DNA of 64,000 bases. Source: Sulfurimonas denitrificans DSM 1251. Lineage in GTDB: Bacteria; Campylobacterota; Campylobacteria; Campylobacterales; Sulfurimonadaceae. The translations under genes and the position numbers were made by a program. Location of the stretch: the NCBI RefSeq assembly GCF_000012965.1, contig NC_007575.1, positions 1,364,001 to 1,428,000 on the forward strand, written 5' to 3'. The stretch's first letter is position 1. Every line of letters starts with the position of its first letter. Below the pieces are notes generated by a model. That model was not told the origin of the DNA. It searched no databases and was given only the letters and a program-made list of their open reading frames with translations. Positions 1 to 64,000 of this stretch are shown here, piece by piece.

Positions 1-518
1 CTGAAGCTTTTGAGGCTATATCAAAGCTAACATCCACCTCTCCTTTTTCAAAACCAATCATGGTTGAAGATAACTACTTCATCTTTGAGTTAGTAACTAC
101 AAACCCTGCAAAACCTAAGAGTTATGAAGAAGCTAAGAGTGAAGTATTGCCTATTTATGAGAGTGAACAAAAGAAAATAAAACTCGAAGAGTTAGCAAAA
201 AAATCTTTTGCTACATTTAATGGAAAAATAACCGATTATATAACAGCGAATGATTCTTCATTACTAACAGATTTAACTAAAGATGAAGCTGACGAGTTTT
301 TGTCAATTCTATTTACCTCGCAAGATAGAAGAGGATATGTAAATTTAGAGAGTGGAACTGTTGTTATGTATAACGTTTTGGAACAAAAGTTGCTAAGCAA
401 TACTAACACTGATCCAAACAATTCAATCAGTAGATTGAAGAGTACTATGTTTAATGAAGGTTTAGTAAAAAATCTTCAAAGCAAGTACAAAACTGAGATT
501 TTTATCAAAGGAATATAA
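1..518 (+). CDS. Parvulin-type peptidylprolyl isomerase/chaperone, C-terminal part (5' end outside window)
   Basis: The reading frame is open from the window edge to the TAA at 516-518; the ATG at 60 is an internal Met, so this is a 3' fragment. The visible part is charged and helical, with a run like SYEEAKSEVLP (a PpiC/SurA/PpiD-type C-terminal helix that follows the isomerase domain) and a late segment resembling the last helices of SurA_N_3/PpiD proteins. These proteins fold envelope proteins in the periplasm, usually anchored in the inner membrane. It ends one base before ftsA, so it is probably cotranscribed with division genes. The isomerase domain itself is not in the window, so the family call rests on the tail and on gene order. 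Confidence 0.75.
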   Translation, partial: EAFEAISKLTSTSPFSKPIMVEDNYFIFELVTTNPAKPKSYEEAKSEVLPIYESEQKKIKLEELAKKSFATFNGKITDYITANDSSLLTDLTKDEADEFLSILFTSQDRRGYVNLESGTVVMYNVLEQKLLSNTNTDPNNSISRLKSTMFNEGLVKNLQSKYKTEIFIKGI

Positions 519-519
519 G

Positions 520-1881
520 TTGAGCAGAACTGTTTTAGCCATAGATATAGGTTCAACAAAAATATGCGCAATTATTGCTGAAATTGGCAGTGATAAATCA
601 ATATCTATAACAGGAGCTGGTGTTTGTAAAGCACAGGGTCTTAAAAGAGGAAGTATAACAAATATAGAACTTGCCTCAAAATCTATAAGAACTGCATTAA
701 ACGATGCAAAAAGGGTATCTGGAACAGAAGTTAAAAATGCTATAGTTTCTATCTCTGGTGCTTATACTAAAAGTTTGAATTCAAGCGGAATAGTTAACAT
801 TCAAAACAAAGAAGTTAGTTTTAAAGAGATAGAAAGAGTTATGCAGGCTTCTCTTTATAATGCAAACATACCAAACGAATACGAAGTTCTTCATGCGCTT
901 CCTTATAACTTCAAAGTCGATGATCAAGACTATATAGAAGATCCACTAGGTATGAATGCTTCAAGGCTTGAAGTTGATACACACATTGTAACAACTCAAA
1001 AATCGAATCTTAACAACCTTAGAAAAGCTGTTCGTGGAGCTGGTGTTGAAGTTGATAATATAGTTTTAGCTGGGTACGCATCTTCTATTGCTACACTAAA
1101 TAGTGATGAAAAAGAGCTAGGTGTTGCTCTTATCGATATGGGCGGAAATACAAGTAATATAGTAATACATTCAGGAAATTCAATAAGATACAACGATTTC
1201 TTAGGTGTTGGTTCAAGTCATGTAACAAGTGATTTATCTATGGCTCTTCACACTCCACTAAATGTTGCTGAGAGTGTAAAACTTACATACGGATCACTTT
1301 TAGCGCCAAGCAATGATTTGATAGAGCTTCCAATTATTGGTAACGAGAGTGCAACACATGAAGTATCGCTTGAAGTGGTGCATAATGTTATCTATGCGAG
1401 AGTGGAAGAGACGCTTATGATATTGGCTCAGTTTATTGAAAACAGTGGTCTAAAAGATAAAATGGGTGCGGGTGTAGTCTTGACTGGCGGCTTTTCTCAA
1501 ATGGAAGGCATAAGAGAGTTGGCAATTGCTACTTTTGGCTCAGTTCCAGTTCGTCTTGCAAAACCAAAAGAGATGCATGGACTCTTTGACAACCTTCGTT
1601 CACCTGAATACTCAAGTGCTATAGGTCTTGTTATCTATGCCGCTTCTGCATACACTCTTTACGAAATAGATGTAAATAGAAGAGTAAGGCACTCAAATGA
1701 GGTATTTGAAGAGCAACAGCCTAGTATCAACTTAAGAGAAGATACTCAAATTCCAACTCCACCCTTTGAACAAGACAAACAAGCGCCTATGATGATTAAT
1801 ATAGGGCTGAAAAAAGAGAAGAAAAAAGATGAAGCAGGGGCGTTTAGCAAATTTTGGAACTGGGCAACCCAGTTATTTTAA
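520..1881 (+). CDS. ftsA: Cell division protein FtsA
   Basis: Actin-like ATPase that tethers FtsZ filaments to the inner membrane and recruits later division proteins. The N-terminus carries the phosphate-1 motif DIGSTK (about residues 9-14); further signatures are the SHS2 region (about 85-160), ALIDMGGNTSNIVI (phosphate 2) and GVVLTGGFSQMEG (adenosine motif). The last residues, KFWNWATQLF, form the amphipathic membrane-targeting helix. At 453 aa it has normal length. It starts with TTG at 520, one base after the upstream stop, with AAAGGA about 7 bases upstream. ftsZ follows after ten bases. Confidence 0.97.
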   Translation: MSRTVLAIDIGSTKICAIIAEIGSDKSISITGAGVCKAQGLKRGSITNIELASKSIRTALNDAKRVSGTEVKNAIVSISGAYTKSLNSSGIVNIQNKEVSFKEIERVMQASLYNANIPNEYEVLHALPYNFKVDDQDYIEDPLGMNASRLEVDTHIVTTQKSNLNNLRKAVRGAGVEVDNIVLAGYASSIATLNSDEKELGVALIDMGGNTSNIVIHSGNSIRYNDFLGVGSSHVTSDLSMALHTPLNVAESVKLTYGSLLAPSNDLIELPIIGNESATHEVSLEVVHNVIYARVEETLMILAQFIENSGLKDKMGAGVVLTGGFSQMEGIRELAIATFGSVPVRLAKPKEMHGLFDNLRSPEYSSAIGLVIYAASAYTLYEIDVNRRVRHSNEVFEEQQPSINLREDTQIPTPPFEQDKQAPMMINIGLKKEKKKDEAGAFSKFWNWATQLF

Positions 1882-1891
1882 GGAGAAGATT

Positions 1892-3010
1892 ATGGAACCA
1901 TTTTTAATTGAAGAAGCATGTAAAATTAGTGGCGCAAGAATTGTAGCGGTTGGTGTAGGCGGCGGTGGCGGAAACATGATTAGCCATATGATCAACAATG
2001 GTGTTACTGGTATCGAGATGATAATGGTAAATACTGATGCTCAAGCACTAAAAGACTCTTCTAACGCAACAACGATTCAAATCGGAACAAAACTAACAAA
2101 AGGTTTGGGCGCTGGCATGAAACCTGAAGTTGGTAGAGAGTCTGCACTTGAGAGTTATGAAGAGATTAAGAATGCACTACAAGGTGCTGATATAGTATTT
2201 ATCTCTGCTGGACTTGGCGGTGGAACTGGAACTGGGGCTGCTCCTGTTGTTGCTAAAATTGCTAAAGAAGTTGATGCTCTTACCATCTCTATTGTTACCA
2301 AACCATTTATGTTTGAAGCTCCAAAAAGACTAAAACTTGCAAAAGCTGGACTTGAAGAGTTAAAAAAAGAGAGTGATTCTATTGTTGTAATTCCTAATGA
2401 TAAACTTCTCTCTATTATAGATAGAAAACTCGGGATAAAAGATAGTTTCAAGATTGTTGATAGCGTTTTAGCTCAAGCTGTAAGTGGAACTGCTGGTGTT
2501 ATCTTGTCAAATGGACAGGCAGATATTAACCTTGACTTTGCAGACTTAAAAACAGTTATGAGCCATAAAGGCATGGCACTTATGGGTGTTGGTGAACATG
2601 AGGGAGAAAATGCAGCTTATGAAGCTATCAAAGCAGCAATTGAGTCTCCTCTTCTTGATAATGTTTCTATCAACGGTGCGATGGGTGTTTTAGTACACTT
2701 TAATATGCATCCAAACTTCCCTATGATGGAAATTTCTGACGCTATGATTGTTGTTCAAGAGAGCGCACATGAAGATGCTGATGTAATCTTTGGTACATCA
2801 ACAGATGAGTCTCTTCCTGAAGACTATGTAAAAATAACTATTATAGCAACTGGTTTTGAGAGAGATTTAAAAACTGTAACAAACAATGAAAATTTTGTAA
2901 GTGAAACATCTTTGCACATTCAAAAAGTACGTCCAAGAATTGTTGTTGGCGGGGATTTAGATGGTAGCCATTTAGACATTCCATCTTACATGAGAATACA
3001 GCAAGACTAA
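1892..3010 (+). CDS. ftsZ: Cell division protein FtsZ
   Basis: Tubulin-like GTPase that forms the Z ring. The start is ATG at 1892 behind AAGGAGAAG; a longer frame reaches back into ftsA but the added residues are just the ftsA end in another frame. The protein has 372 aa. Visible motifs are GVGGGGGNMISHM near the N-terminus, the GTP-binding signature GGGTGTGAAPV (about residues 110-120) and the T7-loop region with NLDFADLKT. The last residues, DIPSYMRIQ, match the conserved tail that binds FtsA. It lies in an operon with ftsA, with no terminator visible between them. Confidence 0.98.
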   Translation: MEPFLIEEACKISGARIVAVGVGGGGGNMISHMINNGVTGIEMIMVNTDAQALKDSSNATTIQIGTKLTKGLGAGMKPEVGRESALESYEEIKNALQGADIVFISAGLGGGTGTGAAPVVAKIAKEVDALTISIVTKPFMFEAPKRLKLAKAGLEELKKESDSIVVIPNDKLLSIIDRKLGIKDSFKIVDSVLAQAVSGTAGVILSNGQADINLDFADLKTVMSHKGMALMGVGEHEGENAAYEAIKAAIESPLLDNVSINGAMGVLVHFNMHPNFPMMEISDAMIVVQESAHEDADVIFGTSTDESLPEDYVKITIIATGFERDLKTVTNNENFVSETSLHIQKVRPRIVVGGDLDGSHLDIPSYMRIQQD

Positions 3011-3060
3011 TTTAATCCTCTGCTTCTATCTCCAAACATGGTGGGAAGCATTTTTGACAA

Positions 3061-3066
3061 TATAAT
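3061..3066 (+). promoter_or_regulatory. Candidate -10 element (TATAAT)
   Basis: A perfect TATAAT preceded by an AT-rich stretch, 15 bases before the ATG at 3081. Campylobacterota sigma-70 promoters rely on the -10 box and often lack a clear -35. The implied transcript leader would be under ten bases, so the next gene may have its own short-leader message apart from ftsAZ. Confidence 0.5.
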
Positions 3067-3080
3067 ACAAAAGAGAAAAT

Positions 3081-3509
3081 ATGAAAATTTTACTTACCAT
3101 TTTAACTGTTTTATCTCCTGTTTTGATGTTTGCTACTGACATAAGAAGTCAAGAACTCTCTACTCAAAATATGCAAAAACAAAACACTCAAATAACTAAA
3201 CTTGCAGCTGATGAACTATCAAAAACACTTCCACAAACAATAGACAAACATACTAAACTTATTAAAGTTGCCTCAAATGAGACTGCTTTAATCTATATCT
3301 TTGAAATTGATGCAGCTCCAAAGAGTGATGAAGTGATAAAAAAAGAAGATCACAGTGGAATGAAAGAGGCTGTAACTATAGGTGTTTGTAGAAGTTCAAA
3401 GCGTTTTTTAGAAGCAAATATTACAATTACATATATTTACAACAGTGCGAAGAGCAAAGCAGAACTCTTTAGATTTGATATAGACAATAAGAGTTGCTCA
3501 AATCTTTAA
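3081..3509 (+). CDS. Small exported protein of unknown function
   Basis: 142 aa with a clear Sec signal peptide (MKILLTILTVLSPVLMFATD), so it is periplasmic or secreted. The mature part has two cysteines, one in GVCRSSKRFLEA and one near the C-terminus (NKSCSNL), which could form a disulphide, and a beta-rich tail. No family is recognised. It starts at ATG 3081 and precedes a Crp/Fnr gene by 15 bases, which suggests shared transcription. Function unknown. Confidence 0.75.
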   Translation: MKILLTILTVLSPVLMFATDIRSQELSTQNMQKQNTQITKLAADELSKTLPQTIDKHTKLIKVASNETALIYIFEIDAAPKSDEVIKKEDHSGMKEAVTIGVCRSSKRFLEANITITYIYNSAKSKAELFRFDIDNKSCSNL

Positions 3510-3524
3510 GTAACAAGCAAAGAC

Positions 3525-4181
3525 GTGCTACTTAAAGAAACACTCTCATCTTTAGATTTTTTTTCATCTCTTAATGATGAAGAGTTAGAACTTATTGCCT
3601 CCTTTAGTATCGCTACAACCTATGACAAAGAGTATATAGTTCACTATGAAAAAACACAAAGCACATCTTTACTTTTTTTACTAGAGGGTGTTGCAAAAGC
3701 TTATAAAATAGATAAACATAATAATGAAATATTTCTTCACTATATTTATGCTCCATCATTGATATCTGATGTTTCAAGTTATAAAAAAGAGACGCTCATC
3801 TCATTTTCAAATGTATCACTTATTGAAGATTCAAAAATACTTAACATTGATTATAAAAAATTTAAGGAACATTTTTTAGCAAAAGGGCATCTCTGTCAAG
3901 AGTTTGCAAATGAGGTAATTTTAAAATCTCAACAACTACAATCACTCATAAATCGAGAATTTATTTTTACTTCCGTAGCTAAAGTTGCTACAATGCTTCA
4001 CGATGACTTGGATATGTTCAACTCTCTTAAGCGAAGCGAAATTTCTCTTATCTTAAATATTCAGCCTGAAACATTATCAAGAGTTTTAAACAGACTAAAA
4101 AGAGATAATATAATAGACTCTAAACATACAAAAATCACTATTTTAAATAAAGAGGCCCTTCTTGGGGTTTATGAGGAGTAA
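3525..4181 (+). CDS. Crp/Fnr-family transcription regulator, upstream of the nos cluster
   Basis: 218 aa with an N-terminal cyclic-nucleotide-binding-type beta barrel (about residues 8-110) and a C-terminal winged helix. In the recognition region, SLILNIQPETLSRVLNRLKRDNII is the typical Crp-type HTH with E-T-L-S-R contacting DNA. The N-terminus has no cysteine cluster for an Fnr [4Fe-4S] centre, so it is more like DNR/NssR-type regulators that sense nitrogen oxides; the Nss regulators of Wolinella control nos genes. The start is GTG at 3525 with a weak Shine-Dalgarno. It sits 1.7 kb upstream of nosZ, and an FNR-type palindrome lies before nosZ, so control of nosZ is likely but inferred. Confidence 0.85.
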   Translation: MLLKETLSSLDFFSSLNDEELELIASFSIATTYDKEYIVHYEKTQSTSLLFLLEGVAKAYKIDKHNNEIFLHYIYAPSLISDVSSYKKETLISFSNVSLIEDSKILNIDYKKFKEHFLAKGHLCQEFANEVILKSQQLQSLINREFIFTSVAKVATMLHDDLDMFNSLKRSEISLILNIQPETLSRVLNRLKRDNIIDSKHTKITILNKEALLGVYEE

Positions 4182-4184
4182 AAG

Positions 4185-5120
4185 ATGAAAAAAATAAAAA
4201 TAACTGGTGCGTTTATATTTATATTTTCAATAATACTAGCTTTTATTTTTAACTTTACGTCAAAAAATATCTCTGAGTATAACAATAAAATTGCTGTTAT
4301 GAATATACAAAAAAATTTCACACAAGAGATTTCAAAAAATATTTTTTATTCATACAAACATCAAGACGACTCTTTTCAAACACTAGATAACTCTATTAAA
4401 CTATTTTTAGAAAGTATGAGTGATGAAGACATCGGATTGCAAAAAAATGAAAAAATAAGAAAGCTCTGGAACAAATTTTATCTACATGTACAAAACTTTA
4501 GAGATCATGTAAAGAGAGAATCTATCTATTCAAATATTATTTTAGAAAAAGAGATTAAAGAGATTTACAATATAAATTTAGAACTTATCCTAGAGAGCGA
4601 CCTCTTTATTGAGCAACAGATTAAGCTCTTCAATAAAACACAAAACAGTTATAAAACTATCCAGTATATACTCTTTCTAGTCTTGGTTCTGCTCTTATTA
4701 TATCTATTTACACAACTTAAAATTGTAATGAATTTTATACAAAAATTTCTCTCAACTTCTAAAGAGATTATATCTAACTCATCAATTAAAACATTAAAAC
4801 CTCTTGATATTCAAGAGAGCAACAATGAGATATTTGAAGCAGAAGAAAATTTTAATTTATTGATAAAAAAGATAAACAGCTCTATAGAATCTTCTTCAAA
4901 CTCAATGGAATATACATATAAATCACTTGAGATTGTTGAGCAAAATATAGAAAATTTAGTAGAGCTAATTTATGCCATGAATGAAAATTCAAGAGATAAA
5001 GAACTTAGAAAAAAAGAGGATGCTATCATACAGTCATTTGAAGAGTTGGGTTCATCGATGAAAAAACTTATAAATCTAAAGAATGAGTTAGACGATTTAA
5101 TCTCATATACAAAATCTTAA
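4185..5120 (+). CDS. Two-TM membrane sensor-like protein without output domain
   Basis: 311 aa with membrane segments at about residues 7-27 and 158-180, flanking an all-helical periplasmic domain of about 130 residues like PilJ/NarX-type ligand domains. The cytoplasmic half (about 180-311) is predicted helix with a coiled-coil look but has no kinase, methyl-accepting hairpin, GGDEF or HTH motif. It starts three bases after the Crp/Fnr gene behind GAGGAG, so the two are coupled. Placed between a regulator and nosZ, it may sense nitrate, nitrite, NO or N2O, or modulate the regulator by contact. This is inference; no exact family is recognised. Confidence 0.75.
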   Translation: MKKIKITGAFIFIFSIILAFIFNFTSKNISEYNNKIAVMNIQKNFTQEISKNIFYSYKHQDDSFQTLDNSIKLFLESMSDEDIGLQKNEKIRKLWNKFYLHVQNFRDHVKRESIYSNIILEKEIKEIYNINLELILESDLFIEQQIKLFNKTQNSYKTIQYILFLVLVLLLLYLFTQLKIVMNFIQKFLSTSKEIISNSSIKTLKPLDIQESNNEIFEAEENFNLLIKKINSSIESSSNSMEYTYKSLEIVEQNIENLVELIYAMNENSRDKELRKKEDAIIQSFEELGSSMKKLINLKNELDDLISYTKS

Positions 5121-5147
5121 CTTAAATTTTAAAATTACTCCAATTAT

Positions 5148-5161
5148 TTGACCTTAGTCAA
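5148..5161 (+). promoter_or_regulatory. FNR/DNR-type operator upstream of nosZ
   Basis: TTGACCTTAGTCAA is a perfect palindrome of TTGAC half-sites around four bases, matching the FNR/DNR consensus TTGAYNNNNRTCAA. Its centre (5154.5) is about 42-45 bases before the start site implied by the -10 at 5187, the spacing of a class II activator. A Crp/Fnr gene 1.6 kb upstream and another at 18715-19344 are candidate binders. Confidence 0.75.
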
Positions 5162-5186
5162 ATTTTAACAAATATTTTTACTCTAG

Positions 5187-5192
5187 TATTAT
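5187..5192 (+). promoter_or_regulatory. Candidate nosZ -10 element (TATTAT)
   Basis: TATTAT lies 26 bases downstream of the FNR-type palindrome. A start site near 5199 gives a leader of about 45 bases containing a good AAAGGAG ribosome-binding site before the ATG at 5244. The position fits an activator-dependent promoter. Confidence 0.5.
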
Positions 5193-5243
5193 GTTTATGA
5201 TTTGGGTGGTTTCTAACTTCTCAAATGATTAAAAGGAGATAAA

Positions 5244-7841
5244 ATGACTAAGCATTCTAAAATACTTGTTTCGCTTCTAGTTGGTGCATCTGTAGCTGTG
5301 AGTGTGTCCTCAGCTGATGGTGAACTACAAAAAGTTATGAAAGCAAGAGGACTGAGTGAAGTAGATGTGGTTCGCGCTGCAAAAACTTATAACCCTTCAG
5401 GCGTTAAAGATGAATTCGTTGTATTTAGTTCAGCTGGTCAAGCTGGACAAGTTATCGTTTATGGTGTTCCATCAATGAGAATTTTAAAATACATCGGTGT
5501 ATTTACACCTGAACCTTGGCAAGGATACGGATTTGACGAAGAGTCAAAAAAAGTTCTAAGACAAGGTAATATAAGAGGAAGAGAGATTAACTGGGGAGAT
5601 ACTCACCACCCTGCTCTTTCAGAAAAAGATGGAAAATATGATGGTAAATGGTTAGCTATAAATGATAAAGCAAATCCTCGTATTGCTATTATTGACTTAG
5701 CTGACTTTGAAACAAAACAGATAGTTGTAAACCCTGTTTTTAAATCAGCTCATGGTGGTGCTTTCTTTACTCAAAACAGTGATTATATTATTGAGGCGTG
5801 TCAGTACGCTGCTCCTCTTGATAATAACTATCACCCAATTGAAGACTACAAAGAAGCTTACCGTGGTGGTGCTACTATGTGGAGATTTGATCCTGCTAAA
5901 GGTAAAATCAACGTAAAAGAGTCATTTACTATTGAAATGCCTCCATATATGCAAGATTTAAGTGATTCAGGTAAAGGTGTGTCTGATGGATGGGGCTTTA
6001 CAAACTCATTTAACTCTGAAATGTACACAGGTGGAATCGAAGTTGGTATGCCACCAAACGAAGCTGGTATGAGTAGAAATGACACTGACTTTTTACATGT
6101 ATATAATTGGAAGAAACTTGCAGAACTTGCAAAAGATTCTAAAAATGTAAAAATCATTAATGATCATAAAGTTATACCTATGGATATTGCAGTTAAAAAC
6201 AATGCTCTATTCTTAATTCCAGAACCAAAATCACCTCACGGTGTTGACGTTTCTCCAGATGGAGAGTATATTACGGTTTGTGGTAAGCTAGATACTCATG
6301 CTTCTGTATATAAATGGAGCAATATTAAAAAGCTTATTGATGCTAAAGAGTATGCTGGTAAAGACCCATACGGCATTCCAATTTTAGATATGAAAAAATC
6401 ACTACATGGACAAGCTGAATTAGGTCTGGGGCCATTGCATAACCAATATTCAAACATAGATGGTGAAATTTATACATCTTTATATGTTGATAGTCAAATT
6501 GTAAAATGGAACTATAAAACACTTAAAGTTATAGATAAAGTAAACGTTCACTATAACGTTGGTCACTTATGTGGAATGGAAGGTAAATCAGCAGATCCTC
6601 AAGGGAAATATATCATCTCTCTAAATAAATTAGCGATTGATAGATTCCAAAATGTTGGTCCACTTCACCCACAAAATCACCAGTTGATTGATATTAGCGG
6701 TAAAAAAATGGATCTTCTTGTTGATATGCCTCTTCCTTTAGGTGAGCCTCACCAAGCAGTTGCAATCAGAGCAGAGAAGCTTCATGGGCATGTAAGATAT
6801 CCTATGGGTACTAACACTAGAACTGATGAGATTCACGAAGGTAAAACACTTGCTGGTCAAGAGAGAATTGAGAGAAATGGAAACAAAGTAACAGTATATG
6901 CAACTGTTGTTCGCTCACATATCAATCCAGAAAGAATTACTGTAAATAAAGGTGATGAAGTTACATTCTATCTAACAAACTTAGAGCGTGCACAAGATGA
7001 GGCTCATGGATTTACTGTGGATCACTATAATATTCACGCTTCACTTGAGCCGGGTAAAACTGCAAGTCTTAAGTTTATAGCTGATATTGAGGGAGTATTT
7101 CCTTACTATTGTACAGAGTTCTGTTCTGCGCTTCACTTAGAAATGATGGGTTATATGATGGTTAAAGACCCAAATAAAAAGTACGAAAGTGCTCAAAAAA
7201 TGAAAATGCAAACAATGACTCCTGAGCAGTTAAAAGCTGAATATGACAAAACTGTTGCAACAAATGCTGCTACTGACGCTGTTATCCAGTCTGTTGTTAA
7301 GTTCTTAAAAGAGAACAAATATGAGAAACATAAAGTTGTAGCTGATCTTGTAGCTGATGCTTTTGTTCAATATGGTCAAATTCCTGATCAAAAGAAATTA
7401 GCTGATAAATCTCTAAAAGATGGTGATATTGAAAAAGCTATTCTTTTTGAAAATATGATTTGGCAGTTAATGGTTAAAACAGCAGACGTTGGTATTAGAG
7501 CAAAAGACGCACTTGTTAGACTTGTTGCTACAAAACAATCAGCTGCGGCATCTGCTGGTGAAAAAGCATTTGGAGAAGGCGGTTGTGGCGGTTGTCACGT
7601 TATCGGTAAAGTTTCGTCTGGTCCAGACTTAACAGGTGTTCTTCAAAGACATGGTGCTAATGGAGAGAAATGGGTTAAAGATTTCATTATGAATCCTGAA
7701 AAGATGTATGATGAGCCTTATGTAAAAGGTATGATTGATTACTTTAACTTAAGAATGCCTAATCAGCATATGGATGAAAAAGAGACTAAAAACATTATTG
7801 AATACCTAAAATGGGTAGATGATAACGCAAATTTATTCTAA
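5244..7841 (+). CDS. nosZ: Nitrous oxide reductase NosZ, clade II with C-terminal cytochrome c domain
   Basis: Reduces N2O to N2 in the periplasm. 865 aa, longer than clade I enzymes (about 640) because of a fused monohaem cytochrome c domain: CGGCH at about residues 781-785 followed by SSGPDLTGVL. The N-terminus is a Sec signal (MTKHSKILVSLLVGASVAVS) with no twin arginine, the mark of clade II. The beta-propeller shows the CuZ histidine motifs (THHPALSEKDG, SAHGGAFF, SPHGVDVSPDG, GPLHNQYSN, NVGHLCGMEG, GEPHQAV). The cupredoxin domain shows the CuA motif CTEFCSALHLEMMGYM (about 623-638). It starts at ATG 5244 behind AAAGGAG. A strong terminator follows, so nosZ can be made in excess over its accessory genes. 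Confidence 0.99.
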   Translation: MTKHSKILVSLLVGASVAVSVSSADGELQKVMKARGLSEVDVVRAAKTYNPSGVKDEFVVFSSAGQAGQVIVYGVPSMRILKYIGVFTPEPWQGYGFDEESKKVLRQGNIRGREINWGDTHHPALSEKDGKYDGKWLAINDKANPRIAIIDLADFETKQIVVNPVFKSAHGGAFFTQNSDYIIEACQYAAPLDNNYHPIEDYKEAYRGGATMWRFDPAKGKINVKESFTIEMPPYMQDLSDSGKGVSDGWGFTNSFNSEMYTGGIEVGMPPNEAGMSRNDTDFLHVYNWKKLAELAKDSKNVKIINDHKVIPMDIAVKNNALFLIPEPKSPHGVDVSPDGEYITVCGKLDTHASVYKWSNIKKLIDAKEYAGKDPYGIPILDMKKSLHGQAELGLGPLHNQYSNIDGEIYTSLYVDSQIVKWNYKTLKVIDKVNVHYNVGHLCGMEGKSADPQGKYIISLNKLAIDRFQNVGPLHPQNHQLIDISGKKMDLLVDMPLPLGEPHQAVAIRAEKLHGHVRYPMGTNTRTDEIHEGKTLAGQERIERNGNKVTVYATVVRSHINPERITVNKGDEVTFYLTNLERAQDEAHGFTVDHYNIHASLEPGKTASLKFIADIEGVFPYYCTEFCSALHLEMMGYMMVKDPNKKYESAQKMKMQTMTPEQLKAEYDKTVATNAATDAVIQSVVKFLKENKYEKHKVVADLVADAFVQYGQIPDQKKLADKSLKDGDIEKAILFENMIWQLMVKTADVGIRAKDALVRLVATKQSAAASAGEKAFGEGGCGGCHVIGKVSSGPDLTGVLQRHGANGEKWVKDFIMNPEKMYDEPYVKGMIDYFNLRMPNQHMDEKETKNIIEYLKWVDDNANLF

Positions 7842-7863
7842 TTCATTATAATAAAGAGTGTAC

Positions 7864-7897
7864 AAAGGGAGGGAATTAAAATTCCCTCCCTTTTTTT
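7864..7897 (+). terminator. Rho-independent terminator after nosZ
   Basis: Perfect 14-bp inverted repeat (AAAGGGAGGGAATT, two-base loop, complementary arm ending at 7893) followed by a T run to 7897. It separates nosZ from the nosB promoter. Confidence 0.93.
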
Positions 7898-7950
7898 ATC
7901 TAAAAAAATTAAAAAATTCATAATTCAATCTTATAAAAGAAATTTTGTTA

Positions 7951-7956
7951 TATAAT
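7951..7956 (+). promoter_or_regulatory. Candidate -10 of the nosB-nosL operon
   Basis: TATAAT inside TTTTGTTATATAATACTG, downstream of the nosZ terminator and 73 bases before the nosB start. The predicted start site (about 7963) falls at the foot of the hairpin at 7961-8014. Confidence 0.6.
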
Positions 7957-7960
7957 ACTG

Positions 7961-8014
7961 TTTAAAATAAAAACTGAGGATTTTTCTTAATCTTCAGATT
8001 TTATTTTATTTAAA
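7961..8014 (+). promoter_or_regulatory. Long hairpin in the nosB leader
   Basis: Imperfect inverted repeat: left arm about 7964-7982 and right arm about 7989-8007, with two mismatches (one of them a possible G-U pair) and a six-base loop TTTCTT. It ends before the ribosome-binding site (AAAAAGGAA), so it need not block translation. As it begins at or next to the predicted transcript start, it could stabilise the 5' end of the mRNA, act as an attenuator, or bind a protein. Confidence 0.6.
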
Positions 8015-8028
8015 AAGGAATTATTTCA

Positions 8029-8811
8029 ATGCATAAAAGTATTATCAAAGCAAGAGTATTTGCCTCATTGGCACTTATAATCTTGACACTATCTTTTACC
8101 TTTCCAATGATAGCTTTTCATGGGACGTTAAACAAAATTGATGCTGGAAAAAAAGATGAGATTTCATCTTTTAGCAAAACTGTATGGAATCTCTATAACC
8201 AAGGCAGATACAAGAGTATTTCAACTCCAAAAGAGGCACATAACAACTTAGATGAAATGATAACATCTGCTTCTGAGATAGGTGTTGCATCACTTCCTAT
8301 TTGGGCTGTATCTCTCGAGGCTCCAAACTATCCAAAAGAGGCTTTTCCACAAGGGATTCCTGTATATTTCCACTTTGATGGATATAGCGGAGAAGTACAT
8401 GAGATGAATACAATCAATCACTATGTAGGAATGGATCCTATGTGGATTGGTGGAACTATTGAGAGAGAGATAGGTATATATGCTCTTTTAGCACTATCAC
8501 TTGGAATGATATTTTTCATAGCTTATAATAAAAAAGTATTTAACTATATTTTATTAGTTCCAGCATCTCTTCCACTTCTTTTTATTGCTGATTATTCGTA
8601 TTGGTTATATTGGTTTGGACACAACTTACATGATTGGGGTGCATTTAAAATCAAGCCGTTTATGCCTACTGTTTTTGGAGATGGCAAGATTGCTCAATTT
8701 ACAACTCACTCATATCCTACTATTGGTTTTTATCTCATTGTAGCAATTGGGCTGCTTAGTCTTCTTGCATTTTTTGCAAAACAAAAAGCTCTCAAAGAGA
8801 TGAATCAATAA
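8029..8811 (+). CDS. nosB: NosB, membrane protein of clade II nos clusters
   Basis: 260 aa with about four membrane segments (near residues 10-32, 150-167, 171-190 and 232-253) and a periplasmic loop of about 115 residues after the first. Its length, topology and position directly after nosZ match NosB of Wolinella and other epsilonproteobacterial clusters. The biochemical role of NosB is not established. Conserved-looking patches include WIGGTIEREIGIYAL and a W/Y/H-rich loop (DYSYWLYWFGHNLHDWG) that could face a quinone or metal. It starts at ATG 8029 with a weak purine stretch; nosD begins two bases after its stop. Confidence 0.88.
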   Translation: MHKSIIKARVFASLALIILTLSFTFPMIAFHGTLNKIDAGKKDEISSFSKTVWNLYNQGRYKSISTPKEAHNNLDEMITSASEIGVASLPIWAVSLEAPNYPKEAFPQGIPVYFHFDGYSGEVHEMNTINHYVGMDPMWIGGTIEREIGIYALLALSLGMIFFIAYNKKVFNYILLVPASLPLLFIADYSYWLYWFGHNLHDWGAFKIKPFMPTVFGDGKIAQFTTHSYPTIGFYLIVAIGLLSLLAFFAKQKALKEMNQ

Positions 8812-8813
8812 AT

Positions 8814-10031
8814 ATGAACAAGTTAATCTTTGCCTTATTGGTTCTATTTTTACCACTTCTTGAAGCAAATATTTTGCAAGAAGCGATAGATAATGCACCA
8901 AGCGGCTCGATTTTAAGACTTCCTGCTGGTGTTTATAAAGGTAACATAATAATAAATAAACCCCTTACTATTATAGGTAAAGAGGCTGGTGTTATTATTG
9001 ATGGAGAAAACAAAGGCACTGTAATTAAAGTAAAAAGCTCTTTTGTTACGCTTAAAAATCTAAAGATAATTGGTAGCGGAGATAGACATGAAAATATTGA
9101 TGCAGCTATTGTTCTATCTGAGGTTAAACAGTGTGAAGTAAGTGATTGTATTATTGATGATTGTCTCTTTGGTATAGATTTACAAATGGTAAGTAACTCT
9201 ATAATTTCAAACAACACCATAACTTCAAAAGATTTTGAGCTTGGTTTAAAGGGTGATGGTTTAAGACTCTGGTACAGTAACGATAATATCATCAAGAAAA
9301 ACTCTCTTATACGCTCTCGCGATATGGTTATTTGGTATAGCCATGGAAACCTTATCGAGGAAAACTTTGGTGAATATTGTAGATATTCACTACACTTTAT
9401 GTATGCTGGTAAAAACCATGTAATAAACAACAGATACCAGTACAACTCAGTTGGTATATTTTTCATGTACTCCAAAGATACTGTTGCTACTGGCAATTTT
9501 ATAAAAAGCTCTTTAGGTGCAACTGGAATGGGTATAGGTTTAAAAGAGGTTACCAACTTTACAATTAAAAACAATACAATCTTATATTGTGCACAGGGAA
9601 TGTATATAGACAGATCGCCTTTTGAACCAGATACTAACAACTGGATTGAAGAAAACAAAATACTATATAACTCTGAAGCGCTCCATTTCCACTCAATGAG
9701 TGAAAGCAATATTATAAAAAATAATAAAATAATGGGAAATATAGAAGATGTAGTAAATGATGGAGGGTCTAGTAAAACTTATAACAATGAGATAGTTCAA
9801 AATTATTGGGATAATTATGAAGGATTTGACAGAAATGGAGACAACATAGGAGATACACCTCACAAGGTTTATCAATACGCAGATCAACTCTGGATTTATA
9901 ATCCAGGAGTAAAGTTTTTTTATGGTTCACCAGTTATATCTTTGCTCAATTTTTTAGCAAAGTTAGCACCATTTACAAAGCCGCTTTTTTTGTTTGAAGA
10001 CAAAGAGCCGATAGTTAAAATCAAAGGATAA
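8814..10031 (+). CDS. nosD: NosD, periplasmic copper-site maturation protein
   Basis: 405 aa with a Sec signal peptide (MNKLIFALLVLFLPLLEA). The body is a right-handed parallel beta-helix (CASH/pectate-lyase type): many short repeats rich in N and I such as NNTITS, NNTILY and ENKILYN. NosD works with the NosFY transporter to assemble the CuZ centre of NosZ; a sulphur-containing species is thought to be delivered. Length is normal. It starts two bases after nosB and ends three bases before nosG. Confidence 0.95.
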   Translation: MNKLIFALLVLFLPLLEANILQEAIDNAPSGSILRLPAGVYKGNIIINKPLTIIGKEAGVIIDGENKGTVIKVKSSFVTLKNLKIIGSGDRHENIDAAIVLSEVKQCEVSDCIIDDCLFGIDLQMVSNSIISNNTITSKDFELGLKGDGLRLWYSNDNIIKKNSLIRSRDMVIWYSHGNLIEENFGEYCRYSLHFMYAGKNHVINNRYQYNSVGIFFMYSKDTVATGNFIKSSLGATGMGIGLKEVTNFTIKNNTILYCAQGMYIDRSPFEPDTNNWIEENKILYNSEALHFHSMSESNIIKNNKIMGNIEDVVNDGGSSKTYNNEIVQNYWDNYEGFDRNGDNIGDTPHKVYQYADQLWIYNPGVKFFYGSPVISLLNFLAKLAPFTKPLFLFEDKEPIVKIKG

Positions 10032-10034
10032 GTT

Positions 10035-10775
10035 TTGGAAACAGTTAAAACAGATAAAAGAGAGTTTATTAAATACTCCACTTTAGGAGTTTTAGGACTT
10101 GTTTTAGGTGGAGGAATGGTTTTTTCTCCATACGTCTTAAAAGCAGAGCATAGATTAAGACCACCAGGGGCGGTTGATGAGAAAAAATTTTTAGCTCTAT
10201 GTATAAAATGTGGTCAGTGCCTTCAAGTTTGTCCTTACCACTCAATCAAACTCTCTGATTTTATAAGCGGGCATGGGGTTGGAACACCGTATATAGACGC
10301 TAACGAGAGAGGCTGTTATGCTTGTAGCGCTGTTCCTTGTGTACTTGCATGTCCAAGTGGAGCACTAGACCATCACTGTGAAAAACCTCAAGACATAAAG
10401 ATGGGAATAGCTGTTTTAGAGTTTCCTAACACATGTATTGCAATGACAAATACACCTATTCCAAAAGGGTATAATGATAAAATGCATAAATTTACTAATG
10501 GTGTAGTAAATACGAATGAACTTGAGAGTAAAATTTTAGAAAAATTTGATTCTTACGAAGGTAAACAGTGTACGCTATGTGCTGACATGTGCCCAATCCC
10601 AAATCCGCTTAGTGCAATTTCTATGGTACGTGATAGCGGTGGTGGAAATAGACCTGAAATTTATGATGGTTGTATAGGTTGTGGAGTATGTCAAGAGGTT
10701 TGTCCAACAAATGTACCCTCAATTGTCGTAAAACCAAGAGTCACTTATGAACAATTTTACACAAAAAAAAGTTAA
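10035..10775 (+). CDS. nosG: NosG, ferredoxin-type quinol dehydrogenase subunit
   Basis: 246 aa NapG/NosG family protein. Four Cys clusters for [4Fe-4S] centres are visible: CIKCGQCLQVCP (about residue 55), CYACSAVPCVLACP (about 95), CTLCADMCPIP (about 180) and CIGCGVCQEVCP (about 213). With NosH it should pass electrons from menaquinol to periplasmic cytochromes. The N-terminus has DKREFIKYSTLG followed by a hydrophobic stretch, a Tat-like signal with KR in place of RR. The start is TTG at 10035; AGGATAAG precedes it. Confidence 0.93.
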   Translation: METVKTDKREFIKYSTLGVLGLVLGGGMVFSPYVLKAEHRLRPPGAVDEKKFLALCIKCGQCLQVCPYHSIKLSDFISGHGVGTPYIDANERGCYACSAVPCVLACPSGALDHHCEKPQDIKMGIAVLEFPNTCIAMTNTPIPKGYNDKMHKFTNGVVNTNELESKILEKFDSYEGKQCTLCADMCPIPNPLSAISMVRDSGGGNRPEIYDGCIGCGVCQEVCPTNVPSIVVKPRVTYEQFYTKKS

Positions 10776-10785
10776 AGGATGAAAA

Positions 10786-11397
10786 ATGAAAATCAATAAA
10801 ACAGTCCTAATTTCTACAATTGTTTTACTTAGCATATTTAGCGGTTGTAGTGATAATACAAAAAAAGAGAGTGGACAAAGTGCTGCATCTAGTGAAGTGA
10901 CTTCTGCAAAAAGCATTGAAGTATTAAAAAACGAAAATGCAGGGGAGATAAAAGTTGCTCTTAAAGAGGTAGATGCAAATCAGAGTCACTCATATTACTA
11001 TGACTACAATATCAAAAGCGAATATGATATGAACTCTAAACCAGCCAACGATGATGCTTCTGTAAGAGAGAAAGCAAGAAGTGCTATTGATGCTAATTTA
11101 CATGTAAGAAGCCCTTATGAAGGTGTTGAAATATCAATGGTTGTTAAAAAACTTAGCAAAAATTTTATTGTTAAGTGTTCTGCATGTCATAATGATTATG
11201 CAAATGGCGTAATTGGACCATCACTTCTAAGTAAAGATGCTGATTTTATATTTGAAAAAATTTCAAAATTTAAAGATGGCTCTGCTAAAAATGTACTTAT
11301 GAAAGATTTGGTATTGCAAATGGATGATAAAGAGATAAGAGAACTCGCAGAAGAGATTTATGAATTTAACAAAAAAATTAAAGAGATGAGAAAATAG
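10786..11397 (+). CDS. nosC1: NosC1, monohaem cytochrome c lipoprotein
   Basis: 203 aa. Lipoprotein-type signal peptide ending IFSGC (Cys about residue 21), a low-complexity charged linker, then a single CSACH haem site (about residue 129) and downstream GPSLL and a VLMKDL stretch whose Met could be the sixth ligand. It would be anchored in the outer leaflet of the inner membrane and shuttle electrons between NosGH and NosC2/NosZ. Good ribosome-binding site AAAGGATG; nosC2 begins two bases after its stop. Confidence 0.9.
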   Translation: MKINKTVLISTIVLLSIFSGCSDNTKKESGQSAASSEVTSAKSIEVLKNENAGEIKVALKEVDANQSHSYYYDYNIKSEYDMNSKPANDDASVREKARSAIDANLHVRSPYEGVEISMVVKKLSKNFIVKCSACHNDYANGVIGPSLLSKDADFIFEKISKFKDGSAKNVLMKDLVLQMDDKEIRELAEEIYEFNKKIKEMRK

Positions 11398-11399
11398 AG

Positions 11400-11900
11400 A
11401 TGAAAAATATTATTGTAGCAACACTAACACTATTTATTCTTGGACTAATGGCTTATACTGCTTCAAAAGGAAGAGCATATCATGGTGGAGAACATGCAAA
11501 AGTTATAGAGAATATAGGTAGCAATACAAACACACAAGCAGGAGCTCAAAAGACAGCACAACCAGAAGAAAAAAGCGATAGAGATAAAGAGTCAGAGCAA
11601 CTTAAAGCGCTTAAAGATAAAGCTGGAAATATTGGTGAAATCAAAGTAAGTGCTGAATATAAGAGTAAATGCTCTGCTTGTCATGGAGCTAATGGTTCTG
11701 GAGAGCAAGATGGAAGAGCGCTAATGGGACCTAAACTTTATGGACAAAGTGCTGAGAAACTATATAAAGATTTGGTAGATTTTAAAGCAGGAAGAAAAGA
11801 GAACATTATTATGAAGGGACTTCTTATCAACACAACTGAAGAGGAACTTAAGAGTTATGCTGATGAGATAGGTGCGTTTTCTTCTCAAACTAAACAGTAA
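11400..11900 (+). CDS. nosC2: NosC2, monohaem cytochrome c
   Basis: 166 aa. The N-terminal hydrophobic segment (IIVATLTLFILGLMAYT) is probably an uncleaved anchor. A charged linker follows, then one CSACH site (about residue 92) within a compact class I domain containing MGPKLYGQS and IIMKGLL (Met ligand). It resembles nosC1 in its C-terminal half, so the two are likely tandem duplicates with different anchors. Electron carrier to NosZ by context. Confidence 0.9.
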   Translation: MKNIIVATLTLFILGLMAYTASKGRAYHGGEHAKVIENIGSNTNTQAGAQKTAQPEEKSDRDKESEQLKALKDKAGNIGEIKVSAEYKSKCSACHGANGSGEQDGRALMGPKLYGQSAEKLYKDLVDFKAGRKENIIMKGLLINTTEEELKSYADEIGAFSSQTKQ

Positions 11901-11914
11901 AGGGGCAAATTATT

Positions 11915-12820
11915 ATGGATAAATATAACTCTAGAGAGACCATAAAGCACTCCTCTTTTTGGTCAACTTTTTTTGATAGAACAAAAGATGGAAAGAAGAT
12001 ATTTAGCTATAGAATGAAAAGATGGATTGTAGTTATATCTGTACACCTTCTTTTTTTTCTATCTTTTCACATAGATATACAGACCTTAGAGGGAACATTA
12101 AATGGCTCAAGATTTTTAGGTTTTCACTTAATTGATATATTTACAACAATGCAGCTTTTTTTAGCTACTTATGAGTTGCCCGTAAATATGATTATCGGAA
12201 CTATTACTATAGTAATTGTTTATCTCTTAGTTGGTGGCAGAAGTTACTGCTCATGGGTTTGTCCTTATGGTCTGCTTAGTGAGGTTGGTGAGAAGTGGCA
12301 CAACACACTTGTTAATAAAAAAATCATTAAAGAGAGAAAGTTTGATCATAGAGTTAGACATATCTTTTGGGCTATGTTTTTGATTTTTTCTCTTGTTAGT
12401 GGTTATTTAGTTTTTGAAACTTTTAACGTTGTTGGAATTCTTAGCCGTATGATTGCTTATGGATGGAGTTTAGCACTTATATGGGTTGTAGTTGTTTTTG
12501 CCATAGAAGTTTTCTACTCTCGCAGAGCTTGGTGTACATATATCTGCCCAATAGGTACCACTTATGGTTATATAGGAAAAGTATCAGCACTTAGAGTTGA
12601 GTGGAATGATAATTGTGATCACTGTATGGTTTGCCATGATGTCTGTTTTGAGAATCAAGTTCTAGAGATTACTAAAGCAAAATATGATGCGCAAAGAGAA
12701 GAAAAAGGGATAACAAGAGAGTATATTACTGGCGCAGATTGTACATTATGTGGAAGATGTATAGATGTTTGTCACGCTGATGCGCTTAAATTTGATTTTA
12801 GATTAAAAAACTTGGTGTAG
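11915..12820 (+). CDS. nosH: NosH, membrane ferredoxin-type quinol oxidase subunit
   Basis: 301 aa NapH/NosH family. About four membrane helices (near residues 34-52, 92-110, 150-168, 180-200), with the cytoplasmic CSWVCPYG and CTYICPIG motifs after helices two and four, and two [4Fe-4S] motifs in the C-terminal domain (CDHCMVCHDVC and CTLCGRCIDVC). NapH-type proteins oxidise menaquinol and pass electrons to the G subunit. The second cluster of each motif ends in CH rather than CP. ATG at 11915; nosF follows after three bases. Confidence 0.95.
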   Translation: MDKYNSRETIKHSSFWSTFFDRTKDGKKIFSYRMKRWIVVISVHLLFFLSFHIDIQTLEGTLNGSRFLGFHLIDIFTTMQLFLATYELPVNMIIGTITIVIVYLLVGGRSYCSWVCPYGLLSEVGEKWHNTLVNKKIIKERKFDHRVRHIFWAMFLIFSLVSGYLVFETFNVVGILSRMIAYGWSLALIWVVVVFAIEVFYSRRAWCTYICPIGTTYGYIGKVSALRVEWNDNCDHCMVCHDVCFENQVLEITKAKYDAQREEKGITREYITGADCTLCGRCIDVCHADALKFDFRLKNLV

Positions 12821-12823
12821 CAG

Positions 12824-13462
12824 ATGATAGAAATAAAAAACCTAACAAAAAAATTTGGCTCTCATGTATCACTTGATGATGTGAGTTGTAACTTTAATAA
12901 AAACGACTCTGTTGCGCTTATGGGCGCAAATGGAGCAGGTAAGACAACACTAATCCGCTCTATTTTAGGATACTATCATCCAGATGGCGGAGAAGTTTTC
13001 ATAAACGGATTAAATCCAATAAAAGAGCGAACAAAAGTGCTCCACAATATTAGCTTTGTTCCACAACTCCCACCTCCTATCAAACTAAGCATTGAAGAGC
13101 TTATGCACTATATAAGCGTGAGCGCTGATGTTGATAAAGAGCTTATCAAGCACTATGCCAATGAGATGAAACTCGATATCAGTGCAAATATGAATAAATC
13201 ATTTTTTAAGCTAAGCGGAGGAATGAAGCAAAAATTGCTAATCGCTATAAGTTTAGCAAAAAAGAGCAATATCATCATTTATGATGAGCCAACAGCCAAC
13301 CTTGATCCAAAAGCACGAGATGATTTTTACAGGCTTCTGAACAAAAATGAAGAGGAGAAAACTCTTCTATTTGTTACGCATAGATTAGAAGAGGTAAGAG
13401 ATTTGGTCAATAGACAAATCTATATGGATATGGGAAAAGTTGTTTCAGATGAAATTTTTTAG
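12824..13462 (+). CDS. nosF: NosF, ABC transporter ATPase
   Basis: 212 aa with Walker A GANGAGKTT (about residues 35-43), Q-loop FVPQ, signature LSGGMKQKL (about 128-136), Walker B IIIYDEP and the switch histidine in FVTHR. Pairs with NosY; the complex drives CuZ maturation together with NosD. It is shorter than clade I NosF (about 300 aa), lacking a C-terminal extension. Its 3' end overlaps the start of nosL by 14 bases. Confidence 0.95.
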   Translation: MIEIKNLTKKFGSHVSLDDVSCNFNKNDSVALMGANGAGKTTLIRSILGYYHPDGGEVFINGLNPIKERTKVLHNISFVPQLPPPIKLSIEELMHYISVSADVDKELIKHYANEMKLDISANMNKSFFKLSGGMKQKLLIAISLAKKSNIIIYDEPTANLDPKARDDFYRLLNKNEEEKTLLFVTHRLEEVRDLVNRQIYMDMGKVVSDEIF

Positions 13463-13898
13463 CTTTATCTCTCTTTTTACTCTTCTTTTGTTTATATCTG
13501 CATGTAGTTCATCAGATGCAATAACCTCAGAAAATAAAAAAAGTTGTCCAAAGTGTAATATGACTCTTCCAACATCTAACATTCATACCGCAAAACTTGA
13601 AGATGACTCAAAGAGTTATTATTTTGATGATTTTGGATGTCTTGTTTTATGGGCAAAAGAGAAAAATATATCTTTAGTTGACAAAAAAATTGAGGTCTTC
13701 TCAAATGATACAAAGAGATATATAGATGCTAAAGCGGCTTATTTTATTATCAACGACAAAACACCTATGAGTTATGGATTTGGTGCGTATGAAAATGAGG
13801 TACTAAATTCTATAAAAGTTGAAGAAGTAGAGCTAAAGATGCTCAGGGGTGAGCATATGGCAAACCCAAAAATTAGAAAACAGATATTAGGGCAATAA
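13449..13898 (+). CDS. nosL: NosL, copper-chaperone lipoprotein
   Basis: 149 aa from the ATG at 13449, chosen because GGGAAAAG lies ten bases upstream; the TTG at 13440 would have no spacing. Lipoprotein signal ending FISAC. The metal motif CPKCNM follows at once (NosL binds Cu(I) through Cys/Met/His) and FDDFGCLVLW, AKAAYFI and TPMSYGFGAYE are the usual NosL blocks. It delivers Cu(I) for NosZ assembly. It sits between nosF and nosY, so the ABC genes are split by their chaperone. Confidence 0.95.
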   Translation: MKFFSFISLFTLLLFISACSSSDAITSENKKSCPKCNMTLPTSNIHTAKLEDDSKSYYFDDFGCLVLWAKEKNISLVDKKIEVFSNDTKRYIDAKAAYFIINDKTPMSYGFGAYENEVLNSIKVEEVELKMLRGEHMANPKIRKQILGQ

Positions 13899-13909
13899 GG
13901 AGTGTTTTT

Positions 13910-14737
13910 TTGAAAAATTTATATTTAATTGCATACTTGGATTTAAAAGAGTCTATAAGAGCTAAATGGTTTTTAGTTTACTCTCTTGTATTTGGCGGAC
14001 TTATAGCTCTATTTTTTATAGCAGGTGTTACAGAGTCTCAAGTTATGGGCTTTAGCGGACTTAGCAGACTTCTGCTTATGTATATTCAAATAACGATAGT
14101 TATACTTCCTATCTTTATTTTAATAACTACAGTTCGCTCAATTTCTGGTGATAGAGATAACCACATTTTAGAGTACATGTTATCTTTTCCAATCTCTCTA
14201 AAACAGTACTACTGGGGTAAAATTATTGGTAGATTTATAACTGTTTATATCCCAGTACTTTTTGCTATGGTAATTGCAATAATTTATGGTGCGATTAAGG
14301 GTGCTGCTATTCCATGGAGCATCTTCTTCTTATATACAGGACTTCTTTTTTCACTATCAAGTACATTTTTAGGGATAGCATTTTTCATATCCTCTTTTGT
14401 AAAATCTTCAGAAGTAGCTCTTGGTATTGCATTTTTTATCTGGATATTTTTACTTGCTTTTATCGATATAGCTCTTATATCTCTTATGATGCAGCAGAGG
14501 TTCAATGAAGGATTTATCATTTTTATTGCCATGATAAACCCAATGGAACTCTTTAGAGTAGCTGCTATTTCACTCTTTGACCCTGAGCTTACAGTTATGG
14601 GTCCTGTTGCATATTATATTCTTGATTTGATGAGCCAAAAGGGCTTTGTATTGCTTTCAATCGGTTATCCACTCCTCCTAGGAATACTCTTTGCTTGGTT
14701 TGGATTTATGATATTTAAGAAAAAAGATTTAGTTTAA
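13910..14737 (+). CDS. nosY: NosY, ABC transporter permease
   Basis: 275 aa with six predicted membrane helices and the family motif SGDRDNHILEYMLSFPIS after the second helix, the coupling region that contacts NosF. Ends in the short basic tail FKKKDLV. Partner of NosF in CuZ maturation. It starts with TTG at 13910; AAGGAG ends eight bases upstream. Confidence 0.94.
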   Translation: MKNLYLIAYLDLKESIRAKWFLVYSLVFGGLIALFFIAGVTESQVMGFSGLSRLLLMYIQITIVILPIFILITTVRSISGDRDNHILEYMLSFPISLKQYYWGKIIGRFITVYIPVLFAMVIAIIYGAIKGAAIPWSIFFLYTGLLFSLSSTFLGIAFFISSFVKSSEVALGIAFFIWIFLLAFIDIALISLMMQQRFNEGFIIFIAMINPMELFRVAAISLFDPELTVMGPVAYYILDLMSQKGFVLLSIGYPLLLGILFAWFGFMIFKKKDLV

Positions 14738-14748
14738 GGAGAGAATAG

Positions 14749-15219
14749 ATGAAAAAAATTCTATTAGCGTGTGTACTTTTAAGCTCTTTGTTGTTTTCGT
14801 ATTCCATGGATTATGATAAAGAGAGTGAGTGTTTAGTAAGAAAGATAAAAGTTCATAAAGGTCCACAGTGGGTATCTAAAATAGAGCTCCTTGATGGAAA
14901 AAAGTTATTTTTTAGCAGTCCAAAATCTATGTTCGAATTTTATCATCAACCAGGTCGATGGTTCGATATAGGCGTTAAGAGTGAAGATGATTTTAAAGAA
15001 ATCTTAGTGATGGACTACAACTCTTTGCAGCCAATCAATGCAAAGGGTGCTTTTTATGTTTATGGAAGCTCGGTAACATCTCCAGCAGGTGATGATTTAG
15101 TTCCGTTTAAAAGTTATGAGGATGCTCAAGCTTTTGCCAAAAAGTATAATGGCAAAAGAGTTTTTGCTTTTAGCGATGTAAAAGAGTCTTTAATTAGACT
15201 CCTAAATAATAAACTCTAA
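14749..15219 (+). CDS. Second NosL-family protein, lacking the CxxCxM motif
   Basis: 156 aa with a Sec signal peptide (MKKILLACVLLSSLLFSYS). Sequence blocks of the NosL fold are clear: KKLFFSSPKSMFEFYHQP, AKGAFYVYGSS and VPFKSYEDAQAFAKKYNG. The N-terminal metal motif is reduced to a lone Cys in ESECLVRKI, with Met, His and further residues nearby. It may be a partner of NosL, act on another copper site, or hold metal by another set. It is the last gene of the nos cluster, eleven bases after nosY. Confidence 0.88.
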   Translation: MKKILLACVLLSSLLFSYSMDYDKESECLVRKIKVHKGPQWVSKIELLDGKKLFFSSPKSMFEFYHQPGRWFDIGVKSEDDFKEILVMDYNSLQPINAKGAFYVYGSSVTSPAGDDLVPFKSYEDAQAFAKKYNGKRVFAFSDVKESLIRLLNNKL

Positions 15220-15313
15220 CCTATCTATAAAAATATTTATATCTTTTTGCAACGTCTTAAAGATTTAACTTTAACTTCCTAATTTTAAAGCTTTATTAAC
15301 AAAAAATTAACAT

Positions 15314-15332
15314 CTTGTTTATACTTAACAAG
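15314..15332. promoter_or_regulatory. Palindrome CTTGTT-N7-AACAAG
   Basis: Perfect six-base arms around seven bases, about 80 bases before the GTG start of the DUF302 gene. The surrounding 15220-15411 is AT-rich noncoding DNA with no other clear signal. The spacing and half-sites look like an operator for a dimeric regulator, but which one is unknown. Confidence 0.4.
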
Positions 15333-15411
15333 TACAATAGCGACAATAAATTTCTTGAAAGAGAAGTTTAAATATTACGCCTAAAATAAGGCAAAATTCA
15401 AAGGATATATA

Positions 15412-15882
15412 GTGAAAAAAATTATATTAGTGTGTTTGTTAACTTTGTCAGTTTGGGCAGCAGATAGCAATGTTTATAAGGTGAGTTACAATGCTGGGGT
15501 TGATAAAGTTTTAGGCAATATACTTAACAAGTTTAAAGCTGAGGGGTTGGTTGTTGTTTGGCAATTAGATATTTTAGAAGAGTTTAAACAAAAAGGTTTA
15601 GATAAGAAGTTTGGTGAAAACTTCAATAAAGCTGGATTGAGCGCAGTTAAAACTATAATTGTTTGTAATGGTAAATTTGGTAACGATATTATCAATGCTG
15701 ATTCTGATATGATGGCATATTGTCCAGTTCGTGTTACATTGACTGAAAAAGATGGTGTTACAACAGTTCTTTATGTTCGTCCTTCTGCTGCTGATAAAGA
15801 GTCAAAAGCTTATCCATCTCTTGTAGAGTTAGAGAAAAAAGTTACTATGTCTATTGAAGAATCAATGAAGGTAGAAAAATAA
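15412..15882 (+). CDS. Exported DUF302-family protein
   Basis: 156 aa with a Sec signal (MKKIILVCLLTLSVWAAD). The mature part fits DUF302: an N-terminal GVDKVLGNILNKFKAEGLVVVWQLD, the middle FNKAGLSAVKTIIVCNGKFG, and MMAYCPVRVTL near the end. DUF302 proteins are small alpha/beta proteins seen next to redox and sulphur genes; their molecular role is unknown. GTG start at 15412 with AAAGGA upstream. Monocistronic: a palindrome precedes it and a terminator follows. Confidence 0.85.
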   Translation: MKKIILVCLLTLSVWAADSNVYKVSYNAGVDKVLGNILNKFKAEGLVVVWQLDILEEFKQKGLDKKFGENFNKAGLSAVKTIIVCNGKFGNDIINADSDMMAYCPVRVTLTEKDGVTTVLYVRPSAADKESKAYPSLVELEKKVTMSIEESMKVEK

Positions 15883-15891
15883 AAATTTCTT

Positions 15892-15919
15892 AAAACTTTC
15901 GCATTTGCGAAAGTTTTTT
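15892..15919. terminator. Bidirectional terminator between DUF302 gene and porin
   Basis: AAAACTTTCGC, loop ATTT, GCGAAAGTTTT: perfect 11-bp arms with A runs on the left and T runs on the right, so it can stop both convergent genes. Confidence 0.92.
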
Positions 15920-15920
15920 G

Positions 15921-17273
15921 TTAAAATGTATATGCTACGACTGCACGATAGTGATTTTGTCTTCTCTCAGTAATTCCACCTGATAAAATACCGTTATACT
16001 CACTTACACGTCTTGAGTTAAATACTCTAAATAACCAATTTTCATTATATTTATAGTTAAGAGCAATATCAATTTCATAAGCATCATCTTTAGCTACCAA
16101 TGCACCATTTGCTGCTTTTGTATCTGATTTACCATAATTTGCATAATCAACCATAAACTTCATACCCTTAATGATTACATAGTGACCTCCAAGTATATAA
16201 GCCTCTACGTCATCTCTGTAAGCATTTCTCGAGAAGATTGTACTTGTATATGCTGGATCTGCTCCCCATGCATTAAAATAGCCCTTTTCTGAAGCCGCAT
16301 CTTTTTGATCGCCAGATTTATTTAGAGCAGCATATATACCCCATTTTTTAGTATCAAGTGCTATTTTGGCACCCATCATATTAAAATCTTTTTGACCAGC
16401 CAGTGAACTACCTGTATCTTTTTGCATTAAATATTGAGCATTTAAACTCACTGCCATCTCTTCATCAAGAAGTATTTTATATCCTACTTCCGCATAGTAA
16501 TCATTTACAATTTCATCTGAATGATACGCCCAAAGGTCAGCTTTTAGATTTTTTACACCACTATATGTAGCACCGATGACAGTTCTGCCATCACTATTGC
16601 CATTAAGCCCAGCAACTCTTGACATACTTATAAATTCAGCTTGTTCAACTACTCCACCTTGCTGAATGAACTTAGTAGCAGCTCCGCCAGTAGTTGTACC
16701 TTCGCCAATTAGTCCAAAGTCAGTTGCTGCACGAGAACCCATAGACATTTTTGTAATCTGTCCAGCAGTTAAACGAAGTCCATCAACTGGATTGAATCCT
16801 AACATGTATGCCTCATAAAAATTTGGCATAAGTGATGCTGAAATCTTTGTTAGTGGAGTATTAAGAGTTTGTCTGCCTAATTTTGCATCAAAATATTTAC
16901 TCTTATATGAAACATATAGTTCACCCATTAAAGCTTTTGATTTTCCATCTTTATCTACTACTAACCCTCCTGCTGGTTTTCCACCATCATTTGGTGTCCA
17001 ATCAGTTATTCCGCCATCACCATTAACATACATGCCTACACCTACTTTTAGGTTATCTACTATATTGTCTGGTGTTTCGTATTTTAATTTTACCAGATAG
17101 CCAGCTCCCTCGCTAGGAGCCCAGCCATTTTTATTATCATCTATAACATACATACCCTTTAGCATAAAGTCCACAGTCCCAGCCTTTTTCCCGCCAACAT
17201 CGATATCTGCTGCGTTGAGCAAAAGAGTTCCCGAGAAAGCTGCCACTAAAGACAATTTTATAACTTTTTTCAT
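15921..17273 (-). CDS. Major outer-membrane porin (OprD/MOMP-like)
   Basis: 450 aa with a Sec signal (MKKVIKLSLVAAFSGTLLLNA) and a body of alternating beta strands rich in aromatic and charged residues. FDAKLGRQTLNTPLTKISASLMPNFYEAYMLG-type blocks are typical of Campylobacterota OprD-like porins, and the last residues (VVAYTF) end in Phe, the outer-membrane signal. A general or substrate-selective channel; the ligand cannot be read from the sequence. It is a single gene with its own promoter (17347-17352) and a shared terminator. Confidence 0.9.
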   Translation of the reverse strand: MKKVIKLSLVAAFSGTLLLNAADIDVGGKKAGTVDFMLKGMYVIDDNKNGWAPSEGAGYLVKLKYETPDNIVDNLKVGVGMYVNGDGGITDWTPNDGGKPAGGLVVDKDGKSKALMGELYVSYKSKYFDAKLGRQTLNTPLTKISASLMPNFYEAYMLGFNPVDGLRLTAGQITKMSMGSRAATDFGLIGEGTTTGGAATKFIQQGGVVEQAEFISMSRVAGLNGNSDGRTVIGATYSGVKNLKADLWAYHSDEIVNDYYAEVGYKILLDEEMAVSLNAQYLMQKDTGSSLAGQKDFNMMGAKIALDTKKWGIYAALNKSGDQKDAASEKGYFNAWGADPAYTSTIFSRNAYRDDVEAYILGGHYVIIKGMKFMVDYANYGKSDTKAANGALVAKDDAYEIDIALNYKYNENWLFRVFNSRRVSEYNGILSGGITERRQNHYRAVVAYTF

Positions 17274-17346
17274 CTATAATCCTTTTATCAATTTCATTTG
17301 TAGTCTAAACTGTACCAACAAGGCTTAAATATATTCAAACTGCATA

Positions 17347-17352
17347 ATTATA
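17347..17352 (-). promoter_or_regulatory. Candidate porin -10 (TATAAT on minus strand)
   Basis: TATAAT on the minus strand about 75 bases before the porin ATG, giving a leader of about 65 bases. The rest of 17274-17505 is noncoding and AT-rich, with a TACATGTA palindrome at 17457 and no other clear element. Confidence 0.5.
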
Positions 17353-17505
17353 GTATAAGTCGATAATATAAATAACATGTTGTTTTTTTGTTAATAACTC
17401 TTCGCACCAAATCATTAAACCTGTAATACTTTCTTGCTATTTATATTCCCTGCTCTACATGTAGATTTTACAGAATAATTCTACACAAACTATTAGTAGA
17501 GTTAC

Positions 17506-18630
17506 CTAAAAATCGAATTTCTCAGACTTTAAGATTCTAAATTTAGTAAACTCTTCATTTGCTTCAAGACCCAGTTTTTGTGCGCCCTCTTTAGTTATTC
17601 TTTGAACACCAAGAGTGAGTGTTAATTTATCACCTTTTTTAAGAATATTTGAGTAAGGAACCTCTTTTTTTGCATATATAAGAGTATCTTTTAAAAGAGC
17701 ATTTGCACTCCATGGCATAACCTCTTTGGAATCTTTTGCTAAAACTCTCTCAAATACAAAAGGCTCTAGAGTGATAATTTTTCCATCTCTTAAAATTGTA
17801 GCTTTAAGAGTTCCAGCTCGCAAAGCTTGACCAAATAGCGCATGATTTGATTTGTTTATGATTAGAACATCAAAACCTTGAGCTTTTTGTGTAACTTTAA
17901 ACTCTATATACTCTCCCATCTTATCGTTCATATGATATATACCAGCGATTCCATGAAAAGCATGAGTTTTTGTCTCATTTATAGTTACTTTAGAACCAAC
18001 TACTTGAGGCATATGACATGTAACACAGCTGTTTTCATCTTTTTCGCTAATCACTGCATCCAACATAGTTATGTCAAAACTATGCTCATTGTTTACATGT
18101 GAGTGACAACCCATACATACATTTCCGCTATAGTAGTTTTCATTGTCATAGTTTATTTTATGATAAGGAGAGCTTTTTGGCTCTTTAACAAGTCCAAACC
18201 ATGATTTTTCAGTTTTATACTCAGCACTGCCTTTTTTACCCTTTTCTGCTGTATAAAACTCTCTATCTTTGCCAGACAAAACGTTAGTATTGGACTCTTC
18301 GCCCTCTTCTATGCTTTTTATATTATGACAGTAAACACATGAGATAGGTTCCTCAACTTGAACCTCATTTTTAGCAACAACTCCATCTCTTAACGCTTTT
18401 TCATCACTAGGAGAGTGACATTTTGCACATGTATAACCTTTTTCATCTTTTGGATGTGCATCCCACATCGCTGCGTGTATAGGATTATTATAGATTGAGG
18501 TATTTTTATGAGAAGATTTATAATACTCTTCAAATATAATTGGGTGACATTTTTGGCATACCCTGCTCTCATTTGCGAATAGTGTGCTTATAAAAATTGA
18601 GATAAGAAAAGGTAAAATAAGATGGCGCAT
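17506..18630 (-). CDS. Pentahaem periplasmic c-type cytochrome
   Basis: 374 aa from the ATG at 18630, chosen because a Sec signal (MRHLILPFLISIFISTLFA) begins there and GGAG lies eight bases upstream; the longer frame adds a non-signal stretch. Five CxxCH sites: CQKCH (residues 25-29), CAKCH, CVYCH, CMGCH and CVTCH, all in the N-terminal 215 residues, in the style of cytochrome c554/NapC-related multihaem domains. The C-terminal 160 residues are haem-free and beta-rich, with ADSK/NHALFG-type loops. Probable electron transfer protein or multihaem oxidoreductase; substrate unknown. It is the last gene of the minus-strand cluster, about 85 bases after the Crp/Fnr gene. Confidence 0.88.
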   Translation of the reverse strand: MRHLILPFLISIFISTLFANESRVCQKCHPIIFEEYYKSSHKNTSIYNNPIHAAMWDAHPKDEKGYTCAKCHSPSDEKALRDGVVAKNEVQVEEPISCVYCHNIKSIEEGEESNTNVLSGKDREFYTAEKGKKGSAEYKTEKSWFGLVKEPKSSPYHKINYDNENYYSGNVCMGCHSHVNNEHSFDITMLDAVISEKDENSCVTCHMPQVVGSKVTINETKTHAFHGIAGIYHMNDKMGEYIEFKVTQKAQGFDVLIINKSNHALFGQALRAGTLKATILRDGKIITLEPFVFERVLAKDSKEVMPWSANALLKDTLIYAKKEVPYSNILKKGDKLTLTLGVQRITKEGAQKLGLEANEEFTKFRILKSEKFDF

Positions 18631-18714
18631 GGCTAACTCCGTTATGAATTTTATGTATTCTAACAAAGCTAGCAATAAGATTTATTGATATGTGGCAGTT
18701 AAAGCAGTTTTCTC

Positions 18715-19344
18715 TTAAAAATAGTTAGAAAGAGTCTCTTTATCAATATATTTTTTCTTAATATTAATAATTCCATTGTCTTTGAAAAATTTCAATATCC
18801 TAGATAATGTCTCTGGAGAAACTCCTAATATCTCGGCAATTTCGATATTTTTTGTCTCAAAAAAATCGTCACTGTGGCTATAAATATACTTTGCTACACG
18901 CTCTTTTGAGTCAAGGACTAGATTTGTAGAGATAATATTTTCAAGATTTTTAATTTTTTTTATAAGAGATGTCTGAATATTAAACGCTAAACTTGGATTT
19001 AAAAAGATAACCTCTTTGAGTTTTTCAAAATCTACCTTTAAAAACTCTACATCGCTATAAGCTTTAGCTGTTGCAGGATATGGAATATTTTCAAAATTTG
19101 CCACCTCTCCGATGAGTTCATTCTCATGAAAATATTTAAGAACTATCTCTTTATGGCTTGATGATGTCTTATAGAGTTTGATTACACCTTTTACTAAGAG
19201 GTAGAGATATTTTGGCTCATCTCCCTCATAAAATACAATATTATCTTTACTTACTTTATGGTCAGTAGTAAAACTCTCTATTTTTTTTATAGTATCTTCA
19301 TCTACATTTTGAAAAAGGAGTGTATTTTTTAGATGTATTCTCAT
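18715..19344 (-). CDS. Crp/Fnr-family regulator in the NosL/ABC cluster
   Basis: 209 aa with a cyclic-nucleotide-type barrel (about residues 12-115; EGDEPKYLYLLVKGVIKLYK) and a C-terminal HTH (EIAEILGVSPETLSRILKFFKDNGI). No N-terminal Cys cluster, so no Fnr-type iron-sulphur centre. The recognition helix PETLSR is the same as in the regulator at 3525, so both may read FNR-type TTGAC half-sites. Its ATG overlaps the end of the preceding NosL gene by four bases, tying it to that cluster. Confidence 0.9.
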   Translation of the reverse strand: MRIHLKNTLLFQNVDEDTIKKIESFTTDHKVSKDNIVFYEGDEPKYLYLLVKGVIKLYKTSSSHKEIVLKYFHENELIGEVANFENIPYPATAKAYSDVEFLKVDFEKLKEVIFLNPSLAFNIQTSLIKKIKNLENIISTNLVLDSKERVAKYIYSHSDDFFETKNIEIAEILGVSPETLSRILKFFKDNGIINIKKKYIDKETLSNYF

Positions 19345-19772
19345 TTTATTTTTTTAATAACCTCATCATAAGTTAAAATCTCTTCACCCTCTTTAATAGA
19401 CTCTTTTTTAGCATAAGCACTAAAACCAAAAGCCATTGGCGTTACGTTGCTAGATGTATAAAATGCGCTTCTTGCATCAATCCATTTACCGTCTGTAACA
19501 TCAGTTATCCAGATTTTTGCACTATCTTTAAACTCTATCTTCTCTTCATCAAACCATAAAACCATACATCCAATATCATCAAATTTATAAACTTTTCCTT
19601 TAGTAGGATGTTGGAGTTGAACACTGTTTTTTCTATCGCTTAACACCATAACACATCTATCGCACATATCTCTATCCCAGTGTATCTTTGATGGTCCATC
19701 TTTAGGAGTATCTTGACATCCTAAGAAAAGAGATATAGCCACTAAAGGAAGTAACTTCTTAATTTTCAACAT
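19341..19772 (-). CDS. NosL-family copper lipoprotein (second cluster)
   Basis: 143 aa; lipoprotein signal ending SLFLGC, then the metal motif MCDRCVM (about residues 36-42) and the NosL blocks YKFDDIGCMVLWF, DARSAFYTSS and TPMAFGFSAYA. It is a close paralogue of the product of 13449-13898 in motif order but has CDRCVM in place of CPKCNM. It follows the membrane protein at 19782 by nine bases and overlaps the Crp/Fnr gene. Likely Cu(I) chaperone; the recipient is unknown. Confidence 0.92.
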   Translation of the reverse strand: MLKIKKLLPLVAISLFLGCQDTPKDGPSKIHWDRDMCDRCVMVLSDRKNSVQLQHPTKGKVYKFDDIGCMVLWFDEEKIEFKDSAKIWITDVTDGKWIDARSAFYTSSNVTPMAFGFSAYAKKESIKEGEEILTYDEVIKKIK

Positions 19773-19781
19773 TGCAAATCC

Positions 19782-20729
19782 TTATAAAAAAACACCGTTT
19801 TTAATGTAATAGTTTAATATATATAGTGTCAGCAATATAACATAAAGAGAGTTAAATAGAAGTGATATTTTATAGCTACTATCACTATCTTTTACAAAAC
19901 TAACAACTAAACCGTAAAAGGTACCCATAAATAGAAAAAAGTATAGAAAATAGCCAACATAGTAATAGTCGCTCTGCAGAAAACAAAACGGACAGTGATG
20001 AGATGGAAGCTCATATATATAAGTCCCAAAAAAGAGTATAAGTGAAACAAGTGAGAGAGGAATAAAGAGTGCATTTAGAGCACTAAAGAGATACCTTTTT
20101 TTCAAAAAGAATAGTAAAACTATCAAAAAATAGTTTGTGTAAAAAACCATAAGCAGAAGTGAATTATCAATTTTAAACAGCGTTGAGAGTGCTGATGTTG
20201 AAGAGCTTGAATATATGCTTCCACAACAACTCACCATCTTGTCAATCTCTATATCTTTAAACATCGAAAAATCAAGAGCAAGTTCTAACATCAAAAGAAA
20301 AAAGAGCCCTAAAAAAAGCCCGAACTTATATCTTGTGTATGGCTGATTTTTATCACTTATATCTGTAGTGTGGATTCTAAGCCAATATGCAAAAAGATAT
20401 AGGTTTATAATCTTTAGCACAATTAGGTACATTCCGCTTTGTGTTGCATCAACAACTCCAGCCGCACACATGGCACCTGTTATAACATTTGAGATTTTAT
20501 CAAGAGCAAAAATAAAAAAGATAAAAAGTGGAACTTTTATAGTAAAGATATATTTGATGATAGTTGCAGCCAGATAGCTCTGTTTCTCCAGCTCATACTG
20601 TGTAATTGATGTTGAGTTTGCATCCCACTTTAAAAAGATTCTAAGGCTTAAGACAAACGCCACAACTGCAAAAATAGCAAAAATAATATTTAAGATAAGA
20701 ATGGTTAAAACTTCTGGTGTAAGAAGCAT
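19782..20729 (-). CDS. Polytopic membrane protein with CC and HHCPFC motifs
   Basis: 315 aa with about eight hydrophobic helices. Polar features inside the membrane region are MCAAGVV (about residue 92), KMVSCCGSIYSS (about 170) and SHHCPFCFLQSDYYYVG (about 240). A vicinal Cys pair plus a CxxC within a membrane protein resembles thiol-disulphide (VKOR/DsbB-like) or copper-handling proteins, but order and spacing do not match VKOR closely. It starts on the last base of the ATPase gene and lies beside a NosL gene, so copper delivery or disulphide chemistry is a fair guess. No exact family recognised. Confidence 0.8.
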   Translation of the reverse strand: MLLTPEVLTILILNIIFAIFAVVAFVLSLRIFLKWDANSTSITQYELEKQSYLAATIIKYIFTIKVPLFIFFIFALDKISNVITGAMCAAGVVDATQSGMYLIVLKIINLYLFAYWLRIHTTDISDKNQPYTRYKFGLFLGLFFLLMLELALDFSMFKDIEIDKMVSCCGSIYSSSSTSALSTLFKIDNSLLLMVFYTNYFLIVLLFFLKKRYLFSALNALFIPLSLVSLILFFGTYIYELPSHHCPFCFLQSDYYYVGYFLYFFLFMGTFYGLVVSFVKDSDSSYKISLLFNSLYVILLTLYILNYYIKNGVFL

Positions 20730-21397
20730 TAGATAATCTTCCCTTGATATATCTCTATCTCTACATCAACTATATCTAAACCAAAAAAGAGTGGGTCATG
20801 TGTCGCTATAATTATTGTTTTACCCTCGTTTTTCAACTCTTTGACTATCTCAATAAAAGAGAGTGAGAGCTTCTTATCAAGATTTGCGGTTGGCTCATCT
20901 GCTAGGATAATTTTTGGATTGTTTATATTTGCTCTAGCAATCGCCACACGTTGTTGTTCTCCACCTGATAGATTTTTTACAAGCTGAGAAGCTTTATGCT
21001 CAATGTTGAACATACGAAGAACTCTTTGTAGTTTTGCTTTTATCTCACTTTCACTTAAGTTCATAGGAACTAGAGGCAATATTATGTTCTCCTCTACACT
21101 AAGCGTTGGAATAAGATTATATTTTTGAAAAACAAAACCTATGAAATGGCGTCTAAAATCTGAGGCAAAGTTATCTGGAAGCTTTGAGACTCTATCTCCA
21201 CCAACTAAGACTTCCCCGCTTGTAGGCTTGCTAAGAGCTGCTATTAGTGAGAGAATCGTACTTTTTCCGCTCCCACTTGAGCCTCTAAGAACTACAACTT
21301 GTCCCTCTTTTATCTCAAGGTTTATGTTATCAAGTGCCACAACGCTCTCATTCTCGTTTACTTCATACTTTTTTACTACATTTATCAAACTTATCAT
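20729..21397 (-). CDS. ABC transporter ATPase, LolD/MacB type
   Basis: 222 aa with Walker A GSSGSGKST (about residues 38-46), Q-loop FVFQKYNLIPTLSVEENI, signature LSGGEQQRV, Walker B ILADEPTANLDK and switch His in IATHD. This is the LolD/MacB/FtsE class that powers mechanotransmission permeases rather than classic importers. It overlaps the permease stop and the next gene's start by one base each. Confidence 0.95.
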   Translation of the reverse strand: MISLINVVKKYEVNENESVVALDNINLEIKEGQVVVLRGSSGSGKSTILSLIAALSKPTSGEVLVGGDRVSKLPDNFASDFRRHFIGFVFQKYNLIPTLSVEENIILPLVPMNLSESEIKAKLQRVLRMFNIEHKASQLVKNLSGGEQQRVAIARANINNPKIILADEPTANLDKKLSLSFIEIVKELKNEGKTIIIATHDPLFFGLDIVDVEIEIYQGKII

Positions 21398-22572
21398 TAG
21401 CGTATAACCTCATCTGCTTCAAGTGTCGCACTTCTCCACGATGGGATAATGATAGCGGCTATATATATTGGTACACTTAGAAAAAAGATAAGTGCCAAGG
21501 TCTGCATGTCAAAAACAAAAGGTAGATTAAAAGATGTCTTTAGTTGTGAATAACCTAAAAATATATTTTGTAAAAGAGGCGCTTTAAATATATATACAAA
21601 AGCAAAAGAGAGTGTTATACCAACAAGATAGGAGAAAATTGAAACTATAAAGCCCTCATAAAACTTCTCTTTGAGCACGTCATCCACTCTCCATCCAACA
21701 GCCTTTAGTATCCCTATCTCTCTTTTTTGCTCACTGCTGAGTCCACTTACTCTGTCATATATAATGATAAAAAATGTAAAAAGCGAGACACTAAAGAGTG
21801 CCAAAAATATTCCACTTTTATAATCAAAAATATTTTGATAACTTATTTTTAAATCATCTTTAGTTATCACTCTTGTATCTGGGTATAGCAACTTTATCTT
21901 AGATGCTACAGTTGCTACTTCGTTGAAATTTGCAACACGCACAACTATATCTGTAGCTTTTTGCGCAGATATATCAAAAATCTCTCGCACATTTTCTTTG
22001 CTCATAACGATAACATCATTTGATTCAAGCTCACTCTGCGCTTTAAATGTAGCAGCTATATCTACTCTTTTTAGCGTACCATCTGGTTTTATAAAGTTAA
22101 AATAATCTTTGTAGTAGTTTTTATCCATAACTATTTTTACGCCCTCGCCTACTATCATGGAAGGTTTTGTAAAATCAAGGTTTGCGGCGACATCTACAAA
22201 CGATTTTTTGTACTGTTCTTCATACTCATCAATACCTACAAGGCTAAAATTTACCCCAGCATTTTCAAAATAGTAGTATCCCCAAACTCTAGCAACTGCT
22301 CCACTGACTCCATGAATATCTAAAATTTCATCAATAGTGCTAACATCAATATCATAATGACGACCACCCTTAATCTTTTGCACTGTTATATCAGGAAGTG
22401 CTTCTAGCGTCTGTTTTAACTCATATTTTATGGAATTGGTTATAAAAAAGAGTGAAGATAGCAAAAACACCAACATACTAAAGACTATAGAGATAAAAAT
22501 AGTTTTATACTTTTGGCGAAGCAGGGAGTTTATCGCATACTCTACTATGTAAAAATTTATCTTATTTTGCAT
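21397..22572 (-). CDS. ABC transporter permease, MacB/FtsX type
   Basis: 391 aa from the ATG at 22572, six bases after AAGG; an ATG at 22575 is equally in frame, and the frame further upstream lies inside the preceding gene. One N-terminal helix (about residues 25-48), a periplasmic MacB-PCD-like domain (about 50-250), and three C-terminal helices (near 260, 310 and 360) of the FtsX fold, with EIGILKAVGWRVDDVLKEKFYEG as the coupling segment. Such permeases move envelope lipoproteins or peptides or pass conformational signals to periplasmic partners. The neighbours are three NosL-type domains, which suggests a role in copper-protein assembly. Confidence 0.92.
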   Translation of the reverse strand: MQNKINFYIVEYAINSLLRQKYKTIFISIVFSMLVFLLSSLFFITNSIKYELKQTLEALPDITVQKIKGGRHYDIDVSTIDEILDIHGVSGAVARVWGYYYFENAGVNFSLVGIDEYEEQYKKSFVDVAANLDFTKPSMIVGEGVKIVMDKNYYKDYFNFIKPDGTLKRVDIAATFKAQSELESNDVIVMSKENVREIFDISAQKATDIVVRVANFNEVATVASKIKLLYPDTRVITKDDLKISYQNIFDYKSGIFLALFSVSLFTFFIIIYDRVSGLSSEQKREIGILKAVGWRVDDVLKEKFYEGFIVSIFSYLVGITLSFAFVYIFKAPLLQNIFLGYSQLKTSFNLPFVFDMQTLALIFFLSVPIYIAAIIIPSWRSATLEADEVIR

Positions 22573-22849
22573 CATTTGCCTTATATACGTATGTTGAAGC
22601 AAAGTACTCTCTAAGTGAGGCGTCATCTCTATATATTGAGGAAAAATCGCTCAAACTTCTATGTCTGATATAAGATGCCTCTGTTGAGATTGCCAAATCT
22701 GGAAGAAGAAGAGTAGTTACAAACTCTCTTTTTATAGCTAAAGAGTTCCCATCTAAACTTTTGGTTTTGTAAAGATACACAACTTCAAAAGATAGAAGAG
22801 AGAGTAGAAAAAAAAGAGTATTGAGTAAAAATATGCTTTTTTTATTCAT
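22562..22849 (-). CDS. Small single-TM protein of the NosL/ABC cluster
   Basis: 95 aa from the ATG at 22849 (an upstream TTG at 22852 is less likely). One N-terminal membrane helix (IFLLNTLFFLLSLLSFEVVYLY), then about 65 residues outside with no cysteines. The start overlaps the tandem-NosL stop by eight bases and the stop overlaps the permease start, so translation is coupled through all three. It may be an accessory subunit of the ABC transporter. No family recognised. Confidence 0.8.
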   Translation of the reverse strand: MNKKSIFLLNTLFFLLSLLSFEVVYLYKTKSLDGNSLAIKREFVTTLLLPDLAISTEASYIRHRSLSDFSSIYRDDASLREYFASTYVYKANDAK

Positions 22850-23936
22850 CAAGTTTATATATCTCAGAAGATGTTATATCTTTAAACTCTATTACTTTAA
22901 AACCTTTATGGTCCATATTAAAAGCTTTTGCCTCTTTTTGTGAATTAAAAGGGATAAGCTCTTTGCCCATAGGACCATAAACATCGCTTCCAAGGACATA
23001 AAAGGCAGTTGATGCGTCTATGGCTTTTTGTGAGTAATAATCTGTAACTAGAATTTTTTTAATGCCATCTTTATTCTGGAAATAGTACTTCATCATATCT
23101 TTTACACCATCAAATGAGTGGTGTTTACCTTCATAAAAAATCTGTGCCGCCCATTTTGGATATTTGTAAACGAACATTCCACATATTGGACATTTCTCAT
23201 CTTTTGTTACTTGAATCGTATCTACTCTTTTATCATTTGCTTCAAATCTTTTTACTTCCCAAATATATAAAGACAGTGGCTGAAGCTCCTCCTCACTAAG
23301 AGTTCCACAAAGTTTTTTATCTGCCAAATCTGCTTTTAACTCATTTAGCTGTACATAATTGTTGGCATCTATGTTTTGTTTACAATTTTTATCATATATT
23401 TTTTTGCCCATCGGATAGACTTGTTTCTCTTTTTTATTTTGAACCATCTCTATATCTGAATCAAGCGACTCAGATGCCATCTTTAGAGCCTTCTCAAAAC
23501 TAACTACCTCTCCGCCATGTTCTATGTTAAAGTCATCCGCTGCCTCTTTTGATGAAAAAGCAACTTTACTAACTTTACTCATAGTTCCCTTTACATCTGA
23601 GCCTACTACATAATGAGCATCTTTTGCAAAAATCAACTTTTGAGATAGAGCGTCAACAACTTTTACATCATTCGTATCTATCTTATGTTCTTGCATGTCA
23701 ACTGCTAAACATCTCATAGAGCAGTACTGTTTATCTGTATGATTTACTTTTGAAGTGTGTGAAGTTTTATAAAAACTCTCCAGCTTCATACCACATACTG
23801 GACACCACTCTTTTTGTGAGCCCTTTTGGATAAGTTCTGGTTTTATCGTTGCAGATTTTGTAAAACTATCTGCACTTAAATTTTGAGTTGTTAAAAGAAG
23901 TAGTATAAATACTCCAAGGAAGAGTTTTTTTAACAT
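22842..23936 (-). CDS. Tandem NosL-domain protein with a cytochrome c-like linker lacking haem motif
   Basis: 364 aa, Sec-exported (MLKKLFLGVFILLLLTTQNLSA). Two NosL-type halves: the first with CPVCGM (about residues 45-50), a following YCSMRC, and AHYVVGSDVKGTMSK; the second with CPICGM (about 248-253), HHSFDGVKDMMKYY and AFYVLGSDVYGPMGKELIPF. Between them (about 175-235) is MGKKIYDKNCKQNID...KKLCGTLSEEELQPLSLYIWEVKR, which reads like a small cytochrome c with no CxxCH. NosL proteins are usually single-domain; two sites on one chain could pass Cu(I) stepwise or bind two ions. Coupled to the downstream ABC genes. Confidence 0.9.
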   Translation of the reverse strand: MLKKLFLGVFILLLLTTQNLSADSFTKSATIKPELIQKGSQKEWCPVCGMKLESFYKTSHTSKVNHTDKQYCSMRCLAVDMQEHKIDTNDVKVVDALSQKLIFAKDAHYVVGSDVKGTMSKVSKVAFSSKEAADDFNIEHGGEVVSFEKALKMASESLDSDIEMVQNKKEKQVYPMGKKIYDKNCKQNIDANNYVQLNELKADLADKKLCGTLSEEELQPLSLYIWEVKRFEANDKRVDTIQVTKDEKCPICGMFVYKYPKWAAQIFYEGKHHSFDGVKDMMKYYFQNKDGIKKILVTDYYSQKAIDASTAFYVLGSDVYGPMGKELIPFNSQKEAKAFNMDHKGFKVIEFKDITSSEIYKLDE

Positions 23937-23940
23937 GTAG

Positions 23941-23969
23941 AGCCTCTTTATAAATGATTTATGGAGGCT
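23941..23969 (-). promoter_or_regulatory. Hairpin hiding the tandem-NosL ribosome-binding site
   Basis: On the minus strand AGCCTC (23969-23964) pairs with GAGGCT (23946-23941), with a further ATAAAT/ATTTAT stem inside. GAGG of the right arm is the Shine-Dalgarno of the tandem-NosL gene (six bases before its ATG at 23936). The left arm overlaps the TAG stop (23970-23968) of the upstream DUF4149 gene, so ribosomes ending there would open the hairpin. Confidence 0.6.
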
Positions 23970-24447
23970 ATTTTATCCTAAGAAGCATTAATCTTCTTAT
24001 AAATAATATAAGTATAGCTATTGCTAAAATCTTAAAATCAAGCTCACTAACTAAATGAAGATTTATAAAAGTATCGCTTAGTGTCGCTTCTTCCCCTAGT
24101 TTTTGCATTGAGAGAATTTTTGGCGCATAAACACCGCTAAACATAAGTGCAGAAAAAACCACTGTTACAGAACTTCCAAAAATTACTGAATCTCTTTGTC
24201 CATTTTTGTACATAACTATCTCATATATAGTCACAAAAAAAGCTAAGATATATATCCAGTAGCTAAAGCGGCTAAATATCTCAGCCATTATTTTTCCCTC
24301 GTTATATCTGCCTAGCTCAATGCTAAAGAGAATAGACTCAGTGTTAAAAATAACTGGAGCAACAAATGCACCCAAGACAATAACAGCTCCAAAAGTTGCA
24401 GCCAAAAGCAGAAGATAACTAAAATCTATGTAAATGTTTCTTTTCAA
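23968..24447 (-). CDS. DUF4149-family membrane protein
   Basis: 159 aa with four membrane helices (near residues 9-30, 60-80, 88-108 and 135-155). The FGAVIVLGAFVAPVIFNT start and LMFSGVYAPKIL are typical of DUF4149/TMEM205-like proteins. Function unknown. It starts with TTG at 24447, three bases after prmC, and its stop lies in the hairpin before the tandem-NosL gene. Confidence 0.85.
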   Translation of the reverse strand: MKRNIYIDFSYLLLLAATFGAVIVLGAFVAPVIFNTESILFSIELGRYNEGKIMAEIFSRFSYWIYILAFFVTIYEIVMYKNGQRDSVIFGSSVTVVFSALMFSGVYAPKILSMQKLGEEATLSDTFINLHLVSELDFKILAIAILILFIRRLMLLRIK

Positions 24448-24450
24448 AAG

Positions 24451-25281
24451 CTATAACCTTAGTGTAAAACCTCTATCAAAGTCACTATAGTCTTTATAAA
24501 AAACTAATGATTTAAGAGGTTTATTGTTTAAATAATTTTGTATTTTATCTTTTTGGTCATAACCCATCTCACAGCTAAATAAGTTAATCTCAGCCTTTAA
24601 GACTCCATCAAGAAGCTCTTTTATAATCTCATCTCCAACACTGCCGCCAAAAAGCGCATTTTGAGGTTCGTAAGAGAGATTTGACTCCAACGAAACATCA
24701 TCTGCTATGTATGGCGGATTTGAGACAAGATAGTCTATCTTCTCTTTTATGGGTTCTAGCAGAGAGCCGTGACGCAGCTCTATTCTATCCTCAAGAGAAA
24801 ATTTCTCTATGTTTTTTCTTGCAACGCCAAGAGCGGCTTGTGAAATATCTACTGCTATAAATTTTGCATTTGGAAGAGATTTGGCAAGTATGATAGAGAT
24901 GATTCCGCTTCCAACACCAACCTCTACAATATTTAGAGGTGAGTTTTTATCTTCTATATTTTTTAAAACTTCATCTATCAAAAGCTCTGTTTCTGGGCGT
25001 GGGATGAGTGCTCCACTATCGATATAGAACTCCTCACTATAAAAACTAACAGACCCGACTATATACTCTAAAGGCTCATTTTTAGCACGTCTTTGCGCCC
25101 ACTCTAATAGTTTTTCTATCTCTTTAACTTCTTTATCTTGATTCATCAAAAGCCATAGTTCATCAACATTTAAATGGTACATTAAAAGAAGTTGCGCCTC
25201 ACGTGAAGCTCTGGGAATACTCTCTTTTAACTCTTGAGTTATCTTATGCAGAACATCTTTTACTATATGTCTGCTTGACAT
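24451..25281 (-). CDS. prmC: Release factor glutamine methyltransferase PrmC
   Basis: 276 aa. Methylates the Gln of the GGQ motif in peptide-chain release factors. N-terminal five-helix domain, then the SAM motif VEVGVGSGIISIILA (about residues 120-134) and the catalytic NPPYI (about 188-192). The ATG at 25281 overlaps the end of the M48 protease gene by 19 bases. Confidence 0.96.
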   Translation of the reverse strand: MSSRHIVKDVLHKITQELKESIPRASREAQLLLMYHLNVDELWLLMNQDKEVKEIEKLLEWAQRRAKNEPLEYIVGSVSFYSEEFYIDSGALIPRPETELLIDEVLKNIEDKNSPLNIVEVGVGSGIISIILAKSLPNAKFIAVDISQAALGVARKNIEKFSLEDRIELRHGSLLEPIKEKIDYLVSNPPYIADDVSLESNLSYEPQNALFGGSVGDEIIKELLDGVLKAEINLFSCEMGYDQKDKIQNYLNNKPLKSLVFYKDYSDFDRGFTLRL

Positions 25282-26564
25282 GCCGAGCCTAATGCATTTG
25301 TATCTATATCTCCAAGCGAGACTCCAAGAACTCTTAATCTCTCTAAAACTGGAGGGTGCGTGTAGTGAAAAAAGATATACAGCGGATGAGATAGAGGAAA
25401 GCTTCTGTTCTCTGTTACAAGTTTTTTAAGTGCATTTGCGAGTTCTATCTCTCCACCCACTCCACCTAACTCACTTCCCACTCTATCTGCCGCATACTCA
25501 TTATGTCTGCTCACAATACCCATAATAGGCATCATAACAAAGCCCAAAACTGGCATAAAAAGAAGAAGAAGTATCATAATAGAATATGGTGCCTGTGAGA
25601 TACCAAGCTCCATATATAGTGAAGATGGAAGGTTTCCAAAGATGCCAAACATCCCAAAGAGCATCGCTCCAACTAGTGCAATATTTTTATAAATATCTCC
25701 ATGTGAAAAGTGCCCAAGCTCATGTCCTAAAACCGCTAAAAGTTCTCTTGTGCTTAGTTTTTCTAAAAGCGTATCAAATAAAACCACACGCTTAGCTTTT
25801 CCAAAACCACCAAAATAGGCATTTAATCTTGCATCTCTCTTACTTGCGTCACTGATAAAAATACCAGAACTTACAAAACCAGTTTTTTCCATCAACTCTT
25901 TTATCTCTGCATCCAACTCTTCATTTTGAAGCGGAGTGAGTTTGTCAAAAAACATCGCTCTAAAAGTCGGGTAAAGCATATTTATAAGAATTACTACACT
26001 AAAAATAAATGCAAAACTCCAAAACCACCAAAGAGTAAAATTTGAGATAATCGCATAAATACCCCAGATAACCAGTGAGCCAAAGATAAGAGTCATAACA
26101 AATGAGATAAGCGTATCTTTTACCCATTGAGCTTTACTTGATTTGTTGAAACCAAACTTCTCATCAAGTACAAATTTTTCATAGTAGCCAAAAGGAAGAG
26201 ATGTAACAGAACCTATAACCAAAAAACCCATAACAATGGCAATATTTAAAAAAGCCTCATTTTCAAAGTGAATGTTTTGCTCTAAAAACTTAACTCCAAA
26301 ACCAATCCAAAAGATAAAAAAGAGGTAATCTATAAAAGTTGTAGCAATACTCATCTTCTCTTTAGCCACACTGTAATTACCAGCTTTTAAAAAATCATTA
26401 TCGCTAAGAAGGATAGCCTTGCCCCTTTTTGCTGCATTTACATAGCCTATCTGCATAACGCTTGTATATATAGTGATAAGAATAAAAAGTGTATAGATTC
26501 CCATAATGCTCATTAACATCTTAATTGCCTTTAATTTTTTTGAGATTTTATCACTCATGCACAT
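25263..26564 (-). CDS. M48-family zinc metalloprotease, Ste24/CAAX protease-like
   Basis: 433 aa from the ATG at 26564, which has AAAGGA six bases upstream. Several N-terminal membrane helices, the zinc site HELGHFSHG (about residues 283-291) and the downstream EYAADRVGSELGG with the third ligand Glu. Related to Ste24 endopeptidases and HtpX, which process or degrade membrane proteins. First gene of the minus-strand run ending at 17506. Confidence 0.93.
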   Translation of the reverse strand: MCMSDKISKKLKAIKMLMSIMGIYTLFILITIYTSVMQIGYVNAAKRGKAILLSDNDFLKAGNYSVAKEKMSIATTFIDYLFFIFWIGFGVKFLEQNIHFENEAFLNIAIVMGFLVIGSVTSLPFGYYEKFVLDEKFGFNKSSKAQWVKDTLISFVMTLIFGSLVIWGIYAIISNFTLWWFWSFAFIFSVVILINMLYPTFRAMFFDKLTPLQNEELDAEIKELMEKTGFVSSGIFISDASKRDARLNAYFGGFGKAKRVVLFDTLLEKLSTRELLAVLGHELGHFSHGDIYKNIALVGAMLFGMFGIFGNLPSSLYMELGISQAPYSIMILLLLFMPVLGFVMMPIMGIVSRHNEYAADRVGSELGGVGGEIELANALKKLVTENRSFPLSHPLYIFFHYTHPPVLERLRVLGVSLGDIDTNALGSACQADI

Positions 26565-26621
26565 CAAATATCCTTTAACAGATATTTAGATACAATTTTT
26601 AAAATTACAAAAAAGATATTT

Positions 26622-27383
26622 ATGAAGAATTTAAAAGGTAAAAAAGTCGCCTTAGCTCTTGGCGGAGGCTCTGTTTTAGGCGGTGTACATGTAGGTGTAT
26701 TAAAAGCTCTAGAGGAGTATGGAGTAGATATAAAATATATAAGCGGAACAAGTGCTGGTGGGATTATCGCCTCACTTTATGCTTTTGGAAAAAGCCCAAA
26801 AGAGATAGAGCGGATAGTTTTAAACTTTGAGTGGAAAAACCTCGTAACGCTTACTTTAAGCAAATTTGCCATTTTATCAAACGAGAAGATAGGCGAGATG
26901 ATAAAAGAGAATATCGGAGATACAAATATAGAAGATTCAAAGATACCACTTAGCATGATAGCAACCGATATAACAGATGGAAAAAAGATACTTCTAGAAA
27001 AAGGAAGCACCTCTGTTGCTGTCATGGCAACTACATGTGTTCCAGGGATTTTTATACCTGTAGAGTTGGACGGAAGGCTGCTTGTTGATGGAGGCATACT
27101 AGAGAACGTTCCGCTTAGCTGTATAATAGAAAAAGATGTAGATTTAATAATCGGTGTTGATTTAGTTTGTGCGCACTCCCATAAAAAGCCTCAAAATATC
27201 ATCGAGGTTTTATACAACAGCTTTAATTTTTTAGTCAAAGCAAATAAACTCATACACTCAAAAGAGGCAGATATAATCATAAAACCTGACCTCTCAAACT
27301 ACAATGCCATAGATTTAGCCCAAATGAGGGAGCTAATAGAGATAGGCTACAAAGAGACACGAAAGATGATGAAAAATCTATAA
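26622..27383 (+). CDS. Patatin-like phospholipase (RssA/NTE family)
   Basis: 253 aa. Oxyanion motif GGGSVLGGVHVGVL (about residues 14-27), nucleophile GTSAGG (about 45-50) and dyad aspartate in DGGILENVP (about 150). A cytoplasmic lipid acyl hydrolase; the natural lipid is unknown. No signal peptide. Divergent from the M48 gene with a 57-base gap, whose GATACAAT is a possible -10. Confidence 0.93.
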   Translation: MKNLKGKKVALALGGGSVLGGVHVGVLKALEEYGVDIKYISGTSAGGIIASLYAFGKSPKEIERIVLNFEWKNLVTLTLSKFAILSNEKIGEMIKENIGDTNIEDSKIPLSMIATDITDGKKILLEKGSTSVAVMATTCVPGIFIPVELDGRLLVDGGILENVPLSCIIEKDVDLIIGVDLVCAHSHKKPQNIIEVLYNSFNFLVKANKLIHSKEADIIIKPDLSNYNAIDLAQMRELIEIGYKETRKMMKNL

Positions 27384-27435
27384 TTAATCTCTTTAGATGT
27401 AAAATATTCTCAATACCAAAATAAGGAGTGTTGTT

Positions 27436-27753
27436 ATGAAAAATTTAGTTGGATATATAAAATTATCTCTTATTGCTACAAGCTTTCTTGTAATTGTTCC
27501 CTCTGTTGCATCAGCTCAGAATATGGGTCGAAGTATGCCTACTTTTGAGAGTTTTGACTTAAATAAAGATGGTACGCTCACAGAGAGTGAAATGAATGAG
27601 GCAAGAGCGCTAAGAGCAAAAGAGCGTCAAGAGGATGGCAAAATGCTAAGAAATAGCAAAAACCATTATGAGTTCTCAGATATCGACACAAGCAAAGATG
27701 GAGTAGTCGATAAAAAAGAGTTCCAAGAGCACCAATTGAGAAGAAAAAGATAG
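27436..27753 (+). CDS. Exported EF-hand protein
   Basis: 105 aa with a Sec signal ending VASAQ. Two EF-hand loops: DLNKDGTLTESE (about residues 43-54) and DTSKDGVVDKKE (about 82-93), with Ca-ligand spacing D-x-[NS]-x-D-G. Probably a small periplasmic calcium-binding protein. AAGGAG precedes the ATG. katA follows 60 bases later. Confidence 0.88.
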   Translation: MKNLVGYIKLSLIATSFLVIVPSVASAQNMGRSMPTFESFDLNKDGTLTESEMNEARALRAKERQEDGKMLRNSKNHYEFSDIDTSKDGVVDKKEFQEHQLRRKR

Positions 27754-27813
27754 TAACTGCCATTAGCTTACTCGCTTCTAAATAAACTCTTGCGTCATAA
27801 ATAAGGAGAATCA

Positions 27814-29250
27814 ATGAAAAAGAGACTAACAACCGCTTTTGGTGCACCTGTTGCAGATAATAACAACTCACTTACCGCAGGGGCAAGGGGTCCTATGATG
27901 CTTCAAGATGTATGGTATTTGGAAAAAATGGCACATTTTGATAGGGAAGTTATTCCCGAGAGACGTATGCATGCAAAAGGTTCTGGTGCATTTGGAAAGT
28001 TCACGGTTACACATGACATCACAAAATACACCAAAGCAAAAATCTTCTCTGAAATTGGCAAAAAAACAGAGATGTTTGCAAGATTTTCTACTGTTGCAGG
28101 CGAGAGAGGTGCTGCAGATGCAGAGAGAGATATCCGTGGTTTTGCTCTTAAGTTTTATACGGAAGAGGGCAATTGGGACTTAGTTGGTAACAATACACCT
28201 GTGTTTTTTCTAAGAGACCCACTCAAGTTTCCAGATTTAAACCATGCAGTAAAACGAGATCCAAAAACGAATATGAGAAGTGCAAAAAATAACTGGGATT
28301 TTTGGACTAGCTTGCCAGAAGCTCTGCATCAAGTAACCATTACAATGAGCGATAGAGGTATCCCTTATTCTTACCGTCACATGCATGGATTTGGCAGTCA
28401 CACTTTTAGCTTCATCAATGCTAAAAATGAGAGACATTGGGTTAAGTTTCATTTTGTTAGCCAACAAGGTATCAAAAACTTAACAGATGAAGAGGCTGAA
28501 ATTTTGGTTGGAAAAAATAGAGAGAGCCATCAGCAAGATTTGTTTGAAAGTATAGAAAAAGGTGATTTTCCAAAGTGGAAAATGTTTGTCCAAATTATGA
28601 GCGAAGAAGATGCAAAGCACTATAAGTTCAACCCTTTTGATTTAACAAGAGTGTGGCTTAAAAAAGATTATCCACTCATAGAAGTTGGAGAGTTTGAGCT
28701 AAACCGCAACCCAGAAAACTATTTTGCAGATGTAGAACAAGCTGCATTTAATCCTGCAAGCGTTGTAAATGGAATTGGCTTTTCACCTGATAAGATGCTT
28801 CAAGGAAGACTTTTCTCATACGGCGATGCACAAAGATACAGACTCGGAGTCAACCATAACCTCATCCCTGTAAATGCTCCAAAATGCCCAACAAACAGTT
28901 ATCATAGAGATGGCTTAATGAGAGTTGATGGCAATGCTGGAGCAACGATTGGGTACGAGCCAAACTCTTATGAGGAGTGGCAAGAGCAAAAAGAGTATGC
29001 TGAACCGATACTCGACATTGATGGTGGAGCTTCCCGATGGGAGATGGATGATGATAATTTCACACAACCTAGAATGCTCTTTCAACTTATGAGTAAAGAG
29101 CAAAAACAAGTTCTTTTTGAAAACACAGCAAGAGCTATGGGTGATGCCCCAGATATGATTAAAAAAAGACATATAGACAACTGTACAAAAGCAGACCCAG
29201 CTTATGGTGTAGGTGTTGCAAAAGCTTTAGGCTTGAGTGTAAAATCTTAA
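27814..29250 (+). CDS. katA: Catalase
   Basis: 478 aa, small-subunit monofunctional haem catalase. The catalytic block [15 protein letters not shown] (about residues 48-62) holds the distal His; [22 protein letters not shown] and the proximal haem-ligand block [15 protein letters not shown] (Tyr about 341) are present. Converts H2O2 to water and oxygen. Good AAGGAG before the ATG. No PerR box was recognised upstream. Confidence 0.97.
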
Positions 29251-29258
29251 AATTATCT

Positions 29259-29291
29259 ATCTGCATGTAAGAATTTTCTTTACATGTAGAT
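29259..29291 (+). terminator. Hairpin after katA built from TACATGTA-type arms
   Basis: ATCTGCATGTAA at 29259-29270 pairs with TTACATGTAGAT at 29280-29291 (one G-T mismatch). No T run follows, so it is a weak or rho-assisted terminator, or an mRNA end structure. Confidence 0.4.
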
Positions 29292-29330
29292 ACTCTTAAT
29301 ACTTTAAAAATTTATACTCTTTTTATGTTT

Positions 29331-29621
29331 TTATAAAATATAATCGACCACTTTTGACTCAAGCGTTACGGTCTTTATAAGCTCCACTACCTTTAAATGT
29401 TCAGGGTGAATAGCATAAATTGCCATATCTTCTTTACTCTCAAATGTTGAGTATAAACAGAGGTCAAACGCTCTATCTGAATCAGTAAAATTAACACCTA
29501 CCTCCATAAATTTTAGCTCATGGATAAGTGTAACTAAAGCATTTAACCTCTTTTGCACCTCTTTTATATTTGACTCTTTACTCTCATCTTTAAACTTAAA
29601 CATAACTATGTGAACTATCAT
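29331..29621 (-). CDS. Dabb-family (stress-responsive A/B barrel) protein
   Basis: 96 aa. HIVMFKFKDES at the N-terminus and DLCLYSTFESKEDMAIYAIHPEHLKVVE are the Dabb signature with the conserved HPxH. Dimeric ferredoxin-like barrels of this family act in various enzymes or as stress proteins; the substrate is unknown. It lies convergent to katA and divergent from the small ORF at 29672. Confidence 0.88.
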   Translation of the reverse strand: MIVHIVMFKFKDESKESNIKEVQKRLNALVTLIHELKFMEVGVNFTDSDRAFDLCLYSTFESKEDMAIYAIHPEHLKVVELIKTVTLESKVVDYIL

Positions 29622-29671
29622 TTTTATCTCTTTTTTTGTGAAATTCTACCCAAAAACGATAAAATAGACTT

Positions 29672-29869
29672 ATGAAAAGAATTTTAAAAGAGCTATATGG
29701 CTCGGGCATACTATTTTTCTACTTCTTCAAATGGCCATTTTTTATAGTATTTCCTTATCTTTATAACAATGGTTTAAATAACAACTATATTTTAAATATT
29801 TTATGGTTTTTTATGGCGGGATTGATACTTAAAGATTTCTACATGTTGTTTAAAGATAGAGGCTCTTAA
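29672..29869 (+). CDS. Small membrane protein of unknown function
   Basis: 65 aa, with hydrophobic stretches near residues 10-28 and 40-55 and a charged C-terminus (LFKDRGS). No Shine-Dalgarno; GATAAAAT lies just upstream. It occupies an otherwise empty gap and its stop is close to the convergent symporter gene, which favours a real gene. No family recognised. Confidence 0.5.
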   Translation: MKRILKELYGSGILFFYFFKWPFFIVFPYLYNNGLNNNYILNILWFFMAGLILKDFYMLFKDRGS

Positions 29870-29873
29870 GTGA

Positions 29874-31217
29874 TTATCTCCAAAAAAATTCAGCGATAAC
29901 TACTACAAAAAAGACACCTATGAGGTTTAGCAAAAATCCATATCTAAGCATATCTTTTACATTAAGAGCGCCACTGCTCATGGCTATGGCATTTGGAGGT
30001 GTTGCTATTGGAAGCATAAAAGCGTAACTCGCACAAACAGTTGCTACCATCATAAATAGTTTGGCGTCCATATTTGTTTGGATTGCCAGAGCGTAAATAA
30101 TTGGAAGCATTACAGAGATTAGTGCAGTATTTGAAGTTATCTCTGTTGTAAAAGTTACAAGAATTGCGATACACAGGAGTACAAACAGAGTAGGAAAATC
30201 ACTCAAAGCTATAAGATAAGAGGCAAGTTCACTTGCTAGGGAAGTTGCGCTAAAAGCGGTAGCTATTGAGAATCCTGCACCAAAGAGAAACATTATCCTA
30301 AATGGAACTTTTCCTTTGTCATCCATCCAATCAAGAATAGAAAAAGGCGGAGCAAAAAGCAAAAGTCCTCCGCCAAGCAAAATAACACTCTCATTTAACC
30401 CAAGTCCACTCCAGTGCGATCCAAGCGGAGCGTTTAGTAAAAGAAGCATAACCACTCCACCAAGAAGTAGAAGTATCTTTTTTTGATCTTTGTTTAGAGT
30501 TTTTTTATCCTCTTTAAAAGATATTTTTGCATCACTACATCCAATACTAAGAAGATATGAAACAACTATGAGCATAATTACAACCAAAGGAGCCATCATC
30601 CACATCCACTCTACAAAAGAGAAAGCTTCCATCCCTTTATCTTGCATAAATCCAAGCAAAATAAGATTTGGCGGAGTTCCAATTGGAGTCAAAATACCAC
30701 CAACACTAGCACCATAAGCAACGCCAAGAGCAAACCTCATCTTTAGTTTTGCCTCATCACTTAAGAAGAGTGCGATTGGAATAAGTAGAAGTGCTGTTGT
30801 TGTATTTGACAAAAGAGAGCTTAAAACTCCAGAAGCAATCGTTAGAGAAAATATAACTCCACGTGCGGTAGCTGGAAAAATAGAGAACATTTTTTGCGCT
30901 ATCCATCTATGTAGATTGCTCTTCTCAACAGCAATTGCTATAAAAAACCCTCCCAAAAAGAGGAAAATTATGGGATTTGCATAGTTTTGAGTTGTAAGAT
31001 TTGTAGATAAAATGCCAAAAGATGGAAACAAAACAATAGGAAGTAAAGAGACAACTCCAAGTGGCAGAGCCTCATTTGTCCAAAGCACCACTAAAAAAGC
31101 AATAACTCCAAGCAAAACCGCTTGAGTTAGGTTAAAAGGGATAAAAGAGAGTAAAAAAACTATGAATGCTATTAAAATCGCAACTGCTATTTTTTTATAT
31201 ATAACTGTATCTGCCAT
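29874..31217 (-). CDS. SLC13/DASS-family anion:Na+ symporter
   Basis: 447 aa with about eleven membrane helices and the two inverted SNT motifs of the family: LLSNTTTALLLIP (about residue 140) and EITSNTALISVMLP (about 360), each followed by a TPP loop (GTPPNLIL, ATPPNAIA). Carries dicarboxylates, sulphate or similar anions with sodium; ligand not deducible. Single gene, upstream of putP on the same strand with 46 bases between. Confidence 0.93.
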   Translation of the reverse strand: MADTVIYKKIAVAILIAFIVFLLSFIPFNLTQAVLLGVIAFLVVLWTNEALPLGVVSLLPIVLFPSFGILSTNLTTQNYANPIIFLFLGGFFIAIAVEKSNLHRWIAQKMFSIFPATARGVIFSLTIASGVLSSLLSNTTTALLLIPIALFLSDEAKLKMRFALGVAYGASVGGILTPIGTPPNLILLGFMQDKGMEAFSFVEWMWMMAPLVVIMLIVVSYLLSIGCSDAKISFKEDKKTLNKDQKKILLLLGGVVMLLLLNAPLGSHWSGLGLNESVILLGGGLLLFAPPFSILDWMDDKGKVPFRIMFLFGAGFSIATAFSATSLASELASYLIALSDFPTLFVLLCIAILVTFTTEITSNTALISVMLPIIYALAIQTNMDAKLFMMVATVCASYAFMLPIATPPNAIAMSSGALNVKDMLRYGFLLNLIGVFFVVVIAEFFWR

Positions 31218-31263
31218 TCAATTCTCTTTTTTTTGATATTTATATATTTTATCATTTTTAAAA

Positions 31264-32730
31264 CTATTTTAACTTATCTCTAACCTCGCTAAATATCTCT
31301 TTATTCTCACTAGAAGCACCCTCACCAACTCTGCTAAAGATTAATATAGCAATCCAAGCTAAGATAAATCCAGGTAGAAGTTCATACATGTCAAAGATTC
31401 CACCCTCTAAATTTTTATAGATAATAACACTCAAAGAGCCAACTATCATTCCTGCTATTGCACCAACTTTTGTTATATTTTGATTGTAAAGAGAGAGAAT
31501 TATAAGCGGTCCAAAAGCCGCACCAAAACCAGCCCAAGCATAAGATACAAGTTGCAATACACTAGAGTTTTCATCACTTGAGATGTACCAAGCTATTATG
31601 GCTATTACTATAACAGTAGAGCGACCAACCCAGACTAGCTCTTTGTCGCTTGCATCCTTTCTAAGGATAGCATGATAAATATCTCTAGTTAAAACAGAAG
31701 ATGAAACAAGGAGTTGGGAATCGATTGTACTCATTATTGCTGCTAAAATGGCTGCAAGCAAAAATCCTGCTATCCAAGGATTAAACAGAAGTTGGGAGAG
31801 AGTTATAAAAATCTTCTCACTATCTTGTAAATCAACCCCATTTGCTACAACATAAACAAACCCAAAAAATCCAACAGCAAGAGAGCCTAGTATTGATATA
31901 CCCATCCAGCTCATACCTATAGCTTTTGCACGATGAATCTCATTTTCATCTCTAATGGACATAAATCGTACTAGAATATGAGGTTGTCCAAAATACCCAA
32001 GCCCCCAAGAAAGAAGTGAGATGATACCTATAAGTGAGCTACCCCTAAATATATCAAGCATTGAAGCGTCATGAAGTTCTATGATTTTTATAGCCTCACC
32101 AACACCACCTATCTCATACAAAACCACAACAGGAGTTATAACAAGAGCAATCATCATAAGAATGCCTTGAATAAAATCCGTCCAGCTTACAGCGTTATAT
32201 CCGCCTAAGAACGTATATGAAACTATAATAACACTCCCAACAATAAGAGCAGTTGAATACTCTAAGTTAAAAGTAGCTTCAAAAAGCTTGGCTCCGCCAA
32301 CAAGCCCTGAAGATGTGTAGAGCGTATAAAAAATAAGAATAACAATCGCAGTTGTAATTCGAAGATAGTTTTTTCTCTCTTTAAATCTATTTGAGAAATA
32401 ATCAGGGATAGTAATTGAATCATTGAGATGATGAGTATATACACGAAGCGGTTTTGCTACATAATGCCAATTTAAATATGCTCCAATAAAGAGCCCAACT
32501 GCAATCCAACTGCCAACCAAACCATCTCTAAACATCATTCCCGGAAGCCCTAAAAGAAGCCATCCACTCATGTCTGATGCACCAGCGCTCAGAGCAGTTA
32601 CTCCTGGTCCCAACCCTCGTCCTCCTAGAACATAATCACTCAAATCATCAGTCTTAAAATAAAAATAAATCCCAATACCAATCATCCCTAACATGTATAT
32701 AGCAAATGATATTAAAAGCGGTGTTTGCAT
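31264..32730 (-). CDS. putP: Sodium/proline symporter PutP
   Basis: 488 aa SSS-family transporter with about 13 helices. LSAGASDMSGWLLLGLPG (about residues 48-65) is the PutP Na/proline site and GLGYFGQPHILVRFMSI is typical of PutP. Starts one base after the putA stop, so proline uptake and breakdown are cotranscribed. Confidence 0.96.
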   Translation of the reverse strand: MQTPLLISFAIYMLGMIGIGIYFYFKTDDLSDYVLGGRGLGPGVTALSAGASDMSGWLLLGLPGMMFRDGLVGSWIAVGLFIGAYLNWHYVAKPLRVYTHHLNDSITIPDYFSNRFKERKNYLRITTAIVILIFYTLYTSSGLVGGAKLFEATFNLEYSTALIVGSVIIVSYTFLGGYNAVSWTDFIQGILMMIALVITPVVVLYEIGGVGEAIKIIELHDASMLDIFRGSSLIGIISLLSWGLGYFGQPHILVRFMSIRDENEIHRAKAIGMSWMGISILGSLAVGFFGFVYVVANGVDLQDSEKIFITLSQLLFNPWIAGFLLAAILAAIMSTIDSQLLVSSSVLTRDIYHAILRKDASDKELVWVGRSTVIVIAIIAWYISSDENSSVLQLVSYAWAGFGAAFGPLIILSLYNQNITKVGAIAGMIVGSLSVIIYKNLEGGIFDMYELLPGFILAWIAILIFSRVGEGASSENKEIFSEVRDKLK

Positions 32731-35700
32731 CTACTTCTCCTCCTTCTTCTTAAAAGTGTAAAGACCTATATTTCCATATCTATGGTAATTATGAGAGATA
32801 CTTTGCTCTAAAAAGTAGTGCATAAGCTCAACTCTACCATGAGGTATAAAAGGCTCGCTTGCAATATGTCTTGCATCTTTTGCCATCTGTTCATAAACTT
32901 CTCTTCTTATGTTCTCTTTACTCAAATATCTAACTCTCGCTGATGCTCTCATAGACTCAATAGACTCTTCAAGAGTCTCACATGCAAGAGAGTCATGCTC
33001 ATCAAGTAGAAGAGTTTTTTTACTTATAAGCCATAAAAGCTCGTCTGAGTAAAGCTCTTTTGGTAAGCTTACATGTAGCTTTACCCTCGAGAGTTTAGCT
33101 GCTGCAATCGAGCATAGTATCTCATAAAGTGCGTCATTAGTGTCTATAACTAGCATCATTTTTTTTACATGTAAGTATCTGTTAATATTGCTTTGTCCTC
33201 TAATATTTGAATAGTCATGCTCTTGTAAAAACTCGTTCTTTAAATGGTAGGCAAAATTCCCAATAGTCTTGATACTTTTTTCTAAAGTTTCTCTGTAGTT
33301 ATCTTCATCCTTTAAAATCTCTTGAAGATTTCTCAAGTATGGATGAGGAGCTGATTTTTGCTCTGATAAAAAGTCACAAGAGATATTTACAAACTGAGAA
33401 ACATAGTTAAACCCACCTGCTTTTTTGCCGCTTCCTATCGCTGATTTACCCATGCCGCCAAAAGGTTGTCTCAACACTACAGCTCCAGTTGTCATACGGT
33501 TTATGTAGAGATTTCCAGCCATTAGATTCTCTTTAAACTTCAAAACCTCTCTCTCATCAAGGCTCTCAATTCCTGAAGTTAGCCCATACCCTGTTGAGTT
33601 TACTAAAGAGAGTGCATCATCTAAATCTTCTGCGCACATTACACTTAAAACTGGACCAAAAAGCTCGTTCATATGACAAAAATCCCCTTTTTTTGTTCCC
33701 CATCTAATGGATGGTTTTAACATGTAAGGATTTGAATCTTCAAAACTAGGGGCTATAAGCCACTCTTCACCATCGTCTAAATGCTCTAACGCATACTTCA
33801 AATTTCCTGATGGGATATTTACTAGTGAGCTAATTCTGTTTTGTGTATCCCAAACTGAGCCTACATGTAAAGAGAGTGTTGCATCAATGAGCATTTTTTT
33901 AAACTCTTCATCTTCATATACCTCTCTCTCAAGAATTAAAAGTGAAGTAGCCGAACATTTTTGTCCAGAATTGTTAAAGGCTGAGGCAACTACATTTTTG
34001 ATAGCTTGATCTCTATCACTCAACGCTGTAACTATGGTTGCATCTTTTCCACCAGTCTCTGCACTTAAATGAATTTCTGGACGATTTTTCAACATCTTAT
34101 AAGCAGTTTTTTCACTTCCTGTAAATATAACAAAATCGATATCTTTACTCTTTAGAAGAAACTCACCAGCTAATTCTCCCTGCGTTGGAATAAACTGTAG
34201 AGTGTTTTTACTAACTCCAGCATCCCAAAAACATTTACAAAGCATATATCCGCAAAGCAAGGCATCTGAGGATGGTTTTAAAATAACCCTATTTCCACAT
34301 GCAAGAGCTGCTGCGACTCCTCCAACTGCTATAGCTATTGGAAAATTCCAAGGACTTATAACTAAACCAACTCCTTTTTCTTCTAGCTTTATGCCATCTA
34401 ATTCGTTTAGTTTTTTTAGACTGTATGGATAAAAGTTTAAAAAGTCTATCGCCTCAGATATTTCAACATCACTCTCGCTAAAGATTTTGCCAAGCTCTGC
34501 TGCAGCAATCCCTATCAGTAAACCTCTGTTTTTTCTAAACTCATTTGCCACGTTCATGAGCACTTTTGTTCTCTCTTTAAGTGTTAGCTCACTCCAAGCA
34601 TCTACATCACTCTTTGCAACCTCTATGGCTTCTTTTAACACATCTTCACCAGCCATAAAGCATCTATGAAGAGTGATATTTTGAGATTTATCCATAACCT
34701 CTTTTACTTCTTGGCTCATAAGCTCTTTGCCACCAACTACAATGTGGACTCTTAGAGGCTCCTCTTTTGAGATATTTTTATATTTATCTCGAATTTTATC
34801 AGCCCAAATTTGGTTTTGTGTAAGGGTAAAATCCGTATCACTCTCATTTTTAAAAATATATCCATCAACATTATCAATATTCTCAAACACTTCTGTGTTT
34901 CTATCTTGTTTTCTATATGGCTCTTTGGGAAGTGAATTTAGCGCATCTATTGAGTCCTCATAACTTTTGAGCAAAATCGCCCAAGCCTCACTTCCAACTT
35001 TAAGCCCAAAACTATGTCTTAGAAAGTTTTGCTGTGCGGTGTTTTCATCAAATCTTCTAACAAGATAAGCTATAGCATTTGTAAATGTCTTTGAAGTTGC
35101 AGTTGGAGCGTATAGTATAACTTTAATATCTTCTTGCTTTAGTATATGATAAGCCGTCTCACTCATACCCTCAAGCATCTCAGCACTAAAGTATTTCAAA
35201 ACTCCTCTTTGTTTTGCGAGTATATAGCCAAGCGCTTGATCAAAAAGATTATGAGATGCAATGCCTACATGTATATATGGCGAGACCTCTTTATCTATTA
35301 GAAAATCCATTAAAAGCTTGAAATTTGCATCGCTTTGAGCCTTATCTAAATAAGTTACACACTCCCAATCTCTAAGTGAAGCTTCTGTAAGTTCCATCTC
35401 TTGATTTGCACCTTTTACAAGCCTTACCTTTATGCTGGCCCCGCCATCATCAACTCTTCTCTTTGCCCACTCATATAGTTTTTTTAAATGTGTCATTGTC
35501 TCTGGAATATACGCTTGAAGAACGATTCCAGCATGAAGATTTTTAAACTCATCAAGGGAGAGAGTTTTTATAAAAACATCTATTGTTAGATTTATATCTC
35601 TGTACTCTTCCATGTCAAGATTTATAAACTTTGAGTTGTTTTGAATTGCGGCTCTATATATCTTTTGAAGTCTTAATGAGATTTGCTCAATACTCCAGTG

Positions 35701-36279
35701 ATGGGAGATAGGATTTATTTGTGAAAATATTGTAGAGATTTTTATAGAGACATAATCTATGTTTGGGTTTTGAAGTAGAGATATATATTTTTCAACTCTC
35801 TCTTTAGCTTCTGCTTCGCCTAGCACTGCCTCACCGATTATATTGATATTTACTCTTGTCTTCTGAGCCAAACGCTTTTGAAGATGCGCATTTAAGGAGG
35901 CATCTTCCCCTTTAATAACTATATTTTTTACATCATCTCTTAAGTAGGCAATGAAAAGTGGAATTGAGATAGAAGGAAAGTAGATACCAAGATTGCGAAA
36001 GAGAGAAACCAATAACTGTTCAAACTTTGTAAAAAAAGTTGTGTTGTTATACTTGTTAAAATTATACTCTAACTGATTGGCTATACGATTGTTATCAAGT
36101 GATCTAAAGCTCTGATCAAGCAACTCTATAAGAAATATCTTGTTTTTAGAATCACTAAGAAGGCGTTTCATAATAGCATGAAATTTTTTCTCGGAGTCTA
36201 TTCTATTTTTCTCTATATTTTTTTGCCACGAAGCAGCAAGAGTTTTTGCCTCATCAAAAGTTTTTTTGTCTATATTCAT
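32731..36279 (-). CDS. putA: Bifunctional proline dehydrogenase / P5C dehydrogenase PutA
   Basis: 1182 aa. The N-terminal half is a FAD-dependent PRODH barrel (RLVKGANQEMELTEASLRDW, and ISPIS-type contacts); the middle is an NAD-dependent P5C dehydrogenase with ISPWNFPIAIAVGG, FTGSEKTA, the Glu in LSAETGGKD and the catalytic Cys in SGQKCSATS. Converts proline to glutamate with channelled P5C. There is no N-terminal ribbon-helix-helix DNA-binding domain, so it is enzyme only. Size matches Helicobacter PutA. The C-terminal 170 residues are unassigned. Ribosome-binding site GGGGGA before the ATG. Confidence 0.97.
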   Translation of the reverse strand: MNIDKKTFDEAKTLAASWQKNIEKNRIDSEKKFHAIMKRLLSDSKNKIFLIELLDQSFRSLDNNRIANQLEYNFNKYNNTTFFTKFEQLLVSLFRNLGIYFPSISIPLFIAYLRDDVKNIVIKGEDASLNAHLQKRLAQKTRVNINIIGEAVLGEAEAKERVEKYISLLQNPNIDYVSIKISTIFSQINPISHHWSIEQISLRLQKIYRAAIQNNSKFINLDMEEYRDINLTIDVFIKTLSLDEFKNLHAGIVLQAYIPETMTHLKKLYEWAKRRVDDGGASIKVRLVKGANQEMELTEASLRDWECVTYLDKAQSDANFKLLMDFLIDKEVSPYIHVGIASHNLFDQALGYILAKQRGVLKYFSAEMLEGMSETAYHILKQEDIKVILYAPTATSKTFTNAIAYLVRRFDENTAQQNFLRHSFGLKVGSEAWAILLKSYEDSIDALNSLPKEPYRKQDRNTEVFENIDNVDGYIFKNESDTDFTLTQNQIWADKIRDKYKNISKEEPLRVHIVVGGKELMSQEVKEVMDKSQNITLHRCFMAGEDVLKEAIEVAKSDVDAWSELTLKERTKVLMNVANEFRKNRGLLIGIAAAELGKIFSESDVEISEAIDFLNFYPYSLKKLNELDGIKLEEKGVGLVISPWNFPIAIAVGGVAAALACGNRVILKPSSDALLCGYMLCKCFWDAGVSKNTLQFIPTQGELAGEFLLKSKDIDFVIFTGSEKTAYKMLKNRPEIHLSAETGGKDATIVTALSDRDQAIKNVVASAFNNSGQKCSATSLLILEREVYEDEEFKKMLIDATLSLHVGSVWDTQNRISSLVNIPSGNLKYALEHLDDGEEWLIAPSFEDSNPYMLKPSIRWGTKKGDFCHMNELFGPVLSVMCAEDLDDALSLVNSTGYGLTSGIESLDEREVLKFKENLMAGNLYINRMTTGAVVLRQPFGGMGKSAIGSGKKAGGFNYVSQFVNISCDFLSEQKSAPHPYLRNLQEILKDEDNYRETLEKSIKTIGNFAYHLKNEFLQEHDYSNIRGQSNINRYLHVKKMMLVIDTNDALYEILCSIAAAKLSRVKLHVSLPKELYSDELLWLISKKTLLLDEHDSLACETLEESIESMRASARVRYLSKENIRREVYEQMAKDARHIASEPFIPHGRVELMHYFLEQSISHNYHRYGNIGLYTFKKKEEK

Positions 36280-36560
36280 ATATTTATCCCCCTATTTACC
36301 ATATTTAAATCTGTAATAAAATGTTTTTAAATAAGATTTTTTAGTAAAATGATTCTCCTTTTAGTCTATACTCTAGCTCCTTAATAACTAATAAGATTGT
36401 AGAAATCCTTCAAAATAGAGAGTTATCTTTATATTAGTTAGAAATTCAGTCTTATTGAATATTTAGATAAGTACAATTTAAAGATAAATCATTGGGTTTA
36501 AATTTGTATGCTTTAAAAAGTAGTTATATACCAACTAAAATAAAACAGTAAAGAAAAAAT

Positions 36561-38255
36561 ATGAGATTATTAGTGCTATTTTTATCGCTCTTCTCACTAT
36601 CCCTAGCGCAGCCAGTAGTAAATATAGATTCAGATAAATCTGCCATTACAGATTTTGAACTAAGCTATTTTATTGATGATACAGATGAGTTAAAATTTGA
36701 AGATGTAGCATCCATGAAATTTGTGCAAGGCAAAAACAGAGACTCTTTAGGAGTTAAAGTAAAAGAGGCTTGGATAAAAATAGAACTATTTAATGCAACC
36801 AAAGAGAAACAGAGGCTTTTTCTACATCAAGACGTAGCATATAAATATATAAGTTTAGAGTATTTTGAAACAGACAGCAGCAATAACCTAATAAAAAAAG
36901 AGCTGATTTCTCCATACTCTGATAAAGCGCATGAGCAATTAAGTGGTGCGGATGCTATTTTTGAGTTTACGCTTGATTCACATGAGAGCAAAACAATATA
37001 TGTTCATCAAAAAACTCCTGCTTATCATTTTTATAATTTTTTTATATTCTCCCAAAAAGAGTCCACTAAATATTTAATATATGAAAAAGTAGATTCAGTA
37101 CTTATATCTGGGTTGTTATTAGCTTTGGCTCTATATAATTTTCTTATATTTATATCTTCAAGGTATAAAGAGTATTTATACTACTCCCTATATCTACTAT
37201 CAACTACTCTGTGGATATTTTACGCCTATGGTTCAATGGCACACTATTTTCAAGTTTATGGCGATATTCCAGTAAAATTCAATTTTGGTATGATGTTGTC
37301 TCCAATTTTTTTAGCACTTTTTATTCAAACAATTTTCAAAACAAAAGAACAATACATCAATGAGCATAAATTACTAAATAGTATTATCTTTGTATCATTG
37401 GCAAACTTTATATATGGACTTATAGATTTCAATAGTGCATTAGAAATTATGTCCTCCTCGCTCACTTATGCCCTTATTGTTTTTATGTGGATTAGTATTA
37501 GAATCTGCAAAAAAGGCGATAAACTAATAAAAATATTTTTAATTGCACATACATTGTATTTGATATTTAGTGTTTATGCTCTTTTATATTATTTGGGCAT
37601 TGCAGATGCTAATTACATATCATCTCATGGAACGAGCATAGGTCTTATTATAGAGGCGATGTTACTCTCTTATTTAGTTTCTTATAAATTTATAATAATG
37701 GAACAGGAGAAAGAGGAAGAAAAACTAAAACAGATAGAGTTAAAGCTTTTAGCATCTACTGATTCTATGACTAAGCTCTACAATAGAAGGTATTTTACAG
37801 AGATATCAGCAAAGGTGTTGCATCTATCTAAGAGAGAGAAAAATAATTTATCTATACTTATGATTGATATTGACCGATTTAAAGTCGTAAACGATACATA
37901 TGGACATCAGTTTGGTGATGAAGTGCTAATTGCTTTATCACGACTTCTTGTTGAACATCAAAGAAAGAGTGACATTGTTTGCAGATATGGAGGTGAAGAG
38001 TTTGTAATACTGTTACCGAACACCTCACTTAAAGATGCCACTAATATAGCACAGAAGATACGAATATTAGTAGAATCATTGACTATGGAAGCTCCCACAA
38101 ACAAAGAGTTCAAATTTACAATAAGCATAGGTGTAGCTCAGATAGATGTAGAGCACGAAGACGATATTAAATTTGCCCTAAAGAGAGCAGATGATGCTCT
38201 ATATAGAGCAAAAAACAGTGGCAGAAATAGAGTTTGTGCTGAAGAAATAAAATAG
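36561..38255 (+). CDS. 7TMR-DISM diguanylate cyclase
   Basis: 564 aa. Sec signal, then a 7TMR-DISM extracellular domain of about 140 residues, seven membrane helices (about residues 175-375), and a C-terminal GGDEF domain (about 395-564) with active motif GGEEF and, five residues before it, an intact RxxD inhibitory site (RKSD). Makes cyclic di-GMP in response to an unknown periplasmic ligand, with product feedback expected. Stands alone; the 281-base gap before it is AT-rich noncoding DNA with no clear operator. Confidence 0.94.
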   Translation: MRLLVLFLSLFSLSLAQPVVNIDSDKSAITDFELSYFIDDTDELKFEDVASMKFVQGKNRDSLGVKVKEAWIKIELFNATKEKQRLFLHQDVAYKYISLEYFETDSSNNLIKKELISPYSDKAHEQLSGADAIFEFTLDSHESKTIYVHQKTPAYHFYNFFIFSQKESTKYLIYEKVDSVLISGLLLALALYNFLIFISSRYKEYLYYSLYLLSTTLWIFYAYGSMAHYFQVYGDIPVKFNFGMMLSPIFLALFIQTIFKTKEQYINEHKLLNSIIFVSLANFIYGLIDFNSALEIMSSSLTYALIVFMWISIRICKKGDKLIKIFLIAHTLYLIFSVYALLYYLGIADANYISSHGTSIGLIIEAMLLSYLVSYKFIIMEQEKEEEKLKQIELKLLASTDSMTKLYNRRYFTEISAKVLHLSKREKNNLSILMIDIDRFKVVNDTYGHQFGDEVLIALSRLLVEHQRKSDIVCRYGGEEFVILLPNTSLKDATNIAQKIRILVESLTMEAPTNKEFKFTISIGVAQIDVEHEDDIKFALKRADDALYRAKNSGRNRVCAEEIK

Positions 38256-38323
38256 TTATATCAGTAAAACTATAAATTTATTTAGGTACAGACGTTAATT
38301 ATGTTCTTTGAATAATTGTATGT

Positions 38324-38329
38324 TATAAT
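38324..38329 (+). promoter_or_regulatory. Candidate -10 of the cytochrome gene at 38363
   Basis: TATAAT in TATGTTATAATCC, 34 bases before the ATG at 38363; leader of about 27 bases. The clearest promoter element in this gap. Confidence 0.55.
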
Positions 38330-38362
38330 CCTAATTATTAAATTTTATAAAAGGGTGTTGTT

Positions 38363-38734
38363 ATGAAAAAAATAGTTAGTTTATCTTTAATTGTAGGTGC
38401 ACTGTGCACTATGTTCGCTTCAGAATCGCCAGAGGAGCTTGCAACTAAAAAATGTGGCGAGTGCCATCTTATGGGCGCCATTACAAAAGAGAAGTTAGAC
38501 AACATGAAAGCACCTCCATACTGGGCAATTGCAAAAAAAGCAAGGGAACGATATGAAAATGAAGAGGACAAAATCAGCTATATAATTGATTATGCACTCC
38601 ATCCAAGTGAAGACAAAATGCTCTTTCCTGTAGATACAAAACAGAAATTTGGCGTTATGCCTTCACTTGAGGGTAAAGTTACTGCCGAAGAGATTAGAAA
38701 AATATCAACTTATATTTTAGAAAAAAAGTTTTAA
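38363..38734 (+). CDS. Small monohaem cytochrome c
   Basis: 123 aa, Sec signal (MKKIVSLSLIVGALCTMFA), haem site CGECH (about residues 32-36), probable Met ligand in FGVMPSL and a final EIRKISTYILE helix like class I cytochromes. Periplasmic electron carrier; partner unknown. It is convergent with gpsA, five bases apart, and no terminator is visible. Confidence 0.92.
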   Translation: MKKIVSLSLIVGALCTMFASESPEELATKKCGECHLMGAITKEKLDNMKAPPYWAIAKKARERYENEEDKISYIIDYALHPSEDKMLFPVDTKQKFGVMPSLEGKVTAEEIRKISTYILEKKF

Positions 38735-38739
38735 ACACT

Positions 38740-39630
38740 CTAATTAGATAAGAAATTGCGAAGGCTTACATGTGGATCTAAGCCTTCTAACATGTAATAA
38801 ACTTCTCTTGCAATTGGAAGATATAAATCTTTCTCTTTTGCAATTGAGTAGAGTGCGTAAGTAGTCCCTATTCCCTCGGCTACTTCTCCTAACTCCTCGA
38901 CTATTTGCTCTTTAGATTTTCCCTCAGCTATGCCTAAACCGACACGAAAATTTCTGCTCATAGTCGAAGATGCGGTTAAAAAAAGATCCCCCGCTCCGCT
39001 TAATCCTATGAAACTCTCATCTTTCGCACCATAGACTTTGCCAAATCTCTGCATCTCAACTAAACCTCTTGAAATCAGTGAAGCTGCTGCATTTTTTCCA
39101 AGCCCAAGTCCCTCGCAGATACCAGCGGCAATTGCTATAACATTTTTATAAGCACCTGCAACCTCAGCACCTGCAATATCAGTTGATGTATATGTTTTTA
39201 TAAATGATGGGAAAAAACAAGCAAACTCTGCACTTAACTCTTCATTTATTGAGTTTATGACAAGTGCGGTAGGCAGAGATTTCATAACCTCTGTTGCAAA
39301 TGATGGACCTGAGAGAAAAGCTATCTTTTCATTTGGTACATGCTCTTCATATATCTCATTTAAAAATTTTCCACTTGTTGCTTCAATCCCTTTTGCAGCA
39401 ACTAATACTTTATGATTATTGTAGATAAAATGCTCTCTTAGCCATGAGGAAACTTGTTGTGCAGGTATTGCTATGACTAAATACTCTAATCTCAAAATCT
39501 CCTCTAAAGAGACAAAATTTTTCATATCCCTTGGAGTTCTTGAAGTTATATATACTTCACATTTCTCACTCAGTGCAAAAGCTAAAGCGCTCCCCCATTT
39601 TCCAGCTCCGATTACTCCAACTTTACTCAT
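38740..39630 (-). CDS. gpsA: Glycerol-3-phosphate dehydrogenase [NAD(P)+]
   Basis: 296 aa. N-terminal Rossmann motif GAGKWGSALAFAL, substrate lysine in AGAYKNVIAIAAGICEGLGLGKNA, and the loop GAGDLFLTASSTMSRN. Makes sn-glycerol 3-phosphate for phospholipids. Its start overlaps the end of the TrkA-N protein by eight bases. Confidence 0.97.
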   Translation of the reverse strand: MSKVGVIGAGKWGSALAFALSEKCEVYITSRTPRDMKNFVSLEEILRLEYLVIAIPAQQVSSWLREHFIYNNHKVLVAAKGIEATSGKFLNEIYEEHVPNEKIAFLSGPSFATEVMKSLPTALVINSINEELSAEFACFFPSFIKTYTSTDIAGAEVAGAYKNVIAIAAGICEGLGLGKNAAASLISRGLVEMQRFGKVYGAKDESFIGLSGAGDLFLTASSTMSRNFRVGLGIAEGKSKEQIVEELGEVAEGIGTTYALYSIAKEKDLYLPIAREVYYMLEGLDPHVSLRNFLSN

Positions 39631-40321
39631 TTGCGCCTCCTATTAGTTTTTCAAACTCTATTATATCTATATCAAATCCAACAACAACAAATTGATAACC
39701 ATTTTTTATCTGTTGGTGTTTTGCCTTAGCTGAGTAGATAAATTCCGTATCACCCTCTTCATCTATAACAGATAAAACTGTAATATTATACTCTTTGCTC
39801 CAATCTACATCTGATGAATAAATTCCATTAAAATATTGAGCATTTTTCACCATCACTTGAGCAATTTTAAGATTACTTTTTTCATATAAAATATTATGTA
39901 AAACTTCCGTCACTATTGGTTTTTTAATCATCTCGACAATGATATTGGCAGTAGTTTGTGTAGTTGGAAGAATCTTAGAAGCTCCTGCTAAGATAAGTTT
40001 ATCTGTACTCTCTTTATCTTGAGAGAGTGCTACAATCTTTAAATTTTCAAATGTATCACGAAGAGAAAGAGTTAAAAATATATTTTTTGACATCTCCTCC
40101 AAGATGCAAAATGCTTCACACTCATCTATATTAACAATTTCTCTTAACTCATCCCAATCTTCACTCAAGTCAAAAGTTTGTATCTCATATCCATTACTCT
40201 CCTTAGAGCCGCCCTGCTCATCAAGTTCAAAAATATATATCTTTTTGTAGTGAGATTTTATATTTTTTTCTATCTCAAAAGTATAATCATTATGCCCAAA
40301 TATTAAAGCTATCTTGTGCAT
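39623..40321 (-). CDS. Orphan RCK/TrkA-type NAD-binding regulatory protein
   Basis: 232 aa from the ATG at 40321, which overlaps the stop of the K+ channel gene (TGATG). A TrkA-N-like Rossmann half (about 1-120; IALIFGHNDYTFEIEKNI, a diverged GxGxxG) and a C-terminal TrkA-C-like half (about 150-232; VVVGFDIDIIEFEKLIGG). It lacks membrane helices, so it probably regulates the channel made by the preceding gene. The nucleotide site is poorly conserved. Confidence 0.85.
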   Translation of the reverse strand: MHKIALIFGHNDYTFEIEKNIKSHYKKIYIFELDEQGGSKESNGYEIQTFDLSEDWDELREIVNIDECEAFCILEEMSKNIFLTLSLRDTFENLKIVALSQDKESTDKLILAGASKILPTTQTTANIIVEMIKKPIVTEVLHNILYEKSNLKIAQVMVKNAQYFNGIYSSDVDWSKEYNITVLSVIDEEGDTEFIYSAKAKHQQIKNGYQFVVVGFDIDIIEFEKLIGGANE

Positions 40322-41874
40322 CACTCTTTTCCTTTGTGCAAAGTATCTGTAAACTCTTTGATAAATTGTATATTTCCTATAAGAAGAAGATAATCACCAA
40401 CCTCTAAAGATGTCTCACTTAGCGGATTGAAATAGAAATTTTTTTCACTTTTTTTATAGATACCTAAGAGTATAACTCTATGTTTATGGCACTCTATCTC
40501 ACCTACAATTTTAAAACTATCTATAATTCTCTCATTTATAATAATTTCTTGCATCTCTACACCGTTATAGTTAGATTGCAGAGCGTGAATAGCTTCAAAT
40601 GCAACAGGTTGCCCAACAAACTCTTTTGCTATCATTCCAACCAACTCTTTTTCATACAAAAGTTCATTTACACCTGCAAAAAGTAGTTTGTTTCTATTTG
40701 CTTTAGCTTTTAAAATTGAGAGTATAAAAACATCTTTGTTAAAAGAGCGAATAGTCAAAGCAGTGTAAACATTTTCTACATCGCTATGACTTAAGCATAA
40801 AATAGCACTTACCTGAGTACCTATATTTATACGAAGTTTTCGATAACTATCAATACTTCCAGGATCATAGTGAAGTGCGAAAAACCCATCTTTTTTAGCC
40901 TGTAAAACTTTTTGTTCATTCTCTTCTAAAATAACCACTTCACTGTTTTGTACAAGTTTTTTTGCAACCTCTTTAGAGAGATTCTCATATCCACAAATTA
41001 GATAAAACTCTCTTTTTTTTGCAATATCATCGATTAGCTTTGTATCTTTTATCTCATCTAGTTTTTCAGTAAATGCGGTAACTATCAAAGATGTTGTAAA
41101 TGAAAAAACTGCAATTCCTGCTATGATAACAAAAATAGCAACAACTCTTCCAGCCTCTGTAATTGGGGTTATATCTCCATATCCAACAGTAGAGATTGTA
41201 ACAACAGACCAGTATAGGGCTTCAAATAAAGTGTTTATTGGCGAATCTGGATTATTTGCCTCCATTACATAAATAAGCACAGATGAGACGAAAACTACTA
41301 TGGAAGCAAAAATAAGCAGTGTTAAAAATTCAAATTTTTTAGCAGTGATTACTGAAGTGAAAACTTGAATGCTCCTTGCATATCTAAAAAGTTTAAAAAC
41401 ACGAAAGAGAATAAAAAGCCTAAGAAGTCTTAATTCATGAAAAAACGGAAGAATAGCAAGTAAATCTATGATAGCTTTTATGGAAATAATATATTTTATT
41501 TTTTGATAAAAAATCTTCTTTAAGGCAATAGAGAGATTAAATTCATGCCCTAGCATAACATCATCTTCGCTCTGTTTTATAATTGCTTCTGTAACACTGC
41601 TGCTTATCCAAAACCTAAGCATATATTCTATAAAAAATATAACTGATACCACATAGTTGTTATAAAAGAGAAGTTCATCGTTTACATGTGATTTTACCTC
41701 TCTTATGAGAATAAAAACACTTGAAAAGATAAGTGCTATCATAAAAAAATCAAAAACTTTTTTATATTTATAGTTACTGTTTTCTAAAAGATTATAAAAA
41801 AAATGTCTTGTTTTTGTGTAGTTCTTTGAGGTGTTAATTTTGTATGCTGTATCTAAGAGCAGAGACTTAAGCAA
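40321..41874 (-). CDS. Voltage-gated-type potassium channel with RCK domain
   Basis: 517 aa. Six membrane segments (about residues 35-270) with an Arg-rich S4 (LRLLRLFILFRVFKLFRYAR), selectivity filter TVGYGDITP, then a cytoplasmic TrkA-N (YLICGYENLSKEVAKKL) and TrkA-C domain. K+ channel controlled by an RCK ring. It is six bases after gatB and followed directly by a second RCK gene. Confidence 0.93.
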   Translation of the reverse strand: MLKSLLLDTAYKINTSKNYTKTRHFFYNLLENSNYKYKKVFDFFMIALIFSSVFILIREVKSHVNDELLFYNNYVVSVIFFIEYMLRFWISSSVTEAIIKQSEDDVMLGHEFNLSIALKKIFYQKIKYIISIKAIIDLLAILPFFHELRLLRLFILFRVFKLFRYARSIQVFTSVITAKKFEFLTLLIFASIVVFVSSVLIYVMEANNPDSPINTLFEALYWSVVTISTVGYGDITPITEAGRVVAIFVIIAGIAVFSFTTSLIVTAFTEKLDEIKDTKLIDDIAKKREFYLICGYENLSKEVAKKLVQNSEVVILEENEQKVLQAKKDGFFALHYDPGSIDSYRKLRINIGTQVSAILCLSHSDVENVYTALTIRSFNKDVFILSILKAKANRNKLLFAGVNELLYEKELVGMIAKEFVGQPVAFEAIHALQSNYNGVEMQEIIINERIIDSFKIVGEIECHKHRVILLGIYKKSEKNFYFNPLSETSLEVGDYLLLIGNIQFIKEFTDTLHKGKE

Positions 41875-41879
41875 AGCTC

Positions 41880-43304
41880 TTACCCAAGCTTTGCTTTTAG
41901 TATGTCATTTACAGTTTGTGGATTAGCACTCCCTTTTGACTCTTTCATAACTTGTCCTACAAAGAAGCCAAAGAGTTTATCTTTTCCACTTTGATACTCT
42001 GTTACTTTATCGCCATTTGCAGCTATTACCGCGTCACATATAGCCTCTATCGCACCACTATCACTCACTTGTTTTAGCCCAAGCGTATCAATTGCACTAT
42101 CTACATCAACACTGTTTTGCATCAGATAATCAAGTACATCTTTAGCCGCTTTTCCGCTTATCGTGCCATCTTCAATTCTCTTTACTAAAAGAGCTAATTT
42201 TTTTGCATCAACTGGAGAGTTTGATATATTTATCTCTCCTTTAAATCTGCCTTGAAGTTCTGTTGTAAGCCAAGTAAGTGCATTTTTAGAACTAACTCCC
42301 TCTTCCATCATACTTTCAAAATAGTGAGCCATCTCTATAGCAGAAGTTAAAACACTCGCACTATACTCATTCATCTCATAATCTTTTACAAAACGCGCCA
42401 TCTTTTCATCTGGAAGCTCTGGGATTTTAGAGTATTTCTCCAACATCTCATCTGTTATAACTGTTTTTAGCAAATCTGGCTCTGGAAAATAACGATAATC
42501 AGCAGCTTCTTCTTTGCCACGCATAGAGCGAGTCTCTTGTCTTACTTGATCAAAAAGGCGAGTCTCTTGAACTATCTCACTCTCATAAGTGCCATCTTCC
42601 CACGCATCACGCTGACGCTCTACTTCAAGCTCTATTGCTCTTTGGATAAATCTAAAACTGTTTATATTTTTAATCTCCACGCGGGTGTATAACTTCTCAT
42701 CACCTTTTGGACGGATAGAGACGTTTACATCTACGCGAAATGAACCCTCTTGCATATTTGCATCACCAATATCAAGATAACGTATGATTGAGTGAAGTTT
42801 TTTAAGATATAGTGTAACTTCCTCTGCACTTCTCATATCAGGTTCACTTACTATCTCTAGGAGCGGTGTTCCTGCACGATTTAAATCTACCTTTGAGATA
42901 GCTCCATCATGTATATTTTTTCCAGCATCCGCTTCAATATGTGCTCTGTTAATACGAATAGTTTTATGGCTACCGTCTTCAAAATCTATTCTGAGCTTTC
43001 CATGTTCTACCACTGGAGTATATAGTTGAGTTATCTGATAAGCAGATGGAGAGTCTGGATAAAAGTAACTTTTTCTATCAAAATATGATGTTTTATTTAT
43101 AGTAGCATCAACTGCTGTACCAAACATTATAGATTTGTTTAGAACTTCTTTGTTAAGAACAGGAAGTGCGCCAGGGAGTGCTAAACAAGTTGGACATGTA
43201 TTTGTATTTTGTTTGTGGTTAAAACTTGTTGGACATGAGCAAAAAAGTTTAGTTTTTGTGTTTAACTGAACATGAACTTCCAGTCCGATTACTACTTCAA
43301 ACAT
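41880..43304 (-). CDS. gatB: Asp-tRNA(Asn)/Glu-tRNA(Gln) amidotransferase subunit B
   Basis: 474 aa. [21 protein letters not shown] at the N-terminus, [14 protein letters not shown] in the middle and the C-terminal YqeY-like tail with [17 protein letters not shown]. Part of GatCAB, which amidates mischarged tRNA; GatA and GatC are not in this window. AAGGA before ATG 43304. Confidence 0.98.
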
Positions 43305-43411
43305 AATTTTCCTTAAATAAAAAATATAAAAATAATGAGTAATTCTATCTACTTTATGCTTTTAAGTTTCATAAACACTAAGCAATATTGTAAAAACAGT
43401 ATTTAATATTG

Positions 43412-43417
43412 TATAAT
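43412..43417 (+). promoter_or_regulatory. -10 element close to the start codon of the gene at 43426
   Basis: TATAAT at 43412-43417, only nine bases before the ATG at 43426. The start site would fall about two bases before the ATG, giving a leaderless message. An upstream AATATTGTA repeat occurs twice (43384 and 43405). No Shine-Dalgarno is present. Confidence 0.5.
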
Positions 43418-43425
43418 GTTTTATT

Positions 43426-44604
43426 ATGAAACTTAAATATTTATTCTCTATTATTACTGTTTTTTTTTCTGCAACAACCCTCCTTTATACAAGTGAAGTT
43501 GATATAAAAACCTTTGGAACCATTGGAACTGTTTATAACAGTAACAGCAACTACATCTACAGAAAAGATATCTTTCAAAAAGATGGCTCTTCTGGGGATT
43601 TAAGCTTTAAAACAGATACACTCCTTGGTCTGCAGGCTTCACTTACTCTCAATGAAAATTTTTCCCTACTAGCTCAAGGCATCGTGAACAACAATTATCA
43701 TGATGAAGTTGAAACAAGCATCGATTGGGGATATCTAAAGTATGACTCTGGCGAAAATATTGTCATTAAAATAGGAAGGATTCGAACTCCATACTATAAA
43801 AATTCCGAAAATCTAAATGTAGGTTACTCAAATCTTATGATACGAGAGAGTGTTGAAGTTTATGGGCAAGTCCCATTCTCATCATATAACGGTATCGAGG
43901 TTATTTACTCAAATATTATAGATAAATATTTCTACACCCTTCAAGCAAATTATGGTGAAGAGGGGCTAAATGTTCCACTTCACTCAATTAATCAAGAAGC
44001 AAAAGTAGAGATAGATAATCTCTACGCCATAAACCTAACCTTTGGCACAACTGCTCTTCAAGCAAGATTTACCTATCTAAATGCTGACATAACAGCTTCA
44101 AGTGCTTCACTAGAGCAACTCTTTGGTGGATTACGCACATCTGGATTAAACACACTAGTCGATAGATATGAATTTAAAGATAAAAACTCTGAGTATTTAG
44201 GAATCGGTCTCTTTTTAGATTACAACAATATTTTATTTTCAACTGAATATGGACGAAGAAAAATATCTAGTTTTTTTGCAGACATACATGGTTACTACAC
44301 TACATTAGGTTATAGTTTTGATAAATTCATCCCTTTTGTAACCTATGCAAAAAGTGAAATGGATACCACAACTTATGATGCAAATACAGGTGTTGCATCC
44401 TTAGATACTCTACTGCGTGCTCAAAACTTGGCACAATCCTCAAAAACAGTTGGTCTAAAGTATTTTATCAATGAAAATTTTGATTTAAAAGTTCAGTATG
44501 AAAATATTGTACCAAAAGGTCCCGATGGAAGTTACCATTTGCGCTCTACGAAAGAACTTCAAGAGTTAAATGTTTTATCATTTGCATTGGATTTTATATT
44601 TTGA
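43426..44604 (+). CDS. Outer-membrane porin-like beta barrel
   Basis: 392 aa. Sec signal (MKLKYLFSIITVFFSATTLLYTS) and alternating strands typical of a 16-stranded barrel, starting EVDIKTFGTIGTVYNS and with WGYLKYDSGENIVIKIGRIRTP, and a C-terminal Phe (DFIF). Gram-negative porin type; ligand unknown. First gene of a three-gene set with a binding-protein-like gene and a diguanylate cyclase. Confidence 0.82.
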   Translation: MKLKYLFSIITVFFSATTLLYTSEVDIKTFGTIGTVYNSNSNYIYRKDIFQKDGSSGDLSFKTDTLLGLQASLTLNENFSLLAQGIVNNNYHDEVETSIDWGYLKYDSGENIVIKIGRIRTPYYKNSENLNVGYSNLMIRESVEVYGQVPFSSYNGIEVIYSNIIDKYFYTLQANYGEEGLNVPLHSINQEAKVEIDNLYAINLTFGTTALQARFTYLNADITASSASLEQLFGGLRTSGLNTLVDRYEFKDKNSEYLGIGLFLDYNNILFSTEYGRRKISSFFADIHGYYTTLGYSFDKFIPFVTYAKSEMDTTTYDANTGVASLDTLLRAQNLAQSSKTVGLKYFINENFDLKVQYENIVPKGPDGSYHLRSTKELQELNVLSFALDFIF

Positions 44605-44617
44605 GAGAGCTTAAAGA

Positions 44618-45013
44618 ATGAAAATTATTTTCTCACTACTCTTTAGCATCTATCTCTTAAGTGCACAATTGGTAGTCGTTACAAATAAAAACTCAGAGCT
44701 TAACACAATTCCAAAAGAGATTATTCAGTATATTTATTTGGCAAAAATAGATAAAGTTGAAGATATTAAAGTAAAACCAATTATATCAGATGATAAAAAT
44801 CTACACAGCAAATTTTGTAATACCATCTTGTGTAAAAGTGAATCTCAATATAATAGTTACTGGGCTAGATTAGTTTTTACGGGGAGAAAACCCATAGCAA
44901 AAAGATTGGGGTGGCAAGAGGTTATTTCAAAGTTAAAAGAGCTAAACACCATAGCTTATATTGATAAAAAAGATTTAAGAGAGGAGTGGAAAATCATTTA
45001 TGAGGAAAATTAA
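44618..45013 (+). CDS. Short PstS-like periplasmic protein
   Basis: 131 aa, Sec signal ending LLSAQ. VVVTNKNSELNTIPKEIIQYIYLAKI and YNSYWARLVFTGRKPIAKRL resemble one lobe of phosphate-binding-type proteins (PBP-like). Too short to be a whole two-lobed binding protein. Its end overlaps the cyclase start by 14 bases, so it likely presents a ligand to that enzyme. Confidence 0.8.
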   Translation: MKIIFSLLFSIYLLSAQLVVVTNKNSELNTIPKEIIQYIYLAKIDKVEDIKVKPIISDDKNLHSKFCNTILCKSESQYNSYWARLVFTGRKPIAKRLGWQEVISKLKELNTIAYIDKKDLREEWKIIYEEN

Positions 45014-46319
45014 AAAGCTTCTCTATATCTATCGCTCACTCTCTCTTCTTAAAAAGTTTCTGCTTGCACCTGCATTAGGTCTTCTGCTTGTATTGCCCTT
45101 TTATATCTTTGCATTTTTTAGCATGAACAATATTAATAATTCAGTAAAAGAGTTCAATAAAGAGTTAAATCCGCTACAAGAGACGGCATACAAAAACATC
45201 TTTTTACTTGAAAAAGCAGTAAATGATATAAATAGTGCTATCGCAGCAAAAGAGATAGAGTGGATAGATTCTGCAGAGATTCATATAGAAGAGATAAGAG
45301 AAAATCTCCATAAATTTTTTCAAAGCAGTTATCAAAAAGATGCTCAAGAAGCCATTAAAGCTCTAGATGCTTACTATAAAGTAGCCAGAGATGTTTCTCA
45401 AAAAATTATCGAAACAGATAACAACTACAGAAATATAGAGAGTGATACAAAAAAAGTGATTGAAAATTATAAGGCACTTGATACATCACTAAAAAATATA
45501 AAACTAAAAATAAAGCAAGATATTGCAACTAGCGTTAATTTTATCTATGAAAGTACAACTTTTTTATTGCTCAATGGAAACCTTATTTTTCTTGTGTGGT
45601 TTATACTATCTACACTTATTATTGTTATAGTCTATAGAGATATTAAATACAAAATAAACACCATAGTCAAAGATTCAAAAGAGATTGCAAGTGGTGATGT
45701 TGACTTTGAAAAAAGACTCTGCATTGTCTCCTATGATGAACTTGGTCAAATAATAAAATCAATAAATGTATTTATAAATAAACTACATAAAAGTCATGAA
45801 GAGCTCTCTGAAGCAAAAAAAGAGCTAGAGAGATTATATATCACAGATCAGCTTACTGGTGTATATAATAGGGTTAAAATTGATGAAATAATAGATATAG
45901 AGTTAAAAAAACAGAAAAGATATGGATATGTATGTTCCGTTATTATGATTGATATAGACCTATTTAAACTCGTTAACGACACTTATGGTCATCTTGCTGG
46001 AGATTTGACTCTAAAGGAGTTTTCTGCTCTTCTTAAGAGTAATGTTAGAGATACTGACAATGTTGGCAGATGGGGCGGTGAAGAGTTTATAATCGTATCT
46101 CCGCAAACAGATCAAGATGGAGCTCTCTCTTTGGCTAATCACTTAAGAAGCAAGATAGAGGAGTTTACTTTTACAACAGTTGGCAAAAAAACAGCAAGTT
46201 TTGGAGTAGCATCTTGCAGTGAAGATGATGATATCCAATCACTTATCGATAACGCCGATAAAGCACTATACAGAGCAAAAAATAGCGGTCGCAATAAAGT
46301 AGTTACTCATAACGCTTAG
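45000..46319 (+). CDS. HAMP-GGDEF diguanylate cyclase coupled to a PBP-like protein
   Basis: 439 aa. Two membrane helices (about residues 20-42 and 198-220) around a helical periplasmic domain of about 150 residues, a HAMP segment, then a GGDEF domain (about 280-439) with GGEEF active site and RDTD as an intact I-site five residues before it. Makes cyclic di-GMP. The overlap with the PBP-like gene and the nearby porin gene suggests a porin/solute/cyclase sensory unit. Confidence 0.93.
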   Translation: MRKIKKLLYIYRSLSLLKKFLLAPALGLLLVLPFYIFAFFSMNNINNSVKEFNKELNPLQETAYKNIFLLEKAVNDINSAIAAKEIEWIDSAEIHIEEIRENLHKFFQSSYQKDAQEAIKALDAYYKVARDVSQKIIETDNNYRNIESDTKKVIENYKALDTSLKNIKLKIKQDIATSVNFIYESTTFLLLNGNLIFLVWFILSTLIIVIVYRDIKYKINTIVKDSKEIASGDVDFEKRLCIVSYDELGQIIKSINVFINKLHKSHEELSEAKKELERLYITDQLTGVYNRVKIDEIIDIELKKQKRYGYVCSVIMIDIDLFKLVNDTYGHLAGDLTLKEFSALLKSNVRDTDNVGRWGGEEFIIVSPQTDQDGALSLANHLRSKIEEFTFTTVGKKTASFGVASCSEDDDIQSLIDNADKALYRAKNSGRNKVVTHNA

Positions 46320-46345
46320 AGATAATTTTTGCAAAAACAGGGCTA

Positions 46346-46741
46346 CTACTTCTCTAAAATAATAATTTTTATATCAAATTTCTCTGCAACACTCTCTACT
46401 CTCTTAAGATATCTCTCATCACCATCTCCAACTATAAATCCAATAGCTGGCTTTTTACCAGTCATCTGCGCATAGTAGAGTGACTGTCCTATCGCCTCTG
46501 CCCATTTCTTTGCAAAATCAACCTCAATGGCGTACTCATTAGTCAAACAATCAACTCTTGTTTTATCAGCAAGCACATACTCTATCTTGCCCTTAAGCTC
46601 TTGACACATTTTTGTCTGATAATATTTTTCATCTTTTTTAACGTTATTGTCTTGTTGATTTAGGGTTAACTCATTTTCAAAAAAGAGATATAAAATTGCT
46701 AGTAGAAGTGTGAAGAGAAGTGAGAGTTGTTTACTACTCAA
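46346..46741 (-). CDS. Secreted or anchored PD-(D/E)XK-like protein
   Basis: 131 aa with an N-terminal hydrophobic helix (SLLFTLLLAILYLFF). RVDCLTNEYAIEVDFAKKWAEAIGQSLYYA fits a PD-(D/E)XK nuclease-like core (D..EVD.AKKW..A..Q), with GKKPAIGFIV as the next strand. The catalytic-looking residues are present, but activity is not shown. It lies two bases from the next gene on the minus strand. Confidence 0.7.
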   Translation of the reverse strand: MSSKQLSLLFTLLLAILYLFFENELTLNQQDNNVKKDEKYYQTKMCQELKGKIEYVLADKTRVDCLTNEYAIEVDFAKKWAEAIGQSLYYAQMTGKKPAIGFIVGDGDERYLKRVESVAEKFDIKIIILEK

Positions 46742-46743
46742 AG

Positions 46744-47007
46744 CTATTTTGTATCTTTAGAGTAGATTTTTTCAAGTAATATGCTCTGTTTTTTCATCTC
46801 ATAATACTTTTCTCTGTTTATCGCAAAAGCGTCTAATGCTAAAATTAAAAATAGTGAAATAACTATAAAAGCCATTGTTATAAAAAGAGCTAGTGATAAG
46901 CCTAGAAAAAGAAAGATTTGAAAGGTTATAAGAGCACCAAAAATGACTATTGCCCATGATGCTCCAAGCAAAAAGCTGATAATTCTATCGAATTTTTCTT
47001 TTTGCAT
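46744..47007 (-). CDS. Small two-TM membrane protein
   Basis: 87 aa with two hydrophobic helices (near residues 8-28 and 32-58) and a basic C-terminus (KKQSILLEKIYSK). It is 11 bases after atpB and two bases before the nuclease-like gene, so probably cotranscribed with atpB. No family recognised. Confidence 0.75.
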   Translation of the reverse strand: MQKEKFDRIISFLLGASWAIVIFGALITFQIFLFLGLSLALFITMAFIVISLFLILALDAFAINREKYYEMKKQSILLEKIYSKDTK

Positions 47008-47018
47008 TAGAAGTATTT

Positions 47019-47693
47019 TTAGTGTTCTTCAACAGCTATAGCACTACCAAGGTAAACATAAGTAAGCATCATAAAAATAAACGCTTGTAAAAATGCCATA
47101 AATGTAAGAAGTGCGTATGGAATCATAGGTAGAACCCAAGGAGCAAGCATCAAGATAACCATCAAGAACATGTCATCACCTTTAACATTTCCAAAAAGAC
47201 GAAAACTTAGTGAAACTAAACGTGAGAAGTGAGAAACTATCTCGATTGGAAACATTAACCAATATAACCACCAAACAGGACCTAAGAAATGTTTGAAATA
47301 CTTAACAACACCTTGACGGCGAATACCCTCATAGTTATAGTAAATAAACACGGAAAGTGCAAGTGTAAATGCAAACTCTAAAAATGCAGTTGGAGCCTCA
47401 AAACCTGGAACAACTCCGATTAAGTTAGCAATACCAACAAAAAGACCAATAGTTGCAACAAGTGGAAGGTAACGACGAGCAGCTTCTTGCCCCATAACAT
47501 CCGTTCCCATTTTAAGAACACCAGAAATATACGCTTCCATTACATTTTGAGTTCCAGTTGGAACTACTTTTAGATTTGACATAGCCATTTTAACTAGCAT
47601 CAGTGCAATACCAGCCGCTAGTAACATGTGTGTCATATAGATAAAAGTCTTATCGTGAGAAATTAGACCGAAAAATGTGAACAATTCACCCAT
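47019..47693 (-). CDS. atpB: F0F1 ATP synthase subunit a
   Basis: 224 aa. Helices typical of subunit a, with LVSLSFRLFGNVKGDDMFL holding the essential Arg and QAFIFMMLTYVYLGSA in the last helix. Forms the proton half-channels with the c-ring. As in other Campylobacterota it is away from the main atp operon. Promoter -10 at 47726-47731 and a GGGAG ribosome-binding site. Confidence 0.97.
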   Translation of the reverse strand: MGELFTFFGLISHDKTFIYMTHMLLAAGIALMLVKMAMSNLKVVPTGTQNVMEAYISGVLKMGTDVMGQEAARRYLPLVATIGLFVGIANLIGVVPGFEAPTAFLEFAFTLALSVFIYYNYEGIRRQGVVKYFKHFLGPVWWLYWLMFPIEIVSHFSRLVSLSFRLFGNVKGDDMFLMVILMLAPWVLPMIPYALLTFMAFLQAFIFMMLTYVYLGSAIAVEEH

Positions 47694-47725
47694 AGGTGTA
47701 CTCCCTGTCTCGTAAAAATTGTGTG

Positions 47726-47731
47726 ATTATA
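47726..47731 (-). promoter_or_regulatory. Candidate atpB -10 (TATAAT on minus strand)
   Basis: TATAAT in TACTATAATCAC on the minus strand, 33 bases before the atpB ATG. Good spacing for a short leader holding GGGAG. Confidence 0.55.
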
Positions 47732-47770
47732 GTAAAATTAGGATTAAACTTTTATAATAAAATAAGTTTT

Positions 47771-48826
47771 TTATCTCTTTTTTTTACTTTTGTCCTGTTT
47801 TACATCTTTTGCAGTGTAGTTTTTTCCTGCGATACTCTCTAAAAATACAGTTGCGTAAGAGCCTTTTGGTAAAGAAAAAGAGAGAGTTAGCATAGTCTCT
47901 TTTTTTACAAATTTACACTCAATATTGCTTGGATAAATAAGAGCTTCTCTTCTTTGCCCCTTCTCTTGCAAGAACTCATCATCAAACCTCTCTTCTATCT
48001 CTCTTGCCTCATACTTAGCACGAAAGGTATCTCTACCGCATAAAAGACCAGTTGGAACTACTTTATTTTGAGCAAACTCTTTAGTTGGAACTATCTTTGG
48101 GGTTGAGAGTTTGCCATCTTTTGAAAGTAAAACATCTCCGCTCAAAAGTAAGAATTCACTGTTGTTTTTTTCTCTGCTTAAAATAATTCTCTCTCTTAAC
48201 CACTCATTAAAGTAGTGGCTTTGATATACCGAAATCAAAAAGCTCTTTATCTTTGAATCTTCGATAAAGACCTCTCCCTTTAGCATATCTTTTGCTTGTG
48301 CAACGCTTCCCTCATCTCGTCCAAATCTCTGATAACCAAAGTAGTTTGGAAGCCCATTTTTTGCTATCTTTCTAGCAACTTTCTCTATTTTGCCAGCGTC
48401 CATAAGATCAACATCATAAAGATTTATACTAAATCTATTGCCTTTTAAGTCGCCCATTCTAATAGAGTGTGAATGTCTTGTTTTTTCTAAAATTTTTATA
48501 TTTTTATGTTGAAAATTTTTAAGTAGTGGCTCATATTTTGACTCTACTGAGATGTACTGAGTAGTTGTTGCATGTTTGTCTTTAAGTCCAGCGTAACCTA
48601 TCTTTTGTGCAGGGAGTTCTAGGAGTTCTGCAAAGACAGCTATCATATCCCAAGTTGTTATCTCAATTTTTTGTACATGTAAGATGAGATAATTTCCTTT
48701 GCCTAAAAACTCCTCTTTAGCAATTTCATCGACTCTAAAATCTCTCTCATTTTGATAAAACTTAAAATCTATATCTTGTGTGCTTAGTAGATACTCTCTA
48801 TCTAACTCTTTTATAATTGTAGAAAT
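47771..48826 (-). CDS. truD: tRNA pseudouridine synthase D, probable AUU start
   Basis: Makes pseudouridine at tRNA position 13. The catalytic block is GYAGLKDKHATTTQ. The first ATG in frame (48646) would remove about 60 N-terminal residues, yet the frame upstream reads as the normal TruD N-terminus (NERDFRVDEIAKEEF, GNYLILHVQK, then TWDM). It contains no ATG, GTG or TTG. The best candidate is ATT at 48826-48824, five bases after AAAGGAG; this gives 351 aa, near the 349 of E. coli TruD. The proposed N-terminus overlaps the ribF end. The coding region is sure; the start is inferred. Confidence 0.85.
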   Translation of the reverse strand: MSTIIKELDREYLLSTQDIDFKFYQNERDFRVDEIAKEEFLGKGNYLILHVQKIEITTWDMIAVFAELLELPAQKIGYAGLKDKHATTTQYISVESKYEPLLKNFQHKNIKILEKTRHSHSIRMGDLKGNRFSINLYDVDLMDAGKIEKVARKIAKNGLPNYFGYQRFGRDEGSVAQAKDMLKGEVFIEDSKIKSFLISVYQSHYFNEWLRERIILSREKNNSEFLLLSGDVLLSKDGKLSTPKIVPTKEFAQNKVVPTGLLCGRDTFRAKYEAREIEERFDDEFLQEKGQRREALIYPSNIECKFVKKETMLTLSFSLPKGSYATVFLESIAGKNYTAKDVKQDKSKKKR

Positions 48827-49641
48827 TTTAGCTCCTTTGAAGCAGTGGCGATATCTTTGTGTATCGCTTTTTTTAACTCATCTAGTGAGTCAAACTTCCT
48901 ATTTTCTCTGATAAATGAGACAAAACTTATAGTAGCTCTCTCTTTGCAGATAACTTCGCCATCTAATATATGGCTCTCTAGCGCAAAACTACCATCAGTT
49001 GTGATTCTATGACCTACAAACGAAACGGAAGGGTGAAAATGCTCCTCATCATCAATGCGTGTCAGTGTCACATAAACACCCTCTTTTGGCATCAGATACT
49101 CTTTGGCTTCTAGATTTATTGTAGCAACCAACTCTTTTTTGCCTATTCCCTGCCCAGAGACTAAAGTACCTTTGATAGTGTAATTATGCCCTAAAAAAGC
49201 ATTTGCTCCCACAATATCACCTATTTGAAGTTTTGCTCTAATCTTATGTGAATGTACAGAATCTCCATGAAGAGTTACCTCATTAACCACTACCACCTCG
49301 TTATCAAAGAGCTCTTTTAAATTATTAAACGAATATTTTCTATCTTTTCCAAAGTGAAAATCGTAACCAACTACTATTTTTTGAAGTTTTGGAAATTTAT
49401 CTTTTAAAAAAGCTATAAATTCCTCTCCATTTAAATGGCGAATCTCATTAAGTTCAAGATAAAGTAGGGGATAATGGGAGAAAGACTCCCTCTCTCTCTT
49501 TGGAGTAAGATTTGCATAACCTGTCTCAATCACTACAATAGTACTTTTTTCATCAAGCGCTCTAAAGAGCTGCTGATGTCCTATGTGCATTCCATCAAAA
49601 CCGCCAATGGCGATTGCTGTAGAGTTTCTTATATCTGTCAA
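48811..49641 (-). CDS. ribF: Bifunctional riboflavin kinase/FAD synthetase
   Basis: 276 aa. N-terminal nucleotidyltransferase with GGFDGMHIGHQ, KIVVGYDFHFGKDR, and a C-terminal kinase domain with GQGIGKKELVATINLE. Makes FMN and FAD. Its 3' end carries the AAAGGAG proposed as the ribosome-binding site for truD. Confidence 0.96.
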   Translation of the reverse strand: MTDIRNSTAIAIGGFDGMHIGHQQLFRALDEKSTIVVIETGYANLTPKRERESFSHYPLLYLELNEIRHLNGEEFIAFLKDKFPKLQKIVVGYDFHFGKDRKYSFNNLKELFDNEVVVVNEVTLHGDSVHSHKIRAKLQIGDIVGANAFLGHNYTIKGTLVSGQGIGKKELVATINLEAKEYLMPKEGVYVTLTRIDDEEHFHPSVSFVGHRITTDGSFALESHILDGEVICKERATISFVSFIRENRKFDSLDELKKAIHKDIATASKELKFLQL

Positions 49642-49699
49642 ACTACTACTCCTTTTTTTAAGTTATAGATGATTAGTTCATACCTACATGTACTCATTC

Positions 49700-51043
49700 T
49701 CAGACTATTCCAAAATACCATGATGCTATAGAAAAATAGATTATAACTCCACTAATATCTGCTATGGATGTAACAAGCGGAGCACTCGCTGTCGCTGGGT
49801 CTAACTTTAGTTTTGTAAATAAGAATGGTAAAAGCATACCAATGAGACTTCCGTTTAAAACTACAATTACCATTGTCATAGAGACTACTAACGCTATTTC
49901 AGGGGCTCTAAAACTTGCAACTAAACCAACTGCTAAAGCCATAGTGAGACCTAATAAAAGTGCCACCCCTACCTCTTTTGCTATAAGTTTGTACCAGTCA
50001 TTAATTTTTACATCACCTATAGCTAAAGAGCGTATCATTAGAGTAGCTGATTGTGAGCCTGCATTTCCTCCGCTATCTATGAGTAGTGGCAAGAAGAAAA
50101 CCAAAGATACCATAGACTGGATAAGTGTCTCAAAATTTGACAACGCTTCACCTGAAAAAATATTCATAAAAACAAGTGCGACAAGCCAAAGAATACGTTT
50201 TTTGTATAAATTAAATACTTTCTCTTTAAGTGGATTACTTATTGCCTCTGAAAAAGAACCAAACTTATGAAAGTCTTCAGTAGATTCCTCTTCTACAACG
50301 TCCATAATATCATCGATTGATACTATCCCGACAAGGACACCATCACTATTTAAAACAGGAAGTGCAACTCTGTCATAATCTTGAAAAGTCGAGATAGCTT
50401 TTTCTTGATCATCCATAGCATTGAGTGCGATAAATCTATAATCAAGAAGTTCTTCAACTCTCTGTGTAGGCAGAGCTAATATCAACTCTTTTATACGAAT
50501 ATCATCTATGAGTTTTCGCTCATCATCCACAACGTAAATAACATTTAAAGTCTCAGAGTCTCTACCATATTTTCTAATATGCGCAAAAGCCTCTTCAACA
50601 GTGTGTTCAGATTTTACAGCGACATATTCGGGGGTCATCAACCTTCCGATACTATCCTCTGGATACTCAAGCAGTTGAATTGTTATGGCTTGCTCTTTAG
50701 ATGAGAGAGTTTTTATGAGTTTTTGTGTTATCTCCTCTGGAAGCTCCTCAAAAAAAGCAGTCCTATCATCTGGCTCCATGTCATTTAACAAAATAGAGAG
50801 TTTATGGCTACTTTGTGCTAGTTTTTTTATAATCTGAAGCTGTTTTTCATAAGAGAGGAGACAAAATACCTCTTTTGTTTGTGCTCTTGAGAGCAATCTT
50901 ATTACTATTATCTCACTCTCATCATCTATCTCTTCGATAAGATTTGCTAATTCAAAAGAGTCATTGCGGGCTAGTAAATGCCTTAGAGTATTCCACTCTC
51001 TCTTTAATAGAAGTTCATGAAGTTTCGTTTTAAAATAATCCAT
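49700..51043 (-). CDS. mgtE: Magnesium transporter MgtE
   Basis: 447 aa. N-terminal superhelical MgtE_N domain, two CBS domains (about residues 130-250; GRLMTPEYVAVKSEHTVEEAF) and five C-terminal helices with the SGGNAGSQSATLMIRSLA pore motif. Mg2+ channel gated by cytoplasmic Mg. AAAGGAG before ATG 51043. Confidence 0.96.
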   Translation of the reverse strand: MDYFKTKLHELLLKREWNTLRHLLARNDSFELANLIEEIDDESEIIVIRLLSRAQTKEVFCLLSYEKQLQIIKKLAQSSHKLSILLNDMEPDDRTAFFEELPEEITQKLIKTLSSKEQAITIQLLEYPEDSIGRLMTPEYVAVKSEHTVEEAFAHIRKYGRDSETLNVIYVVDDERKLIDDIRIKELILALPTQRVEELLDYRFIALNAMDDQEKAISTFQDYDRVALPVLNSDGVLVGIVSIDDIMDVVEEESTEDFHKFGSFSEAISNPLKEKVFNLYKKRILWLVALVFMNIFSGEALSNFETLIQSMVSLVFFLPLLIDSGGNAGSQSATLMIRSLAIGDVKINDWYKLIAKEVGVALLLGLTMALAVGLVASFRAPEIALVVSMTMVIVVLNGSLIGMLLPFLFTKLKLDPATASAPLVTSIADISGVIIYFSIASWYFGIV

Positions 51044-51163
51044 GAAGTCTCCTTTTTCAAAAAAATAAGTTTGTGATTTTATCCAATTAATAGCGAGTTA
51101 TGGCTTTAAGGTCTTACACATCTATAATCTAAGCAACTTTAAAGTATTGTAATTTGTTATCTT

Positions 51164-53843
<2,680 letters not shown>

Positions 53844-53858
53844 TTAAAGAAATTATGT

Positions 53859-53873
53859 TGATAATAATTATTG
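53859..53873. promoter_or_regulatory. Fur-box-like element 1
   Basis: TGATAATAATTATTG, a 7-1-7 Fur-type motif (TGATAATnATTATCA) with two mismatches in the right half. It is about 80 bases before the outer-membrane protein gene. Confidence 0.55.
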
Positions 53874-53916
53874 ATATTTATATTTAATTAAGATGCTTTC
53901 TACTACACTTCCGCAT

Positions 53917-53931
53917 TGATAATGAATATCA
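53917..53931. promoter_or_regulatory. Fur-box-like element 2
   Basis: TGATAATGAATATCA, a 7-1-7 Fur-type motif with one mismatch. It ends about 22 bases before the ATG at 53954 and lies 43 bases from element 1, so two Fur dimers could bind side by side. Confidence 0.7.
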
Positions 53932-53953
53932 TTCATAAAAAAGGAAAGTAAGA

Positions 53954-54901
53954 ATGAAAAAAATATTTATAAGGTCACTTTTAATAGCTCCTATTCTATT
54001 AAGTGCAGATGTATTGCCCGCTATAAACGCTAAAGGTGGCGCTTTAGCTCTGCCAGAGGGGAAGTTAAAGATGGGGATTACACATATTAATTTTGATAGA
54101 GAGAGTATGTTTAATGGAGCAAGCGAAGTACAAAACAGAGAAAATCTTAATGCAACAGCAAACATAACTACAGTCGCTTTGAGTTATGGACTCTCAAGCA
54201 AAACAACCATCAGCACAATTATCCCTTATAAAAACATTGAAGCAACAGCAAGATTAGGCAATAATAACGTTGCCATAGACAACCAAGGTTTAGGCGATAT
54301 TGTCTTAGCGGCAAGACACGTTTTAGTCTCAATGAGTGATGCAGATTATCAACTCTCTTTAGATGTAGGCTTAAAACTCCCAACAGGCGCTACAAACGGC
54401 TCATTTAAAACGGCTCCTGTTGTTGCAAATGGCGTTAACACTCCTCTTCCTACACAGATGGGGACGGGAGAGTTTGAGTACATGATAGGGCTTGGAGTTA
54501 CAAAGATGCTTAGCGAGAGTTGGGAGATAGATGCACATACTATGTACACTCACAGACCAAAAGCTCATAACAACTACGATTTTGGTGATGAGATAGCGCT
54601 TAATCTCTCAACTACAAAAGCTATCACAAGCCAATTTAACATAGGTGTTGAGTACAATATAAAACACAATACAAAAACAGATATGGGGAAAGACACAAAT
54701 GCACCGCTTCGCTCTATGCTTCCATTTAAAGCTTTTAGCGGAACAGCAGCTTATGTGACTCCGCAAATAGAGTTTTTACCATTTTCAAAACCTAAAATCC
54801 ATATAGGTGTTGGTGTCTCATTTTTGGCACATTACGATTTAGAAGAGTATCAGCCACTCGAAAAAGAGAGATTTATTGTAAGATTTGGGTATCTCTTTTA
54901 A
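53954..54901 (+). CDS. Outer-membrane beta-barrel protein, transporter (MetA/phenol-type) family
   Basis: 315 aa. Sec signal ending LLSAD, then AINAKGGALALPEGKLKMGITHI and a repeated strand pattern ending with Phe (VRFGYLF), typical of small outer-membrane transporter proteins. Two Fur-like boxes lie directly upstream, so it is probably iron-repressed. Ligand unknown; with the ABC importer downstream it may bring the substrate across the outer membrane. Confidence 0.8.
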   Translation: MKKIFIRSLLIAPILLSADVLPAINAKGGALALPEGKLKMGITHINFDRESMFNGASEVQNRENLNATANITTVALSYGLSSKTTISTIIPYKNIEATARLGNNNVAIDNQGLGDIVLAARHVLVSMSDADYQLSLDVGLKLPTGATNGSFKTAPVVANGVNTPLPTQMGTGEFEYMIGLGVTKMLSESWEIDAHTMYTHRPKAHNNYDFGDEIALNLSTTKAITSQFNIGVEYNIKHNTKTDMGKDTNAPLRSMLPFKAFSGTAAYVTPQIEFLPFSKPKIHIGVGVSFLAHYDLEEYQPLEKERFIVRFGYLF

Positions 54902-54917
54902 TCTTGATTATAATCAA

Positions 54918-54932
54918 TGATAATTAATATCA
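54918..54932. promoter_or_regulatory. Fur-box-like element 3
   Basis: TGATAATTAATATCA with outer arms AATGATA/TATCATT forming a perfect seven-base inverted repeat (54916-54934). It lies between the barrel gene and the binding-protein gene, 44 bases before the ATG at 54976, so the ABC genes appear to have their own Fur-type promoter. Confidence 0.75.
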
Positions 54933-54975
54933 TTATTGGTAATATATCATATTACTTTAATAAAGGAAAAATCTT

Positions 54976-55959
54976 ATGAAAAGTTTTATCTATTCACTTA
55001 TTTTACTCTCGCTCTTAATGGTAGGAACCTTGGAGGCAAAGGTAAAAAAACTTGTAGTCTCTGGACCTTTTGCTACGGTTTCCCATCCCATACTTCACAT
55101 GATAGAGACAAATGCACTTGCAGATGTTGCTGATAAAGTTGAATTTAAACTCTGGAAAAACCCAGATGAACTTCGTGCCATGACGATTAGAGGCAATGTT
55201 GATTTTGTGGCAATCCCTACAAATACTGCAGCGATTTTAAATAACAAAGACGTTGACATAAAACTTCTCAATGTCTCTGTTTGGGGTATTTTAGGGATGA
55301 TTAGCCGAGATGATTCACTCAAATCCCTTAAAGATTTTAAAGGCAAAAAGATAGCTGTTCCATTTCGCGCAGATATGCCAGACATAGTCTTTAAAAAACT
55401 TCTTAAAAAAGAGGGTTTAGACCCACAAAAAGATTTTGAGCTAGTCTATGTTGCAAACCCAATAGACGCCATGCAAATGCTTATCATGAGAAGAGTAGAT
55501 CACTCACTTCTAGCTGAACCAGCAATTTCAATGGCGCTTAGAAAAACAAAATCATTTCCCATCAGCCTAGTTGCACCTGATTTGTTTAGAAGTGTTGATT
55601 TACAAAAGGAGTGGGGAGAAGTTTTTGGTAACTCTGGAGATATCCCTCAAGCAGGTATCGCTGTTATGGGGCATATAAAAGATGAGCACCTCATAAAAAG
55701 ATTTCAAGAAGAGTATGCAAAATCTCTAGAGTGGTACAAAGCAAACCCTAAAGAAGCAGGGAAGCTTGTTGCAAAAAAGATTGACCTTTTAAATGAAGAT
55801 GCAGTGAGCGACTCTATCTCACATGTAAGAATTAAAAACGTAACAGCGAGTGAAGCCAAAAAAGATTTGGAGTTTTTCTTTAATGTCTTAAAGGAGGAAG
55901 ATCCAAAGAGTATAGGCGATAAACTGCCAAATGATGATTTTTACTACAAGGTTAAGTAG
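54976..55959 (+). CDS. ABC transporter substrate-binding protein, NMT1/SsuA-like
   Basis: 327 aa, Sec signal (SFIYSLILLSLLMVGTLEA). VSGPFATVSHPILHMIETNALADVADKVEFKLWKNPDELRAMTI resembles NrtA/SsuA/ThiY-type binding proteins, with NVDFVAIPTNTAA and ADMPDIVFKKLLKKEGLDP typical. These bind small organic or inorganic ligands such as sulphonates, nitrate, pyrimidines or bicarbonate. The Fur-like box upstream argues for an iron-linked substrate. Permease ATG follows the stop directly. Confidence 0.9.
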   Translation: MKSFIYSLILLSLLMVGTLEAKVKKLVVSGPFATVSHPILHMIETNALADVADKVEFKLWKNPDELRAMTIRGNVDFVAIPTNTAAILNNKDVDIKLLNVSVWGILGMISRDDSLKSLKDFKGKKIAVPFRADMPDIVFKKLLKKEGLDPQKDFELVYVANPIDAMQMLIMRRVDHSLLAEPAISMALRKTKSFPISLVAPDLFRSVDLQKEWGEVFGNSGDIPQAGIAVMGHIKDEHLIKRFQEEYAKSLEWYKANPKEAGKLVAKKIDLLNEDAVSDSISHVRIKNVTASEAKKDLEFFFNVLKEEDPKSIGDKLPNDDFYYKVK

Positions 55960-56742
55960 ATGAAATTTGCACTTAAGATTTTAAAAGATTTTCCTGCATT
56001 TCTTTGGAGTGGTTGGGGAGCAATTTCTTCTATCCTTCTTTTTATCGCTCTTTGGGATATGGGTAATCAAGTCTATGGCGATTTAGTACTCCCATCTCCA
56101 TTGGAGACTTTTAAAACACTTCACGCAATGCTAAATGATGATAGTGTTATAGCTGAGATAAAAACAACTCTTTATCGCTCATCTGTTGGCTTTGGGATTT
56201 CTCTTCTTTTTGGAACTGCGCTTGGGCTTTTAGCTGGGTTTTTTGCAACAGCTTCCATGATGAGCCGACCAATTGTGACAATACTTGTTGGTATGCCTCC
56301 GATTGCTTGGATAGTTTTGGCAATGATATGGTTTGGAATGGGCGATGAAACCGTTATATTTACAGTTATTGTTGCATCTTTTCCTATCATTTTTGTTGGT
56401 GCGCTTCAAGGAACACGAACGCTTGATGGGGATTTAAAAGAGATGGCTAAGAGCTTTAACTTTCCATGGCACATGAAATTTCTTGATGTCTATTTTCCAC
56501 ATATCTTCTCTTATGTATTTCCTGCATGGGTTAGTGCGCTTGGAATGGCGTGGAAGATAGTTATCATGGCTGAACTCTTAGCAACAAGTGATGGCATAGG
56601 CGCATCTTTGGCAACTGCTAGAAGTCAGCTTGACACTCCAACTGCTCTAGCGATTGTGAGCATCATGATTGGCTCACTTATGTTTATAGAGTACATCATC
56701 TTAGAGCCTATAAAGCGAGAGGTTGAGTTATGGAGAGATTAG
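55960..56742 (+). CDS. ABC transporter permease, SsuC/TauC type
   Basis: 260 aa with six membrane helices. The cytoplasmic coupling loop MAKSFNFPWHMKFLDVYFPHIFSY is the EAA-type motif. Inner-membrane channel for the importer. Its last 13 bases overlap the ATPase gene. Confidence 0.93.
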   Translation: MKFALKILKDFPAFLWSGWGAISSILLFIALWDMGNQVYGDLVLPSPLETFKTLHAMLNDDSVIAEIKTTLYRSSVGFGISLLFGTALGLLAGFFATASMMSRPIVTILVGMPPIAWIVLAMIWFGMGDETVIFTVIVASFPIIFVGALQGTRTLDGDLKEMAKSFNFPWHMKFLDVYFPHIFSYVFPAWVSALGMAWKIVIMAELLATSDGIGASLATARSQLDTPTALAIVSIMIGSLMFIEYIILEPIKREVELWRD

Positions 56743-57470
56743 AAGTTAAGGGGCTAAACCACAGTTTTGGCTTCACTAAAATACTACACGATATAAACTT
56801 CACATTAAACAAAGGCAAGGTTCTCTCGATAGTCGGACCAAGTGGAGGCGGTAAAACAACACTTATGCACCTTTGCGCTGACTTGCTTGATGTCGAAGAG
56901 GGAAGTGTAACAAATACATTTTCAAGCAGTGCGTTTGCTTTTCAAGAAGCGCGCCTTCTTCCATGGAAAAATGTGATTGACAATATCGCTTTAGCTCTTA
57001 TTGCAAAAGGCGAGAAAAAGAGTGAAGCTATAAAAAAATCTCAGGCAATTGCCCTAAAATTTGGGCTTGATGAAGATGATTTTGATAAATTTCCAAAAGA
57101 TTTGAGCGGTGGTATGAAGCAGAGAGTTTCCTTTGCAAGAGCGTTAGTTACAAAACCATCGCTACTGTTTTTAGATGAGCCTTTCTCTGCGCTTGATATT
57201 GGGCTCAAAAAAGAGCTTCAGAGCGTTTTGATAGATATGATAAGTAAAAAAGAGTTAAGCGTTCTCTTCATCACTCACGACTTGATGGAGGCTATCCGCC
57301 TAAGTGATGAGATGTTGCTTTTAAAGGCAGACCCAGGGCATATTGTCAAAAAATTTAGATTTGATATAGTACAAAATCAAAGAGACGATAAGTATGTTTA
57401 TGGCAAAAGTGCCGAGATACTACAAGATAGCGAGATAATAAGTACATTTGAGCTGGAGCTAAAATCATGA
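56730..57470 (+). CDS. ABC transporter ATPase, SsuB/TauB type
   Basis: 246 aa. Walker A GPSGGGKTT (about residues 35-43), Q-loop FAFQEARLLPWKNV, signature LSGGMKQRV, Walker B LLFLDEPFSALD, switch His in FITHD. Energises the importer with the two genes above. Overlaps NnrS by four bases (ATGA). Confidence 0.96.
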   Translation: MERLEVKGLNHSFGFTKILHDINFTLNKGKVLSIVGPSGGGKTTLMHLCADLLDVEEGSVTNTFSSSAFAFQEARLLPWKNVIDNIALALIAKGEKKSEAIKKSQAIALKFGLDEDDFDKFPKDLSGGMKQRVSFARALVTKPSLLFLDEPFSALDIGLKKELQSVLIDMISKKELSVLFITHDLMEAIRLSDEMLLLKADPGHIVKKFRFDIVQNQRDDKYVYGKSAEILQDSEIISTFELELKS

Positions 57471-58717
57471 GTCATGTAGAAGAAAAAGAGCAACAATTAC
57501 GCGCAACAAACCACTATCTATACTACCCTGATGAGAAGGATGTTCCTGCGTATCTAGCGTATGGTTTTAGACCTATATTTCTGCTTCTTGCACCGTACAT
57601 GATAATCTCTATGATTTTATGGGGACTTGTTTGGAGTGGAGTTTTAAATATCCCTTTCATGGAAAATGTCTTAGTCTGGCACGTTTATGAGATGATTTTT
57701 GGAATACTCACAGCTGGGACTATGGCGTTTTTAACGACTGGACTTCCTGAACTTTTTCCTGGTTTTGTTCCTATCATCGGAAAAAAACTCAAGAATGTGA
57801 TGATTTTATGGATTGCTGGACGAGTTAGCTTTTGGTTTATAGATGTAACTGGTGTTTATCTTGCAGCCATACTAAACCTGGCTATGCTTGGATGGCTTAT
57901 CTGGTTTGCAAAAGATGCTGTACTTGACAAGCTTCAAAGACACGCTTCACTTGGATACACCATGTTAGCTCTGCTCATCATAGAAGCGTGGTTTTTCGCT
58001 TCAATGGCTGGACATGCTACAACTCCTGCGATGGATATACTAAAAGTTGCACTTGGTGCTAGTGTTATCTTGATACTTCTTGCTATGCGACGTGTAAACA
58101 TGGAAGCGGTAAATGAACTTATGGAAGATAAAGGTATAGATGATGTATATATCGCCCGTCCTCCTGTTACAAACCTTGCCATCTTTAGCGTTATGGCGTT
58201 TACAATTGTGGAGTTTTTATACCCAAACAACTCAGCTCTTGGATGGCTTGGTTTTGCTGCTGGAGCTGGGATTTTAGGCATTACTGGTGACTATATACTA
58301 AAAGATAAAGTAATTATCAATCAACCATTCGTCATCTATTTAAGCCTGATTTTTATACTTCTTGGCGCTGGTTATGCTCTTATGGGCTATGCAATTTTAA
58401 GCGGTGAGATTCAAAACATATCTCATTTTAGACATTTTGTTACAAGCGGTGGTTATGGTCTTGCTTACATGATGGTTATGATAATCATAGGTTGGATACA
58501 TACAGGAAGACATCTAACGTCAAATATCTATACGCACTTAATGGTAGGTTTGATTGTAGTGGCGACACTTATAAGAGGCTTGATTCCTTATTTTGAGGAG
58601 TATTCAAGCACACTCTATATGCTCTCTGCCCTAATTTGGACCATTCCATTTATGCTCTATATAAAGCAGTTTAAGAGCTTTTTAATGGCTCCTAGAGCTG
58701 ATGGCATTAAAGGCTAA
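57467..58717 (+). CDS. NnrS-family haem/copper membrane protein
   Basis: 416 aa with about twelve helices. GFRPIFLLLAPYMIISMILWG, WHVYEMIFGILTAGTMAFLTTGLPELF and GRVSFWFIDVTG are typical NnrS blocks, with His residues placed for haem or copper. NnrS proteins protect against or respond to nitric oxide in denitrifiers. Its place as the last gene of a Fur-boxed ABC operon, rather than of the nos cluster, is unusual. Confidence 0.92.
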   Translation: MSHVEEKEQQLRATNHYLYYPDEKDVPAYLAYGFRPIFLLLAPYMIISMILWGLVWSGVLNIPFMENVLVWHVYEMIFGILTAGTMAFLTTGLPELFPGFVPIIGKKLKNVMILWIAGRVSFWFIDVTGVYLAAILNLAMLGWLIWFAKDAVLDKLQRHASLGYTMLALLIIEAWFFASMAGHATTPAMDILKVALGASVILILLAMRRVNMEAVNELMEDKGIDDVYIARPPVTNLAIFSVMAFTIVEFLYPNNSALGWLGFAAGAGILGITGDYILKDKVIINQPFVIYLSLIFILLGAGYALMGYAILSGEIQNISHFRHFVTSGGYGLAYMMVMIIIGWIHTGRHLTSNIYTHLMVGLIVVATLIRGLIPYFEEYSSTLYMLSALIWTIPFMLYIKQFKSFLMAPRADGIKG

Positions 58718-58733
58718 ACACTTTTTTTAGTAT

Positions 58734-58750
58734 CCCGCCTATCATGCGGG
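58734..58750. terminator. Weak hairpin between nnrS and the res remnant
   Basis: CCCGC, seven-base loop, GCGGG. On the minus strand an A/T-rich run follows; on the plus strand there is no T run. A modest convergent terminator. Confidence 0.45.
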
Positions 58751-58753
58751 GGT

Positions 58754-59377
58754 CTAAGTATCAAACAGACTTCCGCTAAAAGTACTCTCATTCATCTTTG
58801 CACTTCTTGCAATGTCATCTATGTCCGCACCGCTTTTTTGAAGGCTGTAAAATTGTGTTTCTCCCAAAAGCAAGTAACTCCAAGTTTTGCCTTCTCTTAG
58901 CTCTTCATCAAGTGAATTTATCCGCCTTACAAAATCAAGAGTGGCTCTTTGCTTTTGTTTGACATTTACATCTTTTAAATCTTTATCGGATTTTGTCTCG
59001 ACCAAATGTACATGTAAGTCAGTCTCAACCATAAAATCAGGATAGTAACTAGCCATAAGTCCGTCATCTCTGAAATAACTTATCGTTGCAAAGTCATGTT
59101 TAAATTCAAGTATTTTTATAAACTTTAAAACTTTGCTATCGGTGTCTAAATACTCCAAAAACGCCTTTTCAAATCCGCCTTTGTTTGACGGATAAGCTGT
59201 TTTTTCATAGATTGTTTTTTGAAGTTCAAGTGCGTAATTTGCTCTCATATTTAAACTTGCAACTTTTGAGAAATAGATTTTATTGACAACGGGTTTTATG
59301 TAGGTCGTGGAGTTTTGCATATCATGTATGAACCTTTGGATAGCGTTTGTGATGTGAGGGAATGTAAATTTTGGCAC
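58754..59377 (-). pseudogene. 3' remnant of a type III restriction endonuclease (res)
   Basis: 207 codons matching only the C-terminal end of type III Res subunits. The endonuclease core is visible as YYPDFMVETDLHVHLVETKSDKDL (a PD...ETK nuclease motif, about residues 118-135). The helicase domains (Walker A, DEAD/H box) are missing: a stop codon precedes the GTG at 59377, and the neighbouring DNA is unrelated. With mod at 62877-64000 on the same strand, this is the far end of a split mod-res operon. It is unlikely to cut DNA alone. Confidence 0.8.
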
Positions 59378-59551
59378 CTATTTTTAAAGGTAACATTCCT
59401 CCTCGGGAGAGGATGGAACGAGAAAAAAGCAAGACCTTTTAGCACTCTTAAAAGTAAAGAAAGGGTTGAGTTACTTGATGATTTAATTGAGTCTGGATTT
59501 ATAGTAAAGCAGATTGAGGAAAATTCATACTACTATAAATTAGCGAGCTAG
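59378..59551 (+). pseudogene. 3' tail of an unknown gene, winged-helix-like
   Basis: An open frame reading ...LGRGWNEKKARPFSTLKSKERVELLDDLIESGFIVKQIEENSYYYKLAS, stopped at 59551. It looks like the C-terminal winged helix of a longer protein; the 5' part of the frame runs into the antisense of the res remnant. Probably a leftover from an insertion or deletion. No family assigned. Confidence 0.4.
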
Positions 59552-59618
59552 ACAGTTAGACAGACACTCTCTGCATGTGTATATAAACTTACACATAAAG
59601 GGTGCGTCTAATTTGTCT
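59551..59618. repeat. Large nested inverted repeat
   Basis: The outer arms GACAGTTAGACAGACAC (59551-59567) and GTGCGTCTAATTTGTC (59602-59617) are imperfect complements, and the inner arms ATGTGTA (59575-59581) and TACACAT (59590-59596) are perfect. It sits between the convergent tail ORF and the lipoprotein gene. Possible bidirectional terminator, or an end left by a mobile element. Confidence 0.5.
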
Positions 59619-59627
59619 AATTCAAAT

Positions 59628-61058
59628 TTAGTATCCCATAATATTATAGCCACCGCCAAAAGTAGGCGTCACATTATAAAATTTTGGTTTATTGTTTTGA
59701 AGCTGTTGGTTTAGGTTATTCAAAGAATTTTGAAAATTTGCCATACTTGCTTCGTCTGCTACATCTCGAGCTGCCTTAGCTTGTGCCTGTTGTGCTTCCA
59801 TTTTTTGTCTTTCAATAGCTAATTGTTGTTGTCTGTATTGTTCCTCTTTTTGTTGTTGAGCTGTATATCTTTGTTGTTCAAGTCTAGCAATTTTTTCTTT
59901 TGTTAATCTTTCTAGTTTATCATTGATTTTAGTAAAAAGTTCTTTCTCTCTTTGATAGTTGTTGCAAATCAATTTATAATTCTCATTATCCATGAAGTCA
60001 ACTTTGACAGTATCTTTACATATCTTTTTCATATACTGTTTTTTAACTAGCTGAGCCTGTTCTTGTGCTTGATATGCTTTTTGTTGAGCTCCATTAATTT
60101 CTTTTATAATTTCATCTGCTTTAGTATTATAACTTGATGGTAAATCTACTAATTGTCCTTTATTATTTACATATTCACCAGTAAGTAATTTATCATTATT
60201 TTTTAATTTTTCTATTGCCCAACCATTTCTGTTTTTATGATCAGTTAAAAAGAACTGAAGGTCATATTTGGCTTCATCATTATTTTCATGATTTAAATAT
60301 AAATATTCAAAATTAGGATATGCTTTAGCTAATTGATATGTTCCATTCCAAAAAGGAGATGTTCTTAACAATAAAGCAACTTTATCATTTTCGTTCTTTG
60401 CACCTGCTATATTTACTAAATCTATATCTCCCATCTTTTCAGTTATCCGAGTATGAATACCATAAGAAATTTGTGTATTTTGATCATCAATACCTTCAAA
60501 GATATTATTTCTAAGCACATCATTTACAATGTAATATGTAGGTTTGCCATCTTTGTATATAGCCAATCCCCACTTATCCCTTAAAGTATCTTTTTCAATT
60601 TCTCTACCTAACCCATCTGCATACCCATTTTTACAACCACCATCCCAAAATATTTTATATGATTCTTCTTTGAACCATTTATTATCTTCGGTATAACCAA
60701 TCCAAACCTTACAGGTCTCTTTTTTGTTCATTGGCTGTATATAAGTTGATTTGTGTTCAGGGGAATTTTTAAGAATATCATTATATTCAGATAAATAGTT
60801 TTTTTCATAACTTGCATAGTGTTCAAGTCTTTCTTGCTCTTCTGCTTTTGCTTTTTGCTTTTTATATTCCCTATATTGCTCAAGAGACATTGACATAGAT
60901 TTGGATTCATCTTTTTCTTTTTGTCTTATTTTTTCAAAATATGCATCTTTTTCAGCATTTGACATGCAATTCGGATTATTAACGCATGGGTCAGTGGCTA
61001 CACATCCAGTTAACAAATACACACTAGCAATTATTAAACTATATTTTACAATCTTCAT
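59628..61058 (-). CDS. Q-rich coiled-coil lipoprotein of unknown function
   Basis: 476 aa. Lipobox YLLTGC (Cys about 19), a Lys/Glu-rich helix (about 35-95), a MORN-like patch (DGGCKNGYADGLG, about 130-142), a mixed middle region, then a long Gln-rich coiled coil (about 330-430) and a Gly/Tyr tail (TPTFGGGYNIMGY). Looks like an accessory envelope protein. Base use is more AT-rich and Q/N-heavy than the core genes, in keeping with acquired DNA. No family recognised. Confidence 0.75.
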   Translation of the reverse strand: MKIVKYSLIIASVYLLTGCVATDPCVNNPNCMSNAEKDAYFEKIRQKEKDESKSMSMSLEQYREYKKQKAKAEEQERLEHYASYEKNYLSEYNDILKNSPEHKSTYIQPMNKKETCKVWIGYTEDNKWFKEESYKIFWDGGCKNGYADGLGREIEKDTLRDKWGLAIYKDGKPTYYIVNDVLRNNIFEGIDDQNTQISYGIHTRITEKMGDIDLVNIAGAKNENDKVALLLRTSPFWNGTYQLAKAYPNFEYLYLNHENNDEAKYDLQFFLTDHKNRNGWAIEKLKNNDKLLTGEYVNNKGQLVDLPSSYNTKADEIIKEINGAQQKAYQAQEQAQLVKKQYMKKICKDTVKVDFMDNENYKLICNNYQREKELFTKINDKLERLTKEKIARLEQQRYTAQQQKEEQYRQQQLAIERQKMEAQQAQAKAARDVADEASMANFQNSLNNLNQQLQNNKPKFYNVTPTFGGGYNIMGY

Positions 61059-61067
61059 TTTTTCCCT

Positions 61068-61295
61068 TTATTTATTAGAACTAAGTTTAAAATAAATCCA
61101 AAGTCCTGCAGAAACTCCCATCACCAAACCTATTGATGTTTCTATCACATGTGGATTACCGATAATACTCATCCACCCACCAAAAATAACTAAACCAATT
61201 ATCCAACCTAATCCGATGGCAAACTTTTCTCTCACAACAACCTTGCTTCCTATAGAAATGATTTCTATATATAATTGTGAAAAAATAGTATCCAA
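61068..61295 (-). CDS. Small membrane protein beside an XRE regulator
   Basis: 75 aa with two hydrophobic segments (about residues 28-45 and 52-70). It lies nine bases before the lipoprotein gene and is divergent from the XRE regulator. The 61252-61268 palindrome lies inside its first codons. No family recognised; the N-terminus may start further in than the ATG at 61295. Confidence 0.55.
   Translation of the reverse strand: MDTIFSQLYIEIISIGSKVVVREKFAIGLGWIIGLVIFGGWMSIIGNPHVIETSIGLVMGVSAGLWIYFKLSSNK
61252..61268. promoter_or_regulatory. Palindrome ATAGAAAT-G-ATTTCTAT
   Basis: Perfect eight-base arms around one base. The half-site ATAGAAAT recurs at 61304-61312 just before the XRE gene, as expected of an operator set bound by that regulator. 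Confidence 0.6.
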
Positions 61296-61303
61296 ACTAA
61301 ACT

Positions 61304-61327
61304 TATAGAAATATTATCTATAGGAAT
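61304..61327. promoter_or_regulatory. Operator-like repeats at the XRE start
   Basis: TATAGAAAT at 61304-61312 and CTATAGGAAT around 61318-61327 repeat the half-site of the palindrome at 61252-61268. The second overlaps the ribosome-binding site and start codon of the XRE gene, so bound repressor would block its own translation start. Confidence 0.5.
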
Positions 61328-61595
61328 GATACTAGTGTTTAATATACCTGATATTGTAAGTGATAAAGAGAGTGAAGAATTTTTTAGAACAATATCATAT
61401 AATGTAAAGAGAATGAGAAATGAAAGAGGTATAAGCCAACTTGAAGTAGCACTTTCAATAGGGCAAAAGTCATCTGGATTTTATGCAAATACTGAAAATT
61501 ATAAGCATGGAAAACACTTCAATTTGCTTCACCTTTTGAAACTTTCAAAGCTTTTTGATGTAGATATCGCTGAGTTTTTTAAGCCGATACAATAA
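61326..61595 (+). CDS. XRE-family HTH regulator
   Basis: 89 aa with a Cro/CI-type HTH (NVKRMRNERGISQLEVALSIGQKSSGFYANTENYKHG, about residues 27-64), lacking a sensor domain. Start ATG at 61326; the GTG at 61335 has better spacing from AGGA and may be the real one. Likely autoregulated through the nearby ATAGAAAT repeats, and may also control the divergent membrane protein and lipoprotein. Confidence 0.85.
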   Translation: MILVFNIPDIVSDKESEEFFRTISYNVKRMRNERGISQLEVALSIGQKSSGFYANTENYKHGKHFNLLHLLKLSKLFDVDIAEFFKPIQ

Positions 61596-61698
61596 TAATT
61601 TTAGTAAGTTTATTTCACAACTTTTATAAATCCAGACTCAACAAAAAAAGCCCACCAAAAAGCAATGCTTTAAAATTATCCCCAAGGGACGAGCTAAG

Positions 61699-61716
61699 AG
61701 ATAAATTCACACAAAC
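61699..61716. repeat. 18-bp direct repeat, left copy
   Basis: AGATAAATTCACACAAAC, identical to 62854-62871. The two copies flank the BrnT/BrnA pair and the decayed RhuM-like gene. The DNA from 61596 to the brnT start is otherwise noncoding, with an imperfect AAAGC/GCTTT hairpin. Confidence 0.8.
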
Positions 61717-61776
61717 CCTATTTTGTATGATTTATTGCATACGCTAATTAATACTATTTTACGCTACAATAACATT

Positions 61777-62070
61777 ATGAAGTTTGAATGGGATACTAAA
61801 AAAGAAAAATCAAATATAAAAAAACATGAAGTATCTTTTGAACAAGCTGCTTATGTGTTTAGCGATGCTTATTCTCTGACTCTTTTCGATGAAGAACATT
61901 CAGAAGATGAAGATAGATGGATATTGCTAGGTAAATCTTTGAATGAAATTCTACTAGTTGTAGTTCATACATTTAGAGACAAAGATGGCATTGAAATAGT
62001 TAGGATTATATCTGCTAGAAATGCTACAAAAAAAGAACAAAAAATTTATAATGAAAGGTGTCCATTATGA
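61777..62070 (+). CDS. brnT: BrnT-family toxin
   Basis: 97 aa from the ATG at 61777; the longer frame begins 18 codons earlier but the family N-terminus (MKFEWDTKKEKSNIKKHEVSFEQAA) is here. Further family blocks: EDRWILLGKS and RIISARNATKKEQKIY. BrnT toxins are RelE-like RNases that inhibit translation. It overlaps brnA by four bases. Toxin first, as usual for brnTA. Confidence 0.92.
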   Translation: MKFEWDTKKEKSNIKKHEVSFEQAAYVFSDAYSLTLFDEEHSEDEDRWILLGKSLNEILLVVVHTFRDKDGIEIVRIISARNATKKEQKIYNERCPL

Positions 62071-62276
62071 AAAAAGAGTACGATTTTACAAATGCAGAAC
62101 AAGGCAAGTTTTATAGACCTCTCAACGAATTAGATATCCCAATATATTTGGATGATGATGTCAAAACTTTTTTTATGCAAAAATTGAAAAACAGAGATAA
62201 AGATGTTTCTTTAAGCAACATTATCAATTCATTATTAAAACAAGATATAGAAATTTCTAAAAAACTAGCAGTTTAA
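62067..62276 (+). CDS. brnA: BrnA-family antitoxin
   Basis: 69 aa from the ATG at 62067, inside the brnT stop. PIYLDDDVKTFFMQKLKNRDKDVSLSNIINSLLKQDI carries the ribbon-helix-helix DNA-binding domain. It neutralises BrnT and represses the pair. Confidence 0.9.
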   Translation: MKKEYDFTNAEQGKFYRPLNELDIPIYLDDDVKTFFMQKLKNRDKDVSLSNIINSLLKQDIEISKKLAV

Positions 62277-62310
62277 TGCTACACCCCAAATACTTGAAAC
62301 AATTTGCATC

Positions 62311-62747
62311 TTATATATTTTTTAGCAAATCATTGACCGATAGACTCATTTTATTGACTGCAAATACTTTGTTGCCAAGATCCTTGAAACTCGCTCCAAA
62401 ATGATATACGGTTTCATCACAGATCGAAAATCTATCATGAAAGTTTTTGGTGATTTTTACTTCAAGATTGCGGTATTGTTTGTTGTATTTTTCTATATCA
62501 AGTTGTAGTTTTTTATATTTCTTTTTACGCTTCTGCCACCTTCTTGCCGAACTACCGAGAAATCCTCGACAGTTGAATTTTCAGATAGCTCTTTTTCTTT
62601 GTAAATATTCTTCAAATGCAGACTAATATTATCACTGCTCGTCTCAAATAATTCAGCTATTTGAACTTGATTAAGCCAAATATTTTCTTCATTAATTGAG
62701 ATTTTTAGCTCTAATTCTCCATCATTATAAACCACTACATCAGACAT
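62311..62747 (-). pseudogene. Decayed RhuM-like gene (N-terminal and C-terminal fragments in different frames)
   Basis: The start (ATG 62747) gives the RhuM signature: IWLNQVQIAELFETSSDNISLHLKNIYKEKEL, like proteins with a DNA-binding N-terminus. After about 80 codons the frame ends (stop near 62493). A second frame, beginning around 62560 and ending with the TAA at 62311, carries the conserved end HDRFSICDETVYHFGASFKDLGN and NKVFAVNKMSLS, a PLD-like C-terminal block seen in RhuM/ORF6N-type proteins. The middle is missing, so the gene has an internal deletion plus frameshift. Confidence 0.75.
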
Positions 62748-62853
62748 ACATATCCCTGCTAATATTAGATTTACACAACTATAATACAAAATAAAAATTT
62801 GATTTAAAAATATTGCATTTTGAAATATTATTTTACTTTATGATTTTTTTATA

Positions 62854-62871
62854 AGATAAATTCACACAAAC
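62854..62871. repeat. 18-bp direct repeat, right copy
   Basis: AGATAAATTCACACAAAC, six bases from the mod stop codon. Same as the copy at 61699-61716; the pair spans 1,155 bases of cargo. Confidence 0.8.
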
Positions 62872-62876
62872 TCAAT

Positions 62877-64000
62877 CTATGTTATTAAAGAGATATATCC
62901 CTCTCTTTTAGAAACATTGCAAGCTGAGAATCTATGTTTATGATGTGGCGTTGAAACTTTTCGTTGCACCATAATAGAGGGTTTACCGATGTCGGAGCTT
63001 ATCCATTGTCTATTTAATCTTTCTGCAACAACTGCTGTTGTTCCACTTCCTCCAAAAAAGTCAGCTATTAATTGTCCTTTTATGGTAGATGACTTTATAA
63101 TTCTTTCCATTAAAGCAACTGGTTTTTGCGTAGCATAACTAACTCTTTCTTTTGACATTGAGTTTTCATAAGGAATATCCCATACATCGTTAGGAATCAT
63201 TCCTTCATCAGGATAATATATTCTCCATTTTCCAGCATCAAACCTTTTTCTACATTTTTTACCATTATCATCAATATCTCTAAAATGGCTTTCTATATAA
63301 TCATCTGAATAAGGAATTTTTGCTTCTTCAGTGTTAAAAAATGCGTCATCTGATTTACCATAAACAAAAATTTGGTCATGCTTTTGTGCAAATTTATCTT
63401 TTGGTCGTCCTAATGTTGAATAATGCCAAATTATCTCATTCCTAAATTTCCCTTTCCCAAAAATATCATCAAGCAAAATCTTGACATAATGTCCAACATG
63501 CCAATCAATATGCACATAAATAGAGCCTTTTTCACTTAAAAGCTCACGCATCAAAACTAAACGGGGATATATCATCTTGAGGTAACTCACCGTGCCGTCT
63601 TTCCATGTGTCGGCATAGGCAAATTGCTCAATTACGGTTGGTTTTTGACTGAGGTTTATATTTGGAAGCGTGATTTTGGTGCGGTAATCCGCTTTGCTGT
63701 CAAAAGGTGGGTCGATGTAGATAAGGTCTATCTTGCCTCGCATACTCTCAAGCCCACTTGTCGCATCTCCTGCTAAAAGCCCTTGCATGACTAAAATATT
63801 ATCCCCATAAATAAGCCTGTTTTTCCACTCACTCTCATCAGAACTCGGCATCTCACCACGAAAAAGTCCGCTTACATCTTTAGAGGGCAAAACCAACTCA
63901 TTTGTTTGAAGTGCAAGAGCATTTCCGCTATTTATCCGCTCCAAAATCCTAGCCGCTTCAGCACGCCCCTCTTTAACAATTTTTGGTAACTCTTCTATAA
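62877..64000 (-). CDS. mod: Type III DNA methyltransferase Mod subunit, 5' end outside window, 3' end probably damaged
   Basis: The frame is open to the window edge (63944 is an internal TTG), so the 5' end is outside. It shows a beta-class adenine methyltransferase: the DPPF motif ([10 protein letters not shown]) precedes the SAM motif ([13 protein letters not shown]). The block [27 protein letters not shown] lies between. After MVQRK the frame runs into a tail unlike the family and stops; a different frame there ([16 protein letters not shown]) looks more protein-like, so a frameshift or junction is likely. Modification alone would be possible only if the remaining part folds. Confidence 0.85.

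Follow-up and report, generated by a model that had tools for sequence, protein, structure and literature searches.

A NosL-linked ABC module, probably for copper delivery, beside the nos genes of Sulfurimonas denitrificans and in the mcc operons of its relatives

Introduction

N2O reductase (NosZ) is the main known biological sink of N2O, and its loading with copper is limiting. To our knowledge, the route by which copper reaches CuA and CuZ in clade II organisms is poorly known. The closest described system pairs NosL with NosDFY; NosL is a Cu(I) chaperone, which in clade II carries a CXXCXM motif (PMC6530538). In Shewanella oneidensis, the list of genes after sirCD includes nosL (SO0485) and nosY (SO0488) (PMC5955497). 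One published cluster reads hypothetical, ABC permease, ABC ATPase, hypothetical, hypothetical, in a position matching that of the module described here in loci L185 and L193, and was given neither a function nor a family. The accessible literature assigns no role to such genes in published nos clusters or in mcc clusters, which encode MccA, a respiratory sulfite reductase of the haem c-copper type. Here, we describe a module of this type in S. denitrificans DSM 1251, found in a 64,000-nucleotide stretch of contig NC_007575.1 (positions 1,364,001 to 1,428,000; the window).

Results

Gene organization of the locus. Eight minus-strand genes with tight or overlapping junctions occupy window positions 17506 to 23936, as an earlier sequence-only reading had described. 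The plus-strand nos genes (nosZ, nosB, nosD, nosG, nosC1, nosC2, nosH, nosF, nosL, nosY, and nosL2; 5244 to 15219) were named from their position and their resemblance to the epsilonproteobacterial nos cluster, and module and nos cluster are convergent in Sulfurimonas. The first gene (22842 to 23936) encodes an exported tandem NosL protein of 364 amino acids, with two NosL domains (PF05573 in two stretches; best E value, 1.7e-55), each carrying a CXXCXM motif (CPVCGM and CPICGM). It overlaps at 22842 to 22849 with the gene for a small TM-anchored periplasmic protein (22562 to 22849), which has the motif LPDLAxSTEAxxxRHRSLSD, no match in Pfam, and only a chance-level match in NCBIfam; 62 homologous ORFs accompany the module. 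A permease gene (21397 to 22575) follows, whose stop meets the start of an ATPase gene at 21397 (20729 to 21397; PF00005 [ABC_tran], E value of 2.7e-37), and the ATPase gene in turn adjoins at 20729 the gene for a cysteine-bearing membrane protein, here called MP (19782 to 20729). Next comes a NosL lipoprotein of 143 amino acids (19341 to 19772; PF05573 above the cut-off, E value of 1.2e-5), whose motif, CDRCVM, is of the CXXCXM type. The conserved core order is NosL, small TM protein, permease, ATPase, and MP, often with another NosL after it, and an orthologue of the tandem NosL heads the core in most loci. Since this order recurs across dozens of genomes, it is not due to chance.

The two remaining genes had been counted as parts of the module, which synteny contradicts. 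The Crp/Fnr-family regulator (18715 to 19344; cNMP_binding and HTH_Crp_2), whose gene overlaps that of the lipoprotein at 19341 to 19344, is found in 17 of 80 related loci (the best 80 of 390 matches) and the pentahaem cytochrome in 10. Both were thus rejected as core and are additions confined to close relatives, the regulator being accessory and clade-specific and the cytochrome a clade-specific neighbor, probably outside the core. The latter is an exported Cytochrome_C554/C7-like protein with five CXXCH motifs (PF14522 and PF13435), and its start had been placed at 18675; the ATG at 18630 is the probable start (17506 to 18630). Upstream of the module, a gene for a DUF4149 membrane protein (23968 to 24447, minus strand; PF13664, E value of 7e-15) and a HemK/PRMT gene are syntenic in most Sulfurimonas-like genomes, and it is uncertain whether the DUF4149 gene belongs to the unit. 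Fnr-type palindromes are not more numerous in the window than expected by chance; one of them lies upstream of nosZ.

The ABC pair. The permease has 4 TM segments, a periplasmic domain of ~180 amino acids between TM1 and TM2, and an FtsX C-terminal domain (PF02687, E value of 5e-13). It had been called MacB-type, but over its full length it aligns more closely with LolC/LolE. Its AF2 model (pLDDT of 85) is predicted to have a LolC/E fold, with Foldseek E values of 2e-15 to LolE and 4e-13 to MacB, and the fold is also common to the haem exporter HrtB. The pair has the features of the type VII ABC superfamily, including a MacB/LolD-type ATPase. In NCBIfam, the ATPase matches FtsE and LolD below their cut-offs (194 of 308 bits for LolD), and the permease reaches only 38 of 362 bits against the curated lolCE profile, also under the cut-off. 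Another LolC/E homologue, likewise under the cut-off, is encoded at genome position 1105345, and all six genomes tested, with or without the module, have such a homologue scoring 226 to 267 bits versus at most ~38 bits for the permease of the module. The module was rejected as the housekeeping Lol system on account of this separate homologue. A MacB efflux pump of the MacAB-TolC kind was also rejected, as the cluster has no gene for a MacA-like adaptor and the ATPase is separate rather than fused. Nor is the pair of the NosF/NosY type; nosF and nosY of the window are separate genes.

MP, a candidate new protein family. MP is a predicted 8-TM membrane protein with seven invariant residues: M87, C88, C168, C169, H244, C246, and C249. 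The five cysteines are invariant across 40 aligned homologues and predicted to be periplasmic. MP has no match in Pfam, NCBIfam, or PADLOC, and none in PDB by sequence or by fold (E value of ≤0.001), and it is a new protein family. A VKOR/DsbB-type thiol oxidoreductase was considered and rejected, there being no such match in Pfam or among PDB folds at that threshold. The MP profile search covered the class Campylobacteria, one family, and the best 80 of 390 matches. Neither MP nor MccA was found on plasmids.

Distribution across genomes. Among 150 Campylobacteria genomes, the core is present in 33 of 41 with nosZ versus 14 of 109 without it (Fisher test, 7e-15, relatedness ignored), and at the genus level in 10 of 10 genera with nosZ versus 6 of 29 others (1e-5). 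A large share of the module association stems from one Campylobacter-like genus. All 22 genomes with a close MccA carry the core, and 10 of the 47 module genomes have neither nosZ nor a close MccA. Eight genomes have nosZ and no module, so the module is not strictly required for NosZ. All module genomes tested have NosL, and the tested genomes that lack both module and nosZ do not; in some genomes, such as G003 and G008, NosL genes lie apart from the module. The 14 module genomes without nosZ all encode NosL, and none has NosD (TIGR04247) above the cut-off (one sub-threshold match, in G125), indicating that they have no NosDFY. The module is absent in 120 of 121 Helicobacteraceae. A distant MccA-like octahaem protein is found in 19 genomes, all without the module, and the four tested also lack NosL. 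The extra cysteines of MccA were dismissed as a predictor of the module, as both are kept in the nine distant MccA-like proteins read, although the module is absent.

Placement in nos and mcc loci. Two or more nos genes occur in 20 of 47 named loci of at least 14 kb. The module may lie between nosL and nosY (L185 and L193), downstream of nosL2 (G061 and G074), or upstream of nosY (L191 and L163), and adjacency to nos genes changed at least 6 times on the MP tree. The mcc-linked copies form a single clade on this tree (support, 100/100). In all MccA neighborhoods read, the mcc operon has the core as its 3' part: the G223 operon runs mccA-B-C-D-ccsA1-...-NosL-permease-ATPase-MP-NosL, and Campylobacter- and Sulfurospirillum-like genomes show the same placement. 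MccA was not found in the S. denitrificans genome, and hence the module is not contiguous with mccABCD-ccsA1 there; the copy it does have is located close to nos genes, on a different MP branch from the mcc copies.

Discussion

We propose that the module is probably an ATP-driven copper-delivery system, analogous but not homologous to NosDFY, whose target would be MccA in relatives and probably NosZ in S. denitrificans. Exported NosL proteins would bind periplasmic Cu(I) through their CXXCXM motifs. As a type VII pair, the ABC proteins would not carry copper across the membrane; ATP would instead move the periplasmic domain of the permease, and this motion would drive the hand-over of Cu(I) from NosL. 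MP, whose five invariant cysteines and histidine would face the periplasm, may be the partner that handles metal or thiols, either handing Cu(I) on to the target or maintaining the thiols of the target in a reduced state; both its role and its topology are putative. Where the core is the 3' part of an mcc operon, MccA would be the target; in S. denitrificans it would most probably be NosZ, with the module working alongside NosDFY. We infer the copper flow, the mechanotransmission, and the choice of NosZ, whereas gene content, conservation, and placement in mcc and nos loci are observed. That relatives carry the module in a sulfite reductase operon suggests copper loading of respiratory enzymes outside the inner membrane. 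Since NosDFY is present in the window, the NosZ task of the module would partly duplicate it.

Copper delivery parallel to NosDFY, as the sequence-only reading had suggested, is the best-supported interpretation, with the same core in mcc operons and in or beside nos clusters. Its proposal of another N-oxide as substrate finds no support, and its other copper enzyme exists as MccA in relatives but is absent from S. denitrificans. That reading would have been undermined by wide occurrence without N-oxide or copper enzymes, which is seen only in part, in the 10 genomes of 47 mentioned above. Campylobacterota generally have the copper-containing cbb3 oxidase, so these ten orphan genomes are not free of copper enzymes.

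Several other roles can be weighed against this proposal. A general periplasmic copper supply, for instance to CuB of cbb3 oxidase where Sco and PCuAC are absent, with secondary linkage to nosZ and mcc, would account for the orphans, and neither protein is found above the cut-off in S. denitrificans, most Sulfurimonas, or the four orphans tested (G143, G010, G003, and G063). A second W. succinogenes-like copy of the module also comes after a FixG/CcoG-like ferredoxin, and CcoG serves cbb3 assembly as a cupric reductase (PMC7558416). However, G001 lacks Sco and PCuAC and yet has no module, nearly all Helicobacteraceae do without it, both Sco and PCuAC occur alongside the module in several genomes, and membership in mcc operons would be left unexplained; we regard a general supply as improbable. 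About equally doubtful is a transporter of thiols, sulfide, haem, or copper that would furnish reductant, sulfur, or haem, or expel copper, around multihaem and copper enzymes. The fold shared with HrtB, the five predicted periplasmic cysteines of MP, which would suit a thiol relay, and the cytochrome c synthase of mcc operons fit such a transporter, but distant-MccA loci have CcsBA and no module. The co-occurrence with NosL in the genomes tested also argues against it, an argument weakened by the NosL genes not adjoining the module in genomes such as G003 and G008. Extraction or sorting of NosL-type lipoproteins by a Lol-like pair, copper not being involved, would agree with the alignment of the permease along its length with LolC/LolE and with the lipoprotein gene at the end of the operon. 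It is very improbable, given the far better LolC/E homologue in all six genomes tested, and would leave the invariant cysteines of MP and the mcc linkage without a role.

A more specific form of the copper-delivery proposal is speculative and, in our judgment, unlikely: a dedicated metallation or thiol-redox machine for Cys-ligated copper, namely the CuA site of NosZ and, in MccA, the copper bound by Cys, which would complement NosDFY (CuZ) and replace Sco/PCuAC. In this version, a LolC-type ABC pair would drive MP, which would be a membrane thiol/copper relay of a new class. In most tested genomes with both module and nosZ, among them S. denitrificans, neither Sco nor PCuAC scores above the cut-off; the eight module-less genomes with nosZ divide evenly, four having both proteins and four having neither. 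If copper delivery by the module is true, a second, NosD-free, NosL-linked ABC system common to N2O and sulfite respiration would constitute a new route of maturation, and MP would represent a new family of membrane proteins that probably act on copper or thiols.

Comparison with known systems

The module resembles NosL-NosDFY in its CXXCXM-bearing NosL Cu(I) chaperones, its ABC pair, and its linkage to nosZ. It differs in having no NosD, in its FtsX/LolC permease and LolD/FtsE ATPase, and in the addition of MP and the small TM protein; it coexists with NosDFY in nosZ genomes and stands without NosD elsewhere. With LolCDE, MacB, HrtBA, and FtsEX, it shares the permease fold (Foldseek E values down to 2e-15); it has neither an adaptor of the MacA kind nor a fused ATPase, is linked to NosL and MP, and coexists with a separate LolC/E homologue. 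The orthologous core forms the 3' part of the mcc operon, known from Wolinella succinogenes, in G223 and in Campylobacter- and Sulfurospirillum-like genomes. Its operon position there equals that of the nos-type genes reported for the Shewanella sir operon, which has NosL and a nos-type ABC system where the mcc operons of Campylobacterota have NosL and the module ABC pair.

Gene organization and range of the module

The genome of Sulfurimonas denitrificans DSM 1251 is a single contig of 2,201,561 bp. All genes of the second NosL/ABC module proposed by the sequence-only reading are present at 17506-23936 on the minus strand, with overlapping or almost touching junctions from the tandem NosL gene through the Crp/Fnr gene and a gap of 84 bases between the latter and the five-haem cytochrome gene, which likely starts at the ATG at 18630, preceded by GGAG. 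An inverted repeat, AGCCTC...GAGGCT, lies in the short gap (23937-23967) between DUF4149 and the tandem NosL gene. The strand opposite to the module carries, at 5244-15219, a complete clade II nos cluster. The last NosL-fold gene of this cluster (14749-15219) is without the CXM copper motif, yet gives a clear Pfam match. A perfect Fnr-like palindrome, TTGACCTTAGTCAA, sits at 5148-5161, ~80 bases 5' of the nosZ start; the frequency of this palindrome pattern across the whole window is not above chance. The genome also carries a second nosZ (position 1852820) and a second nosD (position 1080544).

Searching 150 Campylobacteria genomes with the cysteine-bearing membrane protein encoded at 19782..20729 (minus strand; here MP) yielded homologs in 47. 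Across 40 neighborhoods and 80 named GTDB loci, the recurrent gene order is NosL (often tandem), small TM protein, permease, ATPase, MP, and often another NosL. The named loci are the best 80 of 390 relatives reported by the scan, and nearly all of these 80 are titled Campylobacterota or a genus within it. The Crp/Fnr gene occurs in 17 of them and the five-haem cytochrome gene in 10, all close to S. denitrificans. In two Sulfurimonas-like loci (L155 and L171), an additional ORF of 327 to 345 aa separates permease from ATPase. Immediately 5' of the module in locus L063, upstream of the tandem NosL, are genes for a response regulator, a histidine kinase, ExbB, ExbD, and a TonB-like protein containing the sequence CNCGC, which suggests coupled metal uptake across the outer membrane; upstream of tandem NosL in loci L060 and L062, the ORFs match those of L063 in size.

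The permease has an FtsX domain in Pfam and aligns over its full length with LolC, and its structural model (pLDDT 85) matches LolE, LolC, MacB, HrtB, and FtsX. The ATPase belongs to the LolD/FtsE/MacB type, with a score under every curated cut-off, and a stretch conserved in the small TM protein reads LPDLAxSTEAxxxRHRSLSD. CXXCXM, the clade II version of the NosL Cu(I) motif (PMC6530538), is present in both tandem-NosL domains and in the NosL lipoprotein. NosL also appears fused to an electron-transfer membrane protein, in the middle of a 918-aa membrane polyferredoxin (L005:541-3297, genome position ~292595), and a NosL match falls inside a 912-aa frame in genome G134. MP has no match in Pfam, NCBIfam, or PADLOC, none in PDB by sequence, and none there by fold at E<=0.001. 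Its model (pLDDT 88) has eight long helices, and residues C88, C168, C169, C246, C249, and H244 are invariant in alignments of 40 and 29 sequences. In the model, these residues lie in loops 2, 4, and 6 on the same face, which is predicted to be periplasmic because lysine and arginine are denser in the loops of the other face.

Linkage to nos and mcc genes

At least 2 nos genes are found in 20 of the 47 named loci of at least 14 kb. The module lies inside the nos cluster in L185 and L193, between nosL and nosY, 3' of nosL2 in genomes G061 and G074, and 5' of nosY in L191 and L163; in Sulfurimonas, module and nos cluster are convergent. On the MP tree, nos adjacency needs 11 changes, at least 6 of them forced by well-supported branches. 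By position and composition, a cavolei gene set published without function, two genes of which encode an ABC permease and ATPase, is probably the module.

One module copy of the Campylobacter-like and Sulfurospirillum-like genomes comes directly after a gene series encoding an FKBP-like isomerase, an FeS protein, an NrfD-like protein, a CcsBA-type cytochrome c synthase, and a Sel1 protein; upstream is the gene for MccA, the haem c-copper sulfite reductase (title of a 2015 paper in the reference list of PMC6682613). Among 121 Helicobacteraceae genomes, the module occurs in one, a Wolinella-like genome of 2,110,355 bp with two copies, the first of which forms the 3' portion of its mcc operon. 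The second (L199:4786-10920) is preceded by a FixG/CcoG-like ferredoxin and a SLAC1 channel, has no adjoining NosL, and encodes a highly diverged MP. The mcc copies form one clade on the MP tree (support 100/100). The mcc cluster of W. succinogenes was published in 2011, and the module genes themselves are therefore not new; the published accounts that we found assign no role to them.

Co-occurrence with copper enzymes

The module is present in 33 of 41 nosZ genomes, compared to 14 of 109 genomes without nosZ (Fisher 7e-15, a P value that ignores kinship); eight nosZ genomes lack it. At genus level, a member with the module exists in 10 of 10 nosZ genera versus 6 of 29 others (P 1e-5). All 22 genomes with a close MccA (>=76% identity to a Campylobacter-like query with seven CXXCH and one CX15CH, the MccA octahaem pattern) have the module. 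The copper of MccA is ligated by two cysteines. None of the 19 genomes with a distant MccA-like protein (47 to 51%) has the module; these proteins retain both extra cysteines in 9 of 9 read, and the eighth-site spacer is longer than CX15CH in the three inspected at that site. In L101, L104, and similar loci of module-less genomes, the distant protein is paired with a six-CXXCH paralog, several pairs also having a thioredoxin-like lipoprotein and CcsBA; the pair is possibly a different enzyme. In ten module genomes, both nosZ and a close MccA are missing; one of the ten, G056, retains mcc accessory genes next to a second module copy. The module may serve cbb3 oxidase or some other copper protein in these genomes.

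A copper-linked ABC system

Among the 14 module genomes that lack nosZ, four of which have a close MccA, none gave a NosD hit over the cut-off (the single hit, in G125, was sub-threshold), so these genomes have no NosDFY, the known copper-insertion machinery of NosZ. NosL is present in all module genomes tested and absent from four of four distant-MccA genomes and four of four other module-less genomes without nosZ; G145, a module-less nosZ genome, has it. As for the CuA site of NosZ, Sco and PCuAC are absent from most genomes tested with both module and nosZ, but also from four nosZ genomes that have neither the module nor a strong permease homolog, so that a role of the module at CuA is a possibility compatible with the data.

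The module is a real, conserved, uncharacterized copper-linked ABC system with a new membrane protein family, and neighborhood, motif, and fold together point to copper delivery as its probable function. The strongest argument for copper comes from Shewanella, as judged from its published gene table. In S. oneidensis, genes 3' of sirCD are tabulated as the copper components nosL (SO0485) and nosY (SO0488) (PMC5955497), within a sulfite reductase operon given as sirAIGCDJKLM (PMC6976685). In two lineages whose sulfite reductases are of one kind, NosL plus an ABC system therefore seems to occupy the same position; the ABC system is nos-type in Shewanella and module-type in Campylobacterota. According to a summary in PMC13068155 of Mueller et al. 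2022, NosL hands copper to NosD complexed with NosFY, which gives the analogy between NosDFY and the module its mechanism. From neighborhood, motif, and fold, we infer that the module adds a new form of NosL-dependent copper delivery to the one known for NosDFY.
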